Below are positions 1 to 43,230 of a stretch of 43,230 nt of DNA, one piece after another. How positions within the stretch are numbered: position 1 is the stretch's first letter; each line of letters begins with the position of its first letter. Source of the DNA: a virus; IMG/VR virus record IMGVR_UViG_3300031576_000116, positions 1-43,230 of that record; one strand, 5' to 3'. The notes beneath the pieces are model-generated. The model worked only from the letters and a program-made list of their open reading frames with translations. It had not been told where the DNA came from and searched no databases. A program made the translations under genes and the position numbers.

Positions 1-41
1 CCGCGTCTTATTGTATTTCTTTATGTTAGGCAAGCACCCTT

Positions 42-59
42 GACGCGGATCGCCGCGTC
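42..59. other. Perfect hairpin upstream of terS
   Basis: GACGCGG at 42-48 and CCGCGTC at 53-59 form a 7-bp perfect stem with a 4-base loop. CCGCGTC also occurs at 1-7. In the right-hand copy the stem is unchanged and the only substitution in the upstream part of the repeat falls in the loop. That pattern fits selection on the stem. It could be a packaging (pac/cos-adjacent) element or a terminator for leftward or rightward transcripts; no T-run follows. Confidence 0.45.
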
Positions 60-100
60 TCGTGTTCTTATATCACCCTCTCCAAGTCCGGGCGGTATTT

Positions 101-129
101 TTGACATAACCCTTGGAATATAGTACCTT
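101..129 (+). promoter_or_regulatory. Possible sigma70-like promoter for the packaging genes
   Basis: A consensus TTGACA lies at 101-106, followed by a 17-base spacer and a weak -10 match (TACCTT, 124-129), upstream of the terS start at 163. A second, better -10 match (TATAGT at 119-124) has only a 12-base spacing. The element is identical in the right terminal copy. The assignment is by consensus only. Confidence 0.35.
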
Positions 130-162
130 TAGATCAACAGTATGGGTTAGAGTGGGGGTTTA

Positions 163-738
163 GTGTCAGGTAAGAGGACGGGCAGGCCGGTTGGTGCACC
201 TAAGCCAGATAGGGAGGAGCGGGTAGTGGTACCGAAGGTTGACCCTATACACGGCTTAGCGGTCCAGGACGTCCTAGAAGAGGCACTTCGCATCATACCC
301 CGTGTTATCCCGACCGGCGGCGGGGAAGCGCTCCTAGCGAATCCTGGAGCGTCTGGAGAGCTATTAGCGATCCCTAGGGAACATAAGGGCAATAGAGATG
401 CTGTAGATGAGGTGGTGTTTGCGCATCGGCAGTTATTGCCAATGGATGTTATTATGGCTAATGCGTTAGCGACGGCTGGGTTAACACCGAGTATGGTGGC
501 TGAGGGGTTAAAAGCGATGTTGAGGGCGCACAAGTTGAGTATAAAGGGGGAGCGGATACCGGATTGGACGGCGCGGAGGTACGCGATAGAGCTATGGTCG
601 AGGTTTACGGGGGTTTGGGAAGCGGCTAAGGCGAGGCAGGTTGGGCAGGTAGCGGGGGGGAATGCGAAAGCGGTGGATGATGCGTTAGCTGCGATAGACC
701 TAGAAGCGCTTGTGGTTGAGAGGCGGGGTTCTGGGTAA
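163..738 (+). CDS. Terminase small subunit (putative)
   Basis: This 191-residue protein would bind phage DNA and present it to the large terminase. The call rests mainly on position: it is the gene immediately upstream of terL, with a TAATG overlap of stop and start at 736-740. The N-terminus is basic (GKRTGRP-like, residues 3-9), as in many small terminases that carry a DNA-binding N-terminal arm. The middle (about 85-150) is predicted helical and contains a stretch resembling a helix-turn-helix around residues 95-125. The start is GTG at 163, preceded by a G-rich run (GGGGG) as ribosome binding site. The first 70 codons are duplicated in the right terminal repeat with two amino-acid differences. 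No catalytic motif is expected or seen. Confidence 0.6.
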   Translation: MSGKRTGRPVGAPKPDREERVVVPKVDPIHGLAVQDVLEEALRIIPRVIPTGGGEALLANPGASGELLAIPREHKGNRDAVDEVVFAHRQLLPMDVIMANALATAGLTPSMVAEGLKAMLRAHKLSIKGERIPDWTARRYAIELWSRFTGVWEAAKARQVGQVAGGNAKAVDDALAAIDLEALVVERRGSG

Positions 739-3032
739 TGGGGATTAATGATGGGCGTTTTCCGAGGATGCAAAAGTCGGTAGGGCCTGGGGTTGTGGTA
801 GGCGGCGAGGACAAGGCGCTGCGGCTGGCCGGGATAGCGAAGGAGAGTTTATTTCATTTTACCAAGACGGTACTGGGATACAGCAAATTATCTAGCAGCG
901 CCACGTCTGTTGATGCGAAGGGGCCGCATGGGGCGTTGTGTGAATTCCTGAGTGGGGATGGTTCGCAGAAGCTTGTCTTGATGCCGCGTGGGTCGTTTAA
1001 GTCTACGATAGCGACGGTGGCGTATGTATTGTGGCGGGTATGGAAAGATCCGAATATTCGTGTGTTGATTGCATCGTCTAATTTCCAGAATTCGGTTAAG
1101 TATCTGTCGGAGATAAAGCAGCATATCGAGGGGGGGAATTTATTTCGTGCAGTGTGCGGGGAGTGGTGCAGCGAAGTGCATGCTTGGCGTGCGGACGAGG
1201 TAACGGTCAAGCAGCGTGTAGTGGTCAAGAAAGAGCCGACGATAACGGCCTCGTCGTTTTTTCAAACGCGGGTTGGGATGCATTACGACCTTGTGATTAT
1301 GGATGATGTTGTCTCTGACGAGAACACGCAGACGCCTGAGCAGGTGGCTAAGACGCTGGAGAAGTACAGGCTTTTGAAGTCGATTATGGATCCTGGGTCG
1401 GATTTGGTGATAGTGGGCACGCGCTATTCGTTTTCGGATTTATACGGGTATATTATTGACGAGGAGAAGGCGGCGTGGAAGGTGCATTTACGATCTGCGT
1501 ATAACGAGGACCGGACCTTGTTTTTTCCGGAGGTATTGACGAAGGACCACTTGAATGCAAGGCGTGCATCGCAAGGAAGTTATTTATTTAGCTGCAATCC
1601 TGGGGAAGCCGATATCTTGATGGCGGATTGGTCTACCAAGCGCATTGATGAGGTGAGGGTCGGGGACGAGGTTATCGGCTTTAAGCTGGCCCGGGGAGTT
1701 CGGAAAAACAAGCTAGTCAAAGCCCGTGTGCTGGAGGTGGGTGCCAGGATGTCTTTTGTCAACAGGGTGCATCTTGATTCTGGGCGGGTTATCCGCTGCA
1801 CACCCGACCATCAATGGTACACTGGCAGGAGGGATGGGACACATCGGGCGTACGCCCCTGTCAGGGTTGGGAGTAAGATGATGCGGGTTGTGGACACAAT
1901 CACTAATTCTAGCCCATCCCGGCATAGTGGGTTTCAGTACCTAGCCGGGATAATCGATGGGGAAGGGGCCTGCAAATATGGGAGTATTTCAATCTCACAG
2001 TCTTTGGAAAAGAATCCGGAAGTTTTCGCCAGGATTAAAGATACATTAAATATATTGGGACTCCCATATAGGGAATATGCGACCAAGCGCGGGAAACCAG
2101 AAAATAGCTTCGTCATAAATGGCGGCAAGCAATCTAAGTTTGATATCTTGAGATATGGGAACCCCGCCAAGTCTGGCCAAATACGTGGGACTCTATGGGC
2201 GCATCCGGGGCAAATGGTCCACGCACAAGACAAAGTGATAAAAATTGAACCAGACAATTTCGAACCGGTGTATGCTCTGACTACGGAGACAGGAAACTAT
2301 ATTTGCTGGGGATACGCGTCTAAGAATTGCCAATACCAAAATAATCCAATCGACCAGGAGTCTGCTTTGTTCCGCGCTTCCTGGATGCGCTATTACGAGG
2401 AGGACCAGTGCCCGCCGGCGGAGCTGATGAATCACTTTATGTTTATCGACCCGGCTGCGTCGATCAAGGCTGACGCTGATTATACGGGCATTGTAGTGAT
2501 CGGCGCTGACTGGGCTGGGCGCAAATGGATCCGAGAGGCGTTACAGGAGCGCATCACGGTCTCGGAGGTTATCGATTTGGCGTTTGCGCTTATCAAGAGA
2601 TACAATTGCGAGTTTTTGGGTTTTGAGCAGACATCATACCAGAAGATGTTCGAGTATGCGTTCATGGACGAGATAAATCGGCGTGGGCGCACAACGCCAT
2701 TTGCCGTTAAGTTAGTGGGGGTTGACAGCAGGCTTAGTAAGATAAAGCGAGTTAGGGGTTTACAGCCGGAGTTTGAGGGTGGCAAGATATTGATGAAGAG
2801 AAAAGAGCATGCGGCGCTGGTAGATCAGGTGTTGCGGTACCCGAAGGTGAAGCATGACGACATTATCGACGCCCTTGCCCATTGCATAAAGTTCACTTAT
2901 CCGTCGGAGGAACCACGGGGGTCTGACAAGTACGTCGGGTTATCCGTAGGGGAGCGAAGGGTTTGGGAACAGCTAACGGAAGTGAGAAAACCCAGGTACG
3001 TGCGCCGAACGCGGGGCTTTCGTCCGGCGTGA
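738..3032 (+). CDS. terL: Terminase large subunit interrupted by an in-frame intein
   Basis: TerL is the ATP-driven packaging motor and headful/end-cutting nuclease. The 764-residue precursor holds a 519-residue extein and a 245-residue intein (286-530). Extein ATPase motifs are a Walker A variant PRGSFKST (83-90), Walker B DLVIMDD (184-190) and the coupling motif GTRY (227-230). After the intein, the RNase H-like nuclease domain carries an acidic MFIDPA segment and the C-terminal HDDIIDA motif. The intein sits at the border between ATPase and nuclease, splitting S285 from C531 in the conserved stretch before YQNNP. Splicing should restore a normal-length TerL. The ATG start at 738 overlaps the terS stop. 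TerL is confident; splicing activity is inferred. Confidence 0.95.
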   Translation: MGINDGRFPRMQKSVGPGVVVGGEDKALRLAGIAKESLFHFTKTVLGYSKLSSSATSVDAKGPHGALCEFLSGDGSQKLVLMPRGSFKSTIATVAYVLWRVWKDPNIRVLIASSNFQNSVKYLSEIKQHIEGGNLFRAVCGEWCSEVHAWRADEVTVKQRVVVKKEPTITASSFFQTRVGMHYDLVIMDDVVSDENTQTPEQVAKTLEKYRLLKSIMDPGSDLVIVGTRYSFSDLYGYIIDEEKAAWKVHLRSAYNEDRTLFFPEVLTKDHLNARRASQGSYLFSCNPGEADILMADWSTKRIDEVRVGDEVIGFKLARGVRKNKLVKARVLEVGARMSFVNRVHLDSGRVIRCTPDHQWYTGRRDGTHRAYAPVRVGSKMMRVVDTITNSSPSRHSGFQYLAGIIDGEGACKYGSISISQSLEKNPEVFARIKDTLNILGLPYREYATKRGKPENSFVINGGKQSKFDILRYGNPAKSGQIRGTLWAHPGQMVHAQDKVIKIEPDNFEPVYALTTETGNYICWGYASKNCQYQNNPIDQESALFRASWMRYYEEDQCPPAELMNHFMFIDPAASIKADADYTGIVVIGADWAGRKWIREALQERITVSEVIDLAFALIKRYNCEFLGFEQTSYQKMFEYAFMDEINRRGRTTPFAVKLVGVDSRLSKIKRVRGLQPEFEGGKILMKRKEHAALVDQVLRYPKVKHDDIIDALAHCIKFTYPSEEPRGSDKYVGLSVGERRVWEQLTEVRKPRYVRRTRGFRPA
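1593..2327 (+). other. Intein with LAGLIDADG-type endonuclease remnant or domain in TerL
   Basis: Precursor residues 286-530. The N-terminal splice block begins with Cys286 and has the expected acidic pattern (CNPGEADILMADW). Block B contains TPDH (355-358). A single LAGLIDADG-type motif, LAGIIDGEG (402-410), marks a homing endonuclease. The C-terminal block reads VYALTTETGNYICWGYASKN and ends in Asn530, followed by Cys531 as the +1 nucleophile. The penultimate residue is Lys, where His is usual. Only one LAGLIDADG motif is visible, so the nuclease would either dimerise or be degenerate. The reading frame is intact throughout. Confidence 0.92.
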
Positions 3033-3412
3033 TTGGGCTTTCTACTGAGCTGGCGATTGCCGCTGACTTGACCGCTGCTGGGTTTGTCGTGCTATTCCCT
3101 ATGTCGTACTCGGCGATGTTCGACCTAGTGATTTTACGCGAGGGGGCGTATTCGAAGGTGCAAGTGAAGGTCGGTCAAATAAGATGCGGAAGTGTGTATT
3201 TCAGGAATCTGCACAGGCGGAGCAAGGATGTGGCAGGGGCGCATCGTTACGAGCCCGGATCATTTGATTTCTGGGGCGTGTACTGCCGAGAGAACCGGTG
3301 CAGCTATTTAGTGCCAGCCGACCTAGTAAGGGGGCATTGGGGGATTTTGAGTCTAGGGGTAGGCGTCGGGAAATCGCCATTACAAGCGGGCACTTTTAAA
3401 ATCGGAGGCTAA
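3029..3412 (+). CDS. PD-(D/E)XK endonuclease-like protein
   Basis: A small protein of about 127 residues resembling the archaeal Holliday-junction resolvase/PDDEXK_5 group of nucleases. A conserved Glu at residue 7 (context GLSTELAIAADL), an Asp in FDLVI (residue 32) and the QVK motif (45-47) form the E-D-xxK metal-binding set. I chose GTG at 3029 because it overlaps the terL stop as GTGA, which suggests translational coupling, and because the family fold begins just there. A longer start, TTG at 2963 with a GGAG upstream, would add 22 residues overlapping terL. Its position next to terL suggests a role in resolving branched DNA before or during packaging (inference). Confidence 0.7.
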   Translation: MIGLSTELAIAADLTAAGFVVLFPMSYSAMFDLVILREGAYSKVQVKVGQIRCGSVYFRNLHRRSKDVAGAHRYEPGSFDFWGVYCRENRCSYLVPADLVRGHWGILSLGVGVGKSPLQAGTFKIGG

Positions 3413-3637
3413 ATGTTCGCAATTCTAATTGGGCATCTATGTTTGTCGTTGGTTATTGTTATACTCATGATATACATATTTTTTAAGGACTCTGTGCACA
3501 AGAAAGAAACAGATAGGCTGATTAACAAAATAATGGCTAAATCTTATTCTCAGTATGCTGATTATGAGGTGCAGAAGTTAGTTGAGGAGCGGCGTGCGAA
3601 AACGCGGGTTGACAAAGACGATACGCACCGCGTATGA
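3413..3637 (+). CDS. Small single-pass membrane protein
   Basis: This 74-residue protein has an N-terminal hydrophobic segment (about residues 3-24) followed by a charged, helical tail rich in Lys, Glu and Arg. It starts directly after the stop of the upstream nuclease gene with no gap, so it is co-translated with it. It lies just before portal. The shape would allow a holin, a spanin-like or an assembly-membrane role, but nothing in the sequence chooses between these. No known family recognised. Confidence 0.55.
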   Translation: MFAILIGHLCLSLVIVILMIYIFFKDSVHKKETDRLINKIMAKSYSQYADYEVQKLVEERRAKTRVDKDDTHRV

Positions 3638-3687
3638 TTGAGCATACCTGAGCAAGGGCCAGACCCTGCCAACATTGAAGAAAATGG

Positions 3688-5664
3688 TTGGCGAAACTAA
3701 AATTCAACACAAATAAAGATCACGACCTCCCGAAATCTCGGGACGAATGGGTATCCTACATCAACTCCTGCCACGACCGTGGTTTGATGGCGCGTCAGCC
3801 GTTAGAATACGAATGGGCGCGCAATTATGCGTATTATATTGGTTTCCAGAATTTGCGCTACAACAGTCAATCTAGGATTTTGCTCCAAGAATACGAAGAA
3901 AACGATTTCGTAATCAATCGGATTTCGGGCTATGTAGACGCCCGTGTGTCGATGCTTACCCGCCATCGCCCGTCTTTGTACGTGGCGCCAGAAAAGATGG
4001 AGCGCAGATTCGTCAAAGCGGCGGAGCTGTCTACTTCGCTGCTGAACCATTTATCGCGTGTGGGGGATTCGGAGGCGAAGAATCACACCCATGCGCTGTT
4101 GCTTGTCCTCACGGGGAGTGCTTTCAAAAAGATTTTATGGAATCCCCGCATTGGTGAGTCGATTTCTGAAATCAAGCAAATGCCAGATGAATCTATCAAT
4201 CTAGATGACCGTACTGGGGATTTCGAATCTGACGAGATATTTTTTGGCGACATTGAATCCCATGTGCGCACCCCGTTTTCGATTATGGCTTCCCCTGGGG
4301 CGCGGGACATAGGAGACATAAACTGCGAGTGGGTGCTGGACCGCACGCACATACCAATTGCCGAGGTACGCAGGGAGTTCCCGGAGATAAAGGTGCGGGA
4401 CATGAAGAAGGGTTCGGAGTTCACTAGCTTCGAATCATTTGTTGAACGCTTGGGGTCTCCCACCTTCGGTCCTTTTATGGCGTCTACGGGGATCGCCTCT
4501 GAATTGAACGAACATCAGTTCATGTTGAAAAAAGAATTCTGGATGCGCCCGAGTGTGTTTTATCCCCGGGGAGTGCTAGCAACCATCATAGGCGACGAGC
4601 TGGTGCAGTTTGAAGAATGGCCGTATGAATGGGCGATCAAGAACAAGATGTTCCCGTTTATCAAGACCGACGAGAAAGAGGACCCGTTCGGGTTTTACGG
4701 GCGTTCTACGGTTTCTCGGCTGATCCCCATCCAACGCAACTACAATAGCATTCGCGCCCAGGTAGCCAAGAACGCTACCCTAATGTGTAACGTGAAGTGG
4801 ATGGTCGCCCGTGGTTCGGGGCTGCCCGAGGACGCGCTAACGGATTCCGAGGGAGAAATCGTTGAATACAATCCAAATGTCAGTAGGCCAGAGCAATCCC
4901 CTATCGCGCCGCTGCCCAATTACATACACTCGGTTATTAATCAGGACATTACTGATTTTGAAGCTGTATCTGGACAAAAGAATCCAGAGAACCTGCCCTA
5001 CCAAGGGATCACCGCCGGTATTGCGTTAGAGACAGCCAGCCAGATCGCCGAGCAGTCAGTCATTCCAGTTATCCGCAAGGTTGAGCGGGCAATGATCAAA
5101 GAAGGGCAAATCAATCTGTTCATGGCTAACGAGTTCTACGTTGATTTGCGCAAGATCAAGATTTTGGGGCAGGGCGAAGCGGTGAATGTAATGCAAATTA
5201 ACAACGATGATTTATTGTCTCAGACCGATGTGAGAATTCAGATTGAGAGTGCCCTGGGGCATACCAAGGCGACGCAGCAGCAGAAGCTAATGGATTTCTG
5301 GGACCGGCGAATAATCACAGACCCGAGTGTTTTCCTGCAGGCATATATGACGGGGGACCTCAATGTGGTTCTTAAGGCTAATAACGCGGTTGAGAACAAG
5401 ATTATTGAAGATATCGAAGCCGTCAAAAACGGAGCGATGCCGCCGATATCGCCATTTGATAACCACGTGGAAGCGATCCGGCTATTCTCCCAATGGATAC
5501 AAAGCCCGGAATTCCGACGGATGCCAGAAGACAGGCAACAAATCGCGCTGCAAGTCATGCAAATGCACATAGGATTTTTACAGCCGCAATTAGAGCAGGC
5601 AGAGGGGCAGAACCCTGCGGCTGTTGGAACCCCCTTCGGTTCACAAGTTACCGAGGGGGCATAA
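3688..5664 (+). CDS. Portal protein
   Basis: At 658 residues this is the size of podovirus portals, which form the dodecameric ring at the capsid vertex through which DNA is pumped and released. It sits between the terminase genes and the scaffold/capsid pair, the canonical place. The central part contains the typical portal pattern: a segment about sending an ordered list of residues around FGFYGRSTVSRLIPIQRNYN (about 331-350), and a C-terminal helical region (about 460-640) ending in Gln- and Glu-rich helices that would form the barrel. The start is TTG at 3688 with GAAG upstream; an ATG at 3684 is in another frame and closes after 10 codons. Confidence 0.85.
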   Translation: MAKLKFNTNKDHDLPKSRDEWVSYINSCHDRGLMARQPLEYEWARNYAYYIGFQNLRYNSQSRILLQEYEENDFVINRISGYVDARVSMLTRHRPSLYVAPEKMERRFVKAAELSTSLLNHLSRVGDSEAKNHTHALLLVLTGSAFKKILWNPRIGESISEIKQMPDESINLDDRTGDFESDEIFFGDIESHVRTPFSIMASPGARDIGDINCEWVLDRTHIPIAEVRREFPEIKVRDMKKGSEFTSFESFVERLGSPTFGPFMASTGIASELNEHQFMLKKEFWMRPSVFYPRGVLATIIGDELVQFEEWPYEWAIKNKMFPFIKTDEKEDPFGFYGRSTVSRLIPIQRNYNSIRAQVAKNATLMCNVKWMVARGSGLPEDALTDSEGEIVEYNPNVSRPEQSPIAPLPNYIHSVINQDITDFEAVSGQKNPENLPYQGITAGIALETASQIAEQSVIPVIRKVERAMIKEGQINLFMANEFYVDLRKIKILGQGEAVNVMQINNDDLLSQTDVRIQIESALGHTKATQQQKLMDFWDRRIITDPSVFLQAYMTGDLNVVLKANNAVENKIIEDIEAVKNGAMPPISPFDNHVEAIRLFSQWIQSPEFRRMPEDRQQIALQVMQMHIGFLQPQLEQAEGQNPAAVGTPFGSQVTEGA

Positions 5665-5668
5665 CATA

Positions 5669-5694
5669 AACGTCTACGAGCGCAATCAGACGTT
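5669..5694 (+). other. Inverted repeat between portal and scaffold genes
   Basis: AACGTCT at 5669-5675 is complementary to AGACGTT at 5688-5694, a 7-bp stem with a 12-base loop. No T-run follows, so a simple terminator is unlikely. It may affect mRNA stability or processing between portal and scaffold. Confidence 0.25.
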
Positions 5695-5727
5695 AAAGAC
5701 TCGTTAAACTAGATTAAGGGGCTTTAG

Positions 5728-6534
5728 ATGGGAAAGTTTAGTGACATCGCCGATAAAGTAGGGGCAGCCGAAACGGCTGAAGCTGCCGACAAGGAAGCGG
5801 TTGCAGAGGGAACCGACAAGGCAGCCACTAAGGCAGCCTCCCAAAAAGACGAAGGCGCGGAACTACCCGGAAAATCCGGAGAGTCGGGGGAAGAGGCTGA
5901 TCCGCAGAAAGATGATATTGAAAAGTTTCTAGCTGCGGAACCCGGTCCGGTCCCCTATGCGCGCTTCAGAGAGAGTCGCCAGGAGTTAAAGAGGGCTAAG
6001 GCTGAATTGCAGGGGCTAAAAGAAGAGTTCGAATTGTCGCAGCTCCAAGTGCGTGACGCCGAAAGGCGTGCATTAACTGCTGCGCAAGCGAATTCCAAGA
6101 ATGCGTCCGATGACTACCTTGACCTGGACGAAGACCCCGGCAAGAGCAGCCCGAAATTAACCGAAGCCCTCGCCCAGATTAAAGCCATGAAAGACGAACT
6201 AGGTGGATTAAAGGCCGCCCATTCGCAGGCGTCATTGCGTAATGAATTATCCACCTTGAAATCGGCTTATCCGGAATTAATCGAGGAGCATGTCCTGGCG
6301 CTCAAAAAGTACAAACCAGACTTAACTCTTGATGAGGCTGCCGAATTATCGCACACTATGGTGCAATCCCGTGTGCGTAATGCGGTATCTAAAATCCTAG
6401 AGGAAAAGAAGAAGCAACAACAACAACAGCCCAAGCTAACTGGCGTAGAAAGTGTCTTGAAGTTCAAGGGTGAGCGCCCCAAAACAATTGGGGAAGCCAC
6501 TAAGGTTTTGCGCCGGATGCTGGGCGATAGCTAA
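5728..6534 (+). CDS. Capsid scaffolding protein (putative)
   Basis: A 268-residue, highly charged, Ala- and Glu-rich protein directly before the major capsid gene. It has a low-complexity acidic N-terminus (about 1-75), a long predicted coiled coil (about 80-180) with LKRAKAELQGLKEE-like heptads, and a short basic C-terminal segment following a poly-Gln/Lys stretch (about 228-240). Scaffolds have this composition and place: they nucleate procapsid assembly through a C-terminal helix-turn-helix and leave before DNA packaging. A ribosome binding site (AAGGGG) lies upstream of the ATG. Function is assigned by position and composition rather than a motif. Confidence 0.75.
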   Translation: MGKFSDIADKVGAAETAEAADKEAVAEGTDKAATKAASQKDEGAELPGKSGESGEEADPQKDDIEKFLAAEPGPVPYARFRESRQELKRAKAELQGLKEEFELSQLQVRDAERRALTAAQANSKNASDDYLDLDEDPGKSSPKLTEALAQIKAMKDELGGLKAAHSQASLRNELSTLKSAYPELIEEHVLALKKYKPDLTLDEAAELSHTMVQSRVRNAVSKILEEKKKQQQQQPKLTGVESVLKFKGERPKTIGEATKVLRRMLGDS

Positions 6535-6544
6535 AGGATAGCAA

Positions 6545-7801
6545 ATGCCGTTAACTCTAGCACAGGCTGATTCGATTTTAATGGAGTGGTATGAACAGCC
6601 TCTCCGAGAATCAGTTAACAATGAAGTAAAGGCTCTGAAGTATCTGGAGCAATCTAGCCGGCAATGGAGTGGCCGACGGGTTATTTTCTCGGTCCATTTA
6701 GGCCGAGGGAATTCTGTCGGTGCGCGCATCGAGCGAGCTACGTTGCCGGCCGCGCTCAACCAGCAAGCCGGTGAAGCGCGCATCACGTCCGTATATGTTT
6801 ACGGGCGCGTGCAGCTAACTGGGCAGGCGATGAAGGCGACTAAGCACGCCTTTGCTGACGGGCTAGCCTACGAGATGGAAAATCTTAAAAATGACTTAGT
6901 AAATGACCTGAGCCGCCAAGCCTACGGGGACGGGTTGGGAACGCTTGCGCAGGTCGCGCTCGATTCTAACTCGAACTCGCTAGTGACTGTGTTCAATAGA
7001 TTCTTCGAGCCCGGGCAAAATGGCGCCCGATACATTGAGGCAACCCAGCTACTGGATGCTGGAACGGTCGCCAACAACGATGCCGACCTGGCTTCTGGCA
7101 ACGTAATTAGCGTGACTGTTTTGGCTGTGAGTTCCACCACGGCGGATACAATCACCTTCTCTGGAACCATTTCTAATCTCTCTCAGTCGGATACATTCCT
7201 CTTTAATTACGACATCGACCAGGTGGAGATGATGGGGTTCAGGGCGTTGATTGATGACGGGACTGCCGCCAACATTTACGGGCGGTCTGCTGGGTTTTTC
7301 AGCAACCTGTTGGTGCAAAACATCTGCGCCACCGCATTTGTGCGCTGGCAGGCTGCGGTTTTGCAGAACTCGGGTACTGAGCGCATCATAGACAGCCATC
7401 TGATGCAGACCTCTTTTGACAGCGTGGAGAGGAATTCCGGGAAAGTCCCAGACATGATTTGGGGCGAATACCGGACGGTATCTGCCTTTCTCGATTCCCT
7501 TAGCGGGGATCGGCGCTTTGCCAGCAAGGATTTTGATGCCGGACGCGGGCAATTGACCTACAACGGCAAAATGCTAATTGCCGACTTGAACGCACCGTTT
7601 AATGAGTTGTACCTCACGAACAAAGAATGTTTGCATAATTATGTTCTTGAGGACACAAAATGGTCGTCTGAGGACGGCGCGGTATTGAGCCGCGTAGCCA
7701 ACGTGGACGAATTTGAGGCTTTTCTCAAGACCTACCGGCAACTGGGTGTTGAGCGCAGGAACGGATTAGCGGTAATCCGCGATATCCGAGTAGACTTGTA
7801 A
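6545..7801 (+). CDS. Major capsid protein (HK97-type, podovirus branch)
   Basis: This 418-residue protein forms the icosahedral shell. It follows the scaffold gene by 10 bases, and its length and order are right for the main capsid protein. Features in keeping with the family are an N-terminal segment with acidic and basic helices (about 1-60), a long alpha spine (about 90-130, around AYEMENLKNDLVNDLSRQAY), a Thr/Ser/Asn-rich beta insertion (about 170-235) that may be an I-domain-like or surface loop, and a C-terminal P-domain-like part. No protease gene is present in the neighbourhood, so maturation by proteolysis is not indicated. Confidence 0.8.
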   Translation: MPLTLAQADSILMEWYEQPLRESVNNEVKALKYLEQSSRQWSGRRVIFSVHLGRGNSVGARIERATLPAALNQQAGEARITSVYVYGRVQLTGQAMKATKHAFADGLAYEMENLKNDLVNDLSRQAYGDGLGTLAQVALDSNSNSLVTVFNRFFEPGQNGARYIEATQLLDAGTVANNDADLASGNVISVTVLAVSSTTADTITFSGTISNLSQSDTFLFNYDIDQVEMMGFRALIDDGTAANIYGRSAGFFSNLLVQNICATAFVRWQAAVLQNSGTERIIDSHLMQTSFDSVERNSGKVPDMIWGEYRTVSAFLDSLSGDRRFASKDFDAGRGQLTYNGKMLIADLNAPFNELYLTNKECLHNYVLEDTKWSSEDGAVLSRVANVDEFEAFLKTYRQLGVERRNGLAVIRDIRVDL

Positions 7802-7814
7802 TTGACATAAAACT

Positions 7815-7870
7815 CCGCTGAAAAGCGGTGGGAGCTAGCGGCGGGGGTTAAAATCCCCGCCGTATCCTCC
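7815..7870 (+). terminator. Double hairpin after the capsid gene
   Basis: Two stem-loops lie in the 92-base gap after the capsid gene. The first is CCGCT-GAAA-AGCGG (7815-7828), with a GNRA tetraloop. The second is a strong 8-bp GC stem, CGGCGGGG (7839-7846) with CCCCGCCG (7855-7862), loop 8 bases, closed further by GGAG/CTCC (7831-7834 and 7867-7870). There is no U-tract, so it may be an attenuating or mRNA-stabilising structure that keeps capsid expression higher than that of downstream genes, not a classical terminator. Confidence 0.5.
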
Positions 7871-7893
7871 ATCCAACAGAAAGGGAAAGTGTC

Positions 7894-8307
7894 ATGGGAA
7901 TTAAAATCAGAAACGTAGATACAGATTCGGTTCTAAAAAGAGATAAATTTGATTACGGACCATTTACGCATGGATCTGCCGCAGTTAGCAACCATTTGGT
8001 GTATATCGCTAGGGCCAGATGCCAACTCGAAAGCCTGCGCTTCACGGCGTTGACCAAAAACACCGCAACCGCTGGCGGGCACATACAGTATTTGTTGTCG
8101 TACCGCCCGGATTCCGGGGCAGGCACTACTATATTCAACCAGGCTGTCACGAATGAGTCGGCAGTAGCCAGGGAGATATCGCCAACGGCCTCAGTGTTCA
8201 TGACTGCCGGTGGGATGCTATACTTGAACGTCTCCTCCAACTCTGATGCCCAATTATCGCAGGCCCGCATCATGGGTGTTGTGCGGTATGCGAAGGGCAG
8301 CCAGTAG
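7894..8307 (+). CDS. Small beta-rich virion protein, decoration candidate
   Basis: A 137-residue protein with alternating hydrophobic/polar beta pattern and few charged helices, rich in Thr, Ser, Ala and Asn, as in phage head-decoration or fibre proteins. It follows the capsid gene across the double hairpin, the usual place for a decoration protein. ATG at 7894 follows AAAGGGAAA. No signature motif recognised. The C-terminal half resembles the style of the two paralogous proteins at 9523 and 9901 (about 120 residues, ending in a basic aromatic segment), but I cannot show homology by eye. Confidence 0.5.
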   Translation: MGIKIRNVDTDSVLKRDKFDYGPFTHGSAAVSNHLVYIARARCQLESLRFTALTKNTATAGGHIQYLLSYRPDSGAGTTIFNQAVTNESAVAREISPTASVFMTAGGMLYLNVSSNSDAQLSQARIMGVVRYAKGSQ

Positions 8308-8819
8308 TGCTACTCAATCCGTCTAGGGCGGTGGTCAGTCTTTTGGGGAAGTATGACCCCGCCCTTTTCATTAAATGGAATAATCGTGGCGAGTGGTTCG
8401 AGGTGTGGCGGCGCATGCCGTGGGGAGACAGAATAATCACCCCAGTATGGGAATCTATCTACATAGATGGCGGGGAGCAGGAAGGGTTTTACCCGCTAGA
8501 TGAGCGGATAATGGGATGGTTATTCTCCGCAGATTCCCAGCGGCGCGGGCTTAGGGCGCATGACACCGCCAAGAGGTTACTCAAAATTGGGTTGGAGAAA
8601 ATGCGAGCCGAGGATTTACGAGCGAAAGAATTGAGCGCCAAGCGTTGGCACGACAAGGCTAAGGATAGTTATTACATAATTAATCCTGGGTTGATTAATT
8701 TCGACGAGTACGCCCCTAGGCAATGGGTACGCCCGGATGTTGGTGGGCGCGGGAAACGCAGGGTCATGCAGCGCAGTGGCAGTAATGCGGCGGAATATTT
8801 CAACAGCAAGGCGGAATAA
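8307..8819 (+). CDS. Conserved-looking head/tail module protein of unknown function
   Basis: 170 residues, mixed alpha/beta, with a Trp-rich N-terminal half (about 20-60, motifs like WNNRGEWFEVWRRMPWGDR) and a basic, helical C-terminal half. GTG at 8307 overlaps the upstream TAG stop by one base. It sits between the decoration-like protein and the adaptor, where other podoviruses encode small head-completion proteins. No specific family recognised, so the role is open. Confidence 0.55.
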   Translation: MLLNPSRAVVSLLGKYDPALFIKWNNRGEWFEVWRRMPWGDRIITPVWESIYIDGGEQEGFYPLDERIMGWLFSADSQRRGLRAHDTAKRLLKIGLEKMRAEDLRAKELSAKRWHDKAKDSYYIINPGLINFDEYAPRQWVRPDVGGRGKRRVMQRSGSNAAEYFNSKAE

Positions 8820-9521
8820 TTGGCTACTTTGCTGGAAATAGTAGATTTGGCCAGATCACTGCTAAATGAGGAGTTGTCCGCCGGGCGTACATTCCCCGAT
8901 GATACTAGCTCATTCTGGCGCGACACCACGCTTCGTGAATACGCCAATCGCGCCCAGCACGAAGTGGCCGGGATGATTAACCAGGTGCATGAATTTTTCT
9001 TTGTTACTTCCACATCAATAACTCTCTCGGCCTCAGTTGACGAGTATGCGCTCCCCCTAGATGTGTTAAAAATTGTTCGGGTGGAGGACATAGTAACCGA
9101 GAACAACCCAATCGAGCTGCTGCCGATAACATTTAACGACAAAGATGCATATGCGTTGAATTACAACACCGGATTATTGGCTGTGCGCGAGAACGTAGGG
9201 CAACCCAGGCAGTACGCCATTAAGGGGGACCGCATCGTGTTCCGCCCCCGCCCGGCAAGCAATCAAGCTTCGGCTATCCGTGTTCATTACATCAAGCGCC
9301 TATCTGATCTGTCTGCCGCATCTGATGTCTCCGAGGTGCCGGACGAATGGTACGAGCTACTCGGATGGGGGGTTGTCAAAAAAGCTCAATATCAGCAAGA
9401 GGGGGATACGACTGTAGCGATTGCGGAATTCAATCGCCTTAGCAAGGGAATGATGAATTCGCTAGAAAACAGACAGGTGCAGCGCCCAAGATTCGTCAAG
9501 CGCAAAAGGATGGGGGCATAG
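8820..9521 (+). CDS. Head-tail adaptor protein (SU10-like/gp4-like)
   Basis: A 233-residue protein resembling the adaptor that forms the ring between portal and nozzle in podoviruses. It shows an N-terminal helix (1-35), a helix with YANRAQHEVAGMIN (about 41-54), and then the characteristic strand sequence of the family: a segment around ASVDEYALPLDVLKIVRVE (about 71-88) and VHYIKRLSDLS near 160-170, followed by a C-terminal helical segment with WGVVKKAQYQQEGD. TTG at 8820 directly follows the upstream stop. Its position before fibre and nozzle genes fits the role. Confidence 0.7.
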   Translation: MATLLEIVDLARSLLNEELSAGRTFPDDTSSFWRDTTLREYANRAQHEVAGMINQVHEFFFVTSTSITLSASVDEYALPLDVLKIVRVEDIVTENNPIELLPITFNDKDAYALNYNTGLLAVRENVGQPRQYAIKGDRIVFRPRPASNQASAIRVHYIKRLSDLSAASDVSEVPDEWYELLGWGVVKKAQYQQEGDTTVAIAEFNRLSKGMMNSLENRQVQRPRFVKRKRMGA

Positions 9522-9522
9522 T

Positions 9523-9891
9523 ATGTCCAATAGGTTCACCACATTTGAAAGTTCGTCTGCTCTCAATGTTTTTTCTGGGTGTACATCAATTATTTTCGGT
9601 CCGTGGTTAGTCTCCCATATGGACACGTTTAGGATTCACATCAGGAATTGCAGTACGCGGATCATTGGCGTTCAGTTACAACATGCCCCAATTTCTGGTG
9701 ATAGCAGCATTTGGAAAACATTTAACGCCGCATCCACGCTATCAGCTAGCCGCATAGGTGTATGCGAGGTTCTATCGGTGGCGCTAGACACTGATAACAC
9801 AATAAATTATGTGCGGGTTTTGGCGACGGCCACGACGACAGTTGGCAATACACAATTGACCGCTTTTGTCATGGGCAGAAAAAATTATTAG
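9523..9891 (+). CDS. Small beta-rich virion protein, paralog 1
   Basis: A 122-residue protein with no obvious helix, whose sequence matches that of the neighbour at 9901 along its whole length. Both carry TSIIFGP near residue 21-28, followed by HxDxxRxHIxNC, then QHxPIxG near residue 53 and SIWKTF/SYWKTF near 62-67, and both end in a short basic aromatic tail. They are tandem duplicates that have diverged. A domain of this sort could be a decoration or tail-surface protein. Function not established. Confidence 0.6.
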   Translation: MSNRFTTFESSSALNVFSGCTSIIFGPWLVSHMDTFRIHIRNCSTRIIGVQLQHAPISGDSSIWKTFNAASTLSASRIGVCEVLSVALDTDNTINYVRVLATATTTVGNTQLTAFVMGRKNY

Positions 9892-9900
9892 GGGGTCGTA

Positions 9901-10275
9901 ATGTCAGAAAGACTTAGCACAATAGAGATGAGCGCTGGGGTTGCGACACTTGTTTCCTCTAGCACGTCTATCATATTTGGTCCGTTCCCTGTCCAGCACT
10001 ACGACGTGGTACGGCTGCACATACAAAATTGCGGAACAATTGCGCTGGGGGTTGCAATCCAGCATTCTCCGATAATGGGGGGGGATGGGTCATACTGGAA
10101 AACATTCACAACCGACACGACTGTTTCCGCCTCGCTGATAGATATTTCTGGAATTTTGTCGGTGTCTATCGCCACAGACAACAACACCAATTACATGCGC
10201 GTTCTAATGACCGCCACAGCAACTGTTAACGCCAGCCAGGTGCGCGCCTTTGTCATCGCTAGAAGGAATTTCTAA
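9901..10275 (+). CDS. Small beta-rich virion protein, paralog 2
   Basis: A 124-residue protein homologous to the gene 10 bases upstream, sharing TSIIFGP, HIQNC, QHSPIMG and SYWKTF motifs at equal spacing. GGGGGTC before ATG serves as ribosome binding site. Shared motif spacing over the entire length means whole-gene duplication, not domain shuffling. A pair of paralogs may assemble as a hetero-oligomer or may represent gene-dosage and antigenic variation. Function unknown. Confidence 0.6.
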   Translation: MSERLSTIEMSAGVATLVSSSTSIIFGPFPVQHYDVVRLHIQNCGTIALGVAIQHSPIMGGDGSYWKTFTTDTTVSASLIDISGILSVSIATDNNTNYMRVLMTATATVNASQVRAFVIARRNF

Positions 10276-10700
10276 TGTTTAGGGCTATAGCATTTTCGAT
10301 TATTATGCTGTACACCCCGCTGCTATTAGCAGAGCGGTATTATGTGGTCGATGGAATTATTCTTGTTAATTCTGATTCCGGTCATTGTATTAGCGACATT
10401 CCCGATGGATTGAAGCCATTTCTATCAGCTGGGCTGCTAAAAGAGATGGCTGTTGCGCACTTGCGATCATACAGCGGCGTAAGAATAGGCATTATCAAGG
10501 ATGGGGAGCCGGAACCGAGATGTTCCGGTGCTAAATATCTTTTGTCCTCCCCGTCTTGGTATGATGACACGCCGATATTGGCGGTCCCTGGAGTTGTGCC
10601 CCTGACGAGACCAGCCATGCAGGCACGATTTGACGAATATTTCCCGGAGGGGACAGTCGCTGCCGGTGGGCATGTTATGCCCAGGAGGGTCATCAGATGA
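10275..10700 (+). CDS. Secreted protein with N-terminal signal peptide, unknown function
   Basis: 141 residues. The N-terminus MFRAIAFSIIMLYTPLLLA is a short positive region followed by a hydrophobic core and a small residue, typical of a Sec signal peptide, with likely cleavage after residue 19. The mature part is small and contains two Cys (about residues 38 and 82) able to form a disulfide in the periplasm. A secreted protein inside a virion structural module is unusual. The ATG overlaps the upstream TAA by one base and the gene overlaps the next by 4 bases. Confidence 0.55.
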   Translation: MFRAIAFSIIMLYTPLLLAERYYVVDGIILVNSDSGHCISDIPDGLKPFLSAGLLKEMAVAHLRSYSGVRIGIIKDGEPEPRCSGAKYLLSSPSWYDDTPILAVPGVVPLTRPAMQARFDEYFPEGTVAAGGHVMPRRVIR

Positions 10701-12208
10701 AGGGGTTTATAATAACTGTGCTATTGTCGTTGTTCCCGGCCAGAGCTTTGGCGGTGGCTCACTCGGGGACATGCTCTAGCGGAACAACCACGTTTGCCGA
10801 TGAGGACACTATCAGCGGAACCCTTACGGTGGCAACCACCTGCACATACCAGACCCCGGCCACTTATGCGGATGTTTATTTCGCCGCTGGCGCATTGCTG
10901 ACTATAACGACTGGCGAATTTAATTCACAGGGAACGACATATGGGACCAGGACGGTTTTCCAGGATGACTCTACCGGCAATGCCGCGCAATGGAATCTAG
11001 GTGGGACCATCCGCATAACCGGGACAACGAGTACCGATATATCTTACATTGAGCAGCGTCAGTGTACCACTACGGGCTGCTTTGAACTAAATGCCGCCAA
11101 GGCAGGGGCAACGATATCTAACTTGATAATCAGAGACAGCGGGTATGGGTTTGAGGATACAGGCACATTGAGTGCTGCCAGCATTAGCAATGTGATTTGG
11201 GTTGGCGGCAAAAAAGCAGCTTCTGGCCCGTGGGATTTAGATGCCGCCGCACATACCGGAACCGTTGATAATTTCTTCTGGTATTCAGCTGGAGAAATGA
11301 GGACAAATTTCGCCGATGATTCGGTGTCAGATTACAATTATACGCAATGGGTTATAATGAATGGGGAACTGAATTTCTCTGGGTCGTCAATTACTCCGAC
11401 GGTTACCGACCTATACCTAATCCATGGAGGGAACGGAGTTGGAGCCATGTCCGCCAATATGGGAGCCTCTGCATCGCTGACCGTAGACACATGCGCTCTG
11501 TATAGCGGTGAGGATGGAGGGGGAGGAAATATAGGGTTCACATTCACAGCGGGGGCTATCACATTGCAAAACTGCGATATTATCGGGTTTGGGAATGATG
11601 CCATGGACGAGTCATTGGGCGGTGCCGCCGAGAACGAATCAGGGAACTATATTGCGGGGAACAATGCGGCAATAATCGGGTTTGCTGCAACATCAACTAC
11701 CTGCGCCGATGCTATTCAGCAATGTGATACTACACTAACCAGGACCGGCCCCGAAACCAGCAGGAACCTACTCTATACAACCGCATCGGTAACATACAAT
11801 ACAAATACCGCTGGGCAGATAACCGCATCTTTCGACACTGCATCGGGGGTGAATTCCAAGATAGCGTGGGGGATTGGGCTGCTTAGATGTGGCACAGTGA
11901 GCGGGACTTACACGCACTATTCTGAGCAAGCAACCCAAATGCACGCACCATATCTGTTGGCTAACTACGGGGATTTCCCTCTTACGCATGGTATGGCTTG
12001 GATTGGGATGCACGCCAATGGACTTACATACCGCCAGACCGCGCACAGTGTTTCCCTGGGATCACTAGCTGGCGGAACCTGGTACTGCGACACAGGGATA
12101 CAGGACCCGTTTGGGAATATACACTGGAATGGCTCGGTTTCGTCCGCACTGACCGTTGCGGGGACGGCGGCGGTCGGAGGAGACCTTGCCGGGTCAGAAC
12201 TGAGGTAG
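10697..12208 (+). CDS. Signal-peptide-bearing beta-helix-like protein
   Basis: A 503-residue protein. Residues 1-20 (MKGFIITVLLSLFPARALA) look like a Sec signal peptide with an ALA cleavage motif. The mature part is rich in Gly, Thr, Ser, Asn and Asp with repeated short strands, as in right-handed parallel beta-helices of tailspikes and secreted adhesins; the stretch from about 130 to 330 has this pattern. There are about ten Cys in the mature protein, which suits oxidation outside the cytoplasm. It overlaps the upstream secreted protein gene by 4 bases. If it is exported it is not a normal virion assembly component; it may act on or coat the host surface. Confidence 0.6.
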   Translation: MKGFIITVLLSLFPARALAVAHSGTCSSGTTTFADEDTISGTLTVATTCTYQTPATYADVYFAAGALLTITTGEFNSQGTTYGTRTVFQDDSTGNAAQWNLGGTIRITGTTSTDISYIEQRQCTTTGCFELNAAKAGATISNLIIRDSGYGFEDTGTLSAASISNVIWVGGKKAASGPWDLDAAAHTGTVDNFFWYSAGEMRTNFADDSVSDYNYTQWVIMNGELNFSGSSITPTVTDLYLIHGGNGVGAMSANMGASASLTVDTCALYSGEDGGGGNIGFTFTAGAITLQNCDIIGFGNDAMDESLGGAAENESGNYIAGNNAAIIGFAATSTTCADAIQQCDTTLTRTGPETSRNLLYTTASVTYNTNTAGQITASFDTASGVNSKIAWGIGLLRCGTVSGTYTHYSEQATQMHAPYLLANYGDFPLTHGMAWIGMHANGLTYRQTAHSVSLGSLAGGTWYCDTGIQDPFGNIHWNGSVSSALTVAGTAAVGGDLAGSELR

Positions 12209-12211
12209 AAA

Positions 12212-13222
12212 ATGGGCACAATAGTCAAGGCTTATACGTTCGTTGCCGGAACCACTATTATTGCCTCTGCGGTAAACCGGGACTTTGACGACATATACAA
12301 TGAGTTTAACGGCAGCATAAATAGTACGAATATTAGCAACGCGTTTACTTGGCCTGCTAGCAATATCACCTTCAATGATACTGCGGGGGCGTTTTCCTCG
12401 GTAAATGCCGAGGGAGCGATAGCCGAGGCGAGGGTGTCTGCCGTTACCGGATTTAATAGCATAGAAATCCTAGCTGGCGGCTGCGCTGGGTTTTTTTTGC
12501 TTCCAGGCGTTACGGAAGTGAATGGGCAATACCGGACCATTAGTGCCGTAACGCTGATATCGTCTTGCGCGTATACATTCATTACCGGAGCTATCCAGAC
12601 CGGCGTTTTCGCCGTGCTAATAGGTACAGCAACATATACGGGGATTACCCCAAGCGATGTTCGGTTAGCGCTTTTGACCACTGTATCTCCGTCTGACGGG
12701 ATGGACAACACTAGACTATCGTTTTATCATTCGACCACATTTCGGGTTATAGGAACTTTATATAATGCCGTCGGTGAAGCTCTTTTCAGGGATCACGGAT
12801 ACCTACAGCGTCCGGCTTCCGAGAACAGATTATCATTGACGCATGCTGAGGCGTCCGCAGCTGGATTCAACAGCTTAGACGGCGTCCTGGGGGGCGGGAC
12901 AACTGGCGGGCTTATTTCTCACGTTGTGCGGTACATCGGTGGGAACAATATGTATGGGTATCGGTTGATTGGCAGGGAGCTTAGCGCAGCTACAACTAAC
13001 TTTACGATCCCAAGCCACCCTGTCTCATCTGCTTGGTTTATGGAGTCATTCCATACCAGATTTGGGGACGCTTTGGAATATTATGATTTTTTTGATACTG
13101 GCGCATCTTTGCGGGTAGCTATATCACCGACAACCCCTAACCTTGTTTTCCAATTGGCCACTGGAGGGTTCTTTTCGCAGACGTTTTATGTTAGCATTCT
13201 GCAGCAAGGATACGTTGCGTGA
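12212..13222 (+). CDS. Tail fibre/appendage protein
   Basis: 336 residues. The N-terminal 40 residues carry a pattern common to podovirus tail appendages (FVAGTTIIASAVNRDFDDIY), which anchors to the adaptor/nozzle. The remainder is a glycine- and beta-rich chain with a low-charge C-terminal domain likely to bind receptor. It lies between the secreted beta-helix gene and the nozzle gene. No enzymatic motif recognised, so it is likely adhesin rather than depolymerase. The C-terminal receptor-binding portion would be the most variable between relatives. Confidence 0.6.
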   Translation: MGTIVKAYTFVAGTTIIASAVNRDFDDIYNEFNGSINSTNISNAFTWPASNITFNDTAGAFSSVNAEGAIAEARVSAVTGFNSIEILAGGCAGFFLLPGVTEVNGQYRTISAVTLISSCAYTFITGAIQTGVFAVLIGTATYTGITPSDVRLALLTTVSPSDGMDNTRLSFYHSTTFRVIGTLYNAVGEALFRDHGYLQRPASENRLSLTHAEASAAGFNSLDGVLGGGTTGGLISHVVRYIGGNNMYGYRLIGRELSAATTNFTIPSHPVSSAWFMESFHTRFGDALEYYDFFDTGASLRVAISPTTPNLVFQLATGGFFSQTFYVSILQQGYVA

Positions 13223-15054
13223 CACTGCAACTTCCACCCGCGCTTTCTCTTAATGATCTTACTGGCGGGTATCGAAAAACGACAGACTACAACGCGCTAG
13301 CCGACACAGAGACCAATGACGCTCAGAATATTGAATTAACTAGGCGCCCATCGATAAAAACACGGCCTGGTTATCTAAAGCTATACAACACGCGGCTGGG
13401 GGACACTAGCGGCGCAGACCCAGTGAAGGGGCATTTTCAGGTCATTAAATCAGGCGGGGCAATCGAAATACGCAGCCATGTGGTTGCGTGTGGGGGCAGC
13501 CTATACAACTATACCTCCGCCACGGCTAACTCGATAGCCGATTCTCTCAATTCTGCCGGGAACGTATATTGGCAGTTTACCCAGATACAAGACCCTAGGT
13601 CTGCAAGTGACGATGTTGTGGTCATGTGCAATGGTGTGAACCCGGTTAAAATATGGAATGGCGTCGAAACCTCTGCCGCCAATCTAAGCTCGACCACTAG
13701 TTCCACGGGGGTCATGGTTGTTAAGTATCTAGCATCTATGAAGGGCCGCATTTATGGGCTTGGCGTTGTTGATTCAACCGATGTTGATGCCCCATCTAGG
13801 GTGATGATATCCGGATTCGACCCCGCTACCGGGAACCCGCGTCCGCAGATATGGGACAACAGTTTTTATGTTGGCGGCGCAGACCAATACGGTCCAATCA
13901 ATGGCGCCGGTGTGCTTAATGACCAGTTGGTCATTTTCAAGCGAAATGCCACATACAAGTTTTCCCCAGGGTCCGGCAGGCTACTAGACACATCTGCCCT
14001 AGTACAAATGGAGGAACAAATAGGGTGTATAGCGCCTGGGTCTATCGCTACGGTTGGCGGGAATATCCTATTTTTGAGTACCCTCGGATTATTCGCATTT
14101 AATGGGAATTCATTCCAATACATAAGCGAACAGATTGAGCTGGATTTGTCTGACAATGTGAACAAAAATCGCATAGAATTTGCGCAAGGAGTTTACGACA
14201 GGGATAGCGACCGGTACTGGCTGTCTATTGCCGGGAGCGGGAAAACATATAACAATCTGATCTACATATACGACGTGTCGAGGAAGCGCTGGTATCCCCC
14301 ATATACCGGGATAAATGCCAATACGCTTTCCTCTTACAAAGATAACTCCGGCAGGAACCGCATTATTACCGGGGACCATCGGGGGCTCTTGTATGAGCAG
14401 TCCACGGGGTCGGCAGACGGGCTTAATGTCGGACCAACTGGGCAGGTTGTCTCGGTTAACCCGAATGTCATAACGACAGACGCAAGCAATTCTTTCGTTA
14501 CCGCCGGGAATGGCTTGCGCGGTCTTTATTTCCGGGTGGCGACAGGAACCGGTGCCGGGATTGAAAGGGTTATACTTTCGAATACCAGCAATACATTAAC
14601 TATCGACACGCTAGACGGCGGCGTTAGCTCTGCGACCATTAACTCTACTTCGTTCTGGACTGTGGGTGCCATTCCTGCCCTTTTTAGGACAAAAGATTTT
14701 TCGTTTGGGCAAGACAACGTAGATAAAAAGTTCAGAGAAATAACAATCAGGACTAAACAGGGCGGAAACTACAATATTATAGTAAACTATTTCATTGATT
14801 TTGAGACCGTGGACAACTCGACCTGCGCCACGGTCAGTCTACTAGCAGACGGCGGCGTATGGGATTTGTCATTATGGGATAGCGCAACATGGGATGGCAG
14901 ACCTAATGTTATACGCAGGATCAGCTTGCGGTCTACACCGGCGCAGCCGCTACAGGGCAAGTTTTTTGCCGTTAGATTTAAGAACGACAGACCCAATCAA
15001 CCATTTGAGATTAACGGCATTGACTTCATTAGTCGGGAAATGGGGAGGCGATAA
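13219..15054 (+). CDS. Tail nozzle/stabilisation protein
   Basis: 611 residues. It shows a nozzle-type pattern found in podoviruses: an N-terminal strand region with conserved LADTETNDAQNIELTRRPSI (about residues 28-47), then a repeated-blade beta-propeller-like region with GDHRGLLYEQ and similar blades, and C-terminal beta sandwiches. The protein would form the short tail tube below the adaptor. GTG at 13219 overlaps the upstream stop by 4 bases. The order adaptor, fibre, nozzle, ejection proteins is that of SU10-like and P22-like podoviruses. Confidence 0.75.
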   Translation: MTLQLPPALSLNDLTGGYRKTTDYNALADTETNDAQNIELTRRPSIKTRPGYLKLYNTRLGDTSGADPVKGHFQVIKSGGAIEIRSHVVACGGSLYNYTSATANSIADSLNSAGNVYWQFTQIQDPRSASDDVVVMCNGVNPVKIWNGVETSAANLSSTTSSTGVMVVKYLASMKGRIYGLGVVDSTDVDAPSRVMISGFDPATGNPRPQIWDNSFYVGGADQYGPINGAGVLNDQLVIFKRNATYKFSPGSGRLLDTSALVQMEEQIGCIAPGSIATVGGNILFLSTLGLFAFNGNSFQYISEQIELDLSDNVNKNRIEFAQGVYDRDSDRYWLSIAGSGKTYNNLIYIYDVSRKRWYPPYTGINANTLSSYKDNSGRNRIITGDHRGLLYEQSTGSADGLNVGPTGQVVSVNPNVITTDASNSFVTAGNGLRGLYFRVATGTGAGIERVILSNTSNTLTIDTLDGGVSSATINSTSFWTVGAIPALFRTKDFSFGQDNVDKKFREITIRTKQGGNYNIIVNYFIDFETVDNSTCATVSLLADGGVWDLSLWDSATWDGRPNVIRRISLRSTPAQPLQGKFFAVRFKNDRPNQPFEINGIDFISREMGRR

Positions 15055-15908
15055 TGGGGTTTTTTGGTGGATTAAAAAAAGTCGCTAAGGTGGCAGTTTC
15101 CCCGTTAACCGCAGCTCCTATATTTGCCGCCAAAGAAATTTTTGGCAGGAAAGGCGGTAGGCCCCGCCCCGAGGGAAGAATTGGCGGAGAAATAAGTTAT
15201 GGCGACGCCGAAAGGGAGATGCAGGAAACCGAACGCATCCTCCGAGAGCAGGCAACGGCATTACAGGAGAAGAGGAATAAAAAGCTAGAGGAATTGAGAG
15301 CTGCGGAGAATGAACTCCGCGGGCAATTATCGACCACGACTAAGGACGTGGGTACCGCCGTTGACAGAGAGTTAGAGGGATTGCTTGCGCAAACTGGTTT
15401 TCAAGCTGGCGTTGCCAGGCAAGCGGTTGGCGAGGCGGGAGAAACCAGGGGGCTTGGGCGTTCTTCTATGTTAGCAGAACAAATCGGAGATATCACGTCG
15501 GAGGAATTCGGGCAAAGGGCAGAGCTACAGCAAGGTGCCGCATCCGCCAAGCGACAAATAATGGAGAAATCTCAGGAACCAATTAGGCAGATACAGGCAC
15601 AACGAGAAGCTATTGAACTAGGACAATATGGGCAAGAAATAATGTCAAACAAAAGCCTAGCTAACGTGGCGGATAGAGAGCGCCTGCAGTTGGAATACAA
15701 CGAGATAATCAGAGGGATTGGGCGAACCAGCCAGCGTAACGCATTTCTTAGTGGAATGGCCGGTGGCATTTCTAAGTCATTCGGTGAGATATTTGCCGGG
15801 CAAGCGGGATCATATTTCAATAAACCACGTGCGCAGAACTTGTCTGGAGATGTTCGTGGGATTGATGTTAGCCCACAATTGCAGGGCAAATTCGGAGGGT
15901 ACGCCTAA
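15054..15908 (+). CDS. Internal virion/ejection protein 1 (coiled coil)
   Basis: 284 residues, starting with a short amphipathic/hydrophobic N-terminus (MGFFGGLKKVAKVAVSPL). Residues about 55-100 form a strong coiled coil (REQATALQEKRNKKLEELRAA), followed by a helical Gln- and Ala-rich region and a Gly-rich tail. These features match podovirus ejection proteins that form a channel across the envelope to deliver DNA. The ATG overlaps the nozzle stop, and four such helical proteins follow one another here. Confidence 0.6.
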   Translation: MGFFGGLKKVAKVAVSPLTAAPIFAAKEIFGRKGGRPRPEGRIGGEISYGDAEREMQETERILREQATALQEKRNKKLEELRAAENELRGQLSTTTKDVGTAVDRELEGLLAQTGFQAGVARQAVGEAGETRGLGRSSMLAEQIGDITSEEFGQRAELQQGAASAKRQIMEKSQEPIRQIQAQREAIELGQYGQEIMSNKSLANVADRERLQLEYNEIIRGIGRTSQRNAFLSGMAGGISKSFGEIFAGQAGSYFNKPRAQNLSGDVRGIDVSPQLQGKFGGYA

Positions 15909-16348
15909 TGGCAAAAAACCTTGAGCAGGCGCTATATGAGGATCTGTCTGGTGCGCAAGAGTCATTTAAGGAAATACAGCAAGAGCGGGGCGTACAGGCT
16001 CCGCAGCAAGAAGCCACTTTCCGAGAGAAGGGCATACGTTTGCGCGGGCGCATTATAGCGAAAGATACTTTCCAGCAGGTTTCCGACTTGCAAACTAGAT
16101 ATATTGAGGAACTTGGTAAGCACGCCACATTTGCCAATGAGCTAGAGAAACAGCGATTTGGGGAAATGATGGAAGACAGGCTGAATACGGCGAGGCGATC
16201 TCTTTTGAGGACAACATTAAGGACCGATATGCGATTAGCCCGTGAACAAGTTGATTATGAGAAGCGTCAAAGGGTCGCTAAATTCTGGGGGAGTTTAGCT
16301 AGTTCTGGTATTAGGGCCGCTTTAAATATGGTAGGACTGAAAAAATAA
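15908..16348 (+). CDS. Internal virion/ejection protein 2 (helical)
   Basis: 146 residues, almost entirely charged helix, with Gln/Glu/Arg heptads from about 10 to 125 and a short C-terminal hydrophobic end (IRAALNMVGLKK). ATG overlaps the upstream stop by one base (TAATG). Size and composition match a small ejection component. No motif beyond helicity and context. Confidence 0.5.
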   Translation: MAKNLEQALYEDLSGAQESFKEIQQERGVQAPQQEATFREKGIRLRGRIIAKDTFQQVSDLQTRYIEELGKHATFANELEKQRFGEMMEDRLNTARRSLLRTTLRTDMRLAREQVDYEKRQRVAKFWGSLASSGIRAALNMVGLKK

Positions 16349-16360
16349 GGGGGGTGTCAA

Positions 16361-17194
16361 GTGGCCGACAACGAGGAGATATTCGCCTCGGTACTTGCTG
16401 GGCTAGCCGAGGGGTTTAATGAGGGGATAAAAGGTCTGCGCGAGCGGCGCAAAGAGCAATCAGAGATGGAATTAAAGGCGCGGGCAGTTGGGATAGAGGA
16501 AGAAAAAGAGCTTCGAGAGGATGAGAAATTTGTTGTAACAACCGGGTTAAAGCGCGCAGAGATGGAACAAGAGGCGGCATTGAAGCGGGAGGAGATGGCT
16601 TCCCAGGAGCGCCGAGAGGCGGCTAAAACCAGAGCATGGTTGCTAAAACATGGGATTAAAGCCGCCGGGCAAGAACTGAGCGCACCGGAAATAAACCAAT
16701 TGCAGGTCGCCGATGAGGGCGTTCGTAATCTCTCATCGGAAATAGCCGATGACATCGCAAAACTGCACGAATCAGTTGACAGCCCGGCGGGCGCTAGCAA
16801 TGAGAGTGCATTTATGTCCGCAGCACGTTCCCCGGATCCGGCTATCCGCGCCCTGGCCGCTGGCATACAGGCTAAGATTGCAAGCAAGAAAAACAAGGAA
16901 AAAGTAATCAAAATATTACAGCTAAAAGGCAGAATCCCGCAGGATCCAGCACCCACCCGGCACGCGCCGACATCGCTCCAAGAGCCAGCGCAAGAGGATC
17001 CCTCGATATTTTCTAAGTTGATAGATAAATTTAGCGAGGTGGCTAAATCCAGGGCGGAGCAGAGGGCCAGACCAGGCGCAGCATTTTTAGAGAGGACAGC
17101 GGCAGAGAGAAAAAAGAAAACAGCAGAAGCAGCAGAAGAAGCCGCCAAAGCGGAAATATATGCAAGGCAGCCTCGCCCGGGAAAGCAGAGGTAA
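16361..17194 (+). CDS. Internal virion/ejection protein 3 (helical, Ala/Lys-rich)
   Basis: 277 residues. Residues about 18-95 form a coiled coil with Glu/Arg/Lys, the centre has Ser/Asp-rich stretches, and the C-terminus (about 225-277) is Lys- and Ala-rich and likely basic. GTG at 16361 follows GGGGGGTG. It belongs to the run of overlapping or closely spaced helical genes between nozzle and the giant protein, so a virion-internal role is likely. An ORF of similar length on the opposite strand is a codon-composition shadow. Confidence 0.5.
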   Translation: MADNEEIFASVLAGLAEGFNEGIKGLRERRKEQSEMELKARAVGIEEEKELREDEKFVVTTGLKRAEMEQEAALKREEMASQERREAAKTRAWLLKHGIKAAGQELSAPEINQLQVADEGVRNLSSEIADDIAKLHESVDSPAGASNESAFMSAARSPDPAIRALAAGIQAKIASKKNKEKVIKILQLKGRIPQDPAPTRHAPTSLQEPAQEDPSIFSKLIDKFSEVAKSRAEQRARPGAAFLERTAAERKKKTAEAAEEAAKAEIYARQPRPGKQR

Positions 17195-17197
17195 TAA

Positions 17198-20100
17198 TTG
17201 CCAGCTCCAGACCCTGGGCACAAAAACAAGTTCACAACCAAAGCCGAAGCCTATGGGCTCGATATCGAGGATCCAGACACTCCCGATATTATGATGGAGA
17301 TGGCTGGTCCCGCTGACGATGCTTTCAATGCGATATCTGAAATGGACTTGGGAGCAGAGGACATTGGCGGGGAGCCAGACATTTCCGATCTTGCCATGGA
17401 TGATCTCCCATCTATCGATGACGAATATGGCGGAATCCTTGACGCTAACGAGCCAGACACTGCTAGTGCCTATGTCAGACAGCATACTAGGAAGCTAGAC
17501 GACAAAGCGGCGCAAGGGCGTGGCATTATAGGTACACTTATGGACGGGCTGCAATGGTGGGAAAATGCCAGGGTAGGCGTAGTCCGTGGGGCTCTCGGGC
17601 TACAAAGCGCAAGGCCAGTGAAATTTAAGAATCAGACCTTTGAGGATATGTTGGTCAATGATTTCGGAATGGAAAAAAGTGGCATTACAACTGCTGCGGC
17701 ATTTTTAGCTGATACAGTAATGGCGCCAGAAACATATTTAAGCTTCGGGCTCTCTACCGTTGGGAAAGGGGCAAGGCTTGGGCAAAATGCTGTTAAGGGC
17801 ATATTCCGAGAATTGCCATTATCCGGCAATGCTTTCCTTAAAAAAGACGGTTCCCTCATTATCAATGAGCTGGGTCGCAGGGAGCTGCGGGAAATGGCAG
17901 AAAATGCCGCGATTGAGCAATTCGGCGAGGACGTTATTAAAAAAAATGCCTCCGAGGCTGAGGCATTTATGAGGGAATTCATATTGAAAGAGCAGGAGAA
18001 AATTGTTCCGCAGCTTGCCTCCGCAAATGATAAATTATCCAGGATGAATAAGATCGGGCTCACCCACAAGGGCGCTGTAATATTCAGGCAAGAAGTTGGT
18101 GACAGGTTAGCCGGTAAATTTACCCCCGATGTTTTAGAGAAGGGGCTTGCGAAAGAAATCGTTGCGCAGACTGAAGACGAGGTCCTTGGGGTTTTGGATG
18201 ACATCGCTACATCGGCAAAAATTGTTGATGATGCGGTGGCTGGCCGGTTCTTGGACAAGAAAACTGGTGAGATATCGAAGGGGCTGATAGACGCTGGCGG
18301 GATAAAGGTTTATGTGCCGTTTACTAAAATTGAGCGCACTATTGTAAGCGGCGAAAAAATAAAAAACATAGTCAATAGCTCCGGTCTCCCTGGGTGGCTT
18401 TCAAGGCAGGCATCTGCCGGAACGCTAGTTGGCAGGAGCGCTGAGTACCTCGACGCCAGATGGTTCGATATGAAAACGTACGCCAGAAAAACATTTGGGG
18501 GGAACGCACTGAACATAACTGATGAGGCGATTGAGCAACGCCTCAAGGTTGCCGCCGTCGATGGGTACGAATATGCCGAACGCGTAGCCCAACGAGGGGT
18601 TAAGATTTCAGACCAAATGTTGGCAGAAAACGCAGAGACATTCATATTCAACCTATCTAAGCATGCATCCCAGGCAGCGAGGAAACATTACGAAAAGGTC
18701 GTTGGCGAGGAGATCGGGTTTTTCAAGGAATTAAGCGGTGAACAGAAGGTGAAATTTGTCAAAGCAATGGTCGGGCACTTAAACGTAGAGCGCGGTCGGG
18801 GCGTCAAGGCAGATTTCGACATCACGAAAATGGTCGATGACCCAGTGGTGCAAAAGAAAATCAACGAATGGAAGGCGCGCAGCCCGCAACTAGCAGAGGA
18901 GGCTGGTCTCACGGTAGACGAACATTACGCGAACTATCTCCCTTTCTTGAACAAGGGAGCGGTAGACAGCTATATCAGGAAAGCCAAAGACGGGAAAATA
19001 TTAGGAGATAGATTGCGGCTGGCGGAAAGGGATTATTTGATTGAAGCGAAGACTCGAGGAGAACAGGTGTACAAGAGTCCGGCAGCATTAGTGACTGCGC
19101 TAAGATCGCAAATTATGGTCGGGAATATACGTGATGAAATCGTTATGAAAACCGCCAGGGAATTCGGGAAAGTCTTCAATAATCCATTTGAGGCGCGCAG
19201 GCAGGGTTACATTTCGATTATGGGTGAGGCAGAGGAAACCGCTAGGTGGGAACTTTTGTCCAGGAAGACACAGAATGTAGCCAAGGGGCTCGCCAAAGAG
19301 CTAGGTACAGACAGTGTCAATAAAATATATATACCAAATAGAGTGCATAAGTCCCTGCAAGAAAACAAATACCTACAAAGATATTCTATCCCACTGGTAA
19401 CGGCATTCACCAATAAATTGAAATATCACCTCACGGTGCCATTCCCTGCATTTACGGCGAGGAATGCGATTAGCAACACTGTGCTAAACGCGGCGAATAT
19501 CGGGCTGCACGCAGTCAGCCCAAAAAAAAATAAGATGGCTATCGATGCTATATTGGGAAGAAATTTAGACAATATGATAACCAATGATGCCGGGGAGAAA
19601 TTCACCCTTGGTCAGTTATTGGACGACGCGAAATCTCGTGGTCTCATTGGCGATGCCATACATGATATGCCCAAAGCGCTTATGTCACCGAATGAGTCAT
19701 TCGCAGCCAAGGCCAAGGCGGCAGTATGGGCGCTAAACCCACTCGCCGAGCGCGGCTATTGGGGTAGGATGATGCAGCACATGTCCCGGAGTGTGGAGAA
19801 CCAAGCCCGATTCACCAATTACCTATATTGGCGAATGGCTGGGTTAGACGGGAAATTCTCCGCACAGCAGGCGCTGGATACTCTATTCGATTACGGCAAG
19901 GTCACAAAAGCCGAATCGGTCATAAAGCACCTTATACCATTTTACAGTTTCAGCCGAAACAATATTGAGAACAATTGGAAGTTGTTCAAACAGCGCCCAG
20001 GGGTCATTGCTGGCAGGATGAAATTCTGGAACCATTTTGGACCCAATGAGGAGGAGTTTAAGAACCTCCCAGATTGGGCTAAGAAAAAATTCACACTAGC

Positions 20101-20815
20101 TGCCGGGAAAATGATTTACAGCTTCGGCGCAGATCCGCTTGAGGACATATCAGAATTGACAAGTGGTGCTGCCGCATGGGTTGGGCGTGTTCATCCAGCC
20201 ATCAAATATATGGTTGAGTCTGGGCTAGACAAAGATGCATTTGCCGGTCGGCGAATGGTTGAATTCAATAGAGCTAATGAGCTGGGCTTTATTCTAAACG
20301 CAGCAAAGGGACGTGGGATAACCAGGGGGGTTCCTGGGGCGCAGACCCTAGCGCAATCGGTGGCGGAATGGCTAGACCTGCGCAGGGCCGATGACCGCGT
20401 GGTGGCTAACCCGACCAAATTGCATATCATGAGGAGCCTTTTCACTTCCCGCTATCTGTCCACCCTGGGGCTGGCCTCCAAAGAGGACGTTGATATGTCA
20501 ATGAAGCTGGCACGCATTCTCACTGGCGCTACTGCGCTGACTCCGAATGACCCATTTTTCATATATCTGAACAATGTAAAAACCGTCAAGGACCTGGGCG
20601 TTGATAGACTCGTCGGGCAGGGTATGTTCACGGGAGGTGATTTTCCTAGAGCAAACAAGTCCGCATTCAAGAACCCCGTCAAAAGAACCGCTGCGAATAA
20701 ATTAATGAGAGAGTTATTCGAGCGCGCCCGCGAATCAGGCTATTCGATAGACGAGGAAAGGGTGCATAGGACGGTGGAGAAAATAGAAAAATTGTCTTCG
20801 ATTGAGCGCCCATGA
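17198..20815 (+). CDS. Large ejection/polyvalent protein
   Basis: 1205 residues, the largest protein of the window. It is mostly alpha-helical. A region around residues 870-930 carries a pattern shared by many phage polyvalent or ejection proteins: ARFTNYLYWRMAG followed later by LFDYGKVTKAE and LIPFYSFSRNNIENN. Other parts show acidic N-terminal disorder (about 1-95). The protein would be carried in the head and injected with DNA. TTG at 17198 follows AGAGG. It overlaps the next gene by 4 bases. Confidence 0.7.
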   Translation: MPAPDPGHKNKFTTKAEAYGLDIEDPDTPDIMMEMAGPADDAFNAISEMDLGAEDIGGEPDISDLAMDDLPSIDDEYGGILDANEPDTASAYVRQHTRKLDDKAAQGRGIIGTLMDGLQWWENARVGVVRGALGLQSARPVKFKNQTFEDMLVNDFGMEKSGITTAAAFLADTVMAPETYLSFGLSTVGKGARLGQNAVKGIFRELPLSGNAFLKKDGSLIINELGRRELREMAENAAIEQFGEDVIKKNASEAEAFMREFILKEQEKIVPQLASANDKLSRMNKIGLTHKGAVIFRQEVGDRLAGKFTPDVLEKGLAKEIVAQTEDEVLGVLDDIATSAKIVDDAVAGRFLDKKTGEISKGLIDAGGIKVYVPFTKIERTIVSGEKIKNIVNSSGLPGWLSRQASAGTLVGRSAEYLDARWFDMKTYARKTFGGNALNITDEAIEQRLKVAAVDGYEYAERVAQRGVKISDQMLAENAETFIFNLSKHASQAARKHYEKVVGEEIGFFKELSGEQKVKFVKAMVGHLNVERGRGVKADFDITKMVDDPVVQKKINEWKARSPQLAEEAGLTVDEHYANYLPFLNKGAVDSYIRKAKDGKILGDRLRLAERDYLIEAKTRGEQVYKSPAALVTALRSQIMVGNIRDEIVMKTAREFGKVFNNPFEARRQGYISIMGEAEETARWELLSRKTQNVAKGLAKELGTDSVNKIYIPNRVHKSLQENKYLQRYSIPLVTAFTNKLKYHLTVPFPAFTARNAISNTVLNAANIGLHAVSPKKNKMAIDAILGRNLDNMITNDAGEKFTLGQLLDDAKSRGLIGDAIHDMPKALMSPNESFAAKAKAAVWALNPLAERGYWGRMMQHMSRSVENQARFTNYLYWRMAGLDGKFSAQQALDTLFDYGKVTKAESVIKHLIPFYSFSRNNIENNWKLFKQRPGVIAGRMKFWNHFGPNEEEFKNLPDWAKKKFTLAAGKMIYSFGADPLEDISELTSGAAAWVGRVHPAIKYMVESGLDKDAFAGRRMVEFNRANELGFILNAAKGRGITRGVPGAQTLAQSVAEWLDLRRADDRVVANPTKLHIMRSLFTSRYLSTLGLASKEDVDMSMKLARILTGATALTPNDPFFIYLNNVKTVKDLGVDRLVGQGMFTGGDFPRANKSAFKNPVKRTAANKLMRELFERARESGYSIDEERVHRTVEKIEKLSSIERP

Positions 20816-21201
20816 GGAAAATACCGTTCCGGCATACCCAAAACGTAGTAAATGAGGCGCAAAACCTCAATGAGAACCTGTCCTTTTTAGAGAGATACAG
20901 GCTAGAAAGTGTCCTTTATCGCACAAGCGCATCGGCTTCAGTGCTATTCCCCGCGCAGGAGTTAGAGAGCGGAAGGCAGCGGGCAGTTGGCACTGGAACC
21001 TCCTCAGTGGTGGTTACCATCCCATTACAACAGCGATATAACAGTGTCCTTGGTTGCAATTTAACGCCGATTGGCATATCTTGGACGGCCCGCATCAGCG
21101 ATGTAACGGCCAGCAGCCTAGCTGTTCAGCTAGACGCCACCGCATCTTTGGGAACCGCCGCCTATGAGTTTTTTTGGGAACTCCGAGGGAGGTTAGAATG
21201 A
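20812..21201 (+). CDS. Small beta-rich virion protein
   Basis: 129 residues. The N-terminal 40 residues are helical and charged (HTQNVVNEAQNLNENLSFLERYRL), and the rest is Ser/Thr/Ala-rich beta, ending in FFWELRGRLE. The start ATG overlaps the stop of the ejection protein and the stop overlaps the next start, so it is in the late operon. It may be a distal tail or capsid accessory protein. Unknown family. Confidence 0.45.
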   Translation: MRKIPFRHTQNVVNEAQNLNENLSFLERYRLESVLYRTSASASVLFPAQELESGRQRAVGTGTSSVVVTIPLQQRYNSVLGCNLTPIGISWTARISDVTASSLAVQLDATASLGTAAYEFFWELRGRLE

Positions 21202-21401
21202 CTCACGGAAAGACAGCTTTGACAGACCCCAAATTTCTGATTTACGCATTGACGCTAGTAGTTGGAGCGGTTGTTTTCGTTTATGCGACGTTTGCCACTA
21301 CCGACCAGGTGGCCCTGGTTGACGCAAGAGTGACTAGGCTAGAAAGTAAAATAGACAAAATATTAGAGGCCGTTATTCAACTACGGGGGCGACGGCATTG
21401 A
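21198..21401 (+). CDS. Small membrane protein, holin or spanin candidate
   Basis: 67 residues with one transmembrane segment (about 14-37) and a C-terminal coiled coil with VTRLESKIDKILEAVIQL. ATG overlaps the previous stop as ATGA with GGGAGG upstream. It directly precedes the M15 endolysin and overlaps it by 4 bases. One TM helix plus a coiled coil is the shape of an inner-membrane spanin or a small holin. No lipobox is seen nearby for a partner spanin. Confidence 0.5.
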   Translation: MTHGKTALTDPKFLIYALTLVVGAVVFVYATFATTDQVALVDARVTRLESKIDKILEAVIQLRGRRH

Positions 21402-21853
21402 GCGCGACAACGGGCGGGGCGGCTGTGTTCCTGTTCCCTTATCGAGGTACAGATAAACTCGATGTGCGTTGGCATGCGAAGGATCTGGAAATAGAGAATT
21501 TGCTAACCAAGTACAATATGCCATTTAAGCGATATGAGACATGGCGCTCTGTAGAAAGACAGGCGTATTTATATGATAACAATAAATCCAAGATACGCGA
21601 TGGGGGTAAACATGGGATGGGCCTGGCTACTGATTGGGTTTTGTTTATTGATGGCAAGTGGAGTTGGGGCGCTCGCCCTACGCGCAAACAAAGCGGTGCT
21701 ACTGATTCAGAGGCGATACGGCTTAATAAAAGAGACATTTCGCTCTACTGGGCGAAGGCATATATAGTATCTGGGCAAATCGATGGGGTGGCATGCGGCA
21801 GCTTTTGGGCCAACTTCGTTGACCATGCCCATCATGAACTCGTGAACATATAG
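21398..21853 (+). CDS. Endolysin, M15-type L-alanyl-D-glutamate/D-Ala peptidase-like
   Basis: 151 residues. The motif GKHGMGLATDWV (70-81) reproduces the family pattern H-x(6)-D with His72 and Asp79 as zinc ligands, and DHAHHE (142-147) supplies the third ligand histidine and the catalytic glutamate. YETWRSVERQ (46-55) matches the family's first conserved block. The protein should cleave peptide cross-links of peptidoglycan at the end of infection. TTG at 21398 overlaps the upstream stop as TTGA. No signal peptide is visible, so release needs a holin. Confidence 0.8.
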   Translation: MSATTGGAAVFLFPYRGTDKLDVRWHAKDLEIENLLTKYNMPFKRYETWRSVERQAYLYDNNKSKIRDGGKHGMGLATDWVLFIDGKWSWGARPTRKQSGATDSEAIRLNKRDISLYWAKAYIVSGQIDGVACGSFWANFVDHAHHELVNI

Positions 21854-21861
21854 GGGGGTCT

Positions 21862-22155
21862 ATGTCTTGGCTATTAGGTGCAGTGCATAGTGTCGCTGAG
21901 TTTTTCAGTGGGTCTAACGGGGCTATCGTCAAAGGTTACGCTGCCCTGGGGATGGTTTCTAGTTCGGCCTATATTGTAGTGAACATAGGCGGAGTGCTGG
22001 TATCGGCCATTAACAAGATTGTTGATCTGATCCCGGGGTCGGGAGATGATACATGGGTTAGGAAATATGTTCTAAATTATTGGGACAAGGGGATCGCGTA
22101 TTGGGACAAAGTGAGACCTTGGGTAGATAAATTTTCGGTATATTCCAGAAAATGA
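21862..22155 (+). CDS. Holin candidate
   Basis: 97 residues. Two hydrophobic stretches (about 21-50, including AALGMVSSSAYIVVNIGGVLVSAI) may give one long or two short membrane helices, and the C-terminus is charged and aromatic. It follows the endolysin directly with GGGGGG as ribosome binding site. Position and hydropathy support a holin. The N-terminal portion is amphipathic (MSWLLGAVHSVAEFF). No family hit is possible by eye. Confidence 0.45.
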   Translation: MSWLLGAVHSVAEFFSGSNGAIVKGYAALGMVSSSAYIVVNIGGVLVSAINKIVDLIPGSGDDTWVRKYVLNYWDKGIAYWDKVRPWVDKFSVYSRK

Positions 22156-22214
22156 ATTGCAAATTTGCATAAGATAATTATAACTATAACTAACAAGTGG
22201 ACCATTGGTATGCG

Positions 22215-22553
22215 ATGGCTTATAAATCGGCTCCAAAAAATATAGCTCGTCATGAAATAGACCAACAAACTGGGGAAATTAATTATATAAAAAAAGAATT
22301 CAATGATGATTTCTTCTTTAGAAAGACACGCGCCATTTCCATCACAGCGCAACACCTGGATATGGTTTCTAGCGGTGGTATAGTTGTTGTTGACATCCGG
22401 CATCGCGGCGTAGTGGTATCGGCTAGTAAGCAGACAATAAAGAATAATTCAAAGATTTTTACATTTAATAAGGAGGTGAAATATTATCTTACTGTCGATA
22501 AGTGGGACGTTCTTTCTGGTGATGCCGAATGGGTGCATGGTTTGCCAATATGA
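22215..22553 (+). CDS. Hypothetical protein upstream of the methyltransferase
   Basis: 112 residues from ATG at 22215 (a GTG at 22197 is an alternative and would add six residues). Neither start has a good ribosome binding site. Mixed alpha/beta, with a basic N-terminus (MAYKSAPKNIARHE) and beta strands around GGIVVVDIRHRGVVVSA. Its stop overlaps the methyltransferase start. Function not recognised. Confidence 0.45.
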   Translation: MAYKSAPKNIARHEIDQQTGEINYIKKEFNDDFFFRKTRAISITAQHLDMVSSGGIVVVDIRHRGVVVSASKQTIKNNSKIFTFNKEVKYYLTVDKWDVLSGDAEWVHGLPI

Positions 22554-23347
22554 TATTCAGATACCCCGGCGGCAAAACAAGATTATTGAAAGAAATAATC
22601 CCGGGGCTGTTGAGGCTAGACCACTCTGGCGACTATTATGAGCCGTTCGTAGGGGGCGGATCTGTGGCTTGTAGAATCGCGAAGGATTTTAGGGGGAAAA
22701 TTATAAACGTAAATGACGCCGATCCGTGGATATATTCTTTTTGGAAGCTATTCGAGCTTGATTCCGATAGTGATTTTTACAGGCTTTTTTCTATGATTAA
22801 TACCGCCCCCACAATCAAAAAATTCTTAAAGCTCAGGGGGTATCGCGCAAATGGGGGCACCGTTGACCTAGCATATAAAGCTATTTTTTTTAACCGAACT
22901 ACGTTCTCCGGGATAGCATCAGCGGGGCCAATCGGCGGGATTATGCAGAAAAGCAAATGGAAGATAGATTGCCGGTACAACCCGAAACTAATGATTTCAA
23001 AAATCAATGAGATGCGAGCGCTATTCCGCTCCAGGATACGAGTTAGCAACCTCCATTTCATAGATTTTATTAAAAAGATACCACAAATTGGGTCTTTTAT
23101 TTACGCCGACCCGCCATATTACAAAAAGGGTCGTGATCTTTACAACATCTGGATGAACGAAAATGAGCATATCGCCCTGTCTAGGATATTACATCGGCGG
23201 AGGAACTGGCTACTCTCATATGACGATTCCCCGGTCATTAGGGCATTGTATGCGCCGTCGGGTGTAAGAAATATTTCGGTTCGGTACTCTTCTTCTGGCG
23301 GTAAAAAGAGTTGGAAAAACGGGAATGAGTTTTTGATAAGCGGCTAA
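22550..23347 (+). CDS. D12-class DNA N6-adenine methyltransferase (Dam-like)
   Basis: 265 residues. It transfers a methyl group from S-adenosylmethionine to adenine in DNA. The N-terminal FRYPGGKTRLL (3-13), the SAM-binding motif EPFVGGGS (31-38) and the catalytic DPPY (187-190) are diagnostic, and the FNRTTFSGI block (114-122) matches the family. I chose ATG at 22550, which overlaps the upstream stop as ATGA, over an upstream in-frame ATG at 22529. Recognition may be GATC-like by family but cannot be read here. Role: protect phage DNA from host restriction or regulate packaging/replication. Confidence 0.9.
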   Translation: MIFRYPGGKTRLLKEIIPGLLRLDHSGDYYEPFVGGGSVACRIAKDFRGKIINVNDADPWIYSFWKLFELDSDSDFYRLFSMINTAPTIKKFLKLRGYRANGGTVDLAYKAIFFNRTTFSGIASAGPIGGIMQKSKWKIDCRYNPKLMISKINEMRALFRSRIRVSNLHFIDFIKKIPQIGSFIYADPPYYKKGRDLYNIWMNENEHIALSRILHRRRNWLLSYDDSPVIRALYAPSGVRNISVRYSSSGGKKSWKNGNEFLISG

Positions 23348-23607
23348 GGACCCAACAGGGAACGCAGCAAAGACTTTGCCAAATAAATGATTGATTCCCC
23401 AGCCACGTTTATAACCGCCGCCCATGCAACATAGCCCAATATTAGCAGCCCGCCAGCTCCGTCGCGAAGTTCTTTCCACAGCGAGCGCTTGCGGTCGAAG
23501 GTCAATGCCTGCTTTAGCCAGTCGAATAACCAGAATAATCGCTCTCTCGCCCTAAGTAGAAGGGTGCGCTGTTTCGGTCGGGTCCTGGCTTGCCGTTGTT
23601 TTTTCAT
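23344..23607 (-). CDS. Small basic membrane protein at the end of the glycosylation operon
   Basis: 87 residues. The first 45 residues are strongly basic (MKKQRQARTRPKQR...), and a transmembrane segment spans about 51-73 (GGLLILGYVAWAAVINVAG). It overlaps the 3' end of the Maf-like gene by 56 bases and ends 4 bases inside the convergent methyltransferase gene. A basic head plus one TM could localise partner proteins at the membrane. No family recognised. Confidence 0.5.
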   Translation of the reverse strand: MKKQRQARTRPKQRTLLLRARERLFWLFDWLKQALTFDRKRSLWKELRDGAGGLLILGYVAWAAVINVAGESIIYLAKSLLRSLLGP

Positions 23608-25606
23608 CGCTTACCCAGCTTTCTCCCTCGTCCGCCCCATCGAGGACTAGTTTTGCTGTAGAACTTTTATATAATTCGTCGTACCCATCATTAGTGTAGA
23701 GATGTACCTTGTCGCGGGAGTTTTCGCCCTTGTTGACATTCTCTAAGATACCAATAAATTTCTCCAAATAGAATTCAATGCTATTATAAAATCCCATTGT
23801 TATCTTGCAATAATGCCACATACGTTCATCTGGCGCGTCCAACACATTATGCAACCGGTTGATGTTGTTCTCATAGAAATACAGGTCTAACTGCAAAACA
23901 TCTAGCAGCATCATGCGGAATGTCATGTTGTACCAGTATTTGTTTTTGAACCCATCTAGCGTGTCCGCGCAATTTTTCATCAACTTCTCGTAATTGGCTT
24001 TATCCCCCCTGACAGCTAGAACAAACTGGTATGGAGTAAGCGCGGTGTCCCTGGACTTTCTATTCAATTTGTCGATTTCGGATTCCATGACAGAGATGGA
24101 GTTTTTGCACTCAGCCATATTGGCGCGCAAGTGGTTGATGCATTTATGCAGTTTTGTAACTGTGCGCAGGTTGATTTCCTTGAAGGTTTTCCATTGCTCC
24201 TCTGGGCCGGCAGTGAATAGCTCGGCTAGGCGCTGGTCGATATCGGCAGCCTTGGTGGTTGCGAAGAGCGGGCGCAGGGCGAGCCATGGCTTGTATGTGG
24301 CCCCAACGATTCTAGCTCCCTCACCGGATGTGTTATAAACAACCTTCTCTTTGCCCTTCACAACGTTCCATTTGTGGATCCCTTGCTCGTACTCGTGCAG
24401 GCACCGAACCCATACTGGTATTGTAGTGGATTTCCCTCCGCTATTCGTTTCCACATCTACCCATTTGGACTTAGACGACTCTATATTAAATTCAACCTGT
24501 GTTCCTTCGGTGTGTGATTTGCCTCCGATGAACGCCAAATCGATGCCGGTGAATATAGCAGTTTTTGCTATTCTAAAGGCGATCTCAGCAGCGGCGTTAC
24601 CAGCAGATACTCCACCGTTGATTTGACCATTACGATACTTGGTGTATAGACAAGAACCGTTGGCTCTGAATATATAAAAGAATTTTTCGAACATATCGAA
24701 ATATTCCGGCGGTGTCCATGGGTATGCTGCATAATAGACCCCTTTTGTATCTTCTGGCTTCAGGTCCTGGAATATGGTGGTTAATTTGCGTTCGCATCTG
24801 GTCACGATATGGGGCCTGATGCCAGCCCGGCGCAGCTTGGGCAGGACTGCGTCAGCGGCGATGATTAGCGCTTTTTTCAGGTCCTGGTTATCTCTGTACT
24901 CGGCGATAAAGTCCTCCAATGAGGGGCCACCACCGCACACGATAATGGGCACATCCTCGAATTTGTCGAACAGCGCACTGATATCCCCTCCCTTGCGCAT
25001 ATTATAGGCGTTAGCAAACATCAACTGCCAGCGCTGGAAAGAATCCTCGGAGCACCCCATCGATAGCTCTAGCTGTTTGTGGGATGCCTTAACCGCCTCC
25101 ATGATTTTGGCCTGTTCAATCTTTTCCTCTGGAGTGTTCCACCTGAATGGATCAACAATAATTTCAGAGTTCTGAATTTTGAAAGCACGCGGCAATGATG
25201 TCTCGCTTTGGTAGACATAGGACCTATATAGTTCTGCTAACAGCGCATCCGGGGCTAGCCCGATCTTGAGGTCAATATTTTCATTGGTCAATAGATCAAC
25301 TATATTCTCTGTCCGCATAACATGCTTGAACACGCCGAGGTCAGGCTCAATGATAATTATTACATCGTTGCGCTTTCCCTTGGATTTAATGGCGTCGATA
25401 ATGCGCCTTGTAGTGAATCCAACCTGGATGATAACGAGTGGATTACGTGGGTTCGCCTGGATATCTATGTCAATCGGTATGGGGCGCTCGGTGGCGCGCA
25501 CGATTGCCTGGCGATCACCCTCTTTTATCGCCTGCATGTTTAGCTTCTCGATATATTCGTTGTATGGCCTGGTGACTAATTTTTTCTCTAGTGTATCGTT
25601 TTCCAT
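23552..25606 (-). CDS. Maf/DUF115-family glycosyltransferase (nonulosonate transferase-like)
   Basis: 684 residues. The DUF115/MptE-like core is clear: VCGGGPSLEDF (223-233), IIAADAVLPKL (248-258), GIRPHIVTR (262-270) and the GGVSAGNAAAEIAF / FTGIDLAF / GGKSHTEG segment (331-368). Bacterial Maf proteins use this fold to move CMP-activated pseudaminic or legionaminic acid onto Ser/Thr of flagellin in the cytoplasm. The N-terminal 150 residues and helical C-terminal 200 residues also match the Maf layout. ATG follows GGAGGT. It overlaps the upstream neuC-like gene by 19 bases, so it is translated with the three enzymes that would make its donor. The acceptor is unknown. Confidence 0.85.
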   Translation of the reverse strand: MENDTLEKKLVTRPYNEYIEKLNMQAIKEGDRQAIVRATERPIPIDIDIQANPRNPLVIIQVGFTTRRIIDAIKSKGKRNDVIIIIEPDLGVFKHVMRTENIVDLLTNENIDLKIGLAPDALLAELYRSYVYQSETSLPRAFKIQNSEIIVDPFRWNTPEEKIEQAKIMEAVKASHKQLELSMGCSEDSFQRWQLMFANAYNMRKGGDISALFDKFEDVPIIVCGGGPSLEDFIAEYRDNQDLKKALIIAADAVLPKLRRAGIRPHIVTRCERKLTTIFQDLKPEDTKGVYYAAYPWTPPEYFDMFEKFFYIFRANGSCLYTKYRNGQINGGVSAGNAAAEIAFRIAKTAIFTGIDLAFIGGKSHTEGTQVEFNIESSKSKWVDVETNSGGKSTTIPVWVRCLHEYEQGIHKWNVVKGKEKVVYNTSGEGARIVGATYKPWLALRPLFATTKAADIDQRLAELFTAGPEEQWKTFKEINLRTVTKLHKCINHLRANMAECKNSISVMESEIDKLNRKSRDTALTPYQFVLAVRGDKANYEKLMKNCADTLDGFKNKYWYNMTFRMMLLDVLQLDLYFYENNINRLHNVLDAPDERMWHYCKITMGFYNSIEFYLEKFIGILENVNKGENSRDKVHLYTNDGYDELYKSSTAKLVLDGADEGESWVSDEKTTASQDPTETAHPST

Positions 25607-26655
25607 GGCAATACCTCCAGTTGTGAAACAATCCGCTCGGACGCCTTTCCGTCGCCAAACATCAGCGATGGGTTAGGATTATATTCGCATACTCTATCAA
25701 TGGCCTCGAATATGCCGTCGAAACCACAATGCCAGGTACATTCTGATCGCGCTCTACCCCATTGTCGCCTACCGATATCTAGTGCCGGTATTCCCAGCGC
25801 AGATGACTCGCGGATGCCAGCGCTGGAATTGCCGATGATAGCCCTAGCGCCAGCGAGCAAACGCAAGAAATCTACTCCACCGATATTGGGGTGCAACTTG
25901 ATCCCCATCGTGTTTTGTACGGCCAGAACCTCCTCACATCCTGGGTCGTTGTTAGAAGCGAACCAGTAACAATGCATATTGTGTTCTTTGCAATACCATG
26001 ACACCACATCAATAATGCACTCGACCTGACTATTGGCGACGGTGATCTCGTTTGTATGCGGATGGAATATACAGATGATATATCTACTGTTGCTGTTGTT
26101 TTTTTTTATCCCGGCCTCTCTGATAACATCTATAGATGGGCATCCTAATTCATAGATGTAATTTGGGTTCCCCTTGATTTTGCGCACAATTTCCGCTGCC
26201 TGGAAGTGTGGCGGGAAGTGATAATCAGACAGAGCGGTAACCGAATGCCGGACCTTGTTGTCGATATTGCCGGACACCTCCCCGCCCTGGATATGGGCGA
26301 GCGGGATATGTAGGTACGCGGCTGCCGCCGCCCATGGCAATGTTTCAAATCTATCTGCGATGGCAATCACTCCTCCGATTTCTCGACTATGCAGGAAGGC
26401 CGCGAATTTTTTGAACAAGTCACCAGCCGTGTGCGCCATTGAAAGCAAACTTCTTCGGTATTCTGTGTCGATGGCGTCTGTGCCTGGATGCTGCAATTCA
26501 ATCTCAATCCGAGTGTGCTTGTTCTCCTCATACAATAAGGAGCTTGTGAGAACAATTAGTGGTTTTAGCTTTTTGCTCTTTTCCAGCTTATCCAATAATA
26601 TTTCATGCCTATAGAACGTGGCACGATTGGCTAGCATAACAGCGATATTAATCAT
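25588..26655 (-). CDS. neuC: UDP-GlcNAc 2-epimerase, hydrolysing (NeuC/LegG family)
   Basis: 355 residues, full length for the family. Hydrolysing 2-epimerases convert UDP-GlcNAc (or a related nucleotide sugar) to free ManNAc (or a ManNAc-like sugar), the first step to sialic-type acids. Motifs: DRFE (101-104), HIQGGEVSG (121-129), RHSVTALSDYHF (136-147), HP (198-199), GNSSAGIRE (275-283), the RQWGR loop (297-301) and FGDGKASERI (333-342). It has a GT-B two-Rossmann layout. Overlaps neuB-like and Maf genes by 8 and 19 bases. Sugar specificity cannot be read from sequence alone. Confidence 0.9.
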   Translation of the reverse strand: MINIAVMLANRATFYRHEILLDKLEKSKKLKPLIVLTSSLLYEENKHTRIEIELQHPGTDAIDTEYRRSLLSMAHTAGDLFKKFAAFLHSREIGGVIAIADRFETLPWAAAAAYLHIPLAHIQGGEVSGNIDNKVRHSVTALSDYHFPPHFQAAEIVRKIKGNPNYIYELGCPSIDVIREAGIKKNNSNSRYIICIFHPHTNEITVANSQVECIIDVVSWYCKEHNMHCYWFASNNDPGCEEVLAVQNTMGIKLHPNIGGVDFLRLLAGARAIIGNSSAGIRESSALGIPALDIGRRQWGRARSECTWHCGFDGIFEAIDRVCEYNPNPSLMFGDGKASERIVSQLEVLPWKTIH

Positions 26656-27439
26656 CGCTTTTTATGTATTCTAGGCTATAAAGCTTAAAATTTCTTAACT
26701 CTTCCTCCGTCGGGGAATCCTCTCCGCTAGTCCCTAGCACATGCTTTATTTTATTAGACAGACATACCCACTCTGTTATGTCAGTCTCATATGTGCGCTT
26801 GCGCTTACGGTCATTGAAATGTTTCTCGATGTAATCCGCCCCCAGCATATGTGCGTAAAAACAGTCGTCTACGCCAACACTATGATCTGAATATCCAGCT
26901 CTCCCATACTTTTGCACGAATTCGCCAATCCGCCAGAAGCGAGGGCTCGTTGCCGGATACTCGGACCGGCAGGAATAGTAGACGATTCGTTTTATTTCTG
27001 ATTCGTATTTCCTGGCTACCTTCAGAAACGTGCTGAAGTCGTGGAAGCCAGTGGAGATATGGACTTCCTCGAAGCGGTCTAGGCAGCGCCTAATCATAGT
27101 GTCGTTGGCCATAAACGTAGACGGTATTTTTACTATTCGCGTAAAAAAAGACAGAGGCAGAATAACAGAAGTATTAAATACAGAGCAGTGCAACCCAATT
27201 TTATTCTCCTTAGCATATTCCCCAAGTTCCCTCAATTGGTCCATGGTCAAGTGCGCCACATCATATCTTGGCGCGTTCGGATGCGCTGGGTTTATAAGTT
27301 TTCTATCATAAGCCTGGAATTTTACATTATCGAAACCGGCAAGCTTGGCAAGCCCAATTAAACGCTTCGCCTCTGCCATATCTCCCATGTGGTTCTTGGC
27401 AATCTCTGCGGTAGTGATGGGCATCCCGGTGTCAGACAA
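26648..27439 (-). CDS. neuB: Nonulosonic (sialic-type) acid synthase, NeuB family, TIM barrel only
   Basis: 263 residues. The enzyme condenses a ManNAc-type sugar with phosphoenolpyruvate to give the nine-carbon acid. AEIAKNHMGDM (11-21), VKFQAY (39-44), STGFHD (129-134), SEYPA (159-163), GYSDHSVG (182-189) and ADYIEKHF (201-208) are family motifs. The metal ligands correspond to His186 and His207. Bacterial NeuB is about 340-350 residues with a C-terminal SAF (antifreeze-like) domain. Here the chain stops after the barrel, so that domain is missing. Overlaps the neuA-like gene by 8 bases. Confidence 0.88.
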   Translation of the reverse strand: MSDTGMPITTAEIAKNHMGDMAEAKRLIGLAKLAGFDNVKFQAYDRKLINPAHPNAPRYDVAHLTMDQLRELGEYAKENKIGLHCSVFNTSVILPLSFFTRIVKIPSTFMANDTMIRRCLDRFEEVHISTGFHDFSTFLKVARKYESEIKRIVYYSCRSEYPATSPRFWRIGEFVQKYGRAGYSDHSVGVDDCFYAHMLGADYIEKHFNDRKRKRTYETDITEWVCLSNKIKHVLGTSGEDSPTEEELRNFKLYSLEYIKSDD

Positions 27440-28121
27440 TGCGCACCTTTCCTAGCATCAATAGCCGCTTCGCTGTGGCGAAATCCTCCTCGGCGTCTAG
27501 GTTAGTCCCTCTATCCCTGGGGATTTCTAGCGGCACACATGGGCGGACATAAAAACTTTTCCCTGCGATGAATTCTTCGACTCGTGCAACATACAGGTTC
27601 CCGCTACGGATATAGACCTTGATCAGGTCTTGCTTGTTCTCAAAATTGGAATGCCTAAGGTGACATAGCGATCCCTCTGAAATCGTGTACATGCGATTTG
27701 GGTGCTCGGTAACCTCTTTGACCGTAATCAGGCTTTTAGTTCCAGACTGATGAATCAATTTCTTGGCAGTTTTTACGTCTGCGATTGAAGTGAACGGGCT
27801 GGTGACCTGCCAAAGCCATATCCATTGGTAGCCACCATGACTGCGCAGAACATCCATTACAACATCCACAGCAAGGCTGTCATCTTGGCACAAGTTGAGC
27901 GGTCGTCGCCAATACTCCCAACGATCGTTTCCCTGTATGCCTAGTTCATGCTTGGAATAATCGGTGGTCACGACAATATGATTGAATTCATTGGAGTTGA
28001 CCGCCTTATCTACAGCGATATCGACCAATGTCCTCCCGTTTAGTTTCAGGAGATTTTTGTTTTTAATTGACTTCGACCCAGCCCTAACCGGGACAATGCA
28101 TAGGTGTCGTTCTGGCATCAT
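27432..28121 (-). CDS. neuA: CMP-nonulosonate (sialic acid) synthetase, NeuA family
   Basis: 229 residues, normal size for NeuA/LegF/PseF enzymes. They activate the acid with CTP to CMP-sugar. The nucleotide-binding loop is IVPVRAGSKSIKNKN (9-23). WLWQVTSPF (around 103-111) takes the place of the common LLQPTSP, and NLDAEEDFATAKRLL near the C-terminus supplies the acidic metal-binding segment. The gene overlaps the SAM methyltransferase by 4 bases. It provides the donor for the Maf-like transferase at the end of the operon. Confidence 0.88.
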   Translation of the reverse strand: MMPERHLCIVPVRAGSKSIKNKNLLKLNGRTLVDIAVDKAVNSNEFNHIVVTTDYSKHELGIQGNDRWEYWRRPLNLCQDDSLAVDVVMDVLRSHGGYQWIWLWQVTSPFTSIADVKTAKKLIHQSGTKSLITVKEVTEHPNRMYTISEGSLCHLRHSNFENKQDLIKVYIRSGNLYVARVEEFIAGKSFYVRPCVPLEIPRDRGTNLDAEEDFATAKRLLMLGKVRIV

Positions 28122-29011
28122 TTCCTCTTATAAATTGATATGATTTTATACCCAGCTCCGGAGGCGCATATTTGCTCTGGAGTGGGCAGCAGCGGTGTTC
28201 GGAAATCTAGTTCTCCACATTGCGCGTATGGGTCTAGCCCATAAAACATTTTAGCTACCGGCAAATATTCTGGCTCTATCGTACATCCGGCGACGGGAGT
28301 GTATCCAGATTTGTACAGGAGCCTGTCTAGTGTTTGCTTATTAAAAAAATAAAGGTGCTGGGGCACAAATGAGCAACATTTATATTTTAGGCGTTGGATA
28401 ACCAGAGAATCTAGGTTTGGAACGCAGGCGACTAGATAGGAATCGCTAACGCAGAATTTCTTCAGAGAACCAATCATTTGCAGTGGGTCCTTGAGATGTT
28501 CAATCACTCCCCATAGGGATAGCACATTAAAGAAATCCATCTGCAGCGCTCCGATTTCGGCTGGGCGAACGGCGGACACGCCCTTTACACCGTTGGAAAT
28601 ACGAAGCGCCTCCTCGTTGGCCTCGACCCCGAACGAAACGGAATCGTCGTCTACCAAATACGACAAGAATGTCCCATTGCCGCATCCATAGTCTAATGTG
28701 TTTTTCAGCCCTTTTGTCTTAATGAAATCTACGGCAAAACGAAATTTGTCGGCTTGCCTGATGCGCTCTAACTCAGACAGTTTGATCCGCGCCCATTCTG
28801 TCATTGGAGCCGATTCCATATAGAATTCTTTTAGCGATTCGTCCGTCGGCATATCGGCACGCCAGGCAAACCCGCACTCGCATCGATAATATAATGGCTC
28901 TCCAAATAAATACTCGTAGTTGGATTCTCCGCACAGATAGCATAGGTGTACGTGTTCGGTGGGCTTGTTGCGGAACCATTCGTGCGTTTTAGAGAAATAC
29001 CCATCGTACAT
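28118..29011 (-). CDS. SAM-dependent methyltransferase with N-terminal zinc ribbon
   Basis: 297 residues. An N-terminal ribbon has CYLC (24-27) and CEC (44-46), followed by the class I SAM motif LDYGCGNGTF (106-115), with an ALQMDFFNVLSLWGVIEHL stretch as motif II/III. This layout, a small zinc ribbon joined to a class I methyltransferase, is common in surface-glycan clusters, where it methylates sugars. Here it sits between GroEL and NeuA, which suggests it modifies the nonulosonate or a precursor (inference). The start is ATG at 29011, directly after the GroEL stop. Confidence 0.75.
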   Translation of the reverse strand: MYDGYFSKTHEWFRNKPTEHVHLCYLCGESNYEYLFGEPLYYRCECGFAWRADMPTDESLKEFYMESAPMTEWARIKLSELERIRQADKFRFAVDFIKTKGLKNTLDYGCGNGTFLSYLVDDDSVSFGVEANEEALRISNGVKGVSAVRPAEIGALQMDFFNVLSLWGVIEHLKDPLQMIGSLKKFCVSDSYLVACVPNLDSLVIQRLKYKCCSFVPQHLYFFNKQTLDRLLYKSGYTPVAGCTIEPEYLPVAKMFYGLDPYAQCGELDFRTPLLPTPEQICASGAGYKIISIYKRK

Positions 29012-30604
29012 TTAGTCCTCCGGAGAATTGACAATCCCAACTTCCGTAGTTAAAAATGTTCCGGCAACACTGGCGGCGTTAGCAAGCGCACTCCATACTA
29101 CCTTGGCGGGGTCGAGAATGCCCAAAACATATAGGTCGCCATGCTCTATATTTCGCACATCTAGTCCAAAGAAAAATGAGTTATCCTGGGAGACCTTCCC
29201 CCACTCAGCTTCCGGGTCCATCCCCGCATTGCGCAGGATTTGTTCGTAAGGATATTTAATAGCAGCCAAAACCACTCTGCCACCAGGGGTCACCCATATA
29301 TTAGCCAGTTCTGTGTTGTTCTCGATCTCGTCCGCAATTCTGCGTAATGCCAGTCCACCGCCAGGGAGAACCCCGTCCTCAGCTGCCGCCCTGGTCGCAT
29401 TGATGGCGTCCTCCAGGAGCAATTTTTTATCTCCCATTTCGGTCTCTGAGTTGGCACCAAGGCTGATTAGGGCGATCCCCTGGGATAACCTGCGCCAGCG
29501 GTCCAACACCTTAGCCTGCTCTTTCGGCTTGTCTTTGAGCAACAATGCCTGTTCTTTTAGTTCAACGAGTCGTGCTGAAATATTCCCCCCCCCGTCAAAG
29601 ATAGTGGTATCATCGGCTGATATCACAATCCTAGCAGCAGATCCCAGCATGTCTAATTCAAGTGTCTTAGCCTGCACGCCGAAATCAGGAGAAACTAATT
29701 TAGCACCAGTCAGGGTACATAAATCATAAACCCAGTCTGACATATCTGTGCCAAACCCAGGCGCATCGATTGGGATGCACTTAACACCTTTCTCAACGTA
29801 GTTTTTTATGATATTCGCCAGAACTCTGTCGTCGAATCCAGCAGCGATAATTATTAATTTATGGCCAGCCTTGAAGCATTTCACCATAATTGGTGCTACA
29901 TCAACCTCGAAGTTGTCCAGCTTGTAGTCGCAAATCATAAAACGCGGATTGTGGAATTCGGCGATGCGCCTGCCTGAGTTCGTGGTCAGTAGCGGGGAAA
30001 ATAGACCTCGCTCAAATTGCACTCCGTCAACGGTGCGTAGGGTTGTCTCGGAGCCGAGCGCCTCATTGACGGCGATAACGCCCATGGATCCGACTTTCTC
30101 CATCGCCTCCGCTATTAGCCTCCCGAATTGCGTATCTCCGTTCGACGCAATGGTGGCAACATGGAATAAGTCGGTGTTGTTTTCCGCCGGTATTGCACGT
30201 TTTTTTATTTGCTCAACGACGAGTGCCGAAGCGGCTAATATTTCACGACGCAGCAACATCGGATCTGCGCCGTCCTCTATCATATCTAGTCCCTTAGCGT
30301 AGATTTCCCGTGCGAGAACCGTCGCGGTAGTGGTGCCGTCGCCGCCGTCTTTGTTCGTTTTCGCGGAGGCGTCTTTGACGAGTTGCGCGCCTGCGTTTTC
30401 CGCGTTATCTCGGAGGAAAATGTTTTTGGCCGTGGTAACGCCGTCTTTCGTGAGGAGGGGGGTTCTGTCTCCCTTGTCAATGAGCACATTGCGTCCCGCC
30501 GGACCGAGAGTTGCCTCGACAGCATTCGCCAGTTTATTAACTCCCGCAAAAAGCTTCTGACGGATTTCAGAACCATAGATTAGTTCCTTGTGTTTCGCTG
30601 GCAT
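29012..30604 (-). CDS. groL: Phage-encoded GroEL-type chaperonin
   Basis: 530 residues. LGPAGRNV (33-40), DGVTTAK (54-60) and GDGTTTAT (88-95) are the ATP-binding motifs, and the catalytic Asp region reads SLGANSETEMGDKKLLLEDAINATRAAAEDGVLPGGG, with the conserved Asp in place. The chain ends at EVGIVNSPED without the GGM-repeat tail of bacterial GroEL. ATG at 30604 has a strong ribosome binding site (GGGAGGG). An ORF extension upstream adds 21 residues but lacks support. It directly follows GroES, so it should fold phage and possibly operon proteins. Confidence 0.93.
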   Translation of the reverse strand: MPAKHKELIYGSEIRQKLFAGVNKLANAVEATLGPAGRNVLIDKGDRTPLLTKDGVTTAKNIFLRDNAENAGAQLVKDASAKTNKDGGDGTTTATVLAREIYAKGLDMIEDGADPMLLRREILAASALVVEQIKKRAIPAENNTDLFHVATIASNGDTQFGRLIAEAMEKVGSMGVIAVNEALGSETTLRTVDGVQFERGLFSPLLTTNSGRRIAEFHNPRFMICDYKLDNFEVDVAPIMVKCFKAGHKLIIIAAGFDDRVLANIIKNYVEKGVKCIPIDAPGFGTDMSDWVYDLCTLTGAKLVSPDFGVQAKTLELDMLGSAARIVISADDTTIFDGGGNISARLVELKEQALLLKDKPKEQAKVLDRWRRLSQGIALISLGANSETEMGDKKLLLEDAINATRAAAEDGVLPGGGLALRRIADEIENNTELANIWVTPGGRVVLAAIKYPYEQILRNAGMDPEAEWGKVSQDNSFFFGLDVRNIEHGDLYVLGILDPAKVVWSALANAASVAGTFLTTEVGIVNSPED

Positions 30605-30605
30605 A

Positions 30606-30878
30606 TTACCCTCCCTGCCGCATCCAAATATCCTCGACACAAAGTAGCAACAGCCCCTCCCCGCCAACCTGTACCTCGCTGCCAGCCCACCTGGAAAACA
30701 AAACCAAATCCCCGGCTGATACCGTTTTCACTTGGTCGCCGACAGAAATGACGGTACCCTCGTACGGTGCTTCCTGAGATGTGCTTGTCAGCAGGATCCC
30801 CTCGTCTGTTTCGAGACGCTTTTCTTGCCGCCGCACTACCAGCTTATCGCTGAGTGGCTGCCATTGCGATTTCGTCAT
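30606..30878 (-). CDS. groS: GroES-type co-chaperonin
   Basis: 90 residues, the usual co-chaperonin length. PLSDKLVVRRQEK (8-20) matches the N-terminal strand, and ETDEGILLTSTSQ (23-35) is the mobile-loop region, with GILL as the hydrophobic contact to GroEL. Later strands with EGTVISVGD and SAGDLVLF also match. GAGGAG precedes the ATG. It overlaps the upstream dehydrogenase by 35 bases and stands 1 base before GroEL, giving a groES-groEL operon inside a larger leftward operon. Confidence 0.92.
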   Translation of the reverse strand: MTKSQWQPLSDKLVVRRQEKRLETDEGILLTSTSQEAPYEGTVISVGDQVKTVSAGDLVLFSRWAGSEVQVGGEGLLLLCVEDIWMRQGG

Positions 30879-31698
30879 GTGCGATTTGCTCCTCTAGTTT
30901 TGCTGCGCAATAGAGCGACGTCATCTCCAGATCCTCATTAGTCCACCCGCCCAAGTGGGGGGTGATGACGCAGTTTTCGAGATTCTGGAAATTATTCAGG
31001 TTCGGCGGTGTCGGTTCACCACGCAAAACATCTAGCGCTATGCCGCTAAACTTGCCAGACAATGCCAGTAGAGATGCCTCGTCCACATATTCTCCCCTTG
31101 ACGTGTTAACGAACCATGCCCCATTTTTCATCGTCAGAAGCTGCTTCCTGCCGAAAACAACCTCTGGGGTGGGCATCCTGACGTGCAGGGTCACGATGTC
31201 GCAAGACAGGCATTCGTACTCGACCGAGGGGTCCATCGACACGTCGTATGGTACGGATTTCATCCCGAGCCCAGCCGCTATTTGTTCGACCTGGTGTCCT
31301 ATTCTCCCATATCCATATATGCCAATCGTTTTACCGAATAGCTTATGCCCTGGAATTCCACGGTCCCATCGTAGGATTGGCTTTTTAATGCCCCTGGCGA
31401 GCCCTAGGATGAGCCCGAAGGTGTGCTCGGCGGTACTGGTGACCCCTTTTATGTCTGATGTGTTTTCTAGGAATATTATTTTAGAATCTAACTTATCGTT
31501 TATATGACCTAATCCGGTAGTATTGGAAACTATGTAACGTAGGTTGGCGTGAACTATGCGGTCAGTAGCCAAAGTATGTAGCCCGGTGACTATCACCGTG
31601 GCCTCATACTGGTTGTATACCACATCCCCAATACGGCTGTATGCCGCAAGAACCTTCGGCGATGATTCCCTATATAAAAAATATACACTTTGTCGCAT
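30844..31698 (-). CDS. D-isomer-specific 2-hydroxyacid dehydrogenase (phosphoglycerate-dehydrogenase-like)
   Basis: 284 residues from ATG at 31698. An in-frame TTG at 31749 would add 17 residues. It has the Rossmann NAD-binding motif GYGRIG (129-134) and the catalytic set Arg201 (NTSRGEYVDE), Glu228 (RGEP) and His248 (TPHLGG). It is the first gene of the leftward operon, before groES. Substrate unknown. Dehydrogenases of this family sit in several surface-sugar clusters, so it may prepare or modify a sugar acid or supply a linker (inference). Confidence 0.82.
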   Translation of the reverse strand: MRQSVYFLYRESSPKVLAAYSRIGDVVYNQYEATVIVTGLHTLATDRIVHANLRYIVSNTTGLGHINDKLDSKIIFLENTSDIKGVTSTAEHTFGLILGLARGIKKPILRWDRGIPGHKLFGKTIGIYGYGRIGHQVEQIAAGLGMKSVPYDVSMDPSVEYECLSCDIVTLHVRMPTPEVVFGRKQLLTMKNGAWFVNTSRGEYVDEASLLALSGKFSGIALDVLRGEPTPPNLNNFQNLENCVITPHLGGWTNEDLEMTSLYCAAKLEEQIAHDEIAMAATQR

Positions 31699-31758
31699 CT
31701 GTCCGGATTTTGACACATAAAAATGGGATGAGTCAATAGGCAAACGCAAAACTATGGG

Positions 31759-31787
31759 TTGTAATTAAATGCTAAAAACTTTATTAT
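31759..31787 (+). promoter_or_regulatory. Candidate sigma70 promoter for recE-recT
   Basis: TTGTAA (31759-31764), a 17-base spacer and TATTAT (31782-31787), the best consensus pair I found in the window. It is 34 bases upstream of the rightward recE-like ATG. The AT-rich 72-base gap lies between divergent operons, so the leftward glycan operon probably starts here too, but its -10/-35 pair is less clear. Confidence 0.55.
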
Positions 31788-31820
31788 TGCCAATGGATAC
31801 CCAATCGAAGGGGTTAAAAA

Positions 31821-32666
31821 ATGAATAGCCCAAATCAACTCGGTCGCCGAGACATCACCATCACGCAATATCATGAGTCAGACGGGATATCCCGGAGCGG
31901 GTTAAACACCATCATGACCCAGTCCCCGGCACATTTCGTCTACCGGAAACAATACCCACTCAAAACAAGAAGCATCAATATAGGCGCTTATGTCCATGAT
32001 TTCCTGATGTTAGACAGCCCAGAGAAATTATACCGCAGCCTGCCAGATATAAATCGCAGGACGAACGCTGGCAAAGAGGCATATGCAAGCCTAATCGCTG
32101 ACAACCCAGGCATTACATTCCTGGATCCGCTAGACATGCTACAGGTCAAGGAGATTGTCGATTCAATCCGCCAGTCCTCTGAAGTAATACGTTCACTGGT
32201 GTTTACGGGAGAAAATGAAACATCCTGGTTCTGGAAGGACCCGACATTTGAGGTGCTGTGCAAGTGCCGGCCAGACATCTTGCACGGCGAGCGGCGCACA
32301 ATCGTTGACATCAAAACAACCGGGCATAATGCCAGACAGTTTCCCAGGGAGATCGGTAAATATAATTACCACATGCAGGCGGCATTTTACGTAGACGGGA
32401 TGAAAGAATGCGGCGTAGAAATCGATTGTTTTGTATTTGTTGTCGTCGAGACAGAACCTCCCTATGGAGTTGCCTGCTATCTGCTAGACAACGAATCTAT
32501 CGAGGGTGGAAGGTTTCTTTATCGAGGAGCGCTCAAAACTTATGCCGCATGCCTGCAGCAAGATCGATGGCATGGGTATCCAGGCACGATTGAACCTATA
32601 AAGGCACCCAAGTGGGCGATGCCAGAAAACCAATTCGAAACAGATGACGAGGGAGGGTTGCTATGA
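31821..32666 (+). CDS. RecE-like exonuclease (PD-(D/E)XK family)
   Basis: 281 residues. SRSGLNTIMTQSPAHFVY (24-41) and GAYVHDFLM (55-63, His59) are N-terminal family blocks. The catalytic core is CRPDIL (149-154, Asp152) followed by VDIKTTG (162-168, Asp163 and Lys165), with YHMQAAFY after it. This pattern matches the DUF3799/PDDEXK_1 group, 5'-3' exonucleases that leave single strands for RecT-like annealing. The RecT-like partner follows two genes later. ATG follows AAGGGG. It overlaps the next gene by 4 bases. Confidence 0.85.
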   Translation: MNSPNQLGRRDITITQYHESDGISRSGLNTIMTQSPAHFVYRKQYPLKTRSINIGAYVHDFLMLDSPEKLYRSLPDINRRTNAGKEAYASLIADNPGITFLDPLDMLQVKEIVDSIRQSSEVIRSLVFTGENETSWFWKDPTFEVLCKCRPDILHGERRTIVDIKTTGHNARQFPREIGKYNYHMQAAFYVDGMKECGVEIDCFVFVVVETEPPYGVACYLLDNESIEGGRFLYRGALKTYAACLQQDRWHGYPGTIEPIKAPKWAMPENQFETDDEGGLL

Positions 32667-32863
32667 ATCTGCAGGAAAACGACGATACAATAGCATTATT
32701 ACGTGAAGCAAATTCTTACATTTCGGACGCCATCGCCAAGATTCGAGACGGAGTTCTCACCCCTGCCATGGACGACTTAGGCCAGGCGATTGAAGCGGTC
32801 AAAAACGCGCTGGAAATAGTCTCATTCTCGGTGGAGCAGGAGGAAAATAATAATGGAGCCTAA
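32663..32863 (+). CDS. Small helical protein between RecE and RecT
   Basis: 66 residues, acidic, predicted as two or three helices with Ala/Ile heptads (DDTIALLREANSYISDAIAKI). ATGA start-stop overlap with recE and 11 bases overlap with recT. Position suggests a modulator of the recombination pair, but no motif supports a specific function. Confidence 0.5.
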   Translation: MNLQENDDTIALLREANSYISDAIAKIRDGVLTPAMDDLGQAIEAVKNALEIVSFSVEQEENNNGA

Positions 32864-33422
32864 AGCGCTACAGAAACAAAACCCAGAGGACGCCGAGGTT
32901 TTGGAACTTTGCGCACGGATGAAAGCTGGAGATGTTTTGCCAGCCCATATCAAAACCAAAGAGCAAGCCCTGATGGCGGCGCAAAAGGGCAGGCAGCTCG
33001 GGTTTAGCATCGGAGACAGCCTGCAGAACATATATTTCGTTCACGGTAAATTCTCAATGTCTTACCAGCTACAGCTAGCAGTCGTTAGAAAAACCAAAGG
33101 ATGCGACATAGAGGTGTTCGAAGTCACCGACGATCACGCTACAGTTGTCCCATTCCGCGACGGGAAGAAGTACGCGCCGGTGACATACACTATTCAGGAC
33201 GCACAGAGAGCCGGGTTATTCGAAAAAAAGGACATCTGGAAAAAACAACCCAAGTCCATGCTGGCAGCTCGCGCCATAACCCTAGCTACCAAGTGGTATT
33301 TTAGCGACCTGCTGTTCGGCGTGACGTATGATCCTAGCGAGTTCGATTCAAAGCGCGAGGATGCCCGCGCCATGGACGTGGCCGGGCGATTCATCACGGA
33401 AGAAACAGACACTGTCAAATAA
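32853..33422 (+). CDS. RecT-like single-strand annealing protein
   Basis: 189 residues, shorter than RecT (269) but carrying the family block DIWKKQPKSMLAARAITLATKWYF-type (127-150; key residues KKQP, ML, RA), preceded by AQKGRQLGFSIGDSLQNIYFV (44-63). It anneals single strands exposed by the RecE-like nuclease for recombination-dependent replication. AGGAGG precedes the ATG. Confidence 0.8.
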   Translation: MEPKALQKQNPEDAEVLELCARMKAGDVLPAHIKTKEQALMAAQKGRQLGFSIGDSLQNIYFVHGKFSMSYQLQLAVVRKTKGCDIEVFEVTDDHATVVPFRDGKKYAPVTYTIQDAQRAGLFEKKDIWKKQPKSMLAARAITLATKWYFSDLLFGVTYDPSEFDSKREDARAMDVAGRFITEETDTVK

Positions 33423-33496
33423 AGTTAAAACGCAGGTGGCTGTTCTAGGCGCGTGGCTGACGCTTGAGATTATATTTATCATCATGGTCTAATTAA

Positions 33497-33524
33497 CCGA
33501 GCAGGCACGGAACTACCTGCTCGG
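33497..33524 (+). terminator. Strong hairpin after recT
   Basis: CCGAGCAGG (33497-33505) pairs perfectly with CCTGCTCGG (33516-33524), a 9-bp GC-rich stem with a 10-base loop, 75 bases after the recT stop. No T-run follows, so rho-independent termination is weak by rule. It could also be part of the candidate origin region. Confidence 0.45.
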
Positions 33525-33555
33525 CTTCGGAGAATGAGTCTGCCCGACTCGGCTG

Positions 33556-33571
33556 GATACTAGCTAGTATC
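33556..33571. promoter_or_regulatory. Perfect 16-bp palindrome
   Basis: GATACTAGCTAGTATC is self-complementary over its full length (33556-33571) and is followed by the TCACGAA motif that recurs at 35171, 35181 and 35682. It lies between recT and the helicase gene. It could be an operator for a dimeric regulator or an initiator site. Confidence 0.45.
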
Positions 33572-33611
33572 ACGAAAAATGCAAGGTATTTTTAGTTCAC
33601 ACAGCGCGACC

Positions 33612-33648
33612 AATAAATAAATGGACAAACTATTACAAACTATTTATT
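33612..33648. other. AT-rich repeats, candidate replication origin element
   Basis: AATAAATA (33612-33619) pairs with TATTTATT (33641-33648), and ACAAACTATT is repeated in tandem at 33625-33634 and 33635-33644. The stretch is AT-rich and directly before the SF3 helicase gene, so DNA unwinding could start here. Evidence is structure and position only. Confidence 0.4.
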
Positions 33649-33707
33649 TTCGTAACGGACTGCCAATATCAAGAATGGCGGTGGGAATCTTTTTATAGGA
33701 GAGTAAC

Positions 33708-35153
33708 ATGCGATATGACATAGAGAAAATAAATGAACATGTCCGATCTTGTGGGGACAAAATTGGCTCTGAAAATCTGACCGAAACCGGGCAATCTTCG
33801 AGAAAAATAAAAATACAGGGACTGGCAAGAGAATTTCTAAAAGACAATCCATCGATAATAAATCTAAATTCTGAAATGTACGACTATGTATTAGGGTGCT
33901 ACCGAAAATACAAGGACGAGGCGCTAAGAAGTATAATCCACAAGTGGATATGCGAATATGAAATAGAAGATAAATTCAAGCGAACGGCTGCTAAAAAGGA
34001 ATTAGCAGAATATATTAAAGATGAAACATACCGAGAGTCTCGGGTTCTTAAGTTCTGGCAAGGCGAACATCCCAATACCCCTAGATTCGATCATCATGTA
34101 CCATTCAACAATGGCATACTAGACCTAATCTCCGCTATAGAGGGTAAGCCAGACCTGCGTATGCTTACTCCTTTGTACTTCTGCACTTACGTACTGCCTT
34201 ATGATTTCTTGCATGGACAGCAAAGTGATCTCTGGCTTACTGTATTAGAACAGATCCTGCCAGACGAAGAGGACAGGGCACTACTACAGGAATGGTTCGG
34301 ACTACATCTCATTACCGATGACATGTCCCAAAGGTATCGCTTAGATAATCAATACTTTATGGTGATGGAGGGCGCTGGCAGTAACGGCAAAAGCGTGATC
34401 CTGGCTGCCCTGGCTGCTATGGTGGGCGAGAACCAAGTAAGTCATGTAGCGCTAGAAATGCTACATCCAAGCGAAGGGTCACTGATACTATCGACTATAG
34501 GCAGTATAGCCAACATAACCGAGGAGCTGGACAAAAATGAGAATTTCCCAGAAGGATACATCAAGCAATTTGTTAGTAAGAACCCCATTACTGTGGACCG
34601 GAAATATAAATCAGCAATAACGCTCCGTCCTACGGCACTCTTAACTGTCTCAACTAACCAATTGCCGACTTTCATAGATCGGTCTAATGGCATATGGCGA
34701 AGATTACTGTTGCTAAGGTTTAGCCAGATATTTGAATTTGATAACAAAAATCCAGATTACAAGTGGGTGGATTGGTGGCAAGAAGGCGGGCATTTGCCTG
34801 GCATATTTAACTGGGCGTTGGGTGGCGCAGCCAAGATACTGCTAAACAGATCTATAACCGAGACCAAGCGAGTTAAGGAACACAGGGAGGAGCTTCGTAG
34901 GGATTCTAACCCAACTCTAGTATGGATAGAAGAAAACCTGATTAGTGGCGAAGACGAAAGCGCCACTGCGGCGCAAGTTTATGAGAAATATCGCGGTGCG
35001 CTGAAAGACGAGGGGCAATACCCCCTGGGATCTAGAAAATTCCTTAGTGAGGTGCGTCGTAAATTTCCGCATATCGACAACTCTAACTTTGTCTGGGAAT
35101 GCGGCAAGTCAACGCGTAAAATTCTTGGAATTAGACTAAGACTCACAGTGTAA
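33708..35153 (+). CDS. SF3 helicase (D5/P4-type primase-helicase C-terminal domain)
   Basis: 481 residues. The SF3 Walker A is GAGSNGKS (222-229), motif B includes NITEELD (about 263-269), and motif C is TVSTNQLP (about 317-324). The arginine finger region LLLLRFSQIF and a C-terminal winged-helix-like part follow. No AEP-type primase domain precedes the helicase; the N-terminal 200 residues are D5_N-like with HVPFNNGILDL. It would unwind phage DNA as hexamer at the origin. ATG follows TAGGAGAG. The genes around it are SSB and recombination genes, consistent with replication. Confidence 0.88.
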   Translation: MRYDIEKINEHVRSCGDKIGSENLTETGQSSRKIKIQGLAREFLKDNPSIINLNSEMYDYVLGCYRKYKDEALRSIIHKWICEYEIEDKFKRTAAKKELAEYIKDETYRESRVLKFWQGEHPNTPRFDHHVPFNNGILDLISAIEGKPDLRMLTPLYFCTYVLPYDFLHGQQSDLWLTVLEQILPDEEDRALLQEWFGLHLITDDMSQRYRLDNQYFMVMEGAGSNGKSVILAALAAMVGENQVSHVALEMLHPSEGSLILSTIGSIANITEELDKNENFPEGYIKQFVSKNPITVDRKYKSAITLRPTALLTVSTNQLPTFIDRSNGIWRRLLLLRFSQIFEFDNKNPDYKWVDWWQEGGHLPGIFNWALGGAAKILLNRSITETKRVKEHREELRRDSNPTLVWIEENLISGEDESATAAQVYEKYRGALKDEGQYPLGSRKFLSEVRRKFPHIDNSNFVWECGKSTRKILGIRLRLTV

Positions 35154-35211
35154 TCTCAGTTCGTGCCGACTCACGAAATATCACGAACTCACGCAAATTG
35201 GGGCTTCTCTA

Positions 35212-35301
35212 CCTTATTCTTTTCTCTACTTTACCCCCCTTTTTATATAACTTATTGATAATACAACAGTAGAGGAGAGGGAGAAAAAAAAAGAAATAAG
35301 G
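35212..35301. repeat. Polypyrimidine-polypurine inverted repeat
   Basis: CCTTATT (35212-35218) pairs with AATAAGG (35295-35301), and CTCTACT (35224-35230) pairs with AGTAGAG (35268-35274). Between them is a pyrimidine-rich strand and then a purine-rich tract with a run of nine A. The pattern can form a long imperfect hairpin or triplex. It follows the helicase gene, with TCACGAA copies just before it (35171 and 35181). Confidence 0.45.
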
Positions 35302-35313
35302 GAGGAAAACCCC

Positions 35314-35385
35314 ATGATTCGTAATGTAATTTGGTGTCATGTTGGCACCACTCTAGTGATTGATGATGCGCAGGTGTCTGGCTGA
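35314..35385 (+). CDS. Possible 23-residue peptide
   Basis: ATG at 35314 stands 8 bases after a perfect GGAGG, and opens a 23-codon frame ending in TGA. The peptide has no recognisable motif. The strong ribosome binding site is the only support. It may be a leader peptide or chance. Confidence 0.2.
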   Translation: MIRNVIWCHVGTTLVIDDAQVSG

Positions 35386-35653
35386 ATTTTCGATTAGCGG
35401 CGCGTTAATAGGGTCCGGTGGTAGAAGGACCCGCTTTTGGTGCTTGCGCTTGGACTGGGGTCCGTGGTTGAGTTGAGGGGGCATATGCCAGACTCTACCA
35501 ACCGCGAAAGAGGGCTAGCAAAGAACCCCATGGCGCGAGGCAACGGTGGCGCTGCCATCAGCGCGCTGTAGCAGTAAAAGTTTTTTGACTTTATTGATAA
35601 TGTTGTGTAGTACAAAATCATGAGTCATAGTGAGCATAGCGTGGTGCCAACAT
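35339..35653. other. Noncoding element bounded by 13-bp inverted repeats, candidate structured RNA
   Basis: ATGTTGGCACCAC (35339-35351) and GTGGTGCCAACAT (35641-35653) are perfect inverted repeats enclosing 289 bases without a convincing gene. Inside are several short stems: GGGTCC/GGACCC (35411-35416 and 35427-35432), the palindrome GGCATATGCC (35480-35489), and GCGCTG-CCAT-CAGCGC with a following T6 run. A 28-residue ORF with GAGGGGG upstream starts at 35485. The stretch could be a structured RNA, a small mobile element or a regulatory region. I see no tRNA. Confidence 0.4.
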
Positions 35654-35709
35654 ATGGCAGCCTTGTTCATGTGGCGTGGCGTCACGAATCGCGTTAGAGG
35701 GGAATGAAT

Positions 35710-36153
35710 ATGCTGAAGAACGAATTCGACGAGACAATCAATCGTCTGTCAGTGCTTCGTTACAGCGACAGGGTTTTACATCAACAGAAGCTATTAGAAG
35801 AATACTTCTTACCTCTCCGAACTTTCGACGTTACTTCTCTGAAAAAATCAGTAGAAACAATTCTGGCGACAACGGAGGAATTCCCGACGATTCATCGGCT
35901 CGTGGAGGAGACAAAGAAAAATAGCGTAAAGCCACTAAACAAGAGGGATTGCTCACAGTGTGATAGGGGTATGGTGCGATTCGAGTCAGAGGGGTTTGTC
36001 TATGCAGCTCGATGCACGTGTAACGACGGGACCAGATATAGTCCAGAAATCCCTCTGTTCAGAAACTTCAGCGAAAAATACCAAATGGAATACAATTTCA
36101 AGGATCGGCTATGGCGGCGCAAGGCGGATATGATTAGCCAAGAGGGGGCATAG
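35710..36153 (+). CDS. Replication-associated protein with a CxxC zinc ribbon
   Basis: 147 residues from ATG at 35710 (35704 is an alternative two codons upstream but too close to the GAGGGG). The N-terminal half is helical (FDETINRLSVLRYSDRVLHQQ...FPTIHRLVEETKK), similar in layout to phage helicase-loader N-termini with a FPT motif. The C-terminal half carries CSQC and CTC (around residues 80-103) as a zinc-ribbon candidate. It is between the helicase gene region and SSB, so a loader or replication accessory function is plausible but not shown. Confidence 0.6.
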   Translation: MLKNEFDETINRLSVLRYSDRVLHQQKLLEEYFLPLRTFDVTSLKKSVETILATTEEFPTIHRLVEETKKNSVKPLNKRDCSQCDRGMVRFESEGFVYAARCTCNDGTRYSPEIPLFRNFSEKYQMEYNFKDRLWRRKADMISQEGA

Positions 36154-36154
36154 A

Positions 36155-36571
36155 ATGCCGTACAATTACGTTAAAGATGTTAACCAAGTTGTATTAGAGG
36201 GGACCGTTGGGAAAGATCCTAAGTTTATTGAGAATGAAAGATACGTAATGGCGCGGTTTAGCCTGTCGACTGTGCGGTCATCGAAGAATCGCGACGGGGC
36301 ATGGGTTAAAATATATACCTGGCACAGGGTGTTGGCATGGGGTGATGTAGCCAAAGAAATGCGGGACATCTCCAGGGGGGAGAGATGGCGGATAGAGGGC
36401 AGAATAGAAGAAAACAATTGGGAAAAGGACGGGGTCAAGCGCAAGAGCACGCAGATTAGAGCATTCGTTGCGATTAGATTGTCTAATTCCTTGGATGCCC
36501 CAGGACCATCTCCCGCCATTCCGGTGCCAGATAATTTTGATGCCAAAGGATCCGATGAGGAGCCATGGTAA
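36155..36571 (+). CDS. ssb: Single-stranded DNA-binding protein
   Basis: 138 residues. NQVVLEGTVGKDPKF (about 10-24) opens the OB fold, followed by ARFSLSTVRSSKNRDG, WHRVLAWGDVAKEM and GERWRIEGRIEENNW, all in order as in SSB family proteins. The C-terminus ends in an acidic DEEPW tail, a partner-binding tip similar to bacterial SSB (usually DDDIPF). ATG at 36155 is 1 base after the previous stop. It protects single strands in replication and recombination. Confidence 0.9.
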   Translation: MPYNYVKDVNQVVLEGTVGKDPKFIENERYVMARFSLSTVRSSKNRDGAWVKIYTWHRVLAWGDVAKEMRDISRGERWRIEGRIEENNWEKDGVKRKSTQIRAFVAIRLSNSLDAPGPSPAIPVPDNFDAKGSDEEPW

Positions 36572-36786
36572 TGAGAGTCGCAATACATTTTGACAAGTCC
36601 GAATTAGATATGATTCCGGTAGTTGTTAGGTTACCGGAACTTTTATCAGAACTAACAGAATTCCAGAACAAGTTGCATTGGTGGTGGGACGAAGAACATG
36701 GGTTTAAGACGGCAGATGAGGCCATAAAGGCAGTGTGGGAGCTGTGGGACAGTAGACTGGCCGGGCTCGTGGACAGTGCGAAGTGA
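36571..36786 (+). CDS. Small hypothetical protein downstream of ssb
   Basis: 71 residues from ATG at 36571 (one base overlaps the ssb stop; an ATG at 36565 adds two residues). Mixed alpha, with WWWD and AIKAVWELWD helices; acidic. No family recognised. The stop overlaps the next GTG start. Confidence 0.5.
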   Translation: MRVAIHFDKSELDMIPVVVRLPELLSELTEFQNKLHWWWDEEHGFKTADEAIKAVWELWDSRLAGLVDSAK

Positions 36787-36968
36787 AGCCTGACCAAAAG
36801 AACATCTCCGCTATCATGTATTTTCTGCGTGAATCCAAGATTGCGTTAGATGACCATGCTTACAAGGGCAAAGCCGATGTGGATTTCGGCAAGGAATTCA
36901 TGGAGGAATTCGTAGAGCGTGTGTGGGCGCTATTAAAAGAATTAGGGGTCAATAAGCCGGAGCTTTAG
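36783..36968 (+). CDS. Small hypothetical protein
   Basis: 61 residues, helical, acidic. GTG at 36783 overlaps the preceding stop as GTGA. Contains a KEFMEEFVERVWALLKELG helix. Probable small accessory protein; no motif. Confidence 0.45.
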   Translation: MKPDQKNISAIMYFLRESKIALDDHAYKGKADVDFGKEFMEEFVERVWALLKELGVNKPEL

Positions 36969-37072
36969 TAGACGGGATTAGGTTGACGCGGGAGGGGGAG
37001 TTTGCTCAACCAATGAATTGCTGGATGCTGACAAAAAAGCTGTGGATTGCGATACTACATTAAATAAATATC

Positions 37073-37118
37073 TAAGATTGCAGGTGCATCGTGATTGATA
37101 ATAAAATTGCTAAATGGG
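37073..37118. repeat. 46-bp direct repeat, left copy
   Basis: Matches 38132-38177 with a single mismatch (45 of 46 identical). It begins TAAGATTGCAGG and ends GCTAAATGGG. Between the two copies lies a cassette with three genes. The right copy includes the start of a small membrane-protein gene, and the left copy carries the same first nine codons but no functional continuation. Confidence 0.85.
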
Positions 37119-37124
37119 GTAAAA

Positions 37125-37433
37125 ATGCAAAACAAAGAAACAGAGCATTTAGCCGGTAAATTTGTTCTATTGACCACGGACCATACCCGCCGAGGGGTAT
37201 TTGCCGGAAAGTTGATTGAGCATTCCGGGACAACTGCTAGACTGTCTGATGCTCATATGGTGATATATTGGAGTTCATCCGTTAGAGGGTTGTTGGGTCT
37301 TGCGGCCAATGGGCCGGATGACAAATGCAGAATTACCGCCGCTGTGCCTGAAATATATCTCGAGGGGGTAGACTGCATCATGGCTATTTCCGAAAAAGCC
37401 TTTCCGCGATGGGATAAAGTGCCGTGGAAATAA
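37125..37433 (+). CDS. DUF6948-like phage protein
   Basis: 102 residues from ATG at 37125 (GGGG upstream). It carries the pattern of this small phage family: a TARLSDAHMVIYWSS segment, GLLGLAANGP near residue 65-74, CRITAAVPEIYLEGVDCIM, and a C-terminal W(D)KVPWK tail. Function unknown. In metagenomic phages it commonly stands next to a Gly-Tyr-repeat protein, as here (recall, not checked). It is the first gene inside the direct-repeat cassette. Confidence 0.6.
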   Translation: MQNKETEHLAGKFVLLTTDHTRRGVFAGKLIEHSGTTARLSDAHMVIYWSSSVRGLLGLAANGPDDKCRITAAVPEIYLEGVDCIMAISEKAFPRWDKVPWK

Positions 37434-37846
37434 TAAAACAAGAATGGCTTGACGCCGCTAAGAAAGCTAGTGCTTGCGAGATTAGATTAAACGAATATCG
37501 AGCGGGCACGCCCATATCTGTGCCGACATTTAGCGATGCAATTTGGATTATAGATAATCTGCCGGAAATAAAATTAAGATTGCCGATAATCTGGTATTTG
37601 CATGGTGTTGGCTATGGATATGGCATTGGCTATGGCGTTGGCTATGGCGGTGGCTATGGCGATGGCTATGGCGTTGGCTATGGCGGTGGCTATGGCGTTG
37701 GCTATGGCGGTGGCGATGGCTATGGCGTTGGCTATGGCGTTGGCTGTGGCGGTGGCTATGGCGTTGGCTATGGCGGTGGCGATGGCGATGGCTATGGCGA
37801 TGGCTATGGCGTTGGCTGTGGGAATAATCCCATAAAATTTGAATAG
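37424..37846 (+). CDS. Gly-Tyr-repeat protein
   Basis: 140 residues. A normal N-terminal domain (1-58, about FSDAIWIIDNLPEIKLRLP) precedes a C-terminal domain of about 72 residues built from GYG-V/G/D/I units, ending in NNPIKFE. The repeats would form a flexible or amyloid-like surface. The underlying DNA is a tandem array of 6-base units (GGCTAT/GGCGTT/GGCGGT). GTG at 37424 overlaps the previous gene. Function not established; binding or stickiness is inference. Confidence 0.65.
   Translation: MEIIKQEWLDAAKKASACEIRLNEYRAGTPISVPTFSDAIWIIDNLPEIKLRLPIIWYLHGVGYGYGIGYGVGYGGGYGDGYGVGYGGGYGVGYGGGDGYGVGYGVGCGGGYGVGYGGGDGDGYGDGYGVGCGNNPIKFE
37604..37821. repeat. Hexanucleotide-type tandem repeats within the Gly-Tyr protein gene
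   Basis: More than 30 consecutive 6-base units of the type GGCTAT, GGCGTT, GGCGGT and GGCGAT. Because the unit is a multiple of three, frames other than the real one also remain open (a run of Ala/Met/Val in another frame), which explains the extra long ORFs here. Length changes by slippage would keep the frame in multiples of two codons. Confidence 0.9.
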
Positions 37847-38153
37847 CTGCACATGCAGATCGGAGGTTGCGGTGTCATTTGACAACATAAATGTCGGCGA
37901 TATCGTGCAAGTGGATTGGATTGACCATTGGGGGTGTAACATTTCCGGCTGGGCTGATTCATCAAAAATTAGGGCGAAACCATACTCATTTAAGAGTGCG
38001 GGGTTTGTTTTGTTCCAAGATGAAACAGTAATTGTGTTATCAATATCTGTTAGCTTGGAAAAAAACATAAATAATGCTTTAGACTGTATGGCGACTGCCG
38101 GCATTATAAAAAGTGCTATAACCAAAATAAATAAGATTGCAGGTGCACCGTGA
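37839..38153 (+). CDS. Small hypothetical protein of the cassette
   Basis: 104 residues, TTG or ATG-like start at the head (start 37839 is in the frame; upstream GGAGG-type site is unclear). Mixed beta (SFDNINVGDIVQVDWIDHW, SH3-like start) and C-terminal helix with SLEKNINNALDCM. Its last codons (NKIAGAP) lie in the right direct repeat. Function not recognised. Its start is uncertain because ATTTGAATAG precedes it. Confidence 0.45.
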   Translation: MNSCTCRSEVAVSFDNINVGDIVQVDWIDHWGCNISGWADSSKIRAKPYSFKSAGFVLFQDETVIVLSISVSLEKNINNALDCMATAGIIKSAITKINKIAGAP

Positions 38154-38177
38154 TTGATAATAAAATTGCTAAATGGG
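38132..38177. repeat. 46-bp direct repeat, right copy
   Basis: Right-hand partner of 37073-37118. It spans the end of the 104-residue cassette protein and the first nine codons of the 46-residue membrane protein, so the same DNA serves two genes in the right copy. The single mismatch is in the Pro/Ser-like codon before the stop. Confidence 0.85.
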
Positions 38178-38290
38178 CAACGATTCTAGCCGCGGTTCTG
38201 TTGGCTGTCCTGTGGTCGTATTATTCCAACAGGAGCTACAACGATGTCCCGCCGCCAGAAACCGTGATAGACGTTCACACGAGACCCTAG
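38150..38290 (+). CDS. Small single-pass membrane protein
   Basis: 46 residues from GTG at 38150, overlapping the preceding stop as GTGA. A transmembrane segment spans about 10-26 (ATILAAVLLAVLWSYY), with a short extracytoplasmic or cytoplasmic tail rich in Pro. The first nine codons are repeated upstream at 37091 in the left repeat copy, without the membrane segment. It may be the ancestral gene split by insertion. Confidence 0.5.
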   Translation: MIDNKIAKWATILAAVLLAVLWSYYSNRSYNDVPPPETVIDVHTRP

Positions 38291-38303
38291 GGAGGGCAAA
38301 GGT

Positions 38304-38483
38304 ATGTTGTCTGAGTTTATCATTTTTTTTATCGTCAATCTCTGCTATGAAAATGGCTTTTTGACCAGGGAGGAATTCCTGGGCTGCACCAGCACGACAA
38401 TCGACTGCGTGGAAAGATATGTCTATAAAAATCCCAATAGCATGGCTTTCACTGTTTGCTTCGAGGAGCACGCGGATCCGTGA
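38304..38483 (+). CDS. Small Cys-rich protein with N-terminal hydrophobic segment
   Basis: 59 residues. A strong ribosome binding site (GGGAGGG then AAAGGT) precedes ATG at 38304. The N-terminus (MLSEFIIFFIVNLCY) is hydrophobic, like a signal anchor, and the rest has four Cys (positions 14, 26, 34 and 52), able to pair as disulfides. Possibly exported. No family recognised. The stop overlaps the next GTG start. Confidence 0.5.
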   Translation: MLSEFIIFFIVNLCYENGFLTREEFLGCTSTTIDCVERYVYKNPNSMAFTVCFEEHADP

Positions 38484-39358
38484 CAAAAAAGGTTGACATT
38501 TTGTCAACAATACGAAGGGACAAAATCAGCACCGGCTTTGGCACTGGCCCAGCAGATCCAGACTTAGACATATTTTACTCTGAATTCCTAATCAAATACA
38601 TGGACCGGTCCAAGATGATTTGGTCTGGCGATACCGGAGATTCCGCGCACAGGACTGGGTCATTCTGGTATATGTACGCCAGGATGCATCCTACCGTGAC
38701 AGAAAGCTGTTATTTTTCCAGCGCTATGCGATCTATGGAATCGGAAAAATATTTATACTTGCGGCATCCTAACCTAAAAGTGGATGCTAGTTTAGTGGGA
38801 TGGGGAGAAATAAAATCTTGGATCAACAAGGTGCTGAGAATTAATATCCTAAAGATCCCCCAAGGGCAGATACCATTCATGGTTTCTAGGGACAATTTAA
38901 TCCCACTAATTCTAGCTTGCGGGACAACATATCGAGATTTGCGTCCGCATTTAATTCGCATGGTAAAATATTTCTGCAAGCGATTTGGTATGCTGCCGAA
39001 CATCACGGACTTCTTGATGCCGCAACACTGGGCGGCGCTTTTCCGGGCCCTGCGCTGGTGGTGGATGCGCCCAGTCTTGTGGATTGGGGATTTCTGCCTG
39101 CTAATCGAGGCGGCCATACAAGTATATTTTAAGGACAAGAACGATACTAGTGATAAATTAAATACCAGTATGCTTATTGATTTCTCTAATTATAAATACA
39201 GAACATGGATTTCTATGCTATGTATGTTAATATATAAGAAATTAGACGTTAAGTATGTTTATGATTATTATTATGAGATTTATCCAAGACAGGCTAGTTT
39301 GGCGTCGTTGCCGCTGAACAAGGTAGCTGCGCCGTGGATTGGGGAAGCGTTTGGTTAA
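38480..39358 (+). CDS. Phage protein of unknown function, 292 residues
   Basis: Begins at GTG 38480 overlapping the upstream TGA (a longer in-frame start at 38456 is less likely). Notable stretches: GFGTGPADPD near 20-30, WSGDTGDSAHRTGSFWYMYARMHP near 48-71, and Trp/Arg-rich ALRWWWMRP near 195-203. The sequence is not signal-bearing. Asp/His-rich DTGDSAHRTG could be a metal site, but nothing shows an enzyme. Followed by a small basic protein gene. Confidence 0.45.
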   Translation: MTKKVDILSTIRRDKISTGFGTGPADPDLDIFYSEFLIKYMDRSKMIWSGDTGDSAHRTGSFWYMYARMHPTVTESCYFSSAMRSMESEKYLYLRHPNLKVDASLVGWGEIKSWINKVLRINILKIPQGQIPFMVSRDNLIPLILACGTTYRDLRPHLIRMVKYFCKRFGMLPNITDFLMPQHWAALFRALRWWWMRPVLWIGDFCLLIEAAIQVYFKDKNDTSDKLNTSMLIDFSNYKYRTWISMLCMLIYKKLDVKYVYDYYYEIYPRQASLASLPLNKVAAPWIGEAFG

Positions 39359-39369
39359 TAGGGGGGATT

Positions 39370-39510
39370 ATGTCGGTAAAAAAGGTTGGAAAAAAGTTTG
39401 TGGTAACCAGCAAGTCGGGTGGGCAAGTGCTTGGTCACCACTCAACCAAAAAGGGGGCGCTTAAGCAATTGAGAGCCATTGAGGCTAGCAAGTCCAGGCG
39501 GGGCAAGTAG
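39370..39510 (+). CDS. Small basic protein
   Basis: 46 residues, strongly basic (about 14 Lys/Arg). SVKKVGKKFVVTSKSGG (2-18) then LGHHSTKKGALKQLRAIEASK. GGGGGG precedes the ATG at 39370. Proteins of this small size and pattern recur in metagenomic phages (recall). A nucleic-acid-binding role is likely from charge alone. Confidence 0.5.
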   Translation: MSVKKVGKKFVVTSKSGGQVLGHHSTKKGALKQLRAIEASKSRRGK

Positions 39511-39538
39511 GACACAAGTCAGCTGGACCCTCTGGGGG

Positions 39539-39952
39539 ATGGCAGTGGGGGAGAACAACAAAGAGCAGGTGCTGTGGTCTGCCGTAGTTCTGCAGACACT
39601 CAAGGATTGTGCCCAAAATTATAAAAGCCGCAAAAAACATGACCTGATAGTGGCGCGCATGAAGCGCAACGAGGAGCCCAGGGGGGGTGAATGGGATTAC
39701 CATGCCAAAATGCTGCGCGAAGCTAGGCTAGAATTAAAACAAATACATGGGGACATAAAAAACTCCAGCTTTGATGCCATTTGCGAGTATGCCGGGTGCG
39801 ACCCTGTTGTGGTGAGGCTGTATTGTGCTAGGCTATTGTCTGGAGATATCGAACCAGAAGCGGTTACGACCGGCGTCGCTTCCGGGGGAGCAGGCCCAAT
39901 TGGATGGTTTATACCGCGCCAAAAAGCAAATAATGATCCACCAGGCGGGTAG
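39539..39952 (+). CDS. Hypothetical protein with possible helix-turn-helix
   Basis: 137 residues from ATG at 39539. Basic N-terminal half (DCAQNYKSRKKHDLIVARMKR) and a helical segment SSFDAICEYAGCDPVVVRLYCARLL (about 81-105) that could form a helix-turn-helix. C-terminal 25 residues are Gly/Ala-rich. Might be a DNA-binding regulator; no clear family. Confidence 0.5.
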   Translation: MAVGENNKEQVLWSAVVLQTLKDCAQNYKSRKKHDLIVARMKRNEEPRGGEWDYHAKMLREARLELKQIHGDIKNSSFDAICEYAGCDPVVVRLYCARLLSGDIEPEAVTTGVASGGAGPIGWFIPRQKANNDPPGG

Positions 39953-40190
39953 GGTTTTTCAAATTTCTACACTGCACAACGGGTTTTTGCTGAAATATGA
40001 TTACCCTGGGCTAGATCACCCCGCTCAAATCATGGCTTGCGGTGGCGATGATTTAGTATATTATCTTAAGGGGTGGTTAGAATCATTAGAAACAGATACA
40101 CTGGAGGTAGAGGACGATGGCTATGTACTCAGCGACGAAATCAAAGAGAAAACCAAAAAAACCAAAAAAGTCACGCAAGCCGGTCACTAG
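39933..40190 (+). CDS. Small hypothetical protein with Lys-rich tail
   Basis: 85 residues from ATG at 39933, overlapping the upstream gene. The core (about 5-60) is mixed beta/alpha with LLKYDYPGLDHPAQ. The last 20 residues are Lys/Thr-rich (KEKTKKTKKVTQ). Unknown function. Confidence 0.45.
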   Translation: MIHQAGRVFQISTLHNGFLLKYDYPGLDHPAQIMACGGDDLVYYLKGWLESLETDTLEVEDDGYVLSDEIKEKTKKTKKVTQAGH

Positions 40191-40201
40191 TAGGTAACCC
40201 T

Positions 40202-40501
40202 ATGATGCCAGAGCAGGTCAGATTAGTGACTCGGAGTGGAAAAACATTCTTACATGTGTTGCGTGAATCTGAGGGGGTTTTCTGGGGTATGCGGTGGCAG
40301 TACCGAGCCGACAATAGGCGTCGGTGGGAATGCATCGACGACAATGTAACCAAGTGGGTGCCTTATGGTTTCAAAGAAGTTGATGACCCAGCTAAACTGT
40401 TGGACCCAGAAGAGATTCAATACGCTACACCCGAGTCACTAGACCTGCGAGGCGTTATATCGAAAAGGTTATCATGCCAGGGGAACGAAACTATTCACTG
40501 A
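40202..40501 (+). CDS. Hypothetical protein upstream of rusA
   Basis: 99 residues from ATG at 40202 (ATGATG, the second ATG also possible). Trp/Arg-rich WGMRWQYRADNRRRWECIDD (near 30-50). It overlaps the RusA start region by 28 bases. Function unknown. Confidence 0.5.
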   Translation: MMPEQVRLVTRSGKTFLHVLRESEGVFWGMRWQYRADNRRRWECIDDNVTKWVPYGFKEVDDPAKLLDPEEIQYATPESLDLRGVISKRLSCQGNETIH

Positions 40502-40902
40502 GAATTAAAATCTGTGGGCTGCCCGAAACGCCAAATCAAACTAGGCATTGGGCACATCGTATGCGCCACAATATGAAATGGCAAAGAGACATTCACAAAT
40601 CTATTGGCAGGAATAAGCCGCCAAAACCATTAACGAAAGCCATGGTCAAATATATTAGGGCTTCCGCTTACGAACCAGACTTTGATAACATGGTGGCGTC
40701 ATTCAAGCCCGTGCAGGATGCACTAGTATCTTCTGGCGTCTTGGCAGATGATAACCCGGCCGTCATCCGGGTTGAGTACGAGTGGCGGCATGCCCCGCCA
40801 AAGGGCGGCTATATCGAGGTGGCGGTAAGTGAGGATATCGTCGATAAAACTACTGGGGTACCAAATCAGAATACACTCAGTCAGGGACCTGCAGGAAAAT
40901 AA
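40474..40902 (+). CDS. RusA-like Holliday junction resolvase
   Basis: 142 residues. The diagnostic segment reads EPDFDNMVASFKPVQDALV (67-85) and GVLADDNPAV (88-97). The acidic residues Asp69, Asp71, Asp82 and Asp92/93 and Lys78 fit the RusA metal site. The enzyme cuts four-way junctions to clean recombination intermediates before packaging. AAGG is 6 bases before the ATG. Pairs functionally with RecE/RecT. Confidence 0.85.
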   Translation: MPGERNYSLRIKICGLPETPNQTRHWAHRMRHNMKWQRDIHKSIGRNKPPKPLTKAMVKYIRASAYEPDFDNMVASFKPVQDALVSSGVLADDNPAVIRVEYEWRHAPPKGGYIEVAVSEDIVDKTTGVPNQNTLSQGPAGK

Positions 40903-41152
40903 AACAGACCCGTGCATGGGATATTTCCTGCCGGACAAGGCAGAAATATACATCGATAAATCTCTTAGCCCGCAGCAACGATTATCGGTTCTGCTACACG
41001 AATGCCTCGAGGCTATATTCGAATACAGCACCAACGAAAAAGTCCCATACAGGCATGATGTCATAGAAATCATGGAGCAAGGACTGTTCTCTTTGCTCAC
41101 CGAAAATCCATCTCTACTTAGATTGTTCCTTAAAAAAGAAAAACAAAAATGA
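40829..41152 (+). CDS. Metallopeptidase-like phage protein
   Basis: 107 residues. LHECLEAIFEY (about 55-65) contains HExxE-type residues in a helix, like the ImmA/IrrE-related small phage proteases that have HExLE or HExxH. A second acidic helix follows (VIEIMEQGLFSLLTENP). GTG at 40829 is inside rusA. If metal is bound it uses His/Glu rather than the full HExxH, so catalysis is uncertain. Confidence 0.5.
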   Translation: MRISSIKLLGYQIRIHSVRDLQENKTDPCMGYFLPDKAEIYIDKSLSPQQRLSVLLHECLEAIFEYSTNEKVPYRHDVIEIMEQGLFSLLTENPSLLRLFLKKEKQK

Positions 41153-41235
41153 GTGACTGGGTTATATGTTTATTAGTATATTATGTTATCATTGCGATGA
41201 TATATTTTATTCATAAGAATTCTAAGGATGATTAA
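41149..41235 (+). CDS. Very small membrane peptide
   Basis: 28 residues, ATGA overlap with the preceding stop. WVICLLVYYVIIAMIYFI is one transmembrane helix followed by a basic/acidic tail. No ribosome binding site stands out, so expression depends on coupling. Low-confidence gene. Confidence 0.35.
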   Translation: MSDWVICLLVYYVIIAMIYFIHKNSKDD

Positions 41236-41259
41236 GTATTACTATGTAGTATGCTGTGG

Positions 41260-41514
41260 CTAGAATATAAGATCATGGGCGACGGCAACCAAAACGTAAT
41301 AGAAGATCGGTAGTCCGAGCCCTCCGAGTGCTACGGCTACAAGGAATCCTAGATAACAAAAATATGTTACCCAATTAGACCCCGAGTCGGGCCAGTCATA
41401 CAAATAGCTGAATAAGGCGAATGATAGGACATAGAGATGCCCAGCTAAATTAGGACCAGTGGCGGATTCGCATAAATCATCAATTGAATCGACTATGCCT
41501 TTGTCATTTTCCAT
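41260..41514 (-). CDS. Small two-helix membrane protein
   Basis: 84 residues from ATG at 41514, with GAGGTG as ribosome binding site (a GTG at 41523 is in frame). Acidic N-terminus (MENDKGIVDSIDDL), then about two transmembrane segments (about 26-42 and 50-80). Could be a second holin or an immunity/exclusion protein. Function unknown. Confidence 0.45.
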   Translation of the reverse strand: MENDKGIVDSIDDLCESATGPNLAGHLYVLSFALFSYLYDWPDSGSNWVTYFCYLGFLVAVALGGLGLPIFYYVLVAVAHDLIF

Positions 41515-41583
41515 GTAATTCACCTCAAAATAAACGCTCTAGGATGCCCTAGGCGATGCGTTTAGGTAACAGTTGGAGTCTCG

Positions 41584-41802
41584 TTAGGGCGATTTTAATG
41601 CCGATTTCGATGGTTTATACAAGATTACATCATCCTTTTTTTCTTCTATATGGAGTGTCCAATTACCTAGTTCAGCAACGTGCTGTCCAACCGCGGCGAT
41701 GACCCTGCGTATTCCTTCCGCGCCAACTTCCGAAAACAGCTTGTATTCGTCAGCGGTTACGCGTATCGAAAACGTCTTGTCTCTTGGCTTATATTCACTC
41801 AT
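41584..41802 (-). CDS. Small regulatory-like protein (ribbon-helix-helix candidate)
   Basis: 72 residues from ATG at 41802 with GAGG upstream (an in-frame ATG at 41814 is also possible). The N-terminal strand KTFSIRVTADEYKLF followed by helix VGAEGIRRVIAAVGQHVAEL fits ribbon-helix-helix style regulators. The gene is downstream (leftwards) of the palindrome at 41950-41972, where such a dimer could bind its own operator (inference). Confidence 0.45.
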   Translation of the reverse strand: MSEYKPRDKTFSIRVTADEYKLFSEVGAEGIRRVIAAVGQHVAELGNWTLHIEEKKDDVILYKPSKSALKSP

Positions 41803-41949
41803 CAAGATCCTCATAGTTTATTTATGTCTAACAACGTATAACAAAGTAATACAAATGCACTAACCATGCCATCTTAAATACCTGATCTTACTACTTCCAT
41901 ACATAAAATACTGCTTAATGTTTTGTCAGTTGTCTAACTATTTGTATGG

Positions 41950-41972
41950 CTATGTATATACTATATACATAG
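41950..41972. promoter_or_regulatory. 23-nt palindrome, operator candidate
   Basis: CTATGTATATACTATATACATAG has 11-base perfect arms around one centre base. It overlaps a promoter-like arrangement (TTGTAT at 41942-41947, then TATACA at 41964-41969, 16-base spacing). It lies upstream of the leftward ribbon-helix-helix candidate gene. Region 41803-42224 otherwise contains no convincing gene. Confidence 0.5.
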
Positions 41973-42224
41973 TATTATAATTATGCCGATGGCGTCTTGG
42001 CAGATTATAGCTTGGCAGTCGTCCTGGTTCGCCGAGTGTATAGCTTTTATGCGTGTCAGTAACCTAACAGTTTGGCGTTTTCTCTAATACTTGCAGATAT
42101 TTGCATGTTTTTTTATAAAAAACTGTAAAAGAGTTTGGGTGGATCGGAGACGGTGGAAATGACTTGCGATTCGGCAAAAACCGTCGATAAATGCGCACAC
42201 GCAGCGCTGGACACGTGGGTGCGC

Positions 42225-42671
42225 TCATGTGAGGAGGATTATCCACATGGGGCCGAGGTGCCATGCAGCCGCGTAAGCCATGTTAATATTGACAAAATAG
42301 GCCCATGCCTGTGTTACGGCATTGCCGTTACCTGATTTTAATATTTTTTTCGCTAGCGAATACATAGATTCAGAATAAAGAGTGTATTCTAATTTATGTT
42401 TTAATTTACGGAATAGTTTGTTGTCTTGTAGCACATTGTAAAATTTAATTAGTCTTGTGTCATGGTCGTTTACTATATCTATTCTTCTGGGGGATTGCGG
42501 AAGGCGCCAAAAGACCGCGGCACCTCCGGCGAATGGCTCACAGTAGTTATGGCATTGCGGGATCAGCTCTATTATCCGGCTGGCGAGTCTCTGCTTGCCG
42601 CCGTAGTAGCTTATGGGTGCCTTGGCACGGTTGCCGAACTTTAGGCTTTTCTCCTCGGGCAAGTCTCCCAT
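42225..42671 (-). pseudogene. Truncated D12-class adenine methyltransferase
   Basis: 148 residues. The N-terminal half of a D12 methyltransferase is recognisable: PISYYGGKQRLASRIIELI and EPFAGGAAVFW (SAM binding), then ND in IVNDHDTRL, and the AWAYFVNINMAYAAAW block. The chain stops after this, with no DPPY motif, so the catalytic half is missing. It differs from the intact gene at 22550 and is a separate lineage. No frameshifted continuation was found downstream on this strand. It probably is a decayed gene or a fragment left by recombination near the terminus. The start is ATG at 42671; a TTG at 42713 would add 14 residues. Confidence 0.7.
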
Positions 42672-43019
42672 GCTTTCTTGCTTAACATAAAATCGATCCC
42701 CTACAAATACCAAAACACTGGCGTCTTACCACACCGCCCTCTTTCTTTTTGTCGTCAAATATCAATAACCAAAATTAGTGATTATTCCCAGTGCTCTTAT
42801 ATCCTGGTATTTATATACATGTGTTTATATACCTCTGTTTTTGTATTTGTTTGCTTCCCGCGTCTTATTGTATTTCTTTATGTTAGGCAAGCACCCTTGA
42901 CGCGGGTCGCCGCGTCTCGTGTTCTTATATCACCCTCTCCAAGTCCGGGCGGTATTTTTGACATAACCCTTGGAATATAGTACCTTTAGATCAACAGTAT
43001 GGGTTAGAGTGGGGGTTTA
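42672..43019. other. Noncoding region upstream of terS and the methyltransferase remnant
   Basis: No convincing gene. The left part is AT-rich with TTTATATA repeats (about 42809-42832) around ACATGT; the right part, from 42858, is the terminal repeat with its hairpin (42899-42916) and TTGACA box. It could contain packaging signals and the divergent promoters. Confidence 0.4.
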
Positions 43020-43230
43020 GTGTCAGGTAAGAGGACGGGCAGGCCGACTGGTGCGCCTAAGCCAGATAGGGAGGAGCGGGTAGTGGTACCGAAGGTTTCC
43101 CCCATACACGGCTTAGCGGTCCAGGACGTCCTAGAAGAGGCACTTCGCATCATACCCCGTGTTATCCCGACCGGCGGCGGGGAAGCGCTCCTAGCGAATC
43201 CTGGAGCGTCTGGAGAGCTATTAGCGATCC
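42858..43230. repeat. Terminal direct repeat, right copy
   Basis: Repeats positions 1-373 with 7 differences. See the left copy for details. Confidence 0.9.
43020..43230 (+). CDS. Terminase small subunit, partial second copy at the window end
   Basis: The first 70 codons of terS repeated at the window end. Compared with the left copy it has Thr at position 10 and Ser at position 27, where the left copy has Val and Asp. It is cut by the end of the window and reflects the wrap-around. Confidence 0.8.
   Translation, partial: MSGKRTGRPTGAPKPDREERVVVPKVSPIHGLAVQDVLEEALRIIPRVIPTGGGEALLANPGASGELLAI

Follow-up and report, generated by a model that had tools for sequence, protein, structure and literature searches.

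To our knowledge, every Maf-type glycosyltransferase that has been characterised acts on flagellin. Nonulosonic acids of the Neu5Ac and legionaminic acid types are made by the pathways NeuC-NeuB-NeuA and LegG-LegI-LegF. The Maf of C. botulinum accepts CMP-Neu5Ac and can modify chimeras in which flagellin carries an unrelated beta-sandwich protein (PMC11339370). Phages are well known to modify O-antigens (PMC12826054) and also to encode changes of a capsule nonulosonate (PMC12053666). Here we describe a phage operon in which genes of the NeuA, NeuB and NeuC families are joined to a gene for a Maf-type transferase. We judge the chances to be even that this operon is a virion-linked module for protein O-glycosylation with a nonulosonate, its acceptor most likely being a virion protein, where we infer the activity, the sugar and the acceptor.

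The window, by which we mean the whole stretch of 43,230 nucleotides that was analysed, comprises positions 1 to 43,230 of the IMG/VR virus record IMGVR_UViG_3300031576_000116. As the contig ends overlap by 373 bp (98.1% identity), it probably represents the whole genome, with a length of about 42.86 kb. It encodes a terminase and a P22-like portal (PF16510), which support a tailed, short-tailed phage, as had been proposed from the letters alone in a preliminary description; the portal is only about 21-25% identical to those of isolates, and no tRNA was found in the window. Infection is probably lytic, since no integrase or repressor family was matched among the scanned window proteins; neither of these two marks of a temperate phage, on which assignment to a lysogenic-conversion (moron) cassette depends, was thus found.

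The operon runs leftward from 31698 to 23552, in the transcription order HADH, GroES, GroEL, MT, NeuA, NeuB, NeuC, Maf, and the genes from MT through Maf overlap by 4, 8, 8 and 19 bp:

30844..31698, minus strand: HADH, D-2-hydroxyacid dehydrogenase family (phosphoglycerate/D-lactate dehydrogenase type), opening the operon; PF02826, 108 bits
30606..30878, minus strand: GroES co-chaperonin; PF00166, 61 bits; phrog_3188
29012..30604, minus strand: GroEL chaperonin; PF00118; NF009487, 499 bits
28118..29011, minus strand: MT, class I SAM methyltransferase whose N-terminal part is Cys-rich (zinc-ribbon-like); PF13489, 60 bits
27432..28121, minus strand: NeuA/PseF-like CMP-nonulosonate cytidylyltransferase; PF02348, 54.6 bits
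26648..27439, minus strand: NeuB-family nonulosonate synthase, a TIM barrel without SAF domain; PF03102, 95.9 bits
25588..26655, minus strand: NeuC-family hydrolysing UDP-GlcNAc 2-epimerase; PF02350, 155.3 bits
23552..25606, minus strand: Maf-type (DUF115/MptE-like) protein glycosyltransferase, 684 aa; PF01973, 84.7 bits
23344..23607, minus strand: small ORF of 87 aa that contains a hydrophobic stretch and overlaps the 3' end of the Maf gene

The most likely start of HADH is the ATG at 31698, because it is aligned with the start of the HADH relatives. GroES occupies 30606-30878, and the start of GroEL is therefore placed at the ATG at 30604 and not at the TTG at 30667. The small ORF at 23344-23607 has no Pfam, PHROGs or NCBIfam match and no relative in the five related phages described below, and its status as a gene may be doubtful. 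Pfam matches and gene coordinates thus bear out the leftward operon of overlapping NeuA-, NeuB-, NeuC-family and Maf genes that the preliminary description had recognised; these four genes stood, while GroES had been missed and HADH and MT left out. The unit is larger than was first described: each of the six phages of the group has HADH and MT, and two of the six have GroES/GroEL.

All four glycosylation proteins score above the Pfam gathering cut-offs (34.6 bits for PF01973, 30.6 for PF02350, 22.1 for PF03102 and 22.6 for PF02348). We nevertheless assign them only to families, without naming them as equivalogs, because the NCBIfam cut-offs were missed: NeuC reaches 214.8 bits against TIGR03568 (cut-off 235.9), NeuB 88.5 bits (cut-off 399.65), NeuA 95.1 bits against TIGR03584, the PseF model (cut-off 205.7), and Maf, which for this reason is not called PseD, 70.2 bits against NF050051 (cut-off 670). 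NeuC matches the structure of GNE (4ZHT, E 3e-30), and its residues D101, E126, D132 and H198, which we take to be catalytic from the roles of residues in E. coli NeuC, are invariant in comparison with GNE and two bacterial hydrolysing epimerases and in all six phages. NeuA matches the CMP-Neu5Ac synthetase 1EYR (E 1.2e-15), and the residues of its nucleotide-binding motif are kept in all six.

NeuB is short (263 aa), stopping soon after the TIM barrel, and has no Pfam match to the SAF (antifreeze-like) domain. A profile of six rows, five from the phages and one from the jumbo phage LR756508, found as its best structural relative a sialic acid synthetase entry of 290 aa (6NCS, 169 bits). The core residues, including two His residues that presumably bind metal, are invariant in those phages that entered the alignment with their complete sequence; a difference lies in the loop that follows the second of these His residues. 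A supposed loss of an acidic active-site residue was dropped, closer relatives aligning an acidic residue at that place. Across the phages, the core catalytic residues of NeuC, NeuB and NeuA are invariant at 21-40% identity to the window. Because a NeuC is present and no dehydratase or aminotransferase family was matched among the scanned window proteins, the predicted product is more likely to be Neu5Ac-like, or legionaminate-like if the host supplies precursors, than a pseudaminate; the NeuC type itself argues against the canonical PseG-based pseudaminate route.

HADH resembles phosphoglycerate, D-lactate and glyoxylate dehydrogenases, and a profile of the six phage copies scores 171 bits against 1WWK. 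Its NAD motif, Arg and His are conserved; the Glu-Pro motif typical of the 2-hydroxyacid dehydrogenase family is present in the window copy and missing in the other five phages. The MT proteins of the six phages are 30-35% identical. As a lead to a bacterial source cluster MT was abandoned, none of its 66 relatives being accompanied by the rest of the module. GroEL is 37-38% identical to a GroEL at the matching place in one relative (L033/G009), which also has GroES at the same position as the window; found in only two phages, GroES and GroEL are at most helpers.

For the Maf protein, the assignment to the family made in the preliminary description is confirmed by the score of the catalytic DUF115 domain (PF01973) and by a fold match over nearly the full length. 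An AlphaFold2 model of the window protein, built from a six-sequence alignment (mean pLDDT 81), matches the Maf of Magnetospirillum magneticum AMB-1 (5MU5) at E 4.9e-17 over 677 columns, with TM-scores of 0.51/0.55, and this is the sole solved structure matched at E below 0.001. The multi-domain architecture, including the helical C-terminal domain, is kept in the model; as the TM-scores are moderate and the rmsd is large, the model suggests that the domains are oriented differently from those of 5MU5.

A profile of the phage Mafs matches two Maf-sized ORFs in a Helicobacter genome and, in a deltaproteobacterial phylum, homologues over most of the chain, at up to 193 bits. The closest cellular Mafs located by these searches belong to glycosylation islands, of which several include a NeuB/PseI-type synthase; in two cases (L152 and L153) a flagellin-type gene lies nearby. 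When placed in a tree with 21 cellular rows, the Mafs of the six phages group together as a single clade (100/100 support), and they share a distinctive RCERK/YAAYPW core. No match was confirmed when genomes were scanned with the alignment of phage Mafs, which we attribute to phage-specific peptide patterns because cellular homologues were recovered once sampled genomes were searched by profile; tblastn detected no Maf relative among 50,697 phage and 72,556 plasmid records. No flagellin family was matched among the scanned window proteins, and the Maf gene is here not linked to flagellin genes.

The window's virion cassette recurs in five further phage contigs (L009/G001, L011/G002, L033/G009, L035/G010 and L036/G011), with portal identities of 33-46%. 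These relatives were located in IMG/VR by scanning first with a NeuC alignment and afterwards with an alignment of the phage Mafs; no relatives came from scans of viral contigs that used a single window protein (Maf, NeuB, NeuC or portal) or a two-sequence Maf alignment. HADH, MT, NeuA, NeuB, NeuC and Maf are present in all six phages, and all reading frames are intact. The gene order of L033 is that of the window, GroES and GroEL included, while in the other four NeuB comes after Maf and HADH is encoded on the other strand. One of these, L009 (42,084 bp; circular, as a 123-bp end repeat shows), has its NeuB intact across the circular junction and carries an additional UDP-sugar dehydrogenase. 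The module is placed between the ejection-protein region and lysis-type genes in four phages; in the window and L033 it is on the strand opposite to the virion genes, and therefore need not be expressed with them.

Clustering of all ORFs yielded exactly 15 gene families common to the six phages, of which nine belong to the virion cassette (terminase, portal and seven others, including the major capsid protein) and six to the module. No replication or lysis gene is common to all six in this clustering, the early genes are unrelated, and the GC content of the genomes ranges from 35 to about 48%. Trees of concatenated module proteins and of concatenated virion proteins both separate the window and L033 from the other four phages (100/100), both group L011 with L036 (support of 98 or more), and are both weak at the remaining node. 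The simplest reading is that module and virion genes have long been inherited together while early genes were exchanged. Judged from these sequences, the module is not a private accessory set but belongs to the shared core of the phage clade, and it has apparently co-diverged with the virion cassette. The presence of the module in six of six phages is biased by ascertainment, because all relatives were found through NeuC or Maf; the agreement between trees and the absence of other shared non-virion genes are less affected. A scan with an alignment of the major capsid protein recovered the same five relatives and three fragments (L118, L119 and L123) that end before the module's expected place; it yielded neither a counter-example nor any independent support.

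Based on these families, we propose that NeuC would free and epimerise the sugar of a UDP-GlcNAc-type donor to give a free mannosamine-type sugar, from which NeuB, with phosphoenolpyruvate, would form a nine-carbon (nonulosonic) acid that NeuA would convert to the CMP donor. A role for MT and HADH in modifying the sugar or a substituent on it is probable. The Maf-type enzyme would then transfer the nonulosonate to Ser/Thr of a protein in the cytoplasm of the infected cell, for instance to a small beta-sandwich tail-fibre or lectin-like protein of the virion, and a glycan on the particle might alter its binding targets or hide it. The claim that a gene set from donor to transfer is encoded by one phage agrees with the family assignments of NeuA, NeuB, NeuC and Maf. 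A virion acceptor is favoured over host flagellin because the six genes appear to have descended with the virion cassette and not with any replication gene. One candidate is encoded in the window:

20812..21201, plus strand: candidate acceptor; small virion-region protein, predicted to form an N-terminal helix plus a beta-sandwich; found in five phages

A homologue of this gene adjoins the module in four relatives. The AlphaFold2 model of the protein (pLDDT 74) has fold matches among tail-fibre proteins of phages and H-type lectins (best E 1.1e-5), and we consider the protein a putative acceptor of the Maf-type enzyme. A non-flagellin acceptor is chemically plausible, because the C. botulinum enzyme modifies the flagellin chimeras mentioned above (PMC11339370). 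With somewhat less than even confidence, we extend this proposal to the clade as a whole, in which short-tailed phages may possess a dedicated virion-glycosylation system, inherited with the genes of the particle, whose phage-specific Maf puts a possibly methylated nonulosonic acid on the phage's own tail or head proteins.

Since all characterised Mafs known to us act on flagellin, host flagellin is the main rival acceptor. The enzyme may modify flagellin, or some other protein on the surface of the infected cell, during infection and thereby block flagellotropic competitors or alter motility, as flagellins are known Maf acceptors (PMC11339370), the islands of the nearest cellular Mafs contain NeuB/PseI-type synthases and in two cases lie close to a flagellin gene, and the retained architecture, with its helical C-terminal domain, would suit such a role. 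We regard this as rather unlikely, however, given that the module co-diverged with virion genes across genomes of widely differing GC content and with unrelated early genes, and that a probably lytic phage, lacking any integrase or repressor match, would have little time for flagellar remodelling.

The fold over nearly the whole length of the transferase, which is that of a Maf, speaks against a different destination of the sugar, in which the nonulosonic acid would be made for a host or phage glycan (capsule or O-antigen conversion, or superinfection exclusion) and the Maf-like protein would act on this glycan instead of on a protein. Both of the described phage effects on O-antigen and capsule count in favour of this explanation, as do other viral contigs in which NeuB-NeuC-NeuA is paired with GT29 sialyltransferase-like genes and other glycosyltransferases; yet no GT29, flippase or polymerase family was matched among the scanned window proteins, and we find it improbable. 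There is, lastly, a slim chance that the set is decayed or repurposed, so that the SAF-less NeuB and the divergent HADH make no nonulosonate and the operon serves another role. The missed equivalog cut-offs, the altered loop of NeuB and the loss of the Glu-Pro motif of HADH in five of six phages would fit such a history, but the core residues of NeuC, NeuB and NeuA have remained invariant despite the low identity among the phages, every reading frame is intact, and the solved synthetase most similar to NeuB is itself hardly longer. The virion-linked glycosylation module thus remains our preferred reading.

If this reading is true, some phages use relatives of flagellin-glycosylation enzymes to mask or tune the virus particle chemically with acidic sugars, which would affect views on phage receptor binding, on the recognition of phages and on competition between them. 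The operon would also provide a compact natural system for placing nonulosonic acids on non-flagellin proteins, with a Maf used outside flagella, and would make Maf acceptor specificity testable, as the acceptor would be among a handful of virion proteins.

Our search of the open-access literature turned up no description of a phage-encoded Maf module. The preliminary description had regarded a three-enzyme route together with a Maf in one phage as unusual. This does not hold for the route itself: the viral contigs L018 and L024 carry NeuB-NeuC-NeuA followed by a GT29 sialyltransferase-like gene, along with phage-type clamp-loader, DNA ligase or endolysin genes, the jumbo phage LR756508.1 (L007) has NeuB beside several GT29 sialyltransferase-like genes, and L029 encodes all three of NeuA, NeuB and NeuC, its available stretch giving no Maf match. 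It does hold for the coupling to Maf, which was found in this clade only. The cassettes of L018 and L024 thus likewise join phage nonulosonate enzymes to a sialyltransferase-type enzyme, but with GT29 and with no HADH, MT or Maf match, whereas PF00777 (GT29), present in L018, L024 and L007, has no match among the scanned window proteins. The DUF115 catalytic fold also occurs in MptE-like proteins of uncultured Caudovirales (BFVD), which, however, match only part of the Maf model (TM-score by query 0.22-0.31, 12-19% identity).

Compared with the Neu5Ac and legionaminic acid pathways, the phage operon has the same three enzyme families in adjacent genes, but its NeuB lacks the SAF domain, no dehydratase or aminotransferase family is matched among the scanned proteins, and HADH and MT are constant additions; the MT relatives in bacterial genomes are not in clusters of the Neu5Ac or legionaminic acid type. 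The Acinetobacter genes epaA/epaB (PMC12053666) are also phage genes that alter nonulosonic acid chemistry, but they do so on a capsule sugar of the host, while the window combines a donor pathway with a protein-type transferase and has no integrase match. Cellular Maf/PseD flagellin glycosyltransferases are alike in the DUF115 domain, the near full-length fold and the linkage to a nonulosonate pathway; the phage Mafs, however, form a clade of their own whose link is to virion genes in place of flagellin genes. What appears to be new is that a Neu pathway is coupled to a Maf clade specific to phages, in a module that also includes HADH and MT and is tied to the virion cassette.

Large intein-like inserts are carried by two terminase large subunits, that of the window and that of L033/G009, one of five related phage contigs with a common virion cassette, and they lie at two different sites; in the six-phage set, the terminase large subunits of the remaining four relatives lack such an insert. 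The features are as follows:

Window 738-3032: terminase large subunit, large intein-like insert
G009 3457-5931: terminase large subunit of L033/G009, large intein-like insert
Window 10275-10700 and 10697-12208: two virion-region ORFs, signal-peptide-like N-terminal sequences
Window 22529-23347: D12-class adenine DNA methyltransferase, its end lying at the 3' side of the sugar-pathway module

The signal-peptide-like starts of the two virion-region ORFs are atypical for virion proteins, and relatives of these ORFs were not found in the five other phages. The methyltransferase scores 197 bits against PADLOC PD-Lambda-5_B.

The window ORF 37424-37846 encodes a Gly/Tyr-rich repeat (GYGxGYG), with ~15 copies of 12-nt DNA repeats in register, and a 53-bp direct repeat (37066-37118 and 38125-38177, 94% identity) is spaced at ~1 kb. 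The window ends overlap (1-373 and 42858-43230) with ~2% of positions mismatched, which suggests strain variation or sequencing error at a circular junction.

Nonulosonate genes also occur in other phages. In LR756508.1, an uncultured phage genome of 484 kb, a NeuB gene adjoins several GT29-like ORFs and nucleotide-sugar enzymes (310763-335416). NeuB-NeuC-NeuA-GT29 cassettes are present in phage contigs L018 and L024 and constitute a predicted second phage route to nonulosonic acid synthesis and transfer.
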